This document shows positions 1 through 44,677 of a stretch of 44,677 nt of DNA, one piece after another (within the stretch, counting starts at the first letter, position 1; each line of letters starts with the position of its first letter). The notes beneath the pieces were generated by a model, which saw nothing but the letters and a program-made list of their open reading frames with translations, did no database searches and had not been told where the DNA came from. The translations under genes were made by a program, and so were the position numbers. Where the stretch lies: contig JANQQB010000142.1 of the NCBI GenBank assembly GCA_028285165.1, positions 1 to 44,677 on the forward strand. Reading direction: 5' to 3'. The DNA comes from Rhodobiaceae bacterium (lineage in GTDB: Bacteria; Pseudomonadota; Alphaproteobacteria; Rhizobiales; JANQQB01).

Positions 1-56
1 CCGGCGCCGACAAGCGTGCCGGTTTTCAGAAAATCCCGTCGCTTCATGCGTAGCAT
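1..56 (-). CDS. Twin-arginine signal-peptide protein, N-terminal fragment (runs off left edge)
   Basis: Only the first 18 codons are present. The reverse strand reads MLRMKRRDFLKTGTLVGA, a twin-arginine (Tat) leader with an RRDFLK core followed by the start of a hydrophobic stretch. A GGGAGGA ribosome binding site lies about 6 bases before the ATG at 56; an in-frame ATG at 47 is the alternative start. The gene diverges from the sensor kinase at 283, so the two share the 57-282 promoter region and may be co-regulated. Tat leaders occur on cofactor-containing periplasmic enzymes and on some binding proteins, but the mature part is outside the window and no function can be assigned. Confidence 0.75.
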   Translation of the reverse strand, partial: MLRMKRRDFLKTGTLVGA

Positions 57-282
57 TGCTTTCCTCCCGCGGCATGAAGATCCGCCGACCCTCTGCGTGG
101 GGTCGTGGTCTGTTTACGGGAAGGATAGCGAGCGAAGAGCCGTCAAAGGTTGCAAAATTGTTCGAAGTTGTAAACGGATGTAAACGCCTGTTTTTGCCGC
201 TGACTTTACGGCATTTCCGCCAGATGATTAAATATTGGCCGCGTTGCGATCCGGGAGGGCGGCTGTAGCGGCTGCGGTGATC
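57..282. promoter_or_regulatory. Divergent promoter region with tandem direct repeat
   Basis: This region separates the Tat-leader gene (minus) from the hybrid kinase (plus). It holds an exact 8-base direct repeat, TGTAAACG, at 169-176 and 179-186, so the copies start 10 bases apart on the same face of the helix. OmpR-family regulators typically bind tandem direct repeats with this spacing, and the adjacent system encodes such a regulator. A TGTTTACG element at 110-117 resembles the repeat in inverted orientation. That the regulator at 2655 binds here is inferred. Confidence 0.4.
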
Positions 283-2658
283 ATGCCGACAAAGGCAGAC
301 GGGCCAGAAAGCGCTCGGCACGTATTTTCAATCGAGGATTTGCGACGTTTTCTGAACGAGCGCCGCGATCAACTTGTTGATTCATCGATTGAAATTGCCA
401 AGAAGAACGGCTACGCGCCCTATACGACGACGATCCGGGCGGCTTGGGTGGAGGCCATAAACGGCGTTTCGCAAAGCCTGACCGCATATCTGGCGGACCT
501 GTGTTCCGGTGCCGATGGCAGACCGCAAGGGCCGCTGGCGGAAAACGACTATCGCTCAGACCCGCGTTTTGCCGATATGCGCCGGATTGCCCGCCTGCAT
601 CGATCTCTCGGTATTACCCTTCAGTTGTATCTCGGGCTGTTTGCGCATTTCCGCAACCTCTATGTCGAGGTCCTGGAAAATGCAGCTCCTCCAGCGCCGC
701 TCGCGCCGGACCACCTTGGCCGTGTGCGGGACTTTTTCGACGAAGCCGGCCTGAGCATCGCGTCTGACTGGAACGAACCGAACAGCGACAAGCGCATCCG
801 CGAACTGCAAGACCGCACACGCGCAGTCACGCTCGACAAGGACCGGTACTTCGCGGTGTTCGAGAGTCTGAGAAATCCCGCGTTTCTGCTCGACCGAAAC
901 CTTCGGCTCGTCAATGCCAACCAGGCCGCCGTGGAACTTTTTCTCGGCGCGGCCGAAGCTGGCGAACTGATCTATCTGAAATCAAAGCGACGGCAGAAAC
1001 AATCGCTGCAGGACCTCGTGCTTACGATTGCGACGGCGATCGATCAAAGCGACGATGCGCTTTGGCTCGAGACCCGATCGGGACGCCGCTGTTTCGACGT
1101 GCGGACCCGAGACCTTCATGATTCCCTGGAAAACACGTCGCTCGGCCAGGTGATTCTGCTCAATGACGTGACCAGCTACCGTCGCGCGACCGAACAGGCG
1201 CAGCAGGCCGAACAGACCATGTCCCGCTTTCTGGCGACGATGAGCCATGAAATCCGCACGCCGCTGCACAGCGTTCTCGGAGCCACGGATCTGTTGCGCT
1301 CCGCCGGATCCGGAGAAACCGGCTCCTATGTCGATACGATCGAGAGTGCCGGAAAAACGCTTCTCCAGACACTCAACAATGTGCTCGACTATTCCAAGCT
1401 GGAAAACGCCGCGCCCGTGCCCAGACCGCAGGACATCCACCTTCGTTCCGCGTTGAAAGACTTCAGGCGTGCCGCGTCCGTGTGGGCCAGACAGCGCGCG
1501 GTTCCGTTCAGCGTCGACGTCGCCGACCGCCTTGCCGATACGATTTCGCTCGACTGGTCGATGTGCCAACAGGTTCTGAGCAACCTGGTGTCGAACGCAA
1601 TCCGGCACGATAACGGTCGCGGTGTCGAGCTGGCTGTCGAATGCTGCGAAGTCGACTGGACGCCGATGCTGCGGTTCGCGGTTTCCGATCACGGTTCGGG
1701 TCTGCAGGCCGAAGACGCCCTCGCGCTTTCCGCTCCCTATGCAAAACTGCAGCCCCGCAACACGGCAGGCGGCGGCGCCGGCCTCGGTCTCGCCATTGCC
1801 CATCATCTGGTCGAAGCCATGGGTGGCTCGATGGGGTACGCGCTGCGGTATCCCGGAACGGTCATCTGGTTTGAAATTCCCTACAAGGTCTCGGAACGGA
1901 ACCGATACGAGGCTCCGTCGAACGGAACACCTTTCGGAACCCAGACTTGCTCCCACCTCAGATGCCTGCTGATCGATGACGATATCGTCGGGCGCTCGGT
2001 TACCGCCGAATTCCTGACCGGATGCGGCGTTTCGGTTGAGAACGCGTCAACGCTGGCGGATGCAGACAGGATGACCGAGGCCAGCCGGTATGACGTCATC
2101 CTCGCCGACTACGCGCTTCCGGACGGTACCGGGGCGGACTTTGTGCGGCGCTACCGGGCGAAGGGCCAGGATGCGCGCTGCTACGCACTGACGGCAAATG
2201 TCGAGACGCTTCTGAATGCAAGTGACGAACGGGATCTGTTCGATGACGTGCTCGCCAAGCCGGTCGGTCGGGGCACCCTGACGTCCATCGTTTTGCACGG
2301 CGGCCGCCATGTGTCCGACGATGACGCGCCGCCGGTCTACACGATGTCGAAGCGGGCGCGCCTGGCCATGCAATCCGCCTTTGCGGAGCAATGGCAGGAC
2401 CTGATCGCCTCGCGCTACCGGCCGGTCGACGATCATTCCGCTCCAGCGCTCGGCGAGAAAGCCCATCGGCTGATCGGTGCCGCCTCCGCCCTGGGATTGC
2501 AGGATGTCGAGCGGGAACTCCGCCAGCTTGAGCGCACATGCCGGAGCGGCGGGGCCGCCGATGCGGTTTCGAAGCGATTGGGTTTCCTGCGGTCAGACCT
2601 GGAATCCTACGCCTCCTGGAGGGCGTTTCAGGACAAGACATCGGAATTGCCGCGATGA
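283..2658 (+). CDS. Soluble hybrid sensor histidine kinase (PAS-HisKA-HATPase-receiver-Hpt)
   Basis: A 791-residue phosphorelay kinase that would autophosphorylate and pass phosphate through its own receiver and Hpt domain to the response regulator encoded next. Residues 15-155 form a helical region I do not recognise, in the place of a sensor. A PAS domain follows at about 190-300. The H box is MSHEIRTP with phospho-His322; the ATPase domain is at about 430-545 with a GGGAGLGLAI glycine box. The receiver starts near 560 with acidic residues 565-567 and phospho-Asp609. An Hpt domain near the C-terminus carries His728 in AHRLIGAA. No membrane segment is visible, so the stimulus is probably cytoplasmic. 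The ATG at 283 was preferred because residues upstream of it are low complexity; an in-frame ATG at 235 is possible. The domain order after the sensor is TorS-like. Confidence 0.9.
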   Translation: MPTKADGPESARHVFSIEDLRRFLNERRDQLVDSSIEIAKKNGYAPYTTTIRAAWVEAINGVSQSLTAYLADLCSGADGRPQGPLAENDYRSDPRFADMRRIARLHRSLGITLQLYLGLFAHFRNLYVEVLENAAPPAPLAPDHLGRVRDFFDEAGLSIASDWNEPNSDKRIRELQDRTRAVTLDKDRYFAVFESLRNPAFLLDRNLRLVNANQAAVELFLGAAEAGELIYLKSKRRQKQSLQDLVLTIATAIDQSDDALWLETRSGRRCFDVRTRDLHDSLENTSLGQVILLNDVTSYRRATEQAQQAEQTMSRFLATMSHEIRTPLHSVLGATDLLRSAGSGETGSYVDTIESAGKTLLQTLNNVLDYSKLENAAPVPRPQDIHLRSALKDFRRAASVWARQRAVPFSVDVADRLADTISLDWSMCQQVLSNLVSNAIRHDNGRGVELAVECCEVDWTPMLRFAVSDHGSGLQAEDALALSAPYAKLQPRNTAGGGAGLGLAIAHHLVEAMGGSMGYALRYPGTVIWFEIPYKVSERNRYEAPSNGTPFGTQTCSHLRCLLIDDDIVGRSVTAEFLTGCGVSVENASTLADADRMTEASRYDVILADYALPDGTGADFVRRYRAKGQDARCYALTANVETLLNASDERDLFDDVLAKPVGRGTLTSIVLHGGRHVSDDDAPPVYTMSKRARLAMQSAFAEQWQDLIASRYRPVDDHSAPALGEKAHRLIGAASALGLQDVERELRQLERTCRSGGAADAVSKRLGFLRSDLESYASWRAFQDKTSELPR

Positions 2659-3362
2659 TGGGTTTGGCACACGACAGGACGTCGGCGGCCAACGTGCTTT
2701 GCGTGGATGACGATCCCGTGACGCAAATCCTGCTGGAAGACGTCATCGGTTCGGCGGGCCATTGCTATCGTGCCGCGCACGATCTCGCCGAGGCCGAAGC
2801 CATGCTGGAAAAGGAGCATTTCGATCTCATCCTGCTGGATCGGAAGCTCCCGGGTAGCGACGGACTCGTCCTGTTGCAGCACATCCGTCGGCACACCGAA
2901 TCCCATGTCATCGTGCTCAGCAGCATGTGCGAATCACAGGACCGGCTGCTCGGCCTGCAACTCGGTGCCGACGATTACCTGACGAAACCGTTCAATCCGG
3001 CGGAATTGTGCAGCCGGATCCGGAACATGCTGCACACATCGCGGCAGGTCCCGTCGGGCCCCTCTGTCACGCGGCATGTCGTTGGCGAGATGACGTTCAA
3101 CGTGGCGACCCGTCGCCTGCGCATCGGCTCCCGGTCGTCTGTTCTTTCGCCGGCGCAGGGCAAGCTCTTGTCTTTGCTGCTTGAAAAACAGGGCACTTTG
3201 CTGACGCGGAATCAATTGACCCGGAACATCAGCGGACGCGACTGGTCGCATGGCGACCGGACGGTCGATGTCTTGATATCCAGACTTCGCAAACTCATCC
3301 CGATTTCGATTGCCGAGATCGTGACCATTCACGGCAGCGGCTACATGTTCGTCGTGAAATAA
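2655..3362 (+). CDS. OmpR/TorR-type response regulator
   Basis: A 235-residue two-domain regulator. The N-terminal receiver starts with VLCVDDDP and carries the phospho-acceptor Asp in LILLDRKLPG and the conserved Lys in DDYLTKPF. The C-terminal winged helix has the OmpR-type signature DRTVDVLISRLRKL. The start ATG overlaps the kinase stop codon (ATGATG at 2655-2660), so translation is coupled and the pair is surely one operon; the neighbouring ATG at 2658 is an alternative start. The partner is the upstream hybrid kinase through its Hpt domain. Likely targets, including the divergent Tat-leader gene, are not shown by the sequence apart from the direct repeat at 169-186. Confidence 0.9.
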   Translation: MMGLAHDRTSAANVLCVDDDPVTQILLEDVIGSAGHCYRAAHDLAEAEAMLEKEHFDLILLDRKLPGSDGLVLLQHIRRHTESHVIVLSSMCESQDRLLGLQLGADDYLTKPFNPAELCSRIRNMLHTSRQVPSGPSVTRHVVGEMTFNVATRRLRIGSRSSVLSPAQGKLLSLLLEKQGTLLTRNQLTRNISGRDWSHGDRTVDVLISRLRKLIPISIAEIVTIHGSGYMFVVK

Positions 3363-3368
3363 AGATGC

Positions 3369-3389
3369 CCGGCGCTCCCGTTGCGCCGG
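3369..3389. terminator. Hairpin between convergent genes
   Basis: Perfect 7-bp stem CCGGCGC / GCGCCGG with a 7-base loop, lying just after the response-regulator stop (3362) and just before the stop of the minus-strand lipoprotein gene (3395). It is placed to act as a shared bidirectional terminator, although neither side has a long T-run. Confidence 0.5.
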
Positions 3390-3394
3390 CCTTA

Positions 3395-4579
3395 TCAATC
3401 CACAAAGACCCGCTGATCGGTAGGAAGAATGCTGCGCGGAATCGCCGTGGCGGTATTCACCACACCCGTTGCGGTGCTCACCACGCCCTGGACCAGGCGT
3501 ACCGTGACCGATTGGCCTCCGGCGGTCGACAATTGGTCTTCGCCATCCTGCAGCCGCTTGCCGATCATCTGCACGATGGCCGGCGCGTCGGCGAACTTGG
3601 AATGGTGCAGCGACCCCTCCACCTCGACCTGCGACAGGTCGACCACATTGATGCCGAGCCCCTCGAGCCGGTCGATCTCCGGACTGTTGCCGACCCGATC
3701 CACTCTGCCCGCAATGCGTCTGGAAATCGCAAGCGGTCGGTCGTCCTCCGACAGCAATACGTAGAACTTGTGCAAGCCCTGGGGCATCGAGCGCACCTGG
3801 GTTTCGAACACGTCTATGTCGATGTCCGGCGATGCCATGATCACGTAGCGGAGCCGTTCGCCGTTTCCGAACACGCCGGAAATCGCTGCCTGGCGCAGGG
3901 TCTCCACCGTCAGGAAATTGCCCATCGAATGCGCGACGATGTCGCCGCGCCGCGCCGGCGTCCGGGCAATCAGACGAAACGTCTCAAGCAGGCTGTCGCG
4001 GGAGCCGAGCACGCTGTTGATGTCATAGACATAATCGGTCACCCGGCCGCCCGACGGCCATGTGAAGAGGATCGGGACACCTTGGTATCCGGTGTCGTGC
4101 ACAAATTGCGTGAAGCGGAAAAGCGCGGCATCGAAGCTCGTATTGTAGCCGTGCACAAAGACCAGCACATTGCGGTCGGCGGGCGGACGTTCGCGCAATT
4201 CCCGTTCGATCTGACCGACGAAGCCGCTTTTTCCCTCAAGCATGCGCGGGTTCAGGGCGACCATGTCGGTCCGCGGGTCGGGCGGCAGCCGGTCGGCCCG
4301 TTCGATCTGGCCGGTTTCGTGACTGGGCGGGACGAACATGTCGACCGTGGCAAAATGCAGGTCGGTGCTCCGGGCGCCGGTGAACATGCGCGCCGGGTTG
4401 TCCGACGAAAGCGCGCGCGTGCTGGCCACGACGATACGGTGTTTCGTGATATCGGGCACGTCTGTGGCACTGAACGCCTGACCGTCCACGCCGATGACGT
4501 CCTGCGGCGTGCCGGCACATCCGCCCAGGATCCCGATGACAATGAGCCCCGCCAGTATCTTGACCGGTACCAAGGACAT
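3395..4579 (-). CDS. DUF900-type alpha/beta-hydrolase lipoprotein
   Basis: A 394-residue predicted lipoprotein. The leader ends in a lipobox, LGGC with Cys21. The body matches DUF900 alpha/beta hydrolases: the VLVFVHGYNTSFDAALFR strand and oxyanion region, then FTWPSGG, and a nucleophile elbow A-H-S-M-G in DIVAHSMGNF. The start at 4579 was chosen because GGCGGAG precedes it and it places the lipobox correctly; a longer frame back to 4702 adds residues unlike a signal sequence. It converges on the two-component operon and diverges from the giant secreted protein at 5222. The substrate is unknown; family members are presumed esterases or lipases of the envelope. Confidence 0.85.
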   Translation of the reverse strand: MSLVPVKILAGLIVIGILGGCAGTPQDVIGVDGQAFSATDVPDITKHRIVVASTRALSSDNPARMFTGARSTDLHFATVDMFVPPSHETGQIERADRLPPDPRTDMVALNPRMLEGKSGFVGQIERELRERPPADRNVLVFVHGYNTSFDAALFRFTQFVHDTGYQGVPILFTWPSGGRVTDYVYDINSVLGSRDSLLETFRLIARTPARRGDIVAHSMGNFLTVETLRQAAISGVFGNGERLRYVIMASPDIDIDVFETQVRSMPQGLHKFYVLLSEDDRPLAISRRIAGRVDRVGNSPEIDRLEGLGINVVDLSQVEVEGSLHHSKFADAPAIVQMIGKRLQDGEDQLSTAGGQSVTVRLVQGVVSTATGVVNTATAIPRSILPTDQRVFVD

Positions 4580-5221
4580 ACTCCGCCTGCATGCTCCGCC
4601 GGTGCTTGCCGGCCACTCCCCAACCTGTAGTCGTAATCGATCAAAACAGGCCGGTCCATGGGAAAGTGGCCAAAATCCGGACGCCTTTATCCTTCCCGAC
4701 ACGTCGAGCGGGGTGAGCGCCGCCGACCGTTTCGCGACACTTTTCAGATCAGCGGCTTCTCAATAATGAAAGATGAATCAATTAATAGTAGAATTTTTTT
4801 CGTCGATCATCTTTCCTAACCGACAAAAAACGATGTCGTCCGTCCGGTCGACACGTTTGCGAACCTTGATCGACGGCAATGGCACGAACTGGGCGATTTG
4901 CTGATTCGCATCGGATCTTTCGTCTTTTCCGGCCCTGTTGTTTCTGACACGGCGATCCTGCGCCGCCAAATGCGTGACGCAGCGTGACGAGGCGCGTATT
5001 ATTTAAAAAGTGATTTCCGTAATTATCTTCGTTTTTTCAGATATTTGTGTGGGTTAACGCTGTTCATTAGGTATATCGGCAAACCATTTTCACGCAATAC
5101 ATCATGACAAATTTGCATATATCGTTTACCGGTTACTCACCTTAACTGTCCGTTAGCGTGTCGAGTTGCCGCTTCAAGTTGAACTTGAGTTGCAGATCGC
5201 CTTTTGAGTGTGAGTACCGCG
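4580..5221. other. AT-rich intergenic region upstream of the giant secreted protein
   Basis: A 642-base stretch between divergent genes in which I find no convincing gene. From about 4760 to 5160 it is markedly AT-rich against a high-GC background, with A/T runs around 4785-4800 and 5005-5040. This fits a long regulatory region for the gene at 5222, possibly silenced by a nucleoid protein. No clear -35/-10 pair could be fixed. A short minus-strand frame at 4778-4969 has neither a ribosome binding site nor a recognisable product. Confidence 0.5.
5142..5156 (+). promoter_or_regulatory. Candidate CtrA-like site
   Basis: TTAA, seven bases, then TTAG: 7 of 8 matches to the alphaproteobacterial CtrA consensus TTAA-N7-TTAA. 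It lies 66 bases before the ATG at 5222. Surface and motility genes are common CtrA targets. A single near-match in an AT-rich region can arise by chance, so this is tentative. Confidence 0.25.
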
Positions 5222-8200
5222 ATGTCCCATATTGATGCCACGAATCCGAGCTGGAAATCCGAACGAATTCTGACCCGACGTGGTGCATCGACGCGGACAT
5301 TCGGGGGCAATGCCCTACCATCAGAAATGCTCGCTCTGGAACCGCGCGTCATGCTGGATGGCGCGATCGCGATGGCGGCCCTGGATCAGGCCGATGCCAA
5401 TCCTGACGCGCAGGACAATCAGCAGACGCAATCGAAAGAACCGGCGGCACAGTCCAATTCGGATTCCGAGGTTGGGAACAATTCCGCTTCCGAAGGCAGC
5501 GATGGGGCCGCTGATGCGACGCCGCCCGGCGATCGCATCGTCATAATCGTCGACGCGGCTGTTGCCGATGCGCAGGAGCTCCTGGCCGGCGTCGACCCAT
5601 CCGCGGAAATCTTCTATCTGTCCGCTGGCACCGACGGCGTGCATCAGATCACCGCCTTGCTTGCCGGCGAGACCGGTATTGCGGAACTGCATATCCTTTC
5701 GCATGGCGAAACGGGTTCGGTAACGCTCGGCAACATGGTTCTATCGGCTGCCAATGCGGAGGCCTATGCATCCGAGTTTACCGTTTGGGATTCCGCCTTG
5801 AAAGACGGTGCCGATATCCTGCTTTACGGATGCAATATCGGTGAGGATGCCGCGGGTAAGGCCTTTTTGGACGTGATGGCCGACCTGACGAACGCCGACC
5901 TTGCCGCTTCCGATGATCTGACCGGCGGTACCGGGCTCGGCGGTAATTGGGATCTGGAAGTGGCAACCGGGACAATCGAAGCCGGGTTGCCGCTCGATGC
6001 CGCCGCCGTTGACGGCTATGCCCATACCCTTTTGTTCGTGCCGACCAATACGGCGCCTTCGCTCAGCGGCCTGACGACGTCCCTTACAGTTCTGGAGCGC
6101 GAAGCCCCGGTTGTGTTGGACAGCGACGTCACGGTTGCTGATCAGGAGCAGAACTGGAACGGCGGCATCCTTACGATTTCCGGATTGGATGCGAACGACG
6201 TTCTCGCCGTGCAAACCGTTGGCAACGGGGCCGGTGAAACCAGCGTGACCGGAAACACCATTTCGGTCGGCGGGACCGCCGTTGCGACCTTTACCGGCGG
6301 AACTGCCGGCACCAACCTGGTGATTACGTTCAACGCGAACGCAAACAATGCCTCGGTCGAACGCGTGATCGAGAACCTGGTGTTCTCAAACGGATCGGAC
6401 ACGCCGACCGCCGCGCGTACGTTGTCCCTCACGCTGGTCGACGCGGGCGGCATGGAGGCCATCGGCACGACACAGACACTGACCGAGCGTCAAGGTTCCG
6501 CTAATCCGTTGGACGGCATCAGCGTGAGCCGTGCCGCCGCGCCGACATTCGTCGATATCGACGCAGACGGCGATCTCGATGTGTTTATGGGGTCGGTAAA
6601 CGGGGACTTGCGGTTCTTCCGGAATGTCGGTTCGCCTCAGGTTGCGGCCTATTCCGAAGAAACCGGCACGAACAACCCGTTTAACGGTCTTTCGGTAACG
6701 TTCGATTCTTCGCCGACCTCTGTCGACATCGACAATAACGGCGTCCTCGATGCCTTTGTCGGCCAACAGGACGGTACGGTTGTCTTTTTCCGGAATACGG
6801 GCACCGACACCGCTCCGGTCTTTGTAAGAGTGGATGGCGCCGGCAATCCTCTTAACGCCGTAGACACTGGCTTTCTCGCGGCCCCCACCTTCGTCGATAT
6901 CGACAACGACGGCGATTTCGATGCCTTTGTGGGCGCGCAAGACGGGAGCGTGTTATTTTACAGGAATACCGGCAATCCCAACGCGCCGGCGTTTTCTCTG
7001 GAAACCGGAACGAGTGATCCGTTCAACGGGTTCGACTTCGGGGCCCTTTCCAAACCGGATTTCGTCGATTTCGACGGTGACGGCGATTTCGATGCGATCG
7101 TCGGGTCGCTGGATAGCGGCGGCAAGCTGACCTATGTGCGCAACGACGGCACCCCGAACAATCCCAACTTCACGATCGTGACCGGCACGGCTGATCCGTT
7201 CAACCCGCTTTCGGTCCAGGCCGAGGCGCGTCCGGTCTTTGCGGACATCGACGGCGACGGCGATCCGGATCTTTTTGTGGGTGGGTTCGACGGGACAACC
7301 GCCTTTTTCGAGACGGATACGCGCTTCGACATTGCCGCTAACGTTACAGCGGTCAATTCCACGCCGGTTGTCACGCCGCCGGCGGCTTCGCTGAACGCGA
7401 CCGGACAAACGGATCTCGCTATTCACGGGGCTGGGTTTTCGGCAGCGGATGCAGATGCCGGTAGCGGTCCCGGAACTCTCACCCTGACGGTCGGCGAAGG
7501 CACGTTGACCGTTGACGTCGGCGATTCCGGCGTCACGATCATCAGCGGAAACGGATCCGGGACTGTTGTCCTCGAAGGGACGCTTGCCGAGGTCAACGCC
7601 CTGCTTGGCGGGGCCGGCACCGGGACGATCCTCTATCGCGCAACCGGCGTGTCTCCGTCGCCATCGACCACCATTTCGGTGACGTATAACGACCGCGGCG
7701 CAACCGGCGTCGATCCCGGATTGACCGCCGACGACTTGTCCGAAGAAGGCACTGCAAGCCAAACCATCACGATAACGCCGGGTAATCAGCCGCCGATCAT
7801 TATCGCAGATCGCGAAGGCGTTTTGTTCCGTGAGCTCGATGGCGACAACGATCCCGGCAATCTGGGCGGGCTGCAATTCCTGTCCGCCGTCAACTTCACG
7901 GTTACGGATCCCGACAGCACCGCGTTTACCGTCATTACGATCAACCTGACGAACACCCTTGGCAACGCGGTCGCGGGCGACACGTTGCGGGTTCGACCTG
8001 CGGACCACGGGGCTGTGGGCACAGCGCTGCGCGACAAGCTCGACAACGCGACCATTACGGGGAACGACGTCAGCAACCAGATTACCGTCACGGCGGGTCC
8101 GGGCGAAACCTTTACGGCCGCGGAAGTCGAGGCAATCCTCGAACGACTGCGCCTTGTTATCGCGGAAGACTCGCAGGCTGGTCCGGTAACCCGTGATAAG

Positions 8201-10522
8201 ACAATCACCGTGACCGATGATGGCAACGCGACCAGCGTGCCGTTCAATTTCCAGGTGGAAGTTGAAGGCGTCAACGATACGCCGACTTTCGAACGGGCCA
8301 ACCAATTCCCGAATGCGCAGGCCTTTACCGATGAGGACACACCGCTCAACGATGTGTTCCAGAGCGTGCGCGACTTCCATACGGCAAATACCAGCAATCT
8401 CAACCAATTCGATTTGCAAGACCGGGATGACGATACGAACGTCATCCGCGGGACGCCGGAACAAATGACGCTGCGTGTCACGAACGGCACTCTCACGTTC
8501 ACGCCCGGCAGCGGCGTGACCCTGGTCTCGGGTAACGGTACCAACGAAGTCGTGGTGGAAGGCACGATTGCCGCGCTGCGGAACTTTATCAACGCCAACG
8601 GTGATGCCAACCTGATCTACACGCCGAACACCGACTTCAACGGTGTCGACACGCTGACCATGCGTGTAACTGACCAGGGCGACCTGCCGATCGAGGGTAA
8701 CGTGCGGACGAGCGACGACCGGACGATCCTGATCAATGTCGCGGAGGGCAACAGGCCGCCGGTCAACACTGTGCCCGAACCGCAGGTCATGGATGAAGAC
8801 ACCACGCTCGTGTTCTCCGCGGCGAACGGAAACGGCCTCAGCGTTGTCGATGTCGACAGCGGTAACGGCAGTTTCACGACGACGCTGAGCGTGACCACGG
8901 GAACGCTTGAAGTGGCAACCGGCGGCGGGGCGACGATCGGGGGCAACGGCGGATCTGTTGTGACCGTGACTGGCACGCTCGCTCAGGTGAACGCCGCGCT
9001 GGCTTCGATCACCTACACGCCGCCGCCCGATTTCAACGGCCCCGTCACGATGACGGTCGATACGTCCGACGGCTTTACCGGCCAAGGCGGTCCTTTGACG
9101 GATAACGATACCGTTGCGATTACGGTCAATCCGGTTAACGACCAGCCGATCAATACGATGCCGTCCAATCAGGCCACATCGGACGATACGCCGCTTGTGT
9201 TCTCGCCGTCTGGCGGGAACGGCCTGTCGGTATCCGACATCGATGCCGGTTCGGGCGTGATGACCACGACGCTTTCTGTCACCTCGGGTACTCTTGCCGC
9301 GGCGAACGGGGGCGGCGCTACGGTCAACGGAAACGGGACGGGAACCGTCGTCATCTCCGGAACGACAGCGCAAATCAATGCGGCGCTCGCGGGACTTACC
9401 TATACGCCGGTTGACCTTGGCACTTCGAACCAGACGGTCATCTTGTCGATGACGACAAACGACAACGGCAATACCGGTTCCGGCGGCCCGCTGTCGGCGA
9501 CGAACCAGATCACCATCGAAGTGGACGGCGGATTGGTTTCTCCGGGCCCGGACGAAGATCCCGACCCGAATCCGACTCCTGAGGAGCCTCCTGAAAGCGA
9601 GACGGATGGCCTGTTTGACGGCGACCCGCTCGATGTCGGGCAATTGCCGTCCGGCCCTGCGCTGTTCGACGATCTCGAGCCGTTTTTGGGCGAGGATCTG
9701 GTCGATCCCATCGTCACGGCCGGCATTGGCGGTGAGCCGCCCCTCTTCGGAAACCCCTTCGATCCGGACAACCTGCCCGGCAACATCGATCTGGTGCCTG
9801 AATCCGATACCGGTCTGTTCGACAACGATGACATCACCCGGGATAACACGCCCGAACTGACCGGCCTGGCGCCCGCCGATACACGCGTTGTCATCACCTC
9901 CAGCATCGCGGGTGTGATCGGCACGGTCGAAACCGACGAGAACGGTGCCTGGCGGTTTCAGGCTCCCACCATGGTGGATGGCGCCCATGAGTTGATCGCC
10001 ACACCGATCGACGAGGAAGGCAGCGAGGGCACGGCATCCGTTCCCCTGCTTGTCATTATCGATACGCAGGCGCCGGAAACGCCGCCGGCCCCGAGCCTTG
10101 ATGGCGAAATCGATCAGCTGAGAGCCAACGAACAGGTGCCGCTGAGGGGCACTTCGGAACCGGGTGCCCGCATCATCGTCACCTCCGACAAGGACGGTGT
10201 CGTCGGCGAGGTTGTCACAGATGACAACGGCAATTGGTCGCTCGTCATTGCACCGCTGTCAGCGGACAGTCACGCCATCCAGGTGACGGCAGTCGACGTG
10301 GCCGGCAATTCAAGCGACGCGTCGCCGGCTCTGGCCCTGACTGTGCTTCCGGAAGATGATTCCGCTTCGCTTGGCGCCTCCGGTTCGCAAGAGCTTGCCC
10401 ATTTGCTGAGCGGTTTCACCGGTCCGGCTGGCGAAAGCAATGGTTTGCACGCAGACGCTATGGCTGCATCGAATTCGGGTGCCGTAGGATTTACGCGACA
10501 GGTTCAACTGGCCGGCCTCTAG
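5222..10522 (+). CDS. Giant secreted LEPR-XLL / DUF4347 / FG-GAP / cadherin-like protein
   Basis: About 1766 residues, acidic, Asp/Asn/Thr/Gly rich and nearly free of Cys. There is no Sec signal. Instead a LEPR-XLL-type motif (LALEPRVMLDGA, residues 37-48) is followed by a low-complexity Gln/Asn/Ser linker, then a DUF4347 domain at about 104-270 (IAELHILSHGETG, DILLYGCNIG). A beta-sandwich spans about 275-425. Five FG-GAP/VCBS-type repeats follow at about 430-700, and cadherin-like Ig domains at about 705-1440 that carry NxPP starts and DVDSG calcium-type motifs. A Pro/Glu-rich linker leads to two Big_6-like Ig domains near 1540-1730, then a short tail ending QVQLAGL. No RTX nonapeptides are visible. 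The start is uncertain: ATG 5222 is preferred over an in-frame TTG at 5204, and neither has a strong ribosome binding site. Probably a surface adhesin or matrix protein exported by the products of 10861-16810. Confidence 0.85.
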   Translation: MSHIDATNPSWKSERILTRRGASTRTFGGNALPSEMLALEPRVMLDGAIAMAALDQADANPDAQDNQQTQSKEPAAQSNSDSEVGNNSASEGSDGAADATPPGDRIVIIVDAAVADAQELLAGVDPSAEIFYLSAGTDGVHQITALLAGETGIAELHILSHGETGSVTLGNMVLSAANAEAYASEFTVWDSALKDGADILLYGCNIGEDAAGKAFLDVMADLTNADLAASDDLTGGTGLGGNWDLEVATGTIEAGLPLDAAAVDGYAHTLLFVPTNTAPSLSGLTTSLTVLEREAPVVLDSDVTVADQEQNWNGGILTISGLDANDVLAVQTVGNGAGETSVTGNTISVGGTAVATFTGGTAGTNLVITFNANANNASVERVIENLVFSNGSDTPTAARTLSLTLVDAGGMEAIGTTQTLTERQGSANPLDGISVSRAAAPTFVDIDADGDLDVFMGSVNGDLRFFRNVGSPQVAAYSEETGTNNPFNGLSVTFDSSPTSVDIDNNGVLDAFVGQQDGTVVFFRNTGTDTAPVFVRVDGAGNPLNAVDTGFLAAPTFVDIDNDGDFDAFVGAQDGSVLFYRNTGNPNAPAFSLETGTSDPFNGFDFGALSKPDFVDFDGDGDFDAIVGSLDSGGKLTYVRNDGTPNNPNFTIVTGTADPFNPLSVQAEARPVFADIDGDGDPDLFVGGFDGTTAFFETDTRFDIAANVTAVNSTPVVTPPAASLNATGQTDLAIHGAGFSAADADAGSGPGTLTLTVGEGTLTVDVGDSGVTIISGNGSGTVVLEGTLAEVNALLGGAGTGTILYRATGVSPSPSTTISVTYNDRGATGVDPGLTADDLSEEGTASQTITITPGNQPPIIIADREGVLFRELDGDNDPGNLGGLQFLSAVNFTVTDPDSTAFTVITINLTNTLGNAVAGDTLRVRPADHGAVGTALRDKLDNATITGNDVSNQITVTAGPGETFTAAEVEAILERLRLVIAEDSQAGPVTRDKTITVTDDGNATSVPFNFQVEVEGVNDTPTFERANQFPNAQAFTDEDTPLNDVFQSVRDFHTANTSNLNQFDLQDRDDDTNVIRGTPEQMTLRVTNGTLTFTPGSGVTLVSGNGTNEVVVEGTIAALRNFINANGDANLIYTPNTDFNGVDTLTMRVTDQGDLPIEGNVRTSDDRTILINVAEGNRPPVNTVPEPQVMDEDTTLVFSAANGNGLSVVDVDSGNGSFTTTLSVTTGTLEVATGGGATIGGNGGSVVTVTGTLAQVNAALASITYTPPPDFNGPVTMTVDTSDGFTGQGGPLTDNDTVAITVNPVNDQPINTMPSNQATSDDTPLVFSPSGGNGLSVSDIDAGSGVMTTTLSVTSGTLAAANGGGATVNGNGTGTVVISGTTAQINAALAGLTYTPVDLGTSNQTVILSMTTNDNGNTGSGGPLSATNQITIEVDGGLVSPGPDEDPDPNPTPEEPPESETDGLFDGDPLDVGQLPSGPALFDDLEPFLGEDLVDPIVTAGIGGEPPLFGNPFDPDNLPGNIDLVPESDTGLFDNDDITRDNTPELTGLAPADTRVVITSSIAGVIGTVETDENGAWRFQAPTMVDGAHELIATPIDEEGSEGTASVPLLVIIDTQAPETPPAPSLDGEIDQLRANEQVPLRGTSEPGARIIVTSDKDGVVGEVVTDDNGNWSLVIAPLSADSHAIQVTAVDVAGNSSDASPALALTVLPEDDSASLGASGSQELAHLLSGFTGPAGESNGLHADAMAASNSGAVGFTRQVQLAGL
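6517..7330 (+). repeat. Five tandem FG-GAP/VCBS repeats inside the giant protein
   Basis: Five copies of a D-x-D-x-(D/N)-G-x-x-D calcium-binding loop (VDIDADGD, VDIDNNGV, VDIDNDGD, VDFDGDGD, ADIDGDGD), each followed by F-(V/M)-G and a short strand ending in FFRN-type residues. The loops start at 6551, 6722, 6893, 7064 and 7241, giving periods of 171, 171, 171 and 177 bases (57-59 residues). The pattern fits blades of an integrin-like propeller, though five visible blades are fewer than the usual seven. Confidence 0.8.
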
Positions 10523-10529
10523 GGCCGGC
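10511..10529 (+). terminator. Hairpin at the end of the giant gene
   Basis: GCCGGCC and GGCCGGC flank the 5-base loop TCTAG; the loop contains the TAG stop codon of the giant protein. The stem can extend by three more pairs, including one G-T. No T-run follows, so it may be an RNA-stabilising 3' end or a partial terminator rather than a full intrinsic terminator. Confidence 0.4.
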
Positions 10530-10860
10530 TAGCCTGACGACAGGGATCTTCCGCTTCCGAGCGGATGCCAACCGACTTTGCTTTTCCTGCCCCAGACTTT
10601 CCCGTTTCCGCCCGAATCGAACGGTAGCGTCCGTGAATCGATGCCTGAGCCTGCCGGTTTCAGTCGTGCTCGGATCGAAGGGCTGTGAGCCCGCGTGACG
10701 TCGAAATGTGTTGCCGGAAGTCTACACTCGCTTTCTGAACATGGCTCACTTCGGCCGTCTCGCGCATTTCGTTTGTGTTACATTCGTCGAATTTCTAAAC
10801 AGGTCAGTGGGTGTAGACTGTACAGACTGACGCTCAACGGGCGCACAACAAGGCATAACA
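10530..10860. other. Intergenic region before the TolC-like gene, with a spaced inverted repeat
   Basis: No gene is convincing here. The 9-mer AGTCTACAC at 10719-10727 recurs in inverted orientation (GTGTAGACT) at 10811-10819, 83 bases apart. The region is long enough for a separate promoter for the export genes. The inverted pair could be a looping operator or chance. Confidence 0.35.
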
Positions 10861-12423
10861 ATGCACTGTATTCACACGTTGAATCTTCGCGGTTCCAGAC
10901 TCCTGCCGATCGCCTTTGCCTTTGTGCTCGCAGGGTGCGCCGCCGTCGATCCGATAACAACCCTTGAGAGAAGTGCGCTCGCAAAAGACGACATCGCCCT
11001 GATCCAAGCCGAACAGGAGCCGGTTCAGAGCACCATCACGCTCTACCGGGCCATGGCGCGGGCGTTGAAATACAACCTCGATTCCAGGGTCGATCTGGCG
11101 CGGGAGCATTTTGCCTCCGGCGACTACACCCTGGCAAAGTTCGATCTCTTACCCTCCAGCGACCTCGACGGCGGTTATGAGGGGCGCAGCAACACACAGG
11201 CATCGAGTTCGGAATCGGTTCTGACCGGCACCCAGTCCCTTGAGCCGTCGACTTCGCTCGACAACAACCGCGGTGTCGTCGAGCTGTCCACCGTCTGGAG
11301 CGCGCTCGATCTCGGCGCCAGCTATCTGCGTCTCAAGCAGAAGAAGAACCAGATCTACATCGCCCGCGAGGCCCGGCGCACAACCATCAATTCGCTGACC
11401 CGCGAAGTTCGCCGTACCTATTGGCGCCTGGCAGCGGCCAACGCGATCAGCGGGGAATTGTCGCGACTGCGCGCGGCGGCGTCGCAAGGTATCCGGCGTG
11501 CCCGGCAAGCGGAGGCCGAAGGGCTGGAATCCGCGGAAGCGGCTGTCGAGTTCGAACGCCGCATGTTGCGCATCATCAAGGCGACCACGGTGCGTCAGCG
11601 TGAACTGGCGCTGGCTCGTGCCGAACTTGCGGCCCTGATGGGTCTCGATCCCGCCAAAACGTTCCGGATCGGCGGGGCACGGTTCGTCGATCACAGAACG
11701 CCGGGGGTCGAACACCGCACCGCAGATCTCAGATCCATTGCACTGATTCATCGCCCCGAGCTCTATGAAGCCGATTACAAGGCGCGTATCGCCAGCCTTG
11801 AGAAGTCCATCGACATCATTACGGCACTGCCGAGTGTGCAGGCCAATCTCGATATCAACGCCGATTCCAATTCGTTCCTCGTCAACGAATTCTGGGTCGA
11901 ATACGGTGCCAAACTGGTCGGATCGATTCCGCGACTGCTGTCGCTGCCCGCACGCATTGAGCGGGCGGACGCGCGCAATGCGCTCGCCGACGAACAACGG
12001 CGGGCCCTGACCATGGCGGTGATCTCGCAGGTTCACATCGCCCACCAGGCCTATCACGACAAACAACGTGAATTCGGCCTGGCCCAGCGCCTGACCGCCG
12101 CCGAACGGCGGAATTTCCAGATCCAGCGCGACAAGGAACGGGATTCGCTGGCGAACGAAAGCGCGTTTCTCGAAGCCTGGGCACAGTTCGTTCAGGCTCG
12201 CCTCGATACGTTCGGTGCATTCGCCGAATACCAGGAGGCCTATGCGCGCCTCCTGGAATCCGTTGGCGTCGATTTCACCGCCGTCGATCTCACCGACACC
12301 AGCGTGGACGGCGTCACGGCCGGGCTGCGCGCCTTCTTCTCGGGTGGTTCGAGCGACGTCCTGCGGCAATATTGGGAAGACGCTCGCCGGATCGAACGCG
12401 AAGCAATGGCAGCCGGCGCTTAG
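10861..12423 (+). CDS. TolC-family outer-membrane channel lipoprotein
   Basis: A 520-residue outer-membrane efflux protein expected to trimerise into the channel-tunnel of a trans-envelope exporter. The leader ends in a lipobox (VLAGC, Cys26), as in NodT/OprM-type channels. Two long alpha-helical, Ala/Arg/Glu-rich halves follow, for example residues 165-260 and 370-470, with a strand signature near FVNEFWVE-like sequence between them (about 340-350), typical of OEP repeats. AAGG lies before the ATG. It opens the export genes downstream of the giant protein; its adaptors are encoded at 12601, 13329 and probably within 14687. Confidence 0.85.
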   Translation: MHCIHTLNLRGSRLLPIAFAFVLAGCAAVDPITTLERSALAKDDIALIQAEQEPVQSTITLYRAMARALKYNLDSRVDLAREHFASGDYTLAKFDLLPSSDLDGGYEGRSNTQASSSESVLTGTQSLEPSTSLDNNRGVVELSTVWSALDLGASYLRLKQKKNQIYIAREARRTTINSLTREVRRTYWRLAAANAISGELSRLRAAASQGIRRARQAEAEGLESAEAAVEFERRMLRIIKATTVRQRELALARAELAALMGLDPAKTFRIGGARFVDHRTPGVEHRTADLRSIALIHRPELYEADYKARIASLEKSIDIITALPSVQANLDINADSNSFLVNEFWVEYGAKLVGSIPRLLSLPARIERADARNALADEQRRALTMAVISQVHIAHQAYHDKQREFGLAQRLTAAERRNFQIQRDKERDSLANESAFLEAWAQFVQARLDTFGAFAEYQEAYARLLESVGVDFTAVDLTDTSVDGVTAGLRAFFSGGSSDVLRQYWEDARRIEREAMAAGA

Positions 12424-12452
12424 GCCTTGCAGGCTTGCGTGGTGAGCGCGGT

Positions 12453-12480
12453 GCGCCGGGCGATCGATCTCGCCCGGCGC
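12453..12480 (+). promoter_or_regulatory. Strong intra-operon hairpin between the TolC-like gene and the first adaptor
   Basis: A perfect 11-bp GC-rich stem (GCGCCGGGCGA / TCGCCCGGCGC) with the 6-base loop TCGATC, 30 bases after the TolC-like stop codon and about 120 bases before the next start. There is no T-run. It is placed to modulate read-through or protect the upstream RNA from 3' decay, setting different levels for channel and adaptors. Confidence 0.5.
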
Positions 12481-12600
12481 GAACGAACCGCATATCGCTT
12501 GCGCCCGAACACGCTCATTTGAAAACACCAGTCGGCGCTTTGGCGAGGGTACACAAAATGGTATTCAGGGAATCGTCGCTTCCTTGAAGGCAGGCCCGGC

Positions 12601-13332
12601 ATGAAGACGGCCACGATAACCCTCCTTGCGCTTCTCTCGCTCCCCAGCCTCGCGCTGGCGCAGGACACGATGGTGGCGCGCGGCCTCGTGGTGGCAAAGG
12701 AACGCGCGACGCTGTCCAGCAACCTCGCCGCACCGGTCGCGGCCGTGCATGCCGACCTTGGCGACCCGGTCGCCAAAGGTACTGTGCTGCTTACGTTCGA
12801 TTGTTCGATCCTGGAAGCGTCGCAGGCGCAGGTCGAGGCGCAGATCAGCGGTGCCGAAGCCAATCTGCGGGCCAAGGAACGGCTCTTGAAACTGCGATCC
12901 TCGAGCCAGTTGGAGGTCGATCTCGCGAAAGCGGAGCTGGACGCGCTTGGCGCCGAGATGAAGAGCGTTCTGGCGAAACTGAGATATTGCGCAGTCCGGG
13001 CGCCTTTCGACGGACGGATTGCGCGCCGCTATGTCGACCCGTTCGAAACGCTGTCGCAGGACAAACCGCTGTTCGACATAGTCGGGGATTCCTTGCGGGT
13101 GCATGTGATTGCACCGTCCACCTGGATGCGCTGGATCGTGCCCGGCGAACCGTTTGAGGTCGAGATCGAAGAGATCGGCAAGCGGTTCTCGGCGTCCGTG
13201 GCCGTGATCGGTGCCCGGGTCGATCATGCCAGCCAGCTTGTGGAATTGTACGGTGAGTTCGCCTCTCCGCCGGAAGGTTTGCTGCCGGGAATGAGTGGCC
13301 GCGTTTCCTTCCCCCGCCAGGCCGGCCAATGA
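12601..13332 (+). CDS. HlyD/RND-type periplasmic adaptor protein
   Basis: A 243-residue periplasmic adaptor. A cleavable signal peptide (about residues 1-20, ending SLALA) is followed by the first lipoyl half (about 25-65), a short coiled-coil hairpin (about 70-125), the second lipoyl half with the family signature VRAPFDGRIARRYVDP, and a beta-barrel region to the end. It is shorter than typical RND adaptors, missing most of the membrane-proximal domain. GAAGGCAGG precedes the ATG. Its stop overlaps the next start (ATGA at 13329-13332), showing translational coupling. It presumably bridges the TolC-like channel to an inner-membrane component. Confidence 0.85.
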   Translation: MKTATITLLALLSLPSLALAQDTMVARGLVVAKERATLSSNLAAPVAAVHADLGDPVAKGTVLLTFDCSILEASQAQVEAQISGAEANLRAKERLLKLRSSSQLEVDLAKAELDALGAEMKSVLAKLRYCAVRAPFDGRIARRYVDPFETLSQDKPLFDIVGDSLRVHVIAPSTWMRWIVPGEPFEVEIEEIGKRFSASVAVIGARVDHASQLVELYGEFASPPEGLLPGMSGRVSFPRQAGQ

Positions 13333-14687
13333 AACCGGAACCGCCGGAAAGCGCCCGAAGCGGCGCGCTGGAAAACCTCTCCACGGTTCTTGACCTCGAA
13401 CGCAAGGCCCGGGCCGCCGAGAGACCCGGCGATCTCGCCTTCGTCATGGTCAACGAGACCGGTCGTGTCCTGCCCTACAGGACGGCGATCCGCTTCGATC
13501 TGCGAGGCCGTTCGGCCAGGGTCCGCGCAATCAGTGGCGTCAGCGATGTGGATCGCACGGCGCCCTTTGTCCAATGGATCGAAAAAGCGGTCGTCGCCTG
13601 GATGGAGGGCGCAGACCAGGGACCGGTCTTCCCGGTCGGCCGGGACACCTTGCCGGACCGCTTGCAGAACGGAGATCCGGAGTGGTTTCCCGGAGCCGGA
13701 CTGATCGTTCTCTTGCGCAATCGCGATGGGGTGGCGTTCGGCGGCTTGCTTCTGTTGCGGGCACCGGCGTGGTCGGATCAGGACAAGATGATCGCTTCGG
13801 TGCTGGCGGACGCCTACGGCCATGCCAGCCTGACCGTCGAACCGCGCGCGGCTCGGCGTCGCCGGCGCCTTGTCACGCCGGCACGGGTCTTTGCCGCGCT
13901 TGTCCTGGTATCGGTGGCCTCCCTGTTCTGGCCGGTTCGGCTCTCGGTCGTGGCGCCGGCCGAAGTCACGGCAAAGGATGCCAGTGTGGTTGCGGCTCCG
14001 TTTGCGAGCACTGTCGAGACCGTCGCCGTTGCCCCCAATGCCGCTGTCGAACAAGGCGATGTCCTGTTCTCGCTCGATCGCACCGAAGTGGAAGCCCGGC
14101 ACGAAGCTGCGAAGCAGGAATTGGGGGTGGCCGAAGCTCGGTATCGCCGGGCCCTGCAAGGCGCTTTCTCCGAGGCCGAGGAAAGAGCGGACGTCGCCAT
14201 CCTTCTGGAAGAAATCCGCCTGAAGGAAACCGAACTCACCTATACCGGGACGCTCTTGGGATTGTCGTCGGTTCGCGCCGAACGAAATGGCGTTGCGGTT
14301 TTCAACGACCCGAACAACTGGATCGGGCGCCCGGTCACGGTGGGCGAGCGGGTCATGCTATTGGCGGATCCGTCGCGAACCTGGCTCGAAATCGCTGTTC
14401 CGGCCGCTGATGCGATCAATCTGGCGTCCGGCGCGGAAGTGCTGTTTTTCACCAACGTAAACCCACTCGAACCCATCAAGGGCACGGTCCGGCAAACCAG
14501 TTTTGAGGCGGACATCGATAAGGATGGTGTGGCGAGCTATCGGATCCAGGCCGATTTCCTCGATGCGGAAGGCGCACCGCGGCTCGGGTTGACGGGCACC
14601 GCCAAGATTTTCGGCGATGATGTCACGCTGTTTTACTTCCTGTTTCGCCGCCCCTTGTCCGTGATCCGTCGCTATCTGGTGTTCTGA
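13329..14687 (+). CDS. GAF-like domain fused to membrane-anchored HlyD-type adaptor
   Basis: A 452-residue inner-membrane protein. Residues about 30-165 look like a GAF-type cytoplasmic domain (GAGLIVLLRNRDGVAFGGLLLL is the core strand region, given here in part). One membrane segment lies at about 188-204, after a run of arginines that keeps the N-terminus inside. The periplasmic part has lipoyl-like strands (VVAAPFASTVETVAVAPN), a helical hairpin at about 255-315 and a barrel domain ending near FYFLFRRPL. A GAF-like N-terminus is unusual on a HlyD adaptor; it could dock substrate or sense a ligand. Start and stop overlap both neighbours (13329-13332 and 14687), so the three genes are tightly coupled. 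Confidence 0.75.
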   Translation: MKPEPPESARSGALENLSTVLDLERKARAAERPGDLAFVMVNETGRVLPYRTAIRFDLRGRSARVRAISGVSDVDRTAPFVQWIEKAVVAWMEGADQGPVFPVGRDTLPDRLQNGDPEWFPGAGLIVLLRNRDGVAFGGLLLLRAPAWSDQDKMIASVLADAYGHASLTVEPRAARRRRRLVTPARVFAALVLVSVASLFWPVRLSVVAPAEVTAKDASVVAAPFASTVETVAVAPNAAVEQGDVLFSLDRTEVEARHEAAKQELGVAEARYRRALQGAFSEAEERADVAILLEEIRLKETELTYTGTLLGLSSVRAERNGVAVFNDPNNWIGRPVTVGERVMLLADPSRTWLEIAVPAADAINLASGAEVLFFTNVNPLEPIKGTVRQTSFEADIDKDGVASYRIQADFLDAEGAPRLGLTGTAKIFGDDVTLFYFLFRRPLSVIRRYLVF

Positions 14688-16810
14688 TGACGCAGCCGGG
14701 CGAGAGCGTCGCCCTGCCCCGGCTTCGCGACGACCTGACATTGCACCATGGCGGACGAGACGGATCCGGCGCGGATCGCTGGGTCGTGGAGGATTTTGCC
14801 CGCAACCGCTTTTTTGTCGTCGGCAGCAAACAATTGGAGATCCTCAGGCACTGGGCGCCTATTCAGCAGGCTGCGCTTGCCGAGCGGGTCGCCGGTCGAA
14901 GCGGGATGGCGGTAACGGAAGACGACATTGCTGCGCTGGCCAGCTTCCTGCAGCGCAACGAACTGGTCGCTCCGGAGCCCGACGCCACGCTGGAAAGCTT
15001 TACGGCCAAGGAGAACGCGAAACGGAGCAATTGGGCCTATAACTACATCTCGAAATACTTCTTCATGAAGTTTCCGCTGGTCAATCCGCAGGCCTTTCTC
15101 AAGGCCACCTACCCCATCGTCTCCGTTGTCTATTCCCGTTTGTTCCTGCTGTTCAGCCTGATCGCCACGCTGACTGGCCTGTTTCTGGTGTTTCGTCAGT
15201 TCGATGCCTTCCGCACAAGCGCGGCCGAACTCATCTCGTTCGAGTATGCGGGATGGTTCGTCGTGGCGCTGGTGTTTTCCAAGATCTGCCATGAGCTCGG
15301 CCACGGCTACACGGCTATCCGGTACGGATGCCGTGTCCCCTCCATGGGCGTCGCCCTCATGGTTTTCTGGCCGGTCCTGTATACGGAGACCTCGGCCGCA
15401 TGGAAGCTGAAATCTCCGGCTGAACGCCAGTTGATCAACGGTGCCGGCATCCTGACGGAATTGCTGATTGCCGGCTATGCGACGCTGTTGTGGAGTTTCC
15501 TGCCGCCGGGGCCGGCCCAGAACGCGGCGTTCTATCTGGCCGTCATCGGTTGGACATTGAGCCTGGCCGTCAACCTCAATCCGTTCATGCGGTTCGACGG
15601 CTATTACATTCTGTCCGACATGGTGGGGCTTCCCAACCTGCACCAGCGCTCGTCCGATCTCGCGCGCTGGTTCCTGCGGCGCTATCTGCTTGGTCTCGGC
15701 GACCCGCCGCCGGAGCCCATGCCGACACGCAAGCGTCGGCTTGTCGTGGTGTTCGGATTTCTGCTTTGGGCGTATCGCCTCGTCCTGTTTCTGACGATCG
15801 CCCTTTTGGTCTATCACTTCTTTATCAAGGTGGTCGGGCTGATCCTGTTTGCCGTGGAGATCGGCTATCTCATCCTGCGACCGATATACGGAGAAATAAA
15901 AGTGTGGTGGCGACGACGGGCGGATGCCCGCCTCAATGGCCGGTCCGCGACCGGGCTGGCCCTTGTGCTGATCCTGATTGCGGGGGTGGTCTTCCCGTGG
16001 CAGAGCACGGTCGGCAGCGCCGGGGTCCTGACAAGCGGCCAGTTTGCGCGCGTGTTCACCCGCAGTGAAGGGCGTCTGACGGCCGTCCATGCGGAGGCAG
16101 GCAAGGCGGTCAAGGCCGGCGACGTCCTGTTTGAGCTGGCCTCCCCTAAGCTCGATCTGGAAATCTCGCAAGCCGCGGCCGAAGCCCGGGTTGCGGAAAT
16201 CCGGATGCGCCAGGCCCTTCTCAACGTCCGGCAATCGGATCAGTTCCAGGTCTTCGGGTCGGAACGCCAGCGGGTCGCCCGACTGATGACGGACCTGCAG
16301 GCCAAAGCCTCGCAGCAGACGATCCGGGCGCCTTTCGATGGTCGCGTTACCGATGTCGCGAGCCAACTCGAGCCCGGTCGCTGGCTGCCGGACCGGATGG
16401 AGCTTGCCCTCGTGCTCGGGACCGAAGGCCCAGTCGTTTGGGGCTACGTCGCCGAAAGCGATCTTCAGCGGCTCAGTGTCGGCGCCAGCGCGCGTTTTTT
16501 CAGTCATACGCCTGAAATGGACCCGATCCCGCTGACGCTGACCGCCATGGACGTCGATGCGGCGGCCCGCCTGCCGTTTCCCGGATTGATCGCGGAATTC
16601 GGAGGAACGATCGCTGCAGAAGAGACCGACAACCGGCAATTCCGACCGGTCGATTCCTATTACCGGGTGCGGCTCGACGTCATCGATCCGGATTTTGCTC
16701 TCGACAGGCTGCATTACGGTCAGGTGGTGATCGACGGGACCAGGGAAAGCCTGTTTGCGAAGGCCTGGAGACAGGCGGCAGCGATCATCGTGCGCGAGGC
16801 GAGTTTCTGA
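14687..16810 (+). CDS. M50 (site-2 protease type) metalloprotease fused to HlyD-like adaptor module
   Basis: A 707-residue multi-pass membrane protein. Residues 1-110 contain a small domain possibly of PqqD/winged-helix type. The M50 core has several membrane helices with the zinc motif HELGH (His202, Glu203, His206) and the second motif NLNPFMRFDG, whose Asp304 is the expected third ligand. More helices follow to about 405 and again at 424-441. The C-terminal 265 residues are HlyD-like: a lipoyl half (EGRLTAVHAEAGKAVKAGD), helical hairpin at about 485-545, then IRAPFDGRVTDV and a barrel. Similar proteins are annotated as putative peptide zinc metalloproteases. It is the only inner-membrane core candidate in an operon with TolC and HlyD proteins, so it may process or translocate the giant protein. 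That role is inferred. Confidence 0.8.
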   Translation: MTQPGESVALPRLRDDLTLHHGGRDGSGADRWVVEDFARNRFFVVGSKQLEILRHWAPIQQAALAERVAGRSGMAVTEDDIAALASFLQRNELVAPEPDATLESFTAKENAKRSNWAYNYISKYFFMKFPLVNPQAFLKATYPIVSVVYSRLFLLFSLIATLTGLFLVFRQFDAFRTSAAELISFEYAGWFVVALVFSKICHELGHGYTAIRYGCRVPSMGVALMVFWPVLYTETSAAWKLKSPAERQLINGAGILTELLIAGYATLLWSFLPPGPAQNAAFYLAVIGWTLSLAVNLNPFMRFDGYYILSDMVGLPNLHQRSSDLARWFLRRYLLGLGDPPPEPMPTRKRRLVVVFGFLLWAYRLVLFLTIALLVYHFFIKVVGLILFAVEIGYLILRPIYGEIKVWWRRRADARLNGRSATGLALVLILIAGVVFPWQSTVGSAGVLTSGQFARVFTRSEGRLTAVHAEAGKAVKAGDVLFELASPKLDLEISQAAAEARVAEIRMRQALLNVRQSDQFQVFGSERQRVARLMTDLQAKASQQTIRAPFDGRVTDVASQLEPGRWLPDRMELALVLGTEGPVVWGYVAESDLQRLSVGASARFFSHTPEMDPIPLTLTAMDVDAAARLPFPGLIAEFGGTIAAEETDNRQFRPVDSYYRVRLDVIDPDFALDRLHYGQVVIDGTRESLFAKAWRQAAAIIVREASF

Positions 16811-16835
16811 CGCGTTCGTGTTTCGCCGGACACGC

Positions 16836-16860
16836 GCCGCCTGACAAGCGGCTTGCTTTG
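16836..16860 (+). terminator. Possible terminator after the export operon
   Basis: A short GCCGC / GCGGC stem (16836-16840 and 16848-16852) with a 7-base loop, followed by TTGCTTTG. It lies 26 bases after the M50 stop. The stem is only 5 bp and the T-run is broken, so termination may be weak. Confidence 0.3.
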
Positions 16861-16885
16861 CCCGTCCACTAAGATGCGTTTCGGT

Positions 16886-16897
16886 CCGCAATTGCGG
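16886..16897. promoter_or_regulatory. Perfect 12-bp palindrome upstream of the MttB-family gene
   Basis: CCGCAATTGCGG is a perfect palindrome 85 bases before the methyltransferase start at 16982. Dimeric regulators bind such sites, so it is a candidate operator. No regulator gene is adjacent. Confidence 0.3.
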
Positions 16898-16981
16898 TCC
16901 TAAGGTGCGCAAACGTGGCCCTTGGAGTCCGGCAAGACCTTATCCTTTGAAAAAAGCGGAACGATTTCAAGGAGACTTCAG

Positions 16982-18547
16982 ATGGCCGAAGCGACCGCCC
17001 GGCGGCGGAGACGGCGTGCACATGACCATCAATCCGGCAATACCGGACCGGAACAGCTCCCCTGGCGGCACATCGTCAACCCGAACCCGCCGCTCGCCCC
17101 GCTCTCGGCCGAGCAACTCGCTGAGATCCATGACATGTCGATGCGGATCCTCGAGGATCACGGGATCGAAGTCGTCAGCGATCGGGCACGGGACCTCTAC
17201 CGGAAGGCCGGAGCGGTTGTCGACGATGATACCCATATCGTGCGTATTGGCCGGGAAGCGGTCATGGAGACGATCGCCAAGGCCCCGGACACCTTCACTC
17301 TGACGCCGCGCAATCCGGAGCGGGCGATCGAAATCGGCGGCAATACGATTAACTTCGGCCTCGTTTCGGGACCGCCCAACGTCCATGATCGCGTATCAGG
17401 TCGTCGCCCCGGAAACTTTGACGATTATCAGACGCTCATAAAGCTCGGCCAGCATTTCAACATCATCCATTTTTTCGGCAATCAGGCGGTGGCACCGACG
17501 GACATGCCGCCGAATTCCAGGCATCTGGATACCTATCGCGTCAATCTCATGCTCAGCGACAAGGTGTTCAGCGCCGTGTCGATCGGCAGCGGTCGAACGC
17601 GCGATGCTGTCGAGATGATTGCCATCGCGCGCGGAAAATCGCTTGCCGACCTCGTGGACGAACCCGCGACATTCACGAACATCAACGTCAACTCACCGCG
17701 AAAACTCGATACGGAAATGGCGGACGGCGCCATGCAGATGGCGGCCCTTGGCCAGGCGACGATCGTCACGCCGTTCACGCTGATGGGTGCGATGACGCCA
17801 GTCACGCTGGCCGGCGCGCTTGCGCAGCAAAATGCGGAAGCCCTGTTCGGCATCATGCTCACCCAGCTTGTCCGCCCGGGGGCTCCGGTGATCTACGGCG
17901 CATTCACCTCGAATGTCGATCTGAGGTCCGGTGCCCCGGCCTTCGGGACGCCTGAAAACGGCAAGGCCAATGTAATCGGCGGTCAGTTGGCTCGGTGGTA
18001 CGGCCTTCCCTACCGCACAAGCGCCTGCAACGCCTCGAATTGTGTCGATGCCCAGGCGGTGTATGAGACTGAAATGGCACTATGGGGCGCTGTGATGGGC
18101 CACGGCAACGTGGTCTACCATGCGGCGGGATGGCTGGAAGGCGGTCTGGTAGCGTCCTTTGAGAAACTGATTGTCGATGTCGAGATGCTGCAGGCCATGG
18201 CCGAGTTCCTGAAGCCCATCGACCTGTCGCGTGACGCGTTCGGCATCGAAGCCATCGGCGACGTCGATCCGGGCGGGCACTTCTTCGGCAGCCCGCACAC
18301 GCTGGAACGCTATCGCGATGCGTTCTACGAACCGATTGTCAGCGACTGGCAGAACAACGAAAACTGGCAACAGGCCGGCGGCAAGGACGGCACGGAGCGG
18401 GCCACGGCGTTGTGGCAGGCGGCGCTGGAGGCGTTTGAGGCTCCGGCGATCGATCCCGGTCGGGTCGAGGCGCTTGACGCGTATATCGCGCAGCGGAAAC
18501 TGGAAATTGGTGACGACGAACCCACATCGCCGATAGAATTGCCCTGA
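16982..18547 (+). CDS. MttB-family (non-pyrrolysine) methylamine/betaine corrinoid methyltransferase
   Basis: A 521-residue TIM-barrel methyltransferase of the trimethylamine methyltransferase (MttB) superfamily. Family members move a methyl group from a quaternary or tertiary amine to a corrinoid protein in the cytoplasm. The whole frame is read without an in-frame TAG, so it belongs to the non-pyrrolysine branch that includes the glycine betaine methyltransferase MtgB. Characteristic stretches are the N-terminal LAEIHDMSMRILEDHGIEV, the NFGLVSGPPNVHD loop and YRTSACNASNCVDAQA. The ATG at 16982 has AAGGAG at 16969-16974; an in-frame start at 16922 lacks one. No corrinoid protein (MttC), reactivase (RamA) or partner methyltransferase lies nearby, so the substrate cannot be named. 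Confidence 0.85.
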   Translation: MAEATARRRRRRAHDHQSGNTGPEQLPWRHIVNPNPPLAPLSAEQLAEIHDMSMRILEDHGIEVVSDRARDLYRKAGAVVDDDTHIVRIGREAVMETIAKAPDTFTLTPRNPERAIEIGGNTINFGLVSGPPNVHDRVSGRRPGNFDDYQTLIKLGQHFNIIHFFGNQAVAPTDMPPNSRHLDTYRVNLMLSDKVFSAVSIGSGRTRDAVEMIAIARGKSLADLVDEPATFTNINVNSPRKLDTEMADGAMQMAALGQATIVTPFTLMGAMTPVTLAGALAQQNAEALFGIMLTQLVRPGAPVIYGAFTSNVDLRSGAPAFGTPENGKANVIGGQLARWYGLPYRTSACNASNCVDAQAVYETEMALWGAVMGHGNVVYHAAGWLEGGLVASFEKLIVDVEMLQAMAEFLKPIDLSRDAFGIEAIGDVDPGGHFFGSPHTLERYRDAFYEPIVSDWQNNENWQQAGGKDGTERATALWQAALEAFEAPAIDPGRVEALDAYIAQRKLEIGDDEPTSPIELP

Positions 18548-18649
18548 AATCGACGTCGCACCGCCGATCATCATCGCACGAACACAATGCGATCGTATCG
18601 ACCGGTCGCGGTCATGCAACAAGGGCAATGTGCGCACAGGAGCGGCGGT

Positions 18650-19144
18650 GTGAGAGACGGGATCAAGGAACGGCCGAACGCGATACCCTGGCCACCAATC
18701 CTCTTTTTCAGTGCGTTTTTCGGCGCTCTGGCGCTGGAAACCGCCGTCGGAACACCGTTCCAGGTGCCGGAATCTCTGATCGGGCCGGTCCGCTTCGGCG
18801 GGTTTGCGTTGGCGGCAACGGGCTGCGGCCTGATGGGTTGGGCCCTTGCGACGATGGCGCGGCGCAATGCGAACATATTGCCGAACCGAGCTGCCACGCA
18901 GCTCGTGACGACGGGACCGTTCGCGTTTTCCCGCAATCCGATCTATCTCGGCGAAGCCGTTCTCCTGTTGGGCCTCGCGGGCATTCTGACAAGCCTTTGG
19001 TTTCTGCTTGCCTGCTTGTTTTGCGTTGCCACCATCTCGGTCCTGGGCATTGCCAGGGAGGAGGCCCATATGCGCGCCGTTTTCGGTCCGCAATGGCAGG
19101 CCTATTGCATGCGCGTGCCGCGATGGGTGCTCGGTCCGTTCTGA
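18650..19144 (+). CDS. Isoprenylcysteine carboxyl methyltransferase-like membrane protein
   Basis: A 164-residue integral membrane protein of the ICMT/phospholipid N-methyltransferase superfamily. Four hydrophobic segments are visible, and the C-terminal half carries the S-adenosylmethionine-binding signature GPFAFSRNPIYLG followed by REEAHMRAVFGPQWQAYC. The GTG at 18650 was chosen because AGGAG lies at 18638-18642 with 7-base spacing; an in-frame ATG at 18587 would add 21 residues without a ribosome binding site. It may follow the MttB gene in one transcript (gap about 100 bases). Bacterial members have diverse, mostly unknown acceptors. A second member of the superfamily is at 26560-27255. 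Confidence 0.75.
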   Translation: MRDGIKERPNAIPWPPILFFSAFFGALALETAVGTPFQVPESLIGPVRFGGFALAATGCGLMGWALATMARRNANILPNRAATQLVTTGPFAFSRNPIYLGEAVLLLGLAGILTSLWFLLACLFCVATISVLGIAREEAHMRAVFGPQWQAYCMRVPRWVLGPF

Positions 19145-19255
19145 ACGCCACGGCATTTCGTGCCAACAATCGGACATTGTCGATCGGGACCCTGATCCGC
19201 CGCGGCGGTCCAGGCGTATCGCTACAACCTATTGCAATGGCAGGATCAATCCGGC

Positions 19256-20719
19256 ATGGCCAAAGTCGCCGCCCCCATCCTCGTCTGGTTTCGCAGGGAT
19301 CTGCGATTGGCGGACAACCCGGCCCTGACCTTTGCCGCAGAAACCGGGCGCCCGATCCTTCCGGTTTACATCCATGAGACGGACACAAACCAGCGTCCTG
19401 ACGGGGGAGCCGCAAAGTGGTGGCTGCACCACAGCCTCCATGCCCTGAAGGAGACGTTGGCGAGCCGCGGCCTGGCCCTTTGCCTGCGCCGCGGACCGGC
19501 CGGTGAAACCCTCTCCGATCTCATCGCGGAGACCGGTGCTGAAAGCATTGTCTGGAACCGGCGATATGATGCAGCCGGCATCGAAGCTGACACTGCCCTC
19601 AAAACCCGGTTCTCCGAGGCGGGCCTCATTGTTCGCAGTTTCAAGGCCCACCTCCTGGTCGAACCGTGGGACATGAAAACAAAGTCAGGCGGACCGTTCC
19701 GCGTGTTCACCCCGTTCTGGCGAACGCTGTCGGTTCGTGATGATATCGCTGATCCCTATCCAGCACCCGATGCGCTGACGCCGTTCGACGCGTCGGTCGA
19801 CAGCCTCGCGATCGAAGACCTGGATCTGACGCCGGCGCGGGACTGGGCCGACGCATTTTCCGATGTGTGGACGCCCGGCGAAGCCGGCGCAACAGAACGC
19901 CTGGGTGCTTTCTTGTCGTCAGCGGTGGCCGGGTATTCCGACCGGCGCGATCTGCCGGGACAATCCGGAACATCGCGCCTGTCGCCGCATCTGCGGTTCG
20001 GCGAGATCTCTCCGCGTATGATCTGGCACGAAACGCGCGCGGCGACCCGCTCAAAAGCCTCGGCCGCTTCGGCACAGACGTTTTTGTCGGAGATTGCCTG
20101 GCGCGAGTTTTCCTATCATCTGCTGTATTACAATCCCGATCTGGCGACGAAAAACTATGCGGCGACATTCGACGCGTTTCCATGGGGCGACGACGCGGGG
20201 CATCTGAAAGCCTGGCAGCGCGGCCAAACCGGATACCCGATCGTCGACGCCGGCATGCGCGAGTTGTGGCGGTTCGGCTGGATGCACAACCGCGTGCGCA
20301 TGATCACAGCGTCCTTCCTGACCAAGCACCTGCTGATCGACTGGCGGCGCGGCGAAGACTGGTTCTGGGATACGCTTGTCGACGCGGATCCGGCCAGCAA
20401 CGCTGCCAGCTGGCAATGGGTTGCCGGTTCGGGTGCCGATGCAGCGCCGTATTTCCGGATCTTCAATCCGATCCTTCAGGGAGAAAAATTCGATCCGGAA
20501 GGCCTCTACATTCGGAGCCACGTGCCGGAACTTGCTCGTCTTGACCGCAAATGGCTGCACAAACCGTGGGAAGCGCCGGCCGCCGTGCTTGATGCCGCCG
20601 GCATCCGTCTCGGCGAGACCTACCCCCGTCCGATCGTCGACCACCGCAGCGCCCGACAGGCCGCGCTCGATGCATACCAGTCCATGAAATCCGCCGACTC
20701 CCCGGCACTGTCCGCTTGA
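19256..20719 (+). CDS. phrB: Deoxyribodipyrimidine photolyase (CPD photolyase)
   Basis: A 487-residue flavoenzyme that repairs UV-induced cyclobutane pyrimidine dimers using blue light. The N-terminal alpha/beta antenna domain starts with LVWFRRDLRLADNPAL. The C-terminal FAD-binding helical domain has LSPHLRFGEISPR, WMHNRVRMITASFLTKHLL and the SWQWVAGSGADAAPYFRIFN region, matching class I bacterial CPD photolyases rather than cryptochrome-like or (6-4) enzymes. The ATG at 19256 begins just before the conserved start; an in-frame ATG at 19232 is possible. It stands alone between unrelated genes, with an inverted repeat behind it. Confidence 0.93.
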   Translation: MAKVAAPILVWFRRDLRLADNPALTFAAETGRPILPVYIHETDTNQRPDGGAAKWWLHHSLHALKETLASRGLALCLRRGPAGETLSDLIAETGAESIVWNRRYDAAGIEADTALKTRFSEAGLIVRSFKAHLLVEPWDMKTKSGGPFRVFTPFWRTLSVRDDIADPYPAPDALTPFDASVDSLAIEDLDLTPARDWADAFSDVWTPGEAGATERLGAFLSSAVAGYSDRRDLPGQSGTSRLSPHLRFGEISPRMIWHETRAATRSKASAASAQTFLSEIAWREFSYHLLYYNPDLATKNYAATFDAFPWGDDAGHLKAWQRGQTGYPIVDAGMRELWRFGWMHNRVRMITASFLTKHLLIDWRRGEDWFWDTLVDADPASNAASWQWVAGSGADAAPYFRIFNPILQGEKFDPEGLYIRSHVPELARLDRKWLHKPWEAPAAVLDAAGIRLGETYPRPIVDHRSARQAALDAYQSMKSADSPALSA

Positions 20720-20740
20720 CGTGCCCGTCCCGCCCTCCGT

Positions 20741-20760
20741 GCCGGATTACCTAATCCGGC
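20741..20760 (+). terminator. Inverted repeat after the photolyase gene
   Basis: GCCGGATTA and TAATCCGGC flank a two-base centre (in practice an 8-bp stem with a 4-base loop), 22 bases after the photolyase stop. No T-run follows, so it is a stem-loop terminator candidate only. Confidence 0.45.
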
Positions 20761-20822
20761 TAATGTCCAAAACACCGCGAAACAGCTCGTCGCATTCCGT
20801 CAATTGTCCGTATTTCCAATGC

Positions 20823-20852
20823 TTTACAAGCACTTATACGGCTCTATATACT
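20823..20852 (+). promoter_or_regulatory. Candidate sigma-70-type promoter for cfa
   Basis: TTTACA at 20823-20828, an 18-base spacer, then TATACT at 20847-20852. The elements match TTGACA/TATAAT at 4 of 6 and 5 of 6 positions. Transcription would start near 20860, about 60 bases before the cfa ATG. Confidence 0.45.
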
Positions 20853-20917
20853 GATCCGCGTGGCCCCTCACTATGCTGGAGAACGCCGCTTATCAGTCAG
20901 TGCAGAAAGAGGCTCAC

Positions 20918-22159
20918 ATGAACTCGGTCCCCTTGACATCCCCCATCCTGCTTCGGTCCGATACCGGATCGCGTGCCTTCAAGGGGGTCCCGGTCGCGGC
21001 ACGTGCCATGCTAAAGATCGCGACCAGCATCGAATTCGGGTCGCTGGACATTACGCTGCCTGACGACCGGACCTTTCGCATTGAAGGGTCGCAACCCGGA
21101 CCGCATGGCAAACTCCATATTCACGATTATGCCGCGATCGGCCGGGTCCTGAAAGCGTCCGACGTGGGACTGGGCGAGGCCTTCATGGCCGGCGAGTGGT
21201 CGAGCCCGGATGTCACGCTTCTGCTGGAGGTCATTGTCCGCAACCACCACACGATCATGAAACGGGCTCGGGGCAATCCGATTGCCCGAATGCTTCTGCG
21301 TTTCCGCCACTGGCTCAACCGCAACACGCCGTCCGGATCGAAACGCAACATTTCGGCCCATTACGATCTTGGAAACGCGTTCTACGAAAAGTGGCTCGAT
21401 TCCTCGATGACCTATTCGTCCGCCTATTTCGGAGGCGACAGCGAGGATCTTACCGCCGCCCAGACGAACAAGTATCGCAAGCTTGCGGAGGATGTCCGGA
21501 TCGGTGCCGGCGACGAGGTTCTCGAAATCGGCTGCGGCTGGGGCGGCTTTGCCGAATACGCGGCGCGTGAGATCGGCTGTTCGGTGACGGGACTGACGAT
21601 TTCGCGCGAGCAATACGACTTTGCCCGAAAACGCATTCACGAAGCCGGGCTGAATGAAAAGGTGACGATCAAGTTTCAGGATTATCGCCACGAAACCGGG
21701 CAATATGACCGGATCGTCTCGATCGAGATGTTCGAGGCTGTGGGCGAAAAATACTGGCCGGTGTTTTTCGACAAGATGCGCAATTGCCTGAAGGACGACG
21801 GCCTTGCCGGTCTTCAGGTCATCGCTATCCAGGATCGCATGTTCGAGTCCTATCGCACCAAACCGGACTTCATTCAGCGCTATATCTTCCCCGGCGGCAT
21901 GTTGCCCACGCCGTCAATCATGCGCGATCTCGGCGAGAAGGTCGGCATGTCTCTGACTGACCAGACGATTTTCGGCCTGGATTATGCGCGTACGCTTTCG
22001 GAGTGGCGACGCCGTTTCGACGGCAATTGGCCGGCGATCAAACCGCTCGGCTTCGACGAACGGTTCAAGAAGCTCTGGCAGTTCTATCTGCATTATTGCG
22101 AAGCGGGATTCCGGGCTGGAAACATCGATGTCCGGCAGATGATCTTCGCTCGGCGCTGA
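20918..22159 (+). CDS. cfa: Cyclopropane-fatty-acyl-phospholipid synthase
   Basis: A 413-residue SAM-dependent enzyme that adds a methylene bridge across the double bond of unsaturated acyl chains in membrane phospholipids. The N-terminal region (about 1-125) has the family FMAGEWSSPDVTLLLE stretch. The catalytic methyltransferase domain starts with ISAHYDLGNAFYEKWLD, followed by the SAM-binding VLEIGCGWGGF (201-211), VTGLTISREQYDFA and SIEMFEAVGEKYW, and the FIQRYIFPGGMLP motif. The ATG at 20918 is preceded by AGAGG; an earlier in-frame ATG at 20873 falls very close to the predicted transcription start. The gene appears monocistronic. Confidence 0.93.
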   Translation: MNSVPLTSPILLRSDTGSRAFKGVPVAARAMLKIATSIEFGSLDITLPDDRTFRIEGSQPGPHGKLHIHDYAAIGRVLKASDVGLGEAFMAGEWSSPDVTLLLEVIVRNHHTIMKRARGNPIARMLLRFRHWLNRNTPSGSKRNISAHYDLGNAFYEKWLDSSMTYSSAYFGGDSEDLTAAQTNKYRKLAEDVRIGAGDEVLEIGCGWGGFAEYAAREIGCSVTGLTISREQYDFARKRIHEAGLNEKVTIKFQDYRHETGQYDRIVSIEMFEAVGEKYWPVFFDKMRNCLKDDGLAGLQVIAIQDRMFESYRTKPDFIQRYIFPGGMLPTPSIMRDLGEKVGMSLTDQTIFGLDYARTLSEWRRRFDGNWPAIKPLGFDERFKKLWQFYLHYCEAGFRAGNIDVRQMIFARR

Positions 22160-22190
22160 TCCGGACCGTCGGTTCGCTGCGGGAGAACGA

Positions 22191-22211
22191 ATTGCCGGGC
22201 TTTCCGGCAAT
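22191..22211 (+). terminator. Stem-loop after cfa
   Basis: ATTGCCGG / CCGGCAAT with loop GCTTT, 31 bases after the cfa stop. An 8-bp stem without a T-run; probably a weak terminator or RNA 3' end. Confidence 0.4.
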
Positions 22212-22310
22212 CAAGCGCAATCATGCAATTGCACTTTACCGGGCTCTCCCATAAAGTCCGGTCTTGGCTAACGGCTGTTTTCCCTACCGTTTTTCTTGCA
22301 GTGAGGGCGC

Positions 22311-22670
22311 ATGTCGCAAACTATGTTCGACCGATACGGCGGATTTGCGGCCGTCAGCAAGATCGTGTTGTCGTTTTACGATAAGGCGTTGGACTCCGAT
22401 ACGATCGGCAAGTATTTCGAGCATGTCGACCTGCCGGCCCTGATCGATCATCAGACGAAGTTCATCAGTTCCGTTATGGGAGGACCGGCAAGCTATACGA
22501 ATGAACAATTGGAGCGCATTCATGCCGGCCTGGCTATCGATAAGGACGCCATGGACGAAATGATCGACCTCCTGGAAGAGACGCTGGAGGAATTCGGTCT
22601 GGATGCGACGGATGTCGATCATCTCGTCGGTGAAATAAGGGGACGGACGTCCTACATCGTCTCGGCCTGA
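22311..22670 (+). CDS. Group I truncated hemoglobin-like protein
   Basis: A 119-residue protein with the truncated-globin fold pattern: the MFDRYGGFAAVSKIV start, Tyr23 at the B10 position in SFYDKAL, the helix E segment DHQTKFISSVMGGPASY, and the proximal heme-ligand His71 in ERIHAGL. These residues are those needed to bind heme and O2, NO or CO. The stop is 24 bases before the cyclase start at 22695, so the two genes almost certainly form one transcript. That makes a gas-sensing or NO-protecting role coupled to cAMP signalling plausible, although the sequence does not show direct contact. Confidence 0.85.
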   Translation: MSQTMFDRYGGFAAVSKIVLSFYDKALDSDTIGKYFEHVDLPALIDHQTKFISSVMGGPASYTNEQLERIHAGLAIDKDAMDEMIDLLEETLEEFGLDATDVDHLVGEIRGRTSYIVSA

Positions 22671-22694
22671 CGCAGCGAGGTTCGGATAGGCGAC

Positions 22695-23777
22695 ATGAAC
22701 CTCGACAGATTCAACCAGATGCTCCTGGAATCGATCGATGTTGGCCTCGCGATCCTGGCCGACGGCTCGGGCGATCTGGTGTTCGGCAACCGACGGTTTC
22801 TCGAATGGTATCCCGGCACGGTCGGAGTTGCCCGCTCACTGCGCGACTTCATCGAAGACCTCGACGAAGAAAAACTTTTCAAGCGCCTCGACGAAAAGGG
22901 CGTCGCAACATTCGAGACGACGGTACAGCCGAAACGCCGGCCGATCTCACTGAAATTGACGATTTCACGCCATCAATATGACGGCAATCCGGTCCTGATG
23001 CTGGAGTTTCAGAACATCTCCAAAATCAAGGAACTGGAATACATGATCGAATCCTATTCCAAGATGGTGGAGAAACAGAACCGCACGCTGCAGCGTGAGA
23101 AGGAGCGTGTCGAGAAGTTGCTCCTAAACGTCATGCCGAAGCAGGTCTATGAAGAGCTGAAGGAATTCGGCGTCACGACCCCGCAACGCTACGACGAAGC
23201 GTCGATCCTGCTGATGGACTTCGTCGGTTTCACCGACATGGCGATCGCTCGCGATCCGGGCGCGATCGTTTCCGAACTGAACGACATGTTCACCGCCTTC
23301 GATCGGATCGCCGAGCAGTTCGGGTGCGAACGCATCAAGACCGCCGGCGATTCCTACATGGCAGTTTCCGGAATTCCCGATTTCACGCCGGATCACGCCG
23401 TCAACATCGCGAAGCTGGCTGTCCTGATCCGGCGCTATCTGCAGCGCCGCAATGCGGCGCATTCGCGCCATTGGGAATGCCGGATCGGCATCAATTCCGG
23501 TGTCGTTATCGGCTCGATCATCGGCGTCCAGAAATATGTCTATGACATATTCGGGCCGGGGGTGAACCTGGCCGCGCGCATGGAAAGTCTGTGTGAGCCG
23601 ATGATGATCACATTGTGCGAAGATATGGTCGACCTGGTGAAAAACGACTTCCGCATCACCGATGCCGGATCGGCCGACATCAAAGGGTTCGGGCAAAAGA
23701 AGATCTTTACGCTGAATGCGGGCCAGGCGTCGCTGGCACCGAAATCAGACGGGATGGACGACGGGTTCGCGATCTGA
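22695..23777 (+). CDS. Cytoplasmic PAS-linked class III adenylate cyclase
   Basis: A 360-residue soluble cyclase. A PAS-like domain (about 5-110) is followed by a coiled-coil signalling helix (EKQNRTLQREKERVEKLL) and a catalytic domain at about 160-345. Catalytic residues are complete: metal-binding Asp175 (LLMDFVGFT) and Asp219 (IKTAGDSY), adenine-specifying Lys215 and Asp284 (YVYDIFG), and transition-state Asn291 and Arg295 (GVNLAARM). The Lys/Asp pair predicts ATP rather than GTP. The signalling-helix-to-catalytic junction (LLLNVMPKQVYEELKEFG) resembles soluble cyclases controlled by heme proteins. The gene follows a globin by 24 bases. Confidence 0.9.
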   Translation: MNLDRFNQMLLESIDVGLAILADGSGDLVFGNRRFLEWYPGTVGVARSLRDFIEDLDEEKLFKRLDEKGVATFETTVQPKRRPISLKLTISRHQYDGNPVLMLEFQNISKIKELEYMIESYSKMVEKQNRTLQREKERVEKLLLNVMPKQVYEELKEFGVTTPQRYDEASILLMDFVGFTDMAIARDPGAIVSELNDMFTAFDRIAEQFGCERIKTAGDSYMAVSGIPDFTPDHAVNIAKLAVLIRRYLQRRNAAHSRHWECRIGINSGVVIGSIIGVQKYVYDIFGPGVNLAARMESLCEPMMITLCEDMVDLVKNDFRITDAGSADIKGFGQKKIFTLNAGQASLAPKSDGMDDGFAI

Positions 23778-23983
23778 GAGTCCCGTTTCGCCGATGCTCT
23801 GGCAATCGCGCTGGCGCATAGTGCATGCCTTCAATCGGAAGAGCGGCGGAACGGATGTTCTCCGCGCGGGCGCATCGTGGAATGCGAACCCTTTGCAATT
23901 CAAACGTTTTCCCCTATGTCAGTGCTGTGGCATTCCCCTACAAGCAGCCGCTCTCTGCAGGCGCAAAAGAAAACGTCTATCCC

Positions 23984-25027
23984 ATGTCCATCTTTCCCTC
24001 TGTACGTGAAGCCGTCGGCAATACGCCGCTTATCCGCCTGAACAAAGTGTCCGACATGACCGGGTGCGAAATTCTCGGCAAGGCGGAGTTCATGAATCCA
24101 GGCCAATCCGTAAAGGACCGTGCCGCTCTGTTCATCATCAAGGACGCGGTCAAGTCGGGACGGTTAAGGCCCGGCGGCATCATCGTCGAGGGCACGGCCG
24201 GCAATACCGGTATCGGATTGACGGTGATCGGAAAGTCCATGGGCTTCCGGACCGTGATCGTCATCCCGAATACGCAGACGCAGGAAAAGAAGGACGCTTT
24301 AAGGCTTGGCGGCGCCGAACTCATTGAGGTTCCGGCCGTGCCTTACAGAAACCCCAACAATTACATCAAGGTATCGGGCCGGCTCGCCGAGAAACTGAAC
24401 AGCGAACACGATAAAGGTGCGATCTGGGCGAACCAGTTCGACAATGTTGCCAACCGCCAAGGCCATATCGACAACACCGCGCCGGAATTGTGGAACCAGA
24501 CGAACGGCAAGATCGACGGTTTCATCTGCGCGGTGGGAACCGGCGGGACGCTTGCCGGGGTCGGAATGGGCCTGAAATCCATCAATGCCGACGTCAAGAT
24601 CGGTCTGGCGGATCCGATGGGTGCCGCGATCTATAATTACTACGTTCACGGCGAACTGAAGTCGGAAGGATCATCGATTACCGAAGGCATCGGTCAGGGG
24701 CGCATTACGGCCAACCTCGAAGGCGCGCCTGTCGATTTCCCCTACCAGATTTCCGATGAAGAAGCCCTGCCCTATGTCTTCGATCTCGTGCAGGAGGAAG
24801 GCTTGTGTCTCGGCGGTTCGTCCGGCATCAATATCGCCGGCGCGGTGCGTATGGCGCGGGATCTCGGGCCGGGTCATACCATCGTGACGATCCTGTGCGA
24901 TTACGGATCGCGGTACCAGTCGAAACTCTTTAATCCGACGTTCCTGCGCTCGAAAGGCCTGCCCCTTCCGGAATGGATGTCGGCAAGAAGTCCGATCGAA
25001 GCTCCTTTCGTCGAGGAGGACCAATGA
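23984..25027 (+). CDS. cysK: Cysteine synthase A family protein
   Basis: A 347-residue PLP enzyme of the O-acetylserine sulfhydrylase fold. Signature stretches are VGNTPLIRLNKVSD, the PLP-lysine segment NPGQSVKDRAAL (Lys44), EGTAGNTGIGL, and the C-terminal GGSSGINIAGAVRMA. The VEGTAGNTGIG form (in place of PTSGNTG) and the length place it in the longer cysteine synthase subfamily. The ATG at 23984 fits the conserved start; upstream in-frame codons (to 23825) look non-coding. It overlaps the AlaX gene by 4 bases and sits in a cysteine-related cluster with a sulfurtransferase. Activity on O-acetylserine versus another beta-replacement substrate is not proven. Confidence 0.88.
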   Translation: MSIFPSVREAVGNTPLIRLNKVSDMTGCEILGKAEFMNPGQSVKDRAALFIIKDAVKSGRLRPGGIIVEGTAGNTGIGLTVIGKSMGFRTVIVIPNTQTQEKKDALRLGGAELIEVPAVPYRNPNNYIKVSGRLAEKLNSEHDKGAIWANQFDNVANRQGHIDNTAPELWNQTNGKIDGFICAVGTGGTLAGVGMGLKSINADVKIGLADPMGAAIYNYYVHGELKSEGSSITEGIGQGRITANLEGAPVDFPYQISDEEALPYVFDLVQEEGLCLGGSSGINIAGAVRMARDLGPGHTIVTILCDYGSRYQSKLFNPTFLRSKGLPLPEWMSARSPIEAPFVEEDQ

Positions 25028-25749
25028 GCGTCGAAACCGATCCCCTGTTTCAGGACGATGCCTATCTGACCGTTTGCGAAGCCCGGGTGCTCGGCATCAA
25101 CGATCGTGGCGGCGTTTTGCTCGACCGGACAAATTTTTATGCGACAGGCGGCGGGCAGCCCGGCGACATCGGCATGCTGGAGCGGGCGGACGGCAGCCGG
25201 ATTGCCATCGGCGCGACCGTCTTCGGCGTGTCGAAATCTGAAATCGTGCACGTTCCGACCGATCCGACGCCGTTGCCCGAAGCGGGCGAAACGATAACGT
25301 GCCATGTGGACTGGACCCGCCGGTATCGGCACATGCGCATGCACACCGCACTCCACCTTCTGTGTTCTGCCTTGCCCTATGCGGTCACCGGGGGCCAGAT
25401 CGGCGCCGAAGAAAGCCGGCTCGATTTCGACATTCCCGAAGCCGGCCTGGACAAGGATGCGCTGACGGAGAAACTCAACGCCCTGATTGCCGCCGACCAT
25501 CCCGTAACGCAGGAATGGATCACCGATGCGGAACTCGACGCCAATCCGGACCTGGTGCGAACCATGAGCGTCAGCCCGCCGCGCGGGAGCGGCCGTGTGC
25601 GGTTGGTGCGCATTGCGGATGTCGACCTGCAGCCGTGCGGCGGCACGCATGTGAAGTCGACTGCCGAGATTGGCCCGATCACGGTCTCCAAGATCGAAAA
25701 GAAGGGCAAGCAAAACCGACGCGTCCGCATCCGGTTCGCAGAAGACTGA
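25024..25749 (+). CDS. AlaX-type alanyl-tRNA editing hydrolase
   Basis: A 241-residue free-standing homologue of the alanyl-tRNA synthetase editing domain; such proteins hydrolyse mischarged Ser- or Gly-tRNA(Ala). The zinc-binding residues are present: H107-T-A-L-H111 and C205-G-G-T-H209. The N-terminal segment FYATGGGQPGD is also typical. The start overlaps the cysK stop (ATGA at 25024-25027) with GGAGG just upstream, so translation is coupled. Its place between cysteine synthase and a sulfurtransferase raises the chance that the relevant mischarging is linked to serine or cysteine pools, but substrate choice cannot be read here. Confidence 0.88.
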   Translation: MSVETDPLFQDDAYLTVCEARVLGINDRGGVLLDRTNFYATGGGQPGDIGMLERADGSRIAIGATVFGVSKSEIVHVPTDPTPLPEAGETITCHVDWTRRYRHMRMHTALHLLCSALPYAVTGGQIGAEESRLDFDIPEAGLDKDALTEKLNALIAADHPVTQEWITDAELDANPDLVRTMSVSPPRGSGRVRLVRIADVDLQPCGGTHVKSTAEIGPITVSKIEKKGKQNRRVRIRFAED

Positions 25750-25771
25750 TCAAACAAAGGATGCCTGAACC

Positions 25772-26626
25772 ATGTCCGACCTTCGTGCGCAGAACCTGGT
25801 ATCCACGGACTGGTTGCACGCCCATCTGAGCCAGCCCGATCTGGTTGTGGTCGATGGGTCCTGGTATCTGCCGCAGGAGGAACGGGATCCGAAGGCGGAA
25901 TATGTCGACACGCATATTCCGGGTGCCGTCTATTTCGACATCGACACAATCGCCGACACCGCATCGGACCTGCCGCACATGATGCCCTCCCCGGTCGCGT
26001 TCTCCAGCGCGATGCGCCGGCTCGGCATCGGCGACGGCCAACGCATCGTTGTCTATGACGGGAAAGGCGTGTTTTCCGCACCGCGTGTCTGGTGGGCCTT
26101 CAAGACGATGGGCGTGCGGGATGTTGCCGTTCTTGACGGTGGCCTGCCCAAATGGATGCGCGAGGGACGGCCGGTCGACGATGAACCGGTCGTGCGACCG
26201 GAGCGGCATTTCAGCGCGCGGCTCGATCACGGGTCCGTCGCTGACCGGGCGGACATGCTGAAAGCGGTGAACAGCGGCGGGCACCAGATCGTCGACGCCC
26301 GCTCAGCCGGCCGCTTTTCTGGCAGCGAACCGGAGCCGCGTGCGGGCATGCGGTCCGGCCACATTCCAGGCAGCCTTAACGTGCACTATGCCAGTTTGCT
26401 TCAGGATGGGCAGCTTCGGCCGGAAGCCGACCTGCGGGAGGCCTTTGCAAAGGCCGGCGTTGTGTCCGGCAAGCCGATCGTTACAACCTGCGGGTCCGGA
26501 ATCTCGGCCGCTATCCTGACCCTGGCGCTGACCACGCTCGGACATCGCCGGCTTAGCCTCTACGACGGATCCTGGACCGAATGGGGCGGGCGCGACGATA
26601 CGCCGGTTTCCATCGGCGAGGCCTGA
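25772..26626 (+). CDS. sseA: 3-mercaptopyruvate / thiosulfate sulfurtransferase
   Basis: A 284-residue tandem rhodanese. The N-terminal inactive domain has VVDGSWYLP and HIPGAVYFDID; the C-terminal domain has HIPGSLNVHY and the catalytic loop TTCGSGISAA with Cys240. The CGSG(I/V)-A loop is typical of 3-mercaptopyruvate sulfurtransferases rather than thiosulfate-specific rhodaneses (CRKGVT). It would transfer sulfur from a cysteine-derived donor to acceptors such as thiols or cyanide. It lies 22 bases after the AlaX gene with AAGGA upstream of its ATG, and completes a three-gene cysteine/sulfur cluster. Its 3' end overlaps the convergent methyltransferase-like gene by 67 bases. Confidence 0.9.
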   Translation: MSDLRAQNLVSTDWLHAHLSQPDLVVVDGSWYLPQEERDPKAEYVDTHIPGAVYFDIDTIADTASDLPHMMPSPVAFSSAMRRLGIGDGQRIVVYDGKGVFSAPRVWWAFKTMGVRDVAVLDGGLPKWMREGRPVDDEPVVRPERHFSARLDHGSVADRADMLKAVNSGGHQIVDARSAGRFSGSEPEPRAGMRSGHIPGSLNVHYASLLQDGQLRPEADLREAFAKAGVVSGKPIVTTCGSGISAAILTLALTTLGHRRLSLYDGSWTEWGGRDDTPVSIGEA

Positions 26627-27255
26627 GACCGTCGCTTGCCCCTGGACAGCGGGCGGAGCCAGCGTGGGACACGGGCCCGGTAGGCCTCATATTCCGAGCC
26701 GAACGCCGACAGCAAAGCCTTTTCCTCTACCCTGGCCTGGCGGACGATGACGGTCGCCCCGATGACGAGGCATGTGGCCGTGAACAGGCTCGGCCACGCG
26801 AGGAAAAAACCGATCTGACCCGTCAGAATTCCGATGAACATCGGATTGCGGCTCCACGCGAAAGGACCTGCCGTAAGCAAGGGAGGTCGCGTCGACGTCC
26901 CCACGCCGGACTGCCAGACGCTGTCCATATAGGCGTGAACATAGGCGATCCAGGAAAACGACAGGCACAACAAGACGATGCCCGCAAGAATGACCGGATC
27001 GCCAACGCTGAGCGTCCCCGCGTATCGGTCAACGGTTTCCGGACACGGCACTCTCAGGAGGCATATGATAAGAATCGTCGCCCGAAATGCCGAGAACACC
27101 GCCTGATGCCACCAATTGGCGCTGCCCCGAGCGCCCCAGGCAACAAGCCGCCGCCGGTTCCGCGCCTTCAGCCCAAAAATTCGCGCCGAATAGGACAGCG
27201 CGACCAGGAGATAGAAGGTCGCCAGAAACGCGATTGAAAAAAGATACGCCGACAT
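26560..27255 (-). CDS. ICMT/PEMT-like integral membrane methyltransferase
   Basis: A 231-residue multi-pass membrane protein with the superfamily signature GPFAWSRNPMFIGILTG and the C-terminal EEKALLSAFGSEYEAYRARVP, both typical of isoprenylcysteine-methyltransferase-like enzymes. About five hydrophobic segments are visible. The ATG at 27255 starts directly before the first of these; the frame continues open to 27480 but without a signal or binding site. The gene ends inside the 3' end of the sulfurtransferase gene, a 67-base antisense overlap. The methyl acceptor is unknown. Confidence 0.75.
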   Translation of the reverse strand: MSAYLFSIAFLATFYLLVALSYSARIFGLKARNRRRLVAWGARGSANWWHQAVFSAFRATILIICLLRVPCPETVDRYAGTLSVGDPVILAGIVLLCLSFSWIAYVHAYMDSVWQSGVGTSTRPPLLTAGPFAWSRNPMFIGILTGQIGFFLAWPSLFTATCLVIGATVIVRQARVEEKALLSAFGSEYEAYRARVPRWLRPLSRGKRRSQASPMETGVSSRPPHSVQDPS

Positions 27256-27534
27256 TCGATATCCAGCTGGCAGTCGAGTCGGAACCGACTGGGACCGGCA
27301 GAAATCGCGGATCCCACGTCCTCTTGCTCCGTTAGTCCCGCCCCACCCTTGCGAGATCTCGGCCGCTCGGATCCCGCGCGGCCGGGTCAGCCAACCTAGG
27401 ATTTCAACAAGCGCCGGACAATTCGGGCGAATGCGGATGCCTGACAAAAAACTTCGTCGCAGAGAAATCAAACTGGGCATGATGCGCCTTATGCCAGACG
27501 CGATGTCATTTGCCCTTTCCGGTCGCCGTTGAAT

Positions 27535-28596
27535 TCAATCGTCATGTTCGCCAAGGCTGGCATCCGTTTCTTTACCGCGCCGCCAATATGCAACAGACAA
27601 TTGATGGTCTTTGTCGAGCCCGAGTTCCTGCTTGAAGAGCCTGCGCATCGATTGAGCTTCGTCAAACTCACCTCCGAACCAGGCGTACTGGACGTTGGAT
27701 TCCGCGCTGACAAGGCGCGACGCTTCGGCATAGAGGCTGCCGCCATCGACCTCGCGGACCGTGAGGGATGTTTCGGGAAGGTATTGCCGTCCGGAACCAG
27801 GTTGACTTGCCGTGACAAGAACGGTCCCTGCAGCGTTTTCAGGCAGCGCTTCCAGGATCCGCGCAATCGCTGGCAATGCGGTATAATCACCTGCCAGGAA
27901 TAGGCACCCGGTCGTCTCGGGAATTCCGCCGCCCCCAGGGCCCATCAACCCGAGTGAGGCACCTTTCCTGGCAGTCGATGCCCATTCTGCGATCTTGCCA
28001 CCGTAGTGGCGAACGACATCTATTGTCACTGTTTTCCGGACAAGGTCGAAAGATCGGATCGTGTAGTAACGAACATGGAGCTTATCTGGTCCCTGGGGCC
28101 AGGCAGTCGTCCCGTTCTTTGCAACGGCGGGCCAAACCGGTTCCCTTGCAGCATCCGAGGGAATCATCAGCTTGATGTGCAACCCGTCGGTGCCCAAGGC
28201 GGCACAATCATCGACCTGCAGCCGCAGGCGGATCATCATGTCGTGGACCGGTTCGCAGCTCTCGACAGTCGCCAGCTGAAAGTTCGGCGGACGGGCTGCG
28301 GCGCCGCCGTCCGACCATCGCAGGGCCAAGGCGGCGTCCGGCTCAGTTTCCGACAGGTGCTGAACGACCGCCTCCTTTACGAAGTACAAGATATTGGGGC
28401 TCGGTGCCCGTACAACAAAACCGAGGGAATCCGGTCGCTCTGCGATGTGCACTTCGAAGCCATCGTATCGGAAGACAACACCGGACCCGGCGGATGGCTC
28501 GGCCGGTATACCGTGCTCTTCAAGATGAGAACAAAAGGCGCGAAACGCTTCGCTCGGCTTGGCAAGTGTGACATTTGCCTTCGCTTCGGCGGTCAT
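27535..28596 (-). CDS. DUF2218 / siderophore-interacting (ferric-siderophore reductase) protein
   Basis: A 353-residue cytoplasmic flavoprotein. The N-terminal ~90 residues match DUF2218 (FRYDGFEVHIAERPDSLGF). The rest is a siderophore-interacting reductase: an FAD-binding barrel with HVRYYTIRSFDLV (R-x-Y-T-x-R), the WASTARKGASLGLMGPGG turn and LFLAGDYTALPAIARIL, then a C-terminal NAD(P)H domain ending WRRGK. It would reduce ferric siderophore to release iron. TTGGAGG lies before the ATG. It overlaps the stop of the MFS permease gene by 4 bases, so the two are coupled, and TonB receptor and regulator lie upstream in the same orientation. Confidence 0.88.
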   Translation of the reverse strand: MTAEAKANVTLAKPSEAFRAFCSHLEEHGIPAEPSAGSGVVFRYDGFEVHIAERPDSLGFVVRAPSPNILYFVKEAVVQHLSETEPDAALALRWSDGGAAARPPNFQLATVESCEPVHDMMIRLRLQVDDCAALGTDGLHIKLMIPSDAAREPVWPAVAKNGTTAWPQGPDKLHVRYYTIRSFDLVRKTVTIDVVRHYGGKIAEWASTARKGASLGLMGPGGGGIPETTGCLFLAGDYTALPAIARILEALPENAAGTVLVTASQPGSGRQYLPETSLTVREVDGGSLYAEASRLVSAESNVQYAWFGGEFDEAQSMRRLFKQELGLDKDHQLSVAYWRRGKETDASLGEHDD

Positions 28597-29822
28597 GGGC
28601 TGGCCTCCAAGGGCTCGGATGAGATGTCGAATTCGGCAATGGAGCACCAAGCCCAATAGGAGCCGATGGCGGAAATGGCAGCACCGGTGAGCAAGAGAGG
28701 CGTCATCCCCAATGTGTCCAAGAGGGCTGCGGACAGACCGGCGATCAGCAAGATGCAAACGGCTTCGAGGCTGGCAAAGCTCGCCAATTCGGTCGCTTTG
28801 CTTTCACCCCGGCACCGCGGCATCAGGAGGGCCCGACTTGTGGTAAAGCCCGCAAAGACGACTGCGCTTGAAAAGATCACCATGAAGACCGCAACGGATG
28901 GCTCAACGGTGTCGACCGACATGAGCCCGCATGCGGCCATGACGCTGGCGATGAGCAAGCCGGTGAGCGCTTTCATGCGCATGGCGCCGAACCGTTCGAT
29001 AAGCGGGCGGATGGCGAAAGCGCCGACAATGCCGGCGGCGTTCGCGAACAGGATGCCGATCAGGCCGCCCTGCGAAACCGAAAATCCGGCATCGATGAGC
29101 AGAAGCGCTTTCATGCTGTAGGGGACAATCATCGCAGCGTTCACCAGGAGCGACAGGGCGAAGAGGCGTCGCGTGTCGCTTCTGGTAAAGATCGACAATT
29201 GGGTCCAAAACCGACGCCGGCCGCCCGGGCTCCACGCGTCACGCTGTCGGCGGAAAACCGGCATCAAGGCAAAGAACATCACTCCGGATACCGTCAGGAT
29301 TGCCAACACGACCGGTGCCCATCCGACATCCCCAAGCACATAGATCACGCCTGCGCCCAGAACGAGACCGGCTGCCGCGGCCGATCCGGCCTGGACAGAT
29401 GCGCCTTTCGCGAACTCGGAGGCCTGCAGGGCTTCGATCATGAAACCGCCGCCCGCGGTCTTTTGAGTGCCGACGGCAACCATTAGGAGGAACAGTAGCG
29501 CCACCGTCAGGATAAGGTTCTCAGCCGGTTGCAGAGGTACGAGCAAGGCGATCATGGCGCAGGCAGCCAATTGGCTGCCGAGAATCCACCCGCCGAACTT
29601 TCCGAACTGAACGGAACCGTATCGATCGATAAGAGGTGCCCATAGAAACGGCAGCGTGAACGGAATGCCCGCGAGATAGACCAGACCGATCTGTTCCGAT
29701 GGTAGTCCCGCATCGCGCAGGAAAAGCGGAACACCCTGCACGACGAACTGTCCAAGAATGGCCTGCGCGAATGCCAGCGCACCGATCGTAATAAGGACCG
29801 TGTTCAAGGACGTCCGTTGCAC
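28593..29822 (-). CDS. MFS permease, RhtX/FptX-like siderophore importer
   Basis: A 409-residue protein with about 12 membrane segments of the major facilitator superfamily. The N-terminal region GVPLFLRDAGLPSEQIGLVY and LWAPLIDRYG resemble the AmpG/RhtX/FptX group, which carries intact ferric siderophores across the inner membrane. The start is GTG at 29822 with AGGA eight bases before it. Its context, directly after a TonB receptor gene and coupled to a siderophore reductase, supports siderophore import over peptidoglycan-fragment import by AmpG. Confidence 0.82.
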   Translation of the reverse strand: MQRTSLNTVLITIGALAFAQAILGQFVVQGVPLFLRDAGLPSEQIGLVYLAGIPFTLPFLWAPLIDRYGSVQFGKFGGWILGSQLAACAMIALLVPLQPAENLILTVALLFLLMVAVGTQKTAGGGFMIEALQASEFAKGASVQAGSAAAAGLVLGAGVIYVLGDVGWAPVVLAILTVSGVMFFALMPVFRRQRDAWSPGGRRRFWTQLSIFTRSDTRRLFALSLLVNAAMIVPYSMKALLLIDAGFSVSQGGLIGILFANAAGIVGAFAIRPLIERFGAMRMKALTGLLIASVMAACGLMSVDTVEPSVAVFMVIFSSAVVFAGFTTSRALLMPRCRGESKATELASFASLEAVCILLIAGLSAALLDTLGMTPLLLTGAAISAIGSYWAWCSIAEFDISSEPLEASP

Positions 29823-29831
29823 GATCCGTTC

Positions 29832-31937
29832 CTACCAGCGCGCCGTAATCGTCAAACCGGCGGTCAGCGGGTCTGTGACATCGGCGTATTGCTGGTTTGA
29901 AATGAACCGCGTCACACCGGTTTCGTCGAACAGGTTGTTGACATATCCGCGTAGCTTGAAATTGCGATATTCCGTCGTCACACCAAGATCGACAATCGTG
30001 TAATCGCCCACCTTGTCCGCAGCAATATTGTTGAAATCGTTGAAGGATTCGCCGCGATATGTGACCCTGCCGTCAACGCTCAGATAGTCGTTGATCCGAA
30101 GCACGGCGCCGAGCGAGGCGGTCAGGTTGGGATCCTGTCCAAAGGTGTTGCCTTCGATCGTCGGTGTAATGGCGCTTGCTTCCGTGATCTCGGTGTCGAG
30201 CAATCCCAGCGATCCGGTAAGCTGCAGATGCTCGTTCACTTTCCAGGACGCATCGAATTCAATACCGTACGACACACCCTTTTGCTGGTTCACCACCTGC
30301 AGGGACGCTCGGTTTCCCGGCACCAGTTCGGCGTAGAACTGAGGGTCGTCGAAGAGATTGTAAAAAGCTGTCGCGCCGACATTCAGACGACCGCCCAGAG
30401 CGGTGTGGCGGTATGTCGATTCAAACGTCGATACCGTTTCGCTTTCATATTGATACGGCGCGCCGGTGAAAATGTTCACTGACGATCCGCCCGGATTGTA
30501 GCCGCGCCGGCCCGACACACTCAAAACGCGGTCTTCGTCAAAGTGATAGGCAATGCCGAGGCTGGGCAGGAACGCGTATTCAATCTCGAAGAACCGTTGT
30601 TGCCCGGCGATCGGTCCCGCGGCGCTCACCTGTATCCGTGAATCGGCGTACCGTTGAAGTCGGGCGCCCCCGAAGACTGTCAAACCGTCCGTCAGACCAT
30701 AGCGAAGATCGGCGAAGGCGGACTGGGATGCAGTTTCAACATCGCTTTGAAACCTGAAAAGACCGGAGATTTCAGTTGTCTGCGCGCGTTTCTCAAAAGC
30801 CAGGCCGAGCAATCCGGCGAATTGTCGAGCGCGAACGCGCTGATCCGGCCCGAATTCATAAAGGAATTCCTGGACAAAGATGTCTTCCTCGACATCGAAC
30901 GGAAACTGATAGACCTGACCGGAAATACTCTCGTAATCATCGCCGGTATAGCTGCTGATTGATTGCAGCGTGCTGTGTCCCAGATCGAGCGAAGTATCTA
31001 GGGCCAGGGTTGTCGCCCGCGTATTGAAGGTGCGAGCCGGAATGCCGAGCGGACCGGCGGCCGCGTTGACGAGGATCCGATCACTGAGCGGGCGTCCGGT
31101 GAGCACCGGGCCCTGGACCGTATTGCGCGTCTGCGGGGTCTGGCCGGCCTGGTGTTCGGCAAGCACATTTGCCGTGACCGTACCAAGCGCGGTGTCGAAA
31201 TTGCCAAGCAGTTTTGTGCGAACCCGCACATTGTCATACTCGGTGATCCAGTCGTCGTCGACGTCGGTTGCCCGCCGCGGGTCGGCACCGTCCTTCAACT
31301 CAAAGGCCAGGCGTCCGGCAACGACATCCGACAACGGACCGGAGACCATACCGTTCAGGAAAAGGTCCGGACCATGAAATTCGTCAAATTCAATACCGGC
31401 TTGTATTGCGGCTTCGGGTTGAAATGACGGATCGTTGGTGTCCACGATGATCGCCCCGGCCAGACCCGATCGTCCGCGCAACAGCGTCTGCGGACCGCGG
31501 AGCACTTCGACCTGTCGTGTATCCCAAAGAGACGTGGCACTCGAATTCGGCAGCACAGCCGGTCGGGTAACGCCATCGACGATCACTGAAAGGCGCGGCA
31601 AGGCGCCGGTCAGACCGGCCGAAACAAGGCCGCCGGCCCCTCCCCCTTGAACCCCTCTGATGGAGGGCAATTCGCTTTTGCCCTCGACAAACAGGTTCGG
31701 AGTGGTTCGTAGGACATCGTTGATGTGAGCTTGCGGATTCTGTTCTATGCCGTCCTCGGTGATGATCGAGGCACCGACATAGGTCTCAGACAATTGCCGT
31801 GGCTGACGTTCCCCAGTGACAACGATCGGATCGAGCACCGTGACTCCGGCTTGCTGGGCCGATGCGGGCGGCGCTGCCGCGGCACCAAGAACAAAACACA
31901 TTCCATAGACCGAAGTCCGAAACCCCACGATTTCCAC
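29832..31937 (-). CDS. TonB-dependent siderophore receptor
   Basis: A 701-residue outer-membrane receptor. A signal peptide (ending about PPASAQQ) is followed by a TonB-box-like DPIVVTGER, a plug domain (SIITEDGIEQNPQAHINDVL, then RQVEVLRGPQTLLRGRSGLAG) and a 22-strand-type barrel ending in a C-terminal tryptophan, as expected for outer-membrane assembly. The start is GTG at 31937 with a GGTAGG upstream; an ATG at 31901 would shorten the leader. Its stop is 9 bases before the MFS start, so receptor, permease and reductase form one operon. Substrate is probably a hydroxamate or similar siderophore made by other organisms, since no synthesis gene is present. Confidence 0.92.
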   Translation of the reverse strand: MEIVGFRTSVYGMCFVLGAAAAPPASAQQAGVTVLDPIVVTGERQPRQLSETYVGASIITEDGIEQNPQAHINDVLRTTPNLFVEGKSELPSIRGVQGGGAGGLVSAGLTGALPRLSVIVDGVTRPAVLPNSSATSLWDTRQVEVLRGPQTLLRGRSGLAGAIIVDTNDPSFQPEAAIQAGIEFDEFHGPDLFLNGMVSGPLSDVVAGRLAFELKDGADPRRATDVDDDWITEYDNVRVRTKLLGNFDTALGTVTANVLAEHQAGQTPQTRNTVQGPVLTGRPLSDRILVNAAAGPLGIPARTFNTRATTLALDTSLDLGHSTLQSISSYTGDDYESISGQVYQFPFDVEEDIFVQEFLYEFGPDQRVRARQFAGLLGLAFEKRAQTTEISGLFRFQSDVETASQSAFADLRYGLTDGLTVFGGARLQRYADSRIQVSAAGPIAGQQRFFEIEYAFLPSLGIAYHFDEDRVLSVSGRRGYNPGGSSVNIFTGAPYQYESETVSTFESTYRHTALGGRLNVGATAFYNLFDDPQFYAELVPGNRASLQVVNQQKGVSYGIEFDASWKVNEHLQLTGSLGLLDTEITEASAITPTIEGNTFGQDPNLTASLGAVLRINDYLSVDGRVTYRGESFNDFNNIAADKVGDYTIVDLGVTTEYRNFKLRGYVNNLFDETGVTRFISNQQYADVTDPLTAGLTITARW

Positions 31938-32045
31938 TTGATTTACCTACCAAAACTATTCGATCAGGACGACCAAGGGATCGCATTGGCTTCATCGAAT
32001 TGTCGAGGGATCGGACCTGTCACATCGGACACAAAATCTGGCAGA

Positions 32046-33104
32046 TCAGGGAGGTTGAAGGTCGCGCGGCGGGCGCCCGAAATGCTGTCTCACCGCACGC
32101 GAAAATGCTTCTGGAGAACGGTATCCAAGGGTTTCTGCCGCTTTTGAGATTGTTACGCCGTCGCCGATCATTTGTGCCGCCATCGACATGCGAACGTTGA
32201 TTATTTCGGCGCCGATAGATGTTGGGTGGGATTTCTGGAATAGGGTCTTGAGCCGAGATGCGCTCACGCGGCAGGCTTTTGCAATCTCGGCAATCGTGAG
32301 GCTAGCCGTCGGGTTAGCCCGGATAACCTGAAGAGCGTGGGAAACGATCTCGTTCTCTTCCGTGGTGCTTGCCGAGCTCGTTCCCCTGCCGATTGCACGG
32401 TGCCATACAGCGACCAGAATCTGCATCGCGTAGGCCTCCATCAAGAGGCTGTTGTCCGCATCATCGACGCTGGTAGCAAGCATGCGTTCCGCTAGACCGG
32501 TTAAATCGGCGGGAGCGCTCAGCACCACCTGCCGGTTCATTGAAATCGTCGACAGTGCCCATGATACAAGCTCTGGTACGCGTTCCGAGACGCTCTCTAG
32601 ATAACGTGCGGAGTATCGAACGGCGACGGCCTCGAAGAGATGTTGGGGCTTTGCGGTCACAGCCCATTGTGTGCGAAAGCTCGATCCCGTGATTTGAAGA
32701 TCCCCGGGTTTGAGCAGGCTTTCGCGTCCAGTTCCCAGAACCTCGCGCGCGTGAGAGATTCCATTCAGTCGAATCTCCACGGACAATCCAAGTTCGCCGG
32801 CGATCAACGCATCGTAAGCCCGCTGGCCGGCGAGCCTTCCCATCATGATCGCGATATCTTCGGTCGGATTGATGACTCTGATACGCCCGCTCGCAAGCGT
32901 CTCCGCGGATCCACCGGCTACCTTTAGCCTCTTGACCTTGACCGACTTACCGAGGTTGCGGACCGTAGCGGCGGTGACATCTGTCGGATACTTACAGACG
33001 GGTTGCCGCCCGTGGTCGGACAAGGAATTTCGAACGTTCAGCGTGCGATCAACGTCTGTGCCAGCACGAGCAAATCCAGCATCCAAATCATTGTTTTGTT
33101 CCAT
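32046..33104 (-). CDS. AraC-family regulator of the siderophore genes
   Basis: A 352-residue regulator. Residues about 255-350 form the double helix-turn-helix domain of the AraC family (SLTIAEIAKACRVSASRLK, then ISKAAETLGYRSPEAFSRAV). The N-terminal part is a distinct ligand-binding region with no clear match, unlike the short effector domain of PchR. It lies 108 bases upstream of the TonB receptor gene in the same orientation, a typical position for a siderophore-responsive activator. The start at 33104 has no strong ribosome binding site. Confidence 0.82.
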   Translation of the reverse strand: MEQNNDLDAGFARAGTDVDRTLNVRNSLSDHGRQPVCKYPTDVTAATVRNLGKSVKVKRLKVAGGSAETLASGRIRVINPTEDIAIMMGRLAGQRAYDALIAGELGLSVEIRLNGISHAREVLGTGRESLLKPGDLQITGSSFRTQWAVTAKPQHLFEAVAVRYSARYLESVSERVPELVSWALSTISMNRQVVLSAPADLTGLAERMLATSVDDADNSLLMEAYAMQILVAVWHRAIGRGTSSASTTEENEIVSHALQVIRANPTASLTIAEIAKACRVSASRLKTLFQKSHPTSIGAEIINVRMSMAAQMIGDGVTISKAAETLGYRSPEAFSRAVRQHFGRPPRDLQPP

Positions 33105-33129
33105 CGGGCTCGACAGCGCTGATTGGCGT

Positions 33130-33156
33130 TTAATATGACAATTTTTATCATATTAA
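33130..33156. promoter_or_regulatory. Fur-box-like palindrome upstream of the AraC regulator
   Basis: A perfect 9-bp inverted repeat, TTAATATGA (33130-33138) and TCATATTAA (33148-33156), with a 9-base spacer. Its core TGACAATTTTTATCA (33136-33150) matches the Fur 7-1-7 consensus TGATAATNATTATCA at 12 of the 14 defined positions. It sits 26 bases before the regulator ATG, where it could repress the siderophore genes when iron is ample. Alphaproteobacteria may use other iron regulators, so the binder is inferred. Confidence 0.6.
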
Positions 33157-33294
33157 TACGACCGAAATCGTGCTGGCACAAGCCATCTCGTCTATGCTGG
33201 CATGAATGCTTGACCGGACTCCGCAGGCGAAGACCGAACCGGACGATCCGGTCCTCCGAATGCGGCGGAGCCGTGAAAGGCGAGCCTTACCTGC

Positions 33295-34095
33295 TCAGTG
33301 CAGGATCTGGCTGAGGAACAGTTTCGTGCGTTCGTGTTCCGGATTGGTGAAGAACGCTTCCGGTTCATTCTCTTCAATGATTTGGCCGGCGTCCATGAAG
33401 ATCACCCGGTTGGCGACCTGACGGGCAAAGCCCATTTCGTGGGTGACGCACAGCATGGTCATGCCCTCTTCCGCGAGGCCGACCATCACTTCCAGCACTT
33501 CCTTGATCATTTCCGGGTCAAGCGCGGAGGTGGGTTCGTCGAACAGCATGATGCGCGGGCTCATGCACAGCGAGCGGGCGATCGCCACGCGCTGCTGCTG
33601 ACCGCCGGACAATTGACCGGGATATTTCAGCGCCTGTTCGGGGATCTTCACCCGTTCCAGGTAATGCATCGCGACTTCCTCGGCTTCCTTTTTGGGCATG
33701 TTGCGGACCCAGATCGGCGCCAGCGTGCAGTTTTCCAGGATGGTGAGGTGCGGGAACAGGTTGAAGTGCTGAAACACCATGCCGACCTCACGACGGATTT
33801 CGTCGATCCGCTTGAGATCGTTGGTCAGTTCGATGCCGTCGACCACGATGGAACCGCGCTGATGTTCTTCCAACCGGTTGATGCAGCGGATCATCGTCGA
33901 CTTGCCGGACCCGGACGGGCCGCACACGACGATCCGTTCGCCGCGCATCACCCGCAGATTGATGTCCTTCAGGACGTGGAAGTCGCCATACCATTTGTGC
34001 ATACCGTCGATGTCGATCGCGACATCGGTTTCCGAAATTTGCATCTTCGACCGATCGGCGGAGAGGTCGGAAGCTGTGACTACGTTCTCACTCAT
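33295..34095 (-). CDS. aapP: General L-amino acid ABC transporter ATP-binding protein
   Basis: A 266-residue ABC ATPase of polar amino-acid uptake systems. Walker A is GPSGSGKST, the Q loop is [11 protein letters not shown], the signature is [15 protein letters not shown], Walker B is [13 protein letters not shown] and the H loop is VTHEMGFA. It powers import through the AapQ/AapM permeases on the cytoplasmic face. It is the last gene of the aap operon, 19 bases after aapM. A GGGGAAT element precedes the ATG. It is also the only ABC ATPase in the window and belongs to an importer, so it is not a candidate to energise the exporter at 10861-16810. Confidence 0.94.
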
Positions 34096-34114
34096 CGTAA
34101 TTCCCCGATTGTGC

Positions 34115-35404
34115 TTATCGTTTGTGTCCGGTGTGCAGCTTTCTTTCCAGATAGAGCGAGTAACGCGACATCAGGAAGCAGCTGATAAAGTAGAAAATGG
34201 CGAGGAAGATATAGATCTCCGTCGAAAGCCCCTGCCAGGCGGCGTCGGCCAAGACGGGCCGGGATATGCCGAGCGGATCGAGCATGCCGATCACGTAGAC
34301 CAGGGTGGTGTCCTTGAAGAGGCCGATGAAGGTGTTCACGATCCCTGGGATCGAGATCTTGAGCGCCTGCGGCAGGATAATCAGGCGCATGCTCTGCCAG
34401 TATTGCAGACCCATCGCATCGGCGGCTTCGTACTGACCGCGTGGAATAGCCTGCAAGCCACCGCGGATCACCTCGGCCATATAGGCTGAGGCAAACAGCG
34501 TGACCATGATCAAAACCCGCAGCAACAGGTCGAATTCGACCTCTGGCGGCAGGAAGTAGTTCAGCATGGTCGAGGCGACGAACAGAAGCGTGATCAGCGG
34601 CACGCCGCGAATGAATTCGATGAAGCCGGTACAGACCCAGCGCACGATCAGCATGTCGGAGCGCCGGCCCAGGGCCAGAACGACACCGATCGGCAGCGAC
34701 ACCGTGATGCCGGTAAGACCGATGACAAGGGTCAGGAGGAATCCGCCGACGTCTCGGGTCTTGACCGGTTCGAACAGAAGGCCGCCGGCAAGCAGGATGG
34801 CGCCGATCACGCCCCATACGACCCCGATCCAGAACAACGTACCGCCGAGCCAGGCCACCGGTGTGGTTCGAACGGCATATCCAGCACCGATCAGCAACGC
34901 TGCCGGAATAAAGGTCCAAAGGGTGTCCGAAACGGTCGGCGCGGCGCCGCCGAACAGGACGGCATAGGCGAGAAACGGAAACAGTGCGGCAAAGATCAGG
35001 CCCTGTTTGCGGTAAGGCAGTTTCTCGACAAGGATCGGCAGCATCGCCGCGACCAGCATGAAGAAAGCGAGGACCGGCCGCCAGCGTTCGGCTTCGGGAT
35101 AGAAGCCGAAGGTGAATTGGGCAATCCGTTCGCGCACGACCGCCCAGCATGCACCGGTGGACAATTCGGCACATTCGGCGCGCGAGGACGCCGAGATGTT
35201 TGCGTCGAATATGCCCCATTGCAGGATCGGCGGAATGCTGACGACAAGCAGGTAAAACGTTGCGATCGTCAGGATCGTGTTCACCCAGCCGGAGAACAGG
35301 TTGTTTCTCAGCCAGCCGACGACCCCGGTGGTGCCCGGCGGCGGCGGAAGATCGGGGTGTTCGCCGACGGCGTAGATCGGGCCTTTCAGAGCTGCATCGG
35401 TCAT
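34115..35404 (-). CDS. aapM: General L-amino acid ABC transporter permease
   Basis: A 429-residue inner-membrane permease of the HisM/GlnP type. About 8 membrane segments are visible. The C-terminal domain holds the EAA-loop region [20 protein letters not shown] that contacts the ATPase, preceded by the family start [15 protein letters not shown]. The long N-terminal extension and extra membrane segments are typical of AapM relative to HisM. AAGGAG lies before the ATG; the start is one base after the aapQ stop, so the two permeases are translated together and would form a heterodimer. Confidence 0.93.
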
Positions 35405-35405
35405 C

Positions 35406-36599
35406 TCAGCGCTCCTTGAATGCGATGGACCGGTTGTACCAGTTCATCAGCATCGAGATCGTGAGCGAGATGGACAGGTAGAACGCCATGAGAAGGATGT
35501 TGGTCTCCAATTCCTTGCCGGTCTGCATCAGCGTGATGCCGCCGAGGGTGGCCACCACGTCCATGTAGCCGATGGCGATCGCCAACGAGGAATTCTTGGT
35601 CAGGTTCAGATATTGGCTGGTCAGCGGCGGAATAATCACCCGCAGGGCCTGTGGAATGATGATCAGGTTCATCGTCCGGTTGGGTCGCAGGCCGAGGGCA
35701 AAGGCGGCTTCCGTCTGGCCATGACTAACGGCCAGGATGCCGGCGCGAACGTTTTCGGAAATGAAGGCCGCGGTGTAGATCGCCAATGCGAAAGTCAGAG
35801 CCGCCAGTTCCGGGGAAATCGTCATGCCACCGCGGAAGTTGAAGCCGCGGAACGTGGGATAGTCGAAGGAGACCGGCATCCCGGCAACAAAATACACGAC
35901 CAGAGGCAGGCCGATGACAAGACCGAGGCCGACGCGGAAGACCGGAGAAATCTGCCCGGTGGACTCCTGCTTGCGGCGCGCCCGTTGCGCGTAGATCACG
36001 GCGCCGACGATCCCGGCGACCAGGGCTGCGACGACGAACCAGATCGCGTCGTCCATGATCGGCTTCGGCGTAATGATTCCGCGGTTGGTCAGGAAGATCG
36101 ATCCCTCGACGTCCTTATAGGCCCGAGGATGCGGAAAGGAATTGATGAAGATCCCGTGCCAGAACAGGATCTGCAGAAGCAGCGGCACGTTACGGGTGAA
36201 TTCCACATACCAGTAGACCAGACGACTGACGAGCCAGTTGCTCGACAACCGCAGCACACCGAGGATGAACCCGAGGATCGTTGCAATGAAGATGCCGACG
36301 ATGGCGACCAGGCCGGTGTTCAGGATACCGACGATCGTCGCCCTGAGGTGCGTGTCCGACGATGTATAGGGAATAAGCGTCTGGTTGATATCGTAGCTGG
36401 CCGGCAGAAAGAGGAAACTGAATCCGAAGGTTTTCTGCTGAGCTGCAAGCGCATTGGCCGCGTTATTGATCAGGTATCCAAAAAACGACAAGACCCCGAC
36501 AAGAACCAGAATCTGAATGACGTTCGACCGATAGCGCTTGTCATACCACAGCATGGACAAACGAAACGGTTCGTGCGGCACTTCCGCCGTAATAGCCAT
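35406..36599 (-). CDS. aapQ: General L-amino acid ABC transporter permease
   Basis: A 397-residue inner-membrane permease, partner of AapM. It contains WYVEFTRNVPLLLQILFWH and the EAA-loop GQTEAAFALGLRPNRTMNL, with about 8 membrane segments including a long N-terminal part, which is typical of AapQ. The ATG at 36599 has GAGGGG upstream; the frame remains open to 36662 but without a binding site. It is separated from aapJ by 181 bases that hold a strong intrinsic terminator, so it is probably expressed below the binding protein. Confidence 0.93.
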   Translation of the reverse strand: MAITAEVPHEPFRLSMLWYDKRYRSNVIQILVLVGVLSFFGYLINNAANALAAQQKTFGFSFLFLPASYDINQTLIPYTSSDTHLRATIVGILNTGLVAIVGIFIATILGFILGVLRLSSNWLVSRLVYWYVEFTRNVPLLLQILFWHGIFINSFPHPRAYKDVEGSIFLTNRGIITPKPIMDDAIWFVVAALVAGIVGAVIYAQRARRKQESTGQISPVFRVGLGLVIGLPLVVYFVAGMPVSFDYPTFRGFNFRGGMTISPELAALTFALAIYTAAFISENVRAGILAVSHGQTEAAFALGLRPNRTMNLIIIPQALRVIIPPLTSQYLNLTKNSSLAIAIGYMDVVATLGGITLMQTGKELETNILLMAFYLSISLTISMLMNWYNRSIAFKER

Positions 36600-36701
36600 A
36601 GTCCGAACCCCTCGACTCTCTACAGTGCGCCCGTTTGAAACGGGTGTTCTTTCCGGACCCATTCTGTCTTTTTGATATTACGGGCCGGGACATTCTTGGC
36701 C

Positions 36702-36721
36702 GGAGGGCCTGGCGGCCCTCC
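36702..36721. repeat. REP-like hairpin in the aapJ-aapQ gap
   Basis: Perfect 8-bp stem GGAGGGCC / GGCCCTCC with loop TGGC, lying just downstream (on the minus strand) of the aapJ terminator. It has no T-run. It may stabilise the aapJ transcript 3' end, as intergenic stem-loops do in other binding-protein operons. Confidence 0.5.
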
Positions 36722-36733
36722 GACAGTCTTGCA

Positions 36734-36771
36734 AATAAAAAGACCGGAACCTCCTCCCAAAGGTCCCGGTC
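36734..36771 (-). terminator. Intrinsic terminator after aapJ
   Basis: On the minus strand the stem GACCGGGACC / GGTTCCGGTC (10 pairs, one G-T) has a 10-base loop and is followed by TTTTTATT. It starts 9 bases after the aapJ stop and precedes aapQ, so it probably acts as a partial terminator that makes the binding protein more abundant than the permeases. Confidence 0.85.
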
Positions 36772-36780
36772 GGGATTGTC

Positions 36781-37803
36781 CTAGCGGAACGGCGGCGCGT
36801 AGAGGATGCCGCCCTTGGTCCACAATTCGTTCAGACCGCGGGACAGGCCGATTGGCGTTTCCGTACCGACATGGCTTTCGAAGATTTCGCCATAATTGCC
36901 GACAGCGGCGATTGCCTTGGCAGCCCAGTCATTGTCCAGACCGAACATCTGACCGTAATCCCCTTCAACGCCGAGCAGGCGCTTGATTTCCGGGTCTTTG
37001 GTCTCACCGGCAATGGTGCCGACATTGGCTTTGGTGATGCCCTTTTCTTCAGCGATGATCAGCGCGTTCAGAACCCAGCGGACAACGTCGCCCCATTGGT
37101 CGTCGCCATGGCGAACGAGCGGGCCGAGCGGCTCCTTGGAGATGATTTCCGGAAGTACGACATGGTCGGCAGGATTGTCGAAGGTTGCGCGGGTTGCTGC
37201 AAGACCGGACGCGTCCGTCGTGTAGACGTCGCAACGGCCCGCCAGATAACCCTTGCGGGCTTCTTCGTTGGTCTCGATCGGAACCGGCTCATAGTCCATG
37301 TTGTTGGTGCGGAAGTAGTCCGCCAGGTTCAGCTCCGTCGTTGTGCCGGTCTGAATGCAGACCGAAGCGCCGGACAGTTCCAGAGCGCTCGTGACGCCGA
37401 GCGATTTCGGCACCATGAAACCCTGACCGTCGTAATAGTTGACGCCGACGAAGGTGAGCTGGAGATCGACGTCGCGCGAATAGGTCCACGTCGTGTTGCG
37501 AGCGAGAAGGTCGACTTCGCCCGACCGCAGCACGGTAAAGCGCGTCTTACCGGTGGTCGTGGTGTATTCGACCTTGTCCGCATCGCCCAGCACAGCAGCG
37601 GCGACAGCACGGCAGACATCGATATCGAAGCCTTTCCATTTGCCGGCTTCGTCGGTTGCAGCAAAACCGGTCAAGCCGGTTGAAATGCCGCAATTGAGAT
37701 TTCCGCGGGCCTTGACCTCTTCGAGCGTGGTTGCCGATGCGCCGGACGCAAAGGCGAGGCCCACTGCCGCTCCCACAAGGGCCGGGATGTAACGTTTGTT
37801 CAT
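36781..37803 (-). CDS. aapJ: General L-amino acid ABC transporter periplasmic binding protein
   Basis: A 340-residue periplasmic solute-binding protein. The signal peptide ends about residue 24 (FASGASA). The mature part shows the polar amino-acid binding-protein pattern: LNCGISTGLTGFAATDE, KWKGFDIDVCRAVAAAVLGD, KTRFTVLRSGEVDLLARNTTW-type core (given partly) and CIQTGTTTELNLADYF. The C-terminus ends with GLNELWTKGGILYAPPFR, typical of AapJ. It binds a broad range of L-amino acids and delivers them to AapQM. First gene of the operon; a 301-base gene-free region lies upstream. Confidence 0.94.
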   Translation of the reverse strand: MNKRYIPALVGAAVGLAFASGASATTLEEVKARGNLNCGISTGLTGFAATDEAGKWKGFDIDVCRAVAAAVLGDADKVEYTTTTGKTRFTVLRSGEVDLLARNTTWTYSRDVDLQLTFVGVNYYDGQGFMVPKSLGVTSALELSGASVCIQTGTTTELNLADYFRTNNMDYEPVPIETNEEARKGYLAGRCDVYTTDASGLAATRATFDNPADHVVLPEIISKEPLGPLVRHGDDQWGDVVRWVLNALIIAEEKGITKANVGTIAGETKDPEIKRLLGVEGDYGQMFGLDNDWAAKAIAAVGNYGEIFESHVGTETPIGLSRGLNELWTKGGILYAPPFR

Positions 37804-38104
37804 TTGGTGCAGCCTTTTCTGTTACCCTATTTGACTATTTTTCCAAAGGCGCACGGAAACGCCATCCCGGGTAAACGGACCTTCGAGAAGGTCCTGGAAC
37901 GCGGGACAAGCGCGCTTCCGAATACGCTGGTTGCATCACAGGACATAAAAAGCCTCTGGGTCAAGGGAATAAAACCGCGACACTCCGTCGGAAACGCACA
38001 AAATCCCCTGAGGAATCGGCCTGACGCGAACGAAGATGGAACACACGCATAAGCGGTTATGCGTTCGGACCGCGGCCGGCGACCGCTATTGGGCTATCTG
38101 CAGA
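37804..38104. other. Promoter region of the aap operon
   Basis: About 300 bases between the aapJ start and the stop of the minus-strand LAB_N gene. It must carry the aap promoter. It is AT-richer near 37815-37845. I could not fix -35/-10 elements, and see no convincing gene on either strand. Confidence 0.4.
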
Positions 38105-38458
38105 TCAGAGTTTTGGTCCGTCACCCGGCTCGGGCATCAACCGGTCGTCGTCCTTGCGGCGCTTTTCCCGATAGATGAGCCAGAGATTGCGGAAATAGAT
38201 GATCAACCCAAGCGACTGGCCGGCAATGAAAACCGGATCCTGCCGCACAATCGAATAGACCAGCAGCATCATCCCGCCGGCGATCGAGAAGAACCAGAAG
38301 GCGACCGGAACAATCGACCGGCCGACCCGCTCGCTGGCCACCCATTGGACGACGAAGCGCATCATGAACATGGCCTGGGCCGCGAGGCCGACGATGACCC
38401 AGAAGTCGAAATTGTCGATAAAGACCGTCCGCAGCCAGTCAAGCAGGGTTGCCAGCAA
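38105..38458 (-). CDS. LAB_N (lipid-A-disaccharide synthase N-terminal-like) membrane protein
   Basis: A 117-residue inner-membrane protein with three hydrophobic segments. The motifs RFVVQWVASERVGRSIVPVA and FWFFSIAGGMMLLVYSI are those of the LAB_N family, small proteins often encoded next to lipid A or arabinose-type glycosyltransferases. It follows a GT2 glycosyltransferase by 3 bases, so it belongs to the same transcript. The family's biochemical role is not established; a membrane helper for lipid-linked sugar transfer is inferred. Confidence 0.88.
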   Translation of the reverse strand: MLATLLDWLRTVFIDNFDFWVIVGLAAQAMFMMRFVVQWVASERVGRSIVPVAFWFFSIAGGMMLLVYSIVRQDPVFIAGQSLGLIIYFRNLWLIYREKRRKDDDRLMPEPGDGPKL

Positions 38459-38461
38459 GGC

Positions 38462-39274
38462 CTAGTCCTCCAAGGTGATTTCGCTGATCGTCGGGACCCG
38501 GCGGCGGCGGCGGCGCAGCCACCAGACTCCGCACAGATCCAGGATCCCGACAAGCGCGCGATCGAAGATGCCGTATTTGGAAACGCCGTGGCGGCGCTGG
38601 CGGTCGACCACGTCGATGACGTCGATGCCGTATCCCTCGCGCAGGACCAGGGCCGGCAGGTAGCGATGCCAGCCGTCGAAATACGGCAGATCCAGAAAGA
38701 CCGATCGGCGCAGGCATTTCAGCCCGCAGCCGGAATCCCGGACGCCATCGCCCAGGAAAGCCGAGCGGACGCGATTGGCGAGAGTCGAGGCCAGGCGTTT
38801 GGAAAAACTCGCCTTCCTGCCAAGCCGCTGACCGGCGATCAACGCCGTGCCGGGCCCGGCTTCGGTGATCTTGTCGATCATGGCTGGAAAGTAAGCCGGG
38901 TCGTTTTCACCGTCGCCGTCGATGGTCAGGATCAGGTCGCCGCGAGCGTTCAGCAAGCCGCTGCGCACCGCTGCGCTCTGACCCGCGGGGATTTCATGTC
39001 GGATATGGCGCAGGCCTGCGACGTCGGATTTCAGGTCGCGCAGGACGTCGGCCGTGTGGTCGTCCGACCCGTCGTCTACGATCAGGATTTCGTGAGCCGT
39101 CGCCGACAGCGCCGACTGGATTTCGCGCACCAGCACTTTCAGATTGTCCGCCTCGTTCCGGGCCGGGACGATGACGGACACGCCCGGTGCCCTCTGCAAG
39201 TTCTTCGGGTCCGGCGACGTCGTTTCGTGCATCGGCGGCGGATCGGGGCGGTCTTTTTCTGTTACACGCGTCAC
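38462..39274 (-). CDS. GT2 glycosyltransferase (dolichol/undecaprenyl-phosphate sugar transferase type)
   Basis: A 270-residue soluble GT-A glycosyltransferase. It begins VSVIVPARNEADNLKVLV, has the donor-binding EILIVDDGSDDHT and the metal-binding LILTIDGDGENDPAY (D-x-D), and continues with GLKCLRRSVFLDLPYFDGWHRYLP. This matches DPM1/ArnC-like enzymes that load a sugar onto a polyprenyl phosphate on the cytoplasmic side. No membrane segment is seen. GTG at 39274 was chosen because AGGAAG lies before it; ATG at 39232 is an alternative without a binding site. Next to an ArnT-like enzyme at 40479 it probably makes the lipid-linked donor. Confidence 0.85.
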   Translation of the reverse strand: MTRVTEKDRPDPPPMHETTSPDPKNLQRAPGVSVIVPARNEADNLKVLVREIQSALSATAHEILIVDDGSDDHTADVLRDLKSDVAGLRHIRHEIPAGQSAAVRSGLLNARGDLILTIDGDGENDPAYFPAMIDKITEAGPGTALIAGQRLGRKASFSKRLASTLANRVRSAFLGDGVRDSGCGLKCLRRSVFLDLPYFDGWHRYLPALVLREGYGIDVIDVVDRQRRHGVSKYGIFDRALVGILDLCGVWWLRRRRRRVPTISEITLED

Positions 39275-39548
39275 GTCGCGGTTCTTCCTGCAAGACGGGC
39301 GCGGCGCGCCCTGTCCACCTTTCAATCGACCTGATACGAGCGCCCTACCCATCGGCCTGTTCGGCGGCCATCCGAAAGCATCCCTTACGGCCTTCGGTCA
39401 ATCGGTCCTGGCTTCGGATCGGAAGGGCTGGCCGGCGCCTAAACGGGGAACAACGGATCAGCGGAGGCAAACGCGTGAATGTCATCCGAGGTAACGTGCC
39501 CAAGGCCGGTTGGTCTAGCTATATGGCGGGCGGTGTCAAGTGCTGCCG

Positions 39549-40472
39549 TCAGGAATGCTTCTGTCGTGATCTCAATAGCCGGTTGAAAACGCGCCAACTG
39601 GAATACCGTTTGCGGATCCGATCTTCGGCGTCGCATTTGAAGAGGATACGGCAGCGCGCGAGATAGCGCGCCGCATACCAGGCGAAAGCCGCGCCAAACA
39701 AGGTGCCGCCGATCACGTCGCTCGGATAATGGGCGCTTACCATGATCCGGCTGATGGACAGCCAGAACGCCAGGACGAAGATCATTCGCCCCCATGTCGG
39801 AATCAGCAATGCCAGGCACATCGCCACTGCACCGACCGTGGTCGCATGTCCGGACGGAAAACTGGTAAAGTCGGAATCGAGGGCCAGGATATCGAAATGC
39901 GCGGGTCCGTGCGTCGGCGACAGTTTCGGCCGTGCCCGCCCCAGGCCCCATTTCAGGATCACGGCGGCCAGTCCGCTTGCCGCCACGACAATGAAAATGT
40001 AGCTGACCTGCACGAACAGGACATGGGCCGCCTCGCGGGCGCGCCTTCCGAGACTGTCCCAGTCCAGAAGCAGGATTCCAAGCCCGATGACACCGCTCGG
40101 AACGAGCCACCAATGGGACTTGCCGAAATCGGTGAAGGTCCAGAAGAACACATAATACTGGCTCGGCAGGCCGTTGTTGATCCAGCTGTAGGACCCGACA
40201 TCGAGCAGTATGGCCGACAGACCGACAGCAAACAGGCCATAGGCCAGCAGATCCTGCGGCCGGTGGCCGGAACGCGGCAGGGCCGGGATCGAAGACGGAC
40301 GGGCCGACCGGGTGCGGTACAGCGCCATGACCTTGGACAGGTTGCGATTGCCGTTGCGGATTACCGCCCGCGCATTGTCGACCAGGCGCTGAAAGGCCGA
40401 GGTTTTGCTTTCCGGTGGATCAGCGGGCTCGCGGGTTTCCGAAAGCGTGAGGCCAGGATCAACGTCTTTCAT
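39549..40472 (-). CDS. PAP2-superfamily membrane phosphatase
   Basis: A 307-residue inner-membrane phosphatase with the three PAP2 motifs intact: Lys174-x6-Arg181-Pro182 (KWGLGRARP), Pro206-Ser-Gly-His209, and SRIMVSAHYPSD with Arg242 and His248. About six hydrophobic segments are visible, after a ~70-residue soluble N-terminus. Substrates in this family include undecaprenyl pyrophosphate and lipid A phosphates. It lies 6 bases from the GT39 gene, so it is part of the envelope cluster. Either recycling of the lipid carrier or dephosphorylation of lipid A is possible. Confidence 0.88.
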   Translation of the reverse strand: MKDVDPGLTLSETREPADPPESKTSAFQRLVDNARAVIRNGNRNLSKVMALYRTRSARPSSIPALPRSGHRPQDLLAYGLFAVGLSAILLDVGSYSWINNGLPSQYYVFFWTFTDFGKSHWWLVPSGVIGLGILLLDWDSLGRRAREAAHVLFVQVSYIFIVVAASGLAAVILKWGLGRARPKLSPTHGPAHFDILALDSDFTSFPSGHATTVGAVAMCLALLIPTWGRMIFVLAFWLSISRIMVSAHYPSDVIGGTLFGAAFAWYAARYLARCRILFKCDAEDRIRKRYSSWRVFNRLLRSRQKHS

Positions 40473-40478
40473 AACCGC

Positions 40479-42176
40479 CTAACGGGCTGATCCCTCTGAC
40501 TGGAAAAGCGTAATACGCACCGGATCGCCGCCGTTCAGCGCAAACCCCTCGACGACGCCGATTTCCGAAAGAGACGTTGACGATGCAGCGACCGACGCGA
40601 GGAACCGGTCGCGGTCGCGGCTCTCGACCGCAATGACGAGACAATCGCCGCGCGCGACTTCGTTTATCGCACCTTCCGGCAGTTTCAAAGCGGTATCGGT
40701 CCCGGCAAGGAAGATCAGGCTCGGTTCGCGCCAGCCGACACTGGCGATCCGCGGCTGTTGGCAGGCCGAATTCGCTCGTGCCGTTTCAACGATGGTCGAC
40801 GATACCCAGATGGCCGACAATCCGGGCAGAGCGAGACCATAGGCTCCGACGCTGACAAACGCCGCCGTCACCGCACCGAGGACAGTCGACTTCATGACAT
40901 CGGAACGACCAAGCGAACGGGCTGCCAGGACAGCCGCACCCGTCGCTCCTGCAAACAGAACGGTCGCGAGCCATGTGATGTCGCTTCCCAGAACAATCGG
41001 AACGACGATCGAACCCGCGAAAAGGGCAACCGGGACGGCGACCAGCCATGTGCCGGCGATCAGGCGCGCCCACCGTCCGACGCGCCAGTTTTCGTCGGTT
41101 TGCGACCACAACGTCGCCAGGATGAGTGTCAGCGCGGGATAAATCGGCAGCACGTAATGAGGCAGTTTTGTTGCCGTCAGTTCAAAGACAATCCAACTCG
41201 GAACGGCCCAACACAGCGCGAAGCGGATGGCGGGCGTACCAAGGGCATTTCGAATTCCGGGCACAAACACCGCGAGCAATGGTGCTGCGGGCCAGAAGGT
41301 CGCGAGCATGACCGCCAAGTGCGTGCCGGGCGGCGCGCCGTGAGATTCCTGTCCGGTCGCCAGCTTGCCGAGGAAATCCTGACCGACCGCTTCCTGGAAG
41401 AATGCGCCGTCCGTTCTCAGGGTGATCGCGATGTACCAGGGAGCGGCGACCAACAAAAGCACCGCCAGGCCGGTCAGAGGACGCAGACGCATAAGCCATG
41501 AGGCATTCCGGTCCCATATCGACAGAGCCAGTACCGTGCCGCCGCTCACCAAGAGGACGATCGGCCCCTTGATGAGAATGCCAAGCGCGACAAACACCCA
41601 GAAGCCGATTGCCGGCCATGCGGTGTTGGCGCGAGCCAGCCAGATCCGCGCCAGGAATCCCTGCGCGGCGACAATACAGGCCAGAAGTGCGGCATCGGTC
41701 TTGGCGATATGCGCTTCCACTCCGAGCAGCAGGGTCGCACTGAACCCGAGCGCCGCCAGAAATGCGGGCTCGGGCGCAAGAAATGCCCGTGCCATCCAGA
41801 ATGTCAGCAGAACCGCGGCAAGCGCCCCAAGAAACGAGACGATGCGGTACTTCCAGATGTCGGTCCGATCGCCGCCAAGAACCGAAACGGCGGCGGCCTG
41901 AAGCCAGTAGATGCCGACCGGCTTTTTGTGCCGTGCCTCGTCCTGAAAGCGGATATCCACAAAATCCCCGGTCTCCAGCATCTGCTTGGTCGCCTGGGTA
42001 AAGCGCGGCTCATCCCGGTCAAGCGGCGGAATGGCCGTAATGCCGGGCAGGAAAAGCAGCAGACAGAACACGATCAGGATCGTGATCGCCTGTGGCGTAC
42101 GCGTCACGTCGGCCAGGCCGGAGGAGTTGCCAAGGGTATGTTTCAGGAGATCTTCGGGCACCGGGAACCATGTCAC
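40479..42176 (-). CDS. GT39-type membrane glycosyltransferase (ArnT-like)
   Basis: A 565-residue polytopic inner-membrane glycosyltransferase. The first periplasmic loop holds the family signature PPLDRDEPRFTQATKQM with the acidic residues Asp53/Asp55/Glu56, followed by HKKPVGIYWLQ. About 11-12 membrane segments are visible, then a periplasmic C-terminal domain. ArnT-type enzymes transfer a sugar such as 4-amino-arabinose from undecaprenyl phosphate to lipid A, which reduces binding of cationic peptides. The gene is the first of a four-gene set with PAP2, GT2 and LAB_N proteins. The sugar transferred cannot be read from the sequence, because no donor-synthesis gene is present. Confidence 0.87.
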   Translation of the reverse strand: MTWFPVPEDLLKHTLGNSSGLADVTRTPQAITILIVFCLLLFLPGITAIPPLDRDEPRFTQATKQMLETGDFVDIRFQDEARHKKPVGIYWLQAAAVSVLGGDRTDIWKYRIVSFLGALAAVLLTFWMARAFLAPEPAFLAALGFSATLLLGVEAHIAKTDAALLACIVAAQGFLARIWLARANTAWPAIGFWVFVALGILIKGPIVLLVSGGTVLALSIWDRNASWLMRLRPLTGLAVLLLVAAPWYIAITLRTDGAFFQEAVGQDFLGKLATGQESHGAPPGTHLAVMLATFWPAAPLLAVFVPGIRNALGTPAIRFALCWAVPSWIVFELTATKLPHYVLPIYPALTLILATLWSQTDENWRVGRWARLIAGTWLVAVPVALFAGSIVVPIVLGSDITWLATVLFAGATGAAVLAARSLGRSDVMKSTVLGAVTAAFVSVGAYGLALPGLSAIWVSSTIVETARANSACQQPRIASVGWREPSLIFLAGTDTALKLPEGAINEVARGDCLVIAVESRDRDRFLASVAASSTSLSEIGVVEGFALNGGDPVRITLFQSEGSAR

Positions 42177-42273
42177 AACAAACGCCGATCAGCCCCTCGC
42201 CTATCAGGAATCGCCTTGCTATGCATTGCATTTATCTTCCCTGCGACCCTTCATTCCGGATTGTCCAAACCTC

Positions 42274-43101
42274 ATGACCCTGATCGCCCAGATCTCCGAT
42301 TCCCACATCTGCGCACAAGGCGTTCCAGCCTATCGCGTCGTCGAAACCAACATGCTTGCCGAACGTGCCGTGGCTGCGGTGAACCGGCTGGATCCGCAGC
42401 CTGACTTCATCGTCATCACGGGTGATCTGGTCGATCACGGCAAGGCAGAAGAATACCAGGTGGCGCGACGGATCATGGACGACCTAAAGGCACCTTACGC
42501 GGTGATTCCGGGCAACCATGATTCATCAGCCGCGCTCAAGAGCTGCTATGCCGATTGTGACTGGGCGCGGCAAACCGAAGGCGACAGTCTGCAATTCTGC
42601 CTGCGGGTCGGAGACCTTCGGCTGATCGGCCTCAACAGTGCGGTCGACGGCAAGCATTACGGCCTGTTGACCGAGGCGGAACTGGCCTGGCTCGAAACAG
42701 AACTCGAGCGGGACAAATCGGTGCCCACGCTGGTCGCCCTGCACCATCCGCCGATTGTCACCGGCCTGCAGGCCATGGATCGAAGCAAATTGCGGAATTC
42801 TGAAGATCTTGCCGCTGTCCTGTCGCGCTACGACACCATCCTGCGGGTGATCTGCGGGCATGACCATCGAACCGTCTTTGCGCCGTTCGGCGGCACCACG
42901 CTGACCATTGCACCCGGCCTCGCCCATCAGGTTTCGCTCGACTTGCGCGCAGATCGCCCTCAGACCTTCAATTTCGAACCGCCAGCCTTTCTGATGCATT
43001 GCTACTCACCGGAACACGGGCTCGTCACGCATATGGCCTATGTCGAGAGCTTTCCCGGACCGTTTCCGTTCTGGCCGGATAGCGGCGTCACCTGGCCCTG
43101 A
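42274..43101 (+). CDS. CpdA-like class III cyclic nucleotide phosphodiesterase
   Basis: A 275-residue metallophosphoesterase. Metal ligands are in order: Asp and His in ISDSHIC, Asp in ITGDLVD, GNHD, His in ALHHPPI, and GHDHR. The overall layout matches CpdA/GpdQ-type enzymes that cleave 3',5'-cAMP or phosphodiesters. The ATG at 42274 directly precedes the conserved start; the frame is open upstream (to 41986) but overlaps the divergent GT39 gene and is non-coding in character. The gene converges on a membrane cyclase (stops 36 bases apart), so synthesis and breakdown of the same messenger may be encoded side by side. Confidence 0.87.
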   Translation: MTLIAQISDSHICAQGVPAYRVVETNMLAERAVAAVNRLDPQPDFIVITGDLVDHGKAEEYQVARRIMDDLKAPYAVIPGNHDSSAALKSCYADCDWARQTEGDSLQFCLRVGDLRLIGLNSAVDGKHYGLLTEAELAWLETELERDKSVPTLVALHHPPIVTGLQAMDRSKLRNSEDLAAVLSRYDTILRVICGHDHRTVFAPFGGTTLTIAPGLAHQVSLDLRADRPQTFNFEPPAFLMHCYSPEHGLVTHMAYVESFPGPFPFWPDSGVTWP

Positions 43102-43137
43102 GCTCCGGTGGACCTGCGTGCATCGTAAAGGTCTGCG

Positions 43138-44502
43138 CTACCGGCAGGTCACGACGATATCGATCGGATGGGGGGTGCCGGCAACCTGCCGATTTTGCAG
43201 GACTTCGGCGATTCGCTGCGCCTCGTAGCCCTGTTCGACCGCCATGTCGAAGGTCTGCCGGGTCGTCAGCGCCCGTACCCCTTCGACCTTGTTGTGCTTT
43301 TCCAGCTTGGCCGCCATGTTGGCGGCCTCGCCGATGACTGTGAATTCCAGTCGTGTCTTGGATCCGAGCGCGGCAAAGACGATCGGTCCGGCCGCCACGG
43401 ACCCGTTCACGTCGAGGTCGGAACCTGAAACGGGTCCCGTCTGGCCGCTTCGCCAGATGTCGGCCGCTTCCATGACCGCATCAAGGGCGCGGAGCGCGTC
43501 CGCGGCGGCGGTGCGCGATTCGGTGACGGCTCCGAAGGTCGCCATGATGCCGTCGCCGAGAAACTTGTCGACAACACCGTTATGCGCCCGGATGACGGGA
43601 ATGACGGTTGCGTGAAAGTCAGTGAGGAGATGCACGACATCCCGCGGCGGAAAATGCGTCGAGAGGCGCGTGAAGCCGCGGATATCCAGCATGAGGATCG
43701 CAGCGTCGCGTTCGATGCCCTGGCCGGCCTCCACCACATCTTCAGCCGCGGTAATGGCCTCGTCGACGCCCTCGGAAAGGAAGCGCTTGATTTCCTGGTG
43801 CGCCGCCTCTTCGCGGACCGCCGACACCAGGACGCGTCTGGCCCGCCAGGCGGCATAGGTCAGGATCAGGGTCATGGCGAGCAGCGCGAAGATCTTGTCG
43901 AACTCTGCCCCGATCAGCACGTAATTGCCGGTCAGGTATTCGACGAAGTTGCGGGTGACGCCGTCCATGCCGGCCTCGTAGAGCGCATAACCGAGCATGA
44001 AAAGCCAACCGATGCAGGCGAAGGCTCCAGCCGACAGCACAAAGCGATGGTCAAACCGCAGAGCTCGTACCGCGATGAATATGAAGACATAGAGGAAAGT
44101 CGGCACCTTGAGATAGAAAGCTGCCGGCTGTTCGTATTGCAGGTGAAACGTCCAGATCAGGCCGAAAAGCATCGCAAAATCGATGATCATCGACATCACA
44201 AGCAGCCAGCCGGGCAGATAGTGATGGTAGCTGAGCCAGATGCGCACCAGGGTGAAAGTCAGATAGAGGGCGAGCGCGAACGGGACGGGTTGGAACTCGG
44301 CCATCAGCGTGTCGGTCGGTTTTGGCGACACGATATAGAGAATGCCGAAAATCCCGATAAGCGTCAGTTGCACCCAGCCGATGACCTGTTCGCTGCGTTC
44401 CTCCTGAGCATACAGGATGGTTTGCACCCGCTGCGGCAAATGACGTTCGGCTTCCGTGGTTCCCAGGTGTGTTCCCAGGCTTTTCGGCAGGAAATGTTTC
44501 AT
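43138..44502 (-). CDS. Membrane-bound class III adenylate/guanylate cyclase
   Basis: A 454-residue protein with six membrane segments (about residues 40-220), a short coiled coil and a C-terminal class III catalytic domain. The metal-binding aspartates are present: Asp273 (LMLDIRGFT) and Asp317 (DKFLGDGIMA). In the transition-state motif, Asn395 is kept but the usual Arg is Lys399 (GEAANMAAKLEK). The ATG at 44502 is chosen; an in-frame GTG at 44520 is possible. Neither has a strong binding site. The upstream gene ends only 26 bases away (44528), so both may be in one operon. It faces the CpdA-like phosphodiesterase. Confidence 0.87.
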   Translation of the reverse strand: MKHFLPKSLGTHLGTTEAERHLPQRVQTILYAQEERSEQVIGWVQLTLIGIFGILYIVSPKPTDTLMAEFQPVPFALALYLTFTLVRIWLSYHHYLPGWLLVMSMIIDFAMLFGLIWTFHLQYEQPAAFYLKVPTFLYVFIFIAVRALRFDHRFVLSAGAFACIGWLFMLGYALYEAGMDGVTRNFVEYLTGNYVLIGAEFDKIFALLAMTLILTYAAWRARRVLVSAVREEAAHQEIKRFLSEGVDEAITAAEDVVEAGQGIERDAAILMLDIRGFTRLSTHFPPRDVVHLLTDFHATVIPVIRAHNGVVDKFLGDGIMATFGAVTESRTAAADALRALDAVMEAADIWRSGQTGPVSGSDLDVNGSVAAGPIVFAALGSKTRLEFTVIGEAANMAAKLEKHNKVEGVRALTTRQTFDMAVEQGYEAQRIAEVLQNRQVAGTPHPIDIVVTCR

Positions 44503-44527
44503 CGCGCGTTGGCCTGACACACAGGGA

Positions 44528-44677
44528 TTACGGCAGGGCCCATTGTGCGGCGACGGATCCGACCTCGAACGGGTCGGGGCCGACCGGCACCGTTGCGTAT
44601 CGATAATCTGAAAGCCATTGCGTGACCGATTTGTTTCCGGTTTCGAATAGTGCGGGGCGCTTCGTACGAGCGGCCTT
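44528..44677 (-). CDS. C-terminal fragment of an unrecognised protein
   Basis: The last 49 codons of a minus-strand gene that continues past the right edge. The readable end is KSVTQWLSDYRYATVPVG, then DPFEVGSVAAQWALP before a TAA stop. The frame is open throughout and shows the codon bias of its neighbours, and it stops 26 bases before the membrane-cyclase ATG. I do not recognise the family. Confidence 0.55.
   Translation of the reverse strand, partial: KAARTKRPALFETGNKSVTQWLSDYRYATVPVGPDPFEVGSVAAQWALP

Follow-up and report, generated by a model that had tools for sequence, protein, structure and literature searches.

The locus described here raises the question of how a giant protein, encoded together with a TolC-type outer-membrane factor and HlyD-type adaptors, is carried across the cell envelope when no engine for its export is encoded beside it. 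The window that we analyzed, a stretch of 44,677 nucleotides from a Rhodobiaceae bacterium (contig JANQQB010000142.1), contains five genes at positions 5222-16810 (Table 1). Besides the giant, these encode a TolC lipoprotein, two HlyD proteins, one of them small and secreted and the other in the membrane, and an M50-HlyD fusion. The five open reading frames listed by the first-pass annotation, which had been made from the sequence alone, are all in place and the gene set is real; the overlaps of 1-4 bases that it described among the last three genes measure 4 and 1 bases. As it also noted, an ABC, RND or MFS engine is absent from these five genes; a single ABC ATPase of the window was tested (33295-34095), and it is of the amino-acid importer type. 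Gene maps were made for 80 loci, with homology given priority over shadow ORFs. Because the same gene order recurs in most of them, the set is far beyond chance; the place of the giant gene varies. Carriers of the operon include Alpha-, Beta- and Gammaproteobacteria, Nitrospirota and others, and on E. coli IncF plasmids the set is present as an IS-flanked cassette, currently annotated merely as TolC, RND adaptor, HlyD and site-2 protease. No paper on the five-gene set was found in the open-access literature, and it seems to be a machine that has not been described before. A paper on hlyD and phage resistance in Dickeya was set aside as unrelated, the gene being PrtE.

Table 1. Coordinates of the genes, domains and motifs of the operon in the window.
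Feature	Position	Strand	Basis
Giant LEPR-XLL/DUF4347 protein, predicted cargo	5222..10522	+	1766 aa from ATG 5222; accompanies the operon in most of 80 loci
LEPR leader motif LEPRVMLDGA, residues 39-48	5336..5365	+	L39, E40, R42, D46 and A48 invariant in 30 giants; own-genome match 2.7e-10; NF012209
DUF4347 domain with His161/Cys204 dyad, predicted cysteine peptidase	5540..6031	+	Pfam 9.9e-53; AlphaFold2 model; caspase/legumain (clan CD) type fold
C-terminal motif FTRQV, [FL][ST]xQ[LV] tail signal of cargo family	10490..10504	+	Family-wide tail counts
TolC-type outer-membrane factor (TolC/OEP), lipoprotein, 520 aa	10861..12423	+	PF02321 2.4e-18; N-terminal lipobox LAGC
Small periplasmic HlyD/RND-type adaptor	12601..13332	+	TIGR01730 (RND_mfp) 107.5 bits, over cut-off; N-terminal Sec-type signal
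Membrane HlyD adaptor: cytoplasmic N-terminal domain, one TM segment, barrel-sandwich domain	13329..14687	+	PF13437 3.7e-12
M50-HlyD fusion, 707 aa: PqqD/RRE-like domain, M50 intramembrane protease, HlyD barrel-sandwich and hairpin	14687..16810	+	HELGH; PF02163 over cut-off
PqqD/RRE-like N-terminal domain, about residues 13-92	14723..14962	+	Model: three strands and three helices
M50 active-site HELGH, residues 202-206	15290..15304	+	H202, E203 and H206 invariant, 71/71
Predicted third zinc ligand Asp304 in FMRFDGYY	15596..15598	+	Invariant, 71/71
HlyD/MFP module of M50-HlyD	15995..16606	+	Pfam; AlphaFold2 model; Foldseek matches MacA, ZneB, MexA
Alpha-hairpin of HlyD module, residues 487-542	16145-16312	+	AlphaFold2 model

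The giant belongs to both the LEPR-XLL (NF012209) and the DUF4347 (PF14252) families. It scored 18.9 bits against LEPR-8K (NF012209; cut-off 17), or 24.0 bits in the genome search, and 178.7 bits (9.9e-53) against DUF4347 (gathering cut-off 24.6); FG-GAP and Big domains were matched as well. A leader of the form LExRxx[FL]D[AG]A was present in 30/30 DUF4347 giants with a complete N-terminus and in six giants without DUF4347. The giant had been described as having no Sec signal and, judged by hydropathy, its N-terminus is indeed not that of a classical Sec substrate, since the most hydrophobic 12 residues have a median of 1.41 in LEPR leaders, whereas TolC proteins reach 2.36 and the signals of the small HlyDs 2.33. 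At 1.95, the leader of the window's giant is the second-highest among LEPR leaders, but its stretch includes the invariant Asp46. Use of Sec by such a leader would thus need special targeting. Downstream of the leader, the AlphaFold2 model of DUF4347 found its best PDB match in Tce1 (9QPE), followed by legumain and caspases; among the 30 giants, the Cys of the dyad is invariant (30/30) and the His is shared by 25. By its fold and His-Cys dyad, DUF4347 looks like a clan CD-type cysteine peptidase with predicted activity. A PDB sequence search with the domain matched designed TIM barrels along a short segment, and these hits were discarded as chance. At the C-terminus, the pattern [FL][ST]xQ[LV] was found in 21 of 38 operon giants and 19 of 34 further LEPR giants (shuffled mean, 1.0), the motif being shared by LEPR giants unlinked to the operon. 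A single universal signal can be rejected, as the strict pattern fits about half of the giants, with several of the others coming close to it, and as a membrane-like WRxFDPLPVL tail is carried by a minority. An RTX/T1SS-like tail was found in one of 72 LEPR/operon giants vs. all nine control DUF4347 giants.

The distribution of the leader follows that of the M50-HlyD protein. Among 399 genomes of the phylum, a LEPR leader was detected in 73 of the 77 with M50-HlyD of the window's clade (clade 1) vs. one of the 322 others (28 families; Fisher 7e-74), and within the window's class the counts were 9/11 vs. 0/229. In a sister clade of M50-HlyD proteins, the independent NCBIfam model LEPR-8K matched at E<=0.003 in 13 of 13 genomes. 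DUF4347 was ruled out as the coupling signal, being found also without M50-HlyD and then leaderless: about 15 DUF4347 giants from such genomes have no LEPR leader, and the nine with intact ends have T1SS-like tails. LEPR-XLL thus behaves like a tag that addresses proteins to an M50-HlyD export system. Whereas both families are listed without an exporter, the LEPR leader, unlike DUF4347, is here tied to M50-HlyD, and a curated but unexplained tag is linked to one exporter in both directions. The same counts bear on the idea that the cargo of the module is a small molecule or peptide, the giant being a co-inherited neighbor. The M50 relatives, namely daptide, epipeptide and pearlin proteases, do work on small peptides; however, it is the leader itself that is coupled, unlinked LEPR giants share the tail motif in trans, and the giant's position in the operon varies, so that we regard small cargo as most improbable.

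The M50-HlyD fusion was modeled by AlphaFold2 with a mean pLDDT of 91.9 and an all-helical membrane core. It combines HExxH and a distal Asp in TM helices, as expected of a site-2 (M50) protease. With M50 proteases of RiPP pathways (daptide HExxH, YydH/LiaK, EpeP and TglG) it has the catalytic motifs in common, and residues 13-397, N-terminal domain included, match the daptide HExxH protease model (NF041824) at 1.6e-46. In contrast to those enzymes, it stays under the daptide cut-off (159.1 of 300 bits), is fused to an HlyD module, and has a giant rather than a short peptide as its partner. The PqqD Pfam model matched two of eight clade 1 members weakly (best, 0.06) and the sister clade at 1.3e-4; too weak alone, the assignment of a PqqD-like domain is supported by the structural model and the sister clade. 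This domain and the caspase/legumain-type fold of DUF4347 go beyond what the first-pass annotation had described. The small HlyD has two invariant cysteines, C68 and C130, in the family alignment. Against the type I HlyD model TIGR01843 the window's three HlyD-type proteins scored 21.3, 23.4 and 20.6 bits, vs. a cut-off of 208.65. A GAF domain was considered for the N-terminus of the membrane HlyD and rejected, GAF models having matched one of 36 members, weakly.

A HlyB/LssB/PrtD-type ABC ATPase beside the adaptors is absent from the operon in the window and in the 80 loci, and the conserved gene set includes no RND or MFS transporter in the window or the 80 loci; neighboring RND/MFS pumps are sporadic only (Azospirillum and possibly some Pseudomonas). 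A consistently linked ABC or RND engine had been named beforehand as a finding that would count against ABC-less export, and across the 80 loci none was found; another such finding, a Sec-dependent N-terminus on the giant, was not borne out by hydropathy. It is conceivable that an unlinked T1SS-type ABC exporter serves as the engine in trans, using the operon's adaptors and TolC. Of the 45 module genomes, 42 have a T1SS HlyD; the window's genome is one of them, with an LssB-type system encoded elsewhere. In the remaining three (Marinobacterium jannaschii and two Pelagibacteraceae), T1SS HlyD is absent and the ABC exporters fail T1SS models, although two of these genomes are marine and partial and the other is a draft in which a contig end cuts the giant gene. 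Because these genomes hold the module without T1SS HlyD or a T1SS-class ABC, the general engine is probably not a type I ABC acting in trans; the giants also lack T1SS-like tails and consistent ABC linkage is absent, and we strongly doubt this explanation for the locus.

In the sister clade, 10 of 12 loci have a SecA paralogue beside the gene for M50-HlyD; the other two are without it. None of the clade 1 loci has such a neighbor, and a single SecA was found in 17 of the 18 clade 1 genomes tested; the window's genome has one SecA, the housekeeping one, and no dedicated paralogue. A SecA dedicated to the M50-HlyD operons of the sister clade points to SecA/Sec as the motor. The first-pass annotation had instead placed M50-HlyD itself at the inner-membrane core, where it would cleave the giant or couple its export. 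With M50-HlyD as the translocase, the leader would enter the M50 cavity and the chain would pass through an oligomer, driven by proton-motive force, outside folding or translation, with no use of Sec. An operon without an engine, an inner membrane spanned only by M50-HlyD and the membrane HlyD, and a poorly Sec-like leader would suit such a translocase. There is also a precedent in EpeP, an M50 protease thought both to cleave and to export the epipeptide EpeX (PMC10885120). However, SecA has been added in the sister operons, and no energy source is evident. To our knowledge, M50 proteases do not serve as protein channels for thousands of residues, and we consider translocation by M50-HlyD unlikely. 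The core of the earlier proposal, ABC-less export with the giant handled by M50-HlyD, is strongly supported by the leader coupling, the catalytic residues conserved in 71/71 and the T1SS-free genomes. The M50 protein as engine is not supported, because a protease/adaptor has no obvious energy source and the sister operons carry SecA.

It was established directly that the gene set exists and is conserved, that leader and M50-HlyD are coupled almost one to one, that the giants have a tail motif in common, that the operon encodes no ABC, RND or MFS engine, that some genomes have no T1SS, and that SecA occurs in the sister operons; export by the gene set, as well as cleavage and complex formation, is what we infer from sequence. 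On balance, we lean towards reading the five genes as a dedicated envelope export system for giants with a LEPR-XLL leader and usually an [FL][ST]xQ[LV] tail, Sec-powered, M50-trimmed and with TolC as exit. M50-HlyD would recognize the leader at the inner membrane, its cytoplasmic PqqD/RRE-like domain being the likely tag reader. Passage through the Sec machinery would be driven by SecA, the housekeeping protein in the window's clade and the dedicated paralogue in the sister clade, as the sister operons suggest. The leader would then be cleaved or released by the M50 intramembrane protease, in keeping with its conserved HExxH...D site and with relatives that trim RiPP precursors. From what is known of their families, the three adaptors, of which two are anchored in the membrane, could form with their HlyD domains a periplasmic conduit docking on the TolC lipoprotein, bringing the giant to the surface without a free periplasmic intermediate. 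More speculatively, the giant may be cut at a later stage, once on the surface, by the cysteine-peptidase-like DUF4347 domain that follows the leader. Against this reading stand the poorly Sec-like leader, the confinement of the SecA paralogue to the sister clade and the presence of T1SS in most module genomes as well.

In giants of the LapA type, an N-terminal plug keeps the protein in TolC until proteolysis sets it free. By analogy, the giant could exit by another route, with the M50-HlyD/TolC set acting later as a retention, anchoring or release device whose M50 protease cuts the retained leader; the resemblance of DUF4347, behind the leader, to a cysteine peptidase would fit. However, M50 sites lie within the inner membrane and not in the periplasm, a TolC and three adaptors seem excessive for release alone, and the leader is coupled to M50-HlyD as tightly as a targeting tag would be. 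We therefore judge a release device to be quite unlikely, and Sec-powered export remains our preferred reading.

Type I secretion systems (LssB/HlyB-HlyD-TolC, e.g., LapBCE with its giant adhesins) share with the module HlyD-type adaptors, a TolC-type exit and a cargo that is giant, rich in repeats and non-Sec-like and has its gene in the operon. The module differs in having no ABC ATPase in its operon, T1SS-class ABCs being missing from some module genomes altogether, in a cargo with an N-terminal LEPR tag and [FL][ST]xQL tail rather than an RTX/T1SS tail, in an M50 protease fused to an adaptor, and in a small HlyD that scores as an RND-type MFP. Tripartite RND/MFS efflux pumps likewise have a TolC partner and an adaptor of the RND_mfp type, but the module's operon encodes no RND or MFS transporter and its cargo is a giant protein. 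Accessory Sec (SecA2/SecY2), which handles giant adhesins of Gram-positive bacteria, resembles the sister clade in its dedicated SecA and atypical leader logic. In contrast, the window's clade has no SecA paralogue, SecY2/Asp proteins were not seen in the operon, and the module has a Gram-negative TolC/adaptor exit and an M50 protease. Tentatively, and with slightly more doubt than confidence, we suggest a distinct diderm secretion system, in which an M50-HlyD core with an RRE-like reader, SecA passage and in-membrane trimming would feed three adaptors leading to TolC, in two clades that use the housekeeping or their own SecA, and mobile onto E. coli plasmids. Open frames in the LEPR giant family reach about 19,400 codons, and some of the largest bacterial proteins had no known exit from the cell. 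The proposed exporter gains a testable motor in SecA and is found in soil and marine bacteria as well as on E. coli plasmids. The SecA-bearing sister operons were reached through weak matches that had first been taken for another family.

Reading of the open frames together with domain searches confirmed the positions and features that the first-pass annotation had claimed for the five genes of the window, including the overlaps of 4 and 1 bases among the last three. In the small HlyD, C68 and C130 are invariant (n = 40 sequences) and probably form a disulphide.

The five-gene set and its flanking genes in contig JANQQB010000142.1
Feature	Position	Strand	Description
Hybrid sensor histidine kinase gene	235-2658		5' of the operon
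P0001, giant	5222-10522	+	1766 aa; leader with LEPRVMLDGA at its end, DUF4347, FG-GAP repeats, Ig-like domains; C-terminal end GFTRQVQLAGL
P0002, TolC	10861-12423	+	OEP/TolC lipoprotein
P0003, small HlyD	12601-13332	+	Small adaptor; signal sequence; scores above RND_mfp cut-off
P0004, membrane HlyD	13329-14687	+	Adaptor in the membrane
P0005, M50-HlyD	14687-16810	+	PqqD-like domain (N-terminal), M50 protease (HELGH, FMRFDGYY), HlyD module
MttB family gene	16922-18547	+	3' of the operon; trimethylamine methyltransferase-like; 288/525 bits, under the family cut-off

The five-gene set is an old, widespread unit. An M50-HlyD alignment scanned against one genome per species gave 353 relatives, and gene maps of the best 80 loci placed the order [giant]-TolC-small HlyD-membrane HlyD-M50-HlyD in Azospirillum, Rhizobium, Pseudomonas, Pectobacterium, Serratia, Marinomonas, Methylomonas, Nitrospira, Pelagibacteraceae and others. 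The giant gene may lie upstream, downstream, divergently or between the adaptors, and its association with the unit is kept throughout. A complete cassette with a giant of 4460 aa lies between IS elements on IncF plasmids of E. coli (NZ_CP081687.1, L296:4830-24581), and 22 of the 5426 complete genomes of this species cover it to >=80%. We found no earlier description of the gene set in open-access papers; one in a closed journal is possible. The operon carries no engine in the mapped loci either: a motif-based test detected no ABC ATPase inside it, and neighboring ABC, RND or MFS genes were only sporadic. In Serratia marcescens (L079), genes for an HlyD and a 700-aa ABC exporter adjoin the module on the opposite strand. 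In some Pseudomonas (L100, L103, L111), the module is preceded by genes for a 511-aa protein, another HlyD and a TolC, possibly an MFS pump with shared TolC.

Leader and M50-HlyD are coupled in both directions. The motif LExRxx[FL]D[AG]A, whose L, E, R, D and A residues never vary, is present wherever a DUF4347 giant has its N-terminus complete (30 of 30, the window's among them), and in 6 more giants that lack DUF4347; seeming exceptions were discounted as unrelated ORFs, an assembly gap within the gene (L087) or a doubtful start (L122). In a class survey of 240 genomes, the leader profile matched 9 genomes (E < 1e-3), all within the 11 M50-HlyD carriers. The first-pass annotation had proposed counting LEPR giants beside M50-HlyD across genomes, and the count, run genome-wide over 399 genomes of the phylum, bore the association out: the leader profile matched 73 of 77 carriers vs. 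1 of 322 others, the latter a genome 57% complete (Fisher 7e-74, a statistic that ignores kinship; 28 families). Since the profile was built from operon giants, matches in carriers arise partly by construction, but absence from non-carriers does not. The independent NCBIfam model LEPR-8K (NF012209) gave 41/90 vs. 1/309 genomes (E < 1e-3). The leader thus behaves as the tag of the M50-HlyD system. Carriers frequently encode further LEPR giants on separate contigs; these share both leader and tail.

DUF4347 by itself was rejected as the link to M50-HlyD. Approximately 15 DUF4347 giants from genomes without M50-HlyD begin directly with this domain and lack the leader (L141-L152, L158), and the nine with intact ends all have T1SS-like tails; DUF4347 therefore occurs on two kinds of cargo. 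Its model suggests a caspase/legumain-type fold, with the best structural match to Tce1 (9QPE), a putative cysteine protease according to its authors (PMC13323088).

The tail motif shared by LEPR giants, [FL][ST]xQ[LV] and close equivalents, was present in 21 of the 38 giants encoded in operons and in 19 of another 34 LEPR giants (shuffled control: mean 1.0, maximum 6). In a minority (L105:12322-16770, L164:545-10270, L257), a membrane-like tail, e.g., LSAGFVAWLLRSGSLLASFLVSLPAWRHFDPLPVL, replaces [FL][ST]xQL.

A T1SS ABC protein acting in trans could have served as the general engine, as an LssB-type T1SS is present elsewhere in the window genome and T1SS HlyD in 42 of 45 module genomes. However, no T1SS HlyD was found in the other three, Marinobacterium jannaschii and two Pelagibacteraceae, and on model scoring none of their ABC exporters (MsbA, MsbA-related, Smd-type, PglK-like and cyclic-peptide types) came close to the T1SS cut-off. 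In all three, a giant with the tail motif adjoins the module, so a T1SS ABC in trans is unlikely to be the general engine. SecA is a different candidate. The clade-1 leader, that of the window's M50-HlyD clade, was not found in 17 genomes with weaker M50-HlyD matches only; those fetched hold a sister clade. Its operons comprise a giant, often SapC, membrane HlyD, M50-HlyD, a dedicated SecA paralogue and small HlyD; some also include TolC. The paralogue (~650-670 aa; SecA_DEAD 1e-89 to 1e-100) adjoins M50-HlyD in 10 of 12 sister loci (L297-L306, L319, L323). Sister giants begin with the classical form LEPRLLLSAD, and LEPR-8K matched in 13 of 13 sister genomes (E up to 0.003). Among 18 tested genomes of clade 1, 17 (including that of the window) have a single SecA. 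The simplest reading is that SecA would serve both clades, the sister clade alone having a dedicated copy.

The M50 site is intact: H202, E203, H206 and D304 (zinc-binding and catalytic) do not vary across 71 sequences, nor do N296, P299 and Y306. An AlphaFold2 model (mean pLDDT 91.9) predicts an N-terminal domain of three strands and three helices, followed by the membrane protease and by a barrel-sandwich whose hairpin spans residues 487-542; Foldseek matched MacA, ZneB and MexA. Assignment of the N-terminal domain to PqqD is weak in clade 1 and reaches 1.3e-4 in the sister clade. Residues 13-397 resemble the daptide intramembrane protease model (1.6e-46), and EpeP, a RiPP-linked M50 protease, is thought to combine cleavage with export (PMC10885120). 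We infer that the module exports LEPR giants: the PqqD domain would read the leader, the M50 protease would cleave it, SecA would drive passage, and the adaptors and TolC would form the exit. One LEPR-8K match (G334:C115:112865-112924) lies within an open frame that spans 19,427 codons, and further LEPR open frames reach 10,000-15,000 codons.

Follow-up and report, generated by a model that had tools for sequence, protein, structure and literature searches.

In soluble guanylate cyclase, a heme sensor of the H-NOX type lies upstream of a PAS domain, a signalling helix and a class III catalytic domain, in that order, and GTP is selected through a Glu/Cys purine specificity. In the globin-coupled sensors, which include HemAT, DosC/YddV, AfGcHK and the Leishmania globin-cyclase HemAC-Lm, the heme sensor of the signalling enzyme is a sensor-type globin fused N-terminally within a single chain. 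Stand-alone H-NOX proteins are encoded beside a histidine kinase or a cyclic-di-GMP enzyme that they regulate in trans. We know of no obligate cyclase partner of the truncated globins GlbN of cyanobacteria or trHbN of M. tuberculosis.

The window analysed here, a stretch of 44,677 nucleotides from a Rhodobiaceae bacterium, contains a truncated globin gene followed by the gene for a soluble class III cyclase (Table 1). As in soluble guanylate cyclase, the PAS domain, signalling helix and catalytic domain of this enzyme follow one another with a heme sensor upstream, but the sensor is here a truncated globin and a separate protein, and K215 and D284 predict the use of ATP. Like the globin-coupled sensors, the locus would employ a globin as the heme sensor of a signalling enzyme, but this is a group I truncated globin, and each pair examined has it as a separate gene. 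The placement of a small free heme sensor gene next to an effector gene recalls the stand-alone H-NOX systems, from which the pair differs in heme fold, in effector, and in that contact is here a proposal; the adjacency and co-inheritance expected of the genes of a trans-acting heme sensor and its effector are found for the globin and the cyclase. A search of the open-access literature yielded reviews, work on globin-coupled sensors and the Leishmania globin-cyclase fusion, and no published description of a truncated globin and adenylate cyclase gene pair.

Table 1. Features of the globin-cyclase locus, with positions in the window.
Feature	Positions	Strand	Basis
Group I truncated globin, 119 aa	22311..22670	+	Pfam Bac_globin match, nearest solved structures
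Intergenic gap, 24 bases	22671..22694	+	Globin stop to cyclase ATG
Soluble class III adenylate cyclase of 360 aa with PAS domain and signalling helix; conserved partner gene of the globin	22695..23777	+	Profile, residues, adjacency
PAS-fold N-terminal domain, cyclase residues 1-108	22695..23018	+	Predicted fold
Signalling helix, cyclase residues 109-146	23019..23132	+	Predicted fold
Catalytic domain, class III (D175, K215, D219, D284, N291, R295)	23181..23717	+	Profile, residues

The globin scores 52.3 bits with the Pfam profile Bac_globin, whose cut-off is 21, and among solved structures it comes closest to the group I truncated haemoglobins of Tetrahymena, M. tuberculosis and cyanobacteria (trHbN/GlbN). 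In an alignment with M. tuberculosis trHbN and Synechocystis GlbN, whose reference sequences were verified against PDB entries 1idr and 1s69, the B10 tyrosine and F8 histidine of both fall on Y23 and H71, confirming the assignments that the first-pass annotation had made in a 119-residue globin; L44, H47 and Q48 take positions E7, E10 and E11. With two GG motifs (G10G11 and G57G58) in addition to the profile match, H71 and Y23, the sequence features of the family are present, and the protein is a group I truncated haemoglobin that would be expected to bear heme. It shares TyrB10, GlnE11 and HisF8 with both references and HisE10 with GlbN only, and is distinguished from them by D46 and K50 on the outer face of the E helix, which are specific to cyclase-partnered globins in the set compared.

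The cyclase matches Guanylate_cyc with 149 bits. The same annotation had predicted ATP use from its catalytic residues, and the set is indeed complete and of the ATP type: the metal-binding aspartates D175 and D219, the purine-specifying K215 and D284, N291 and R295. Across 90 cyclases, both metal aspartates and D284 are invariant (90/90), N291 is found in 86/90 and R295 in 89/90, and position 215 is K in 76 and R in 14. The Lys/Asp pair, together with the two metal aspartates, favours ATP, and ATP as the substrate is thus supported by the residues. The PAS domain and signalling helix had also been likened to those of gas-regulated soluble cyclases, a likeness that stands for the predicted fold and domain order but not for the profiles, since PAS_9 (16.9 bits) and HNOBA (22.8 vs 23.4 bits, spanning the signalling helix only) both stay under their Pfam cut-offs. 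The top Foldseek match of the modelled chain is human soluble guanylate cyclase; membership of that family was rejected on the shortfall of HNOBA, on K215/D284 in place of Glu/Cys, and on the lack of any H-NOX (HNOB) match in either protein in the Pfam search. The N-terminus is predicted as a PAS domain (pLDDT 81, PAS topology) whose best Foldseek matches are the LOV domain of YtvA and other PAS/LOV structures (E about 4e-5), with the heme PAS domains of DosP and FixL among the lower-ranked ones. It is the fastest-changing region of the cyclase, with N32 and R82 its only 95% conserved positions; no His or Cys in it is conserved in the alignment of cyclase orthologues, so a heme or flavin adduct is not expected there. 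In the predicted fold, a helix of 38 residues joins the PAS domain to the catalytic domain; it belongs to the best-conserved stretch of the cyclase, residues 109-160, where column identity averages 0.77.

Conservation of the pair had been set beforehand as a test, and it was borne out from both directions. Starting from the cyclase, a globin lies directly upstream on the same strand in 8/8 full-length orthologues besides the window in a sample of the order (199 genomes; 47-64% identity) and, by coordinates, immediately upstream in 16/16 further ones in a sample of the class (385 genomes), giving 24/24 over both samples, to which one annotated plasmid is added. This is pLA3 of Novosphingobium pentaromativorans US6-1, which carries the sole cyclase orthologue found in complete plasmid records; its globin (WP_007014575.1) ends 4 bases before its cyclase (WP_007014576.1), the two having been annotated independently with no stated link between them. 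On pLA3 (L179:4001-7996), an ATP-binding protein, probably a histidine kinase, begins 1 base after the pair and is followed by an overlapping response regulator. Starting from the globin, the best 80 of 233 candidates in the GTDB genome collection gave 78 loci after two cut by contig ends were set aside, and the cyclase is immediately downstream on the same strand in 78/78, in a set biased by its search patterns, of which the motif DHQTKF was one. None of these 78 loci, drawn from the best 80 of 233 candidates, holds a natural globin-cyclase fusion, and membership of the globin-coupled sensors was rejected on this ground.

In all, about a hundred bacterial genomes besides this one carry the gene pair. 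No such globin occurs at 21 non-orthologous class III cyclase loci of the order sample, and no such cyclase at 11 ordinary truncated-globin loci. The distribution is patchy, mostly in Alphaproteobacteria but also in Gammaproteobacteria (Marinobacterium, Motiliproteus) and a few Chloroflexota bins, and a phylum-wide sample added almost nothing to this range. Some phylum labels of metagenome-assembled genomes are doubtful; one locus labelled Polyangiaceae (L044) falls within Kiloniellaceae in the tree and is probably misbinned. The pair recurs across dozens of lineages, which excludes a chance arrangement. The distribution of gap lengths is tight, and the commonest gap, -4 (an ATGA overlap, 27/96 pairs), is suggestive of coupled translation. 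In the window, the spacing of 24 bases given by the first-pass annotation is exact; the two open reading frames share one frame across it, and no terminator-like site was seen on its + strand. The host assembly is fragmented (508 contigs, 5.5% contamination), but there are orthologous pairs in genomes of isolates and on a closed plasmid. Beyond genus level, the surroundings of the pair share no third gene. Trees of 90 globins and 90 cyclases agree, with a patristic correlation of r = 0.77, where 1000 shuffles reached 0.15 at most; this supports linkage rather than contact, as any long-linked gene pair would show the same. A module that travels and diverges as one would give this pattern. Adjacency is obligate for the cyclase, and the pair is co-inherited.

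The globins of these pairs form a recognisable subfamily. Because the globin-seeded set is pattern-biased, invariance was counted in the 21 globins found only via their cyclase, and Y23 (B10), D46 (E9), H47 (E10), Q48 (E11), K50 (E13) and H71 (F8) are each present in 21/21; position 49, also on the outer face of the E helix, is usually T. The 11 ordinary truncated globins, which also come from this bacterial class, carry K, M, S or R at E10, and none combines D at E9 with K at E13. This invariant HisE10 is new here, having been absent from the earlier annotation. In cyanobacterial GlbN, HisE10 is the distal heme ligand, and loss of that ligation is coupled to conformational change (PMC11904497, PMC4720485). 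The alignment places no histidine at E10 of M. tuberculosis trHbN. By analogy, the heme of the partner globins may be hexacoordinated by two histidines through H47, and helix geometry would have the E9 and E13 side chains facing away from the heme. The invariant HisE10, together with D46 and K50, suggests a histidine switch that a ligand can displace, joined to a face for protein binding.

A handful of globins in the subfamily have no cyclase beside them, which indicates that the globin can have other uses; in these cases, three only, HisE10 is kept and the outer face varies (HHQTRF on contig C282 of the window's own genome, DHQAQF in genome G237 and SHQIET in genome G505). The first of them (locus L001, C282:16518-16871, - strand) lies beside a methyltransferase and a glyoxalase-like gene. 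In G505 (L174:5626-6437), the globin overlaps, again by ATGA, a 146-aa open reading frame of unknown family where the cyclase would be; it is not claimed as a retained PAS domain, its PAS profile match covering only 38 columns with an hhalign probability of 3. Truncated-globin domains were also encountered in CheA chemotaxis kinases (Hpt, dimerisation, HATPase, CheW and receiver domains), one in a protein of 991 aa (L175:6182-9157, genome G288) and two in a protein of 1198 aa (L176:4359-7955, genome G257). Other class-sample genomes have globin matches inside frames of about 870-1040 aa. A literature search found no description of such CheA-truncated-globin fusions.

It is rather probable that the two genes make up a self-contained two-protein module in which the globin is a heme sensor subunit acting in trans on the cyclase. 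That the cyclase was never found without the globin, and the globin sometimes without the cyclase, fits this arrangement, in which the sensing of gas or redox state would probably fall to the globin as a separate part of the enzyme. In the resting state, HisE10 (H47) would ligate the heme iron opposite HisF8 (H71); O2, NO, another ligand such as CO or a redox change would displace H47 and shift the E helix, whose outer face (D46, K50 and usually T49) would touch the cyclase, most likely at its PAS domain. The change would then travel down the signalling helix to the homodimeric catalytic domain and result in more or less cAMP from ATP. Both the contact and the direction of regulation are inferred, and conserved operons may also join proteins of one pathway that never touch. 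When the pair was folded as an in-frame read-through product (22311-23774, TGA read as Trp), the domains were confident and their mutual arrangement undefined (pLDDT 90, pTM 0.54). Mean-field direct coupling analysis of 90 pairs, with an effective depth of 61 for 479 columns, gave top inter-protein pairs that are scattered and overlapped by random pairings, and these were set aside as evidence. Divergence of the globin correlates with that of the PAS domain, once other regions are removed, in a weak but stable manner (partial r 0.26, subsample sd 0.06); the corresponding value for the catalytic region is higher over all pairs (0.54), while among distant pairs only it is 0.11, vs 0.24 for the PAS domain.

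The window's own genome has 15 class III cyclase matches and 13 cNMP-binding domain matches in profile searches, so cAMP signalling is probably in use there. About 19 kb from the pair, the window also holds a membrane class III cyclase (43138-44520, - strand), beside which lies a CpdA-like metallophosphoesterase (about 42270-43101, + strand), by sequence reading a possible cAMP phosphodiesterase. A separate run of genes at 27535-31937 (- strand), read as a TonB-dependent receptor, an MFS transporter and a siderophore-interacting FAD-binding-like protein in succession, resembles a siderophore uptake cluster.

Other explanations can be offered for so constant a pairing. The globin may work as an NO dioxygenase or a redox enzyme, with the cyclase only co-expressed in one stress response and taking some other input through its PAS domain; the two proteins would then make no contact. 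TyrB10 and GlnE11 do recur in the pocket with which M. tuberculosis trHbN detoxifies NO, a few subfamily globins do exist without a cyclase, and in N. pentaromativorans genes for a histidine kinase-like protein and a response regulator come after the pair. However, a detoxifying enzyme needs no constant adjacency to one cyclase, no orthologue of this cyclase lacked the globin, and no other NO-response gene is conserved nearby; moreover, HisE10, which trHbN lacks, and the outer-face D46 and K50 set the partner globins apart from ordinary ones. This explanation is considered unlikely.

It is a good deal less probable that the globin is an accessory carrier that loads heme onto the PAS domain, or sets its redox state, the PAS domain being the true sensor. 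PAS domains can bind heme, as the DosP and FixL matches recall, but this one has no conserved heme-ligating His or Cys among its two well-conserved positions and is the part of the cyclase that changes fastest. Least probable, and very much so, is a feedback arrangement in which the cyclase regulates the globin operon through cAMP and a CRP-type factor, leaving the globin as an output only: the 13 cNMP-binding matches speak for it, but with 15 class III cyclase matches in the genome feedback would not require this particular enzyme, nor would it call for genes that adjoin, overlap and agree in their trees over such divergence.

The sensor-subunit reading, in its most specific form, is that of a widespread and undescribed two-protein gas or redox sensor whose bis-histidyl globin, of truncated group I, would use a switch in its E helix to control an adenylate cyclase in trans; the chances of this full account are judged to be about even. 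If true, bacteria would have their own equivalent of soluble guanylate cyclase, built on another heme sensor and another second messenger, and gas or redox state would control cAMP signalling in many Alphaproteobacteria. What most truncated globins do in bacteria is unsettled, with O2/NO chemistry, detoxification and sensing all considered, and a subfamily so strictly tied to one enzyme allows a signalling role of a truncated globin to be tested directly. Being free-standing, the globin is also far more accessible to titration, mutation and spectroscopy than the fused sensors are.
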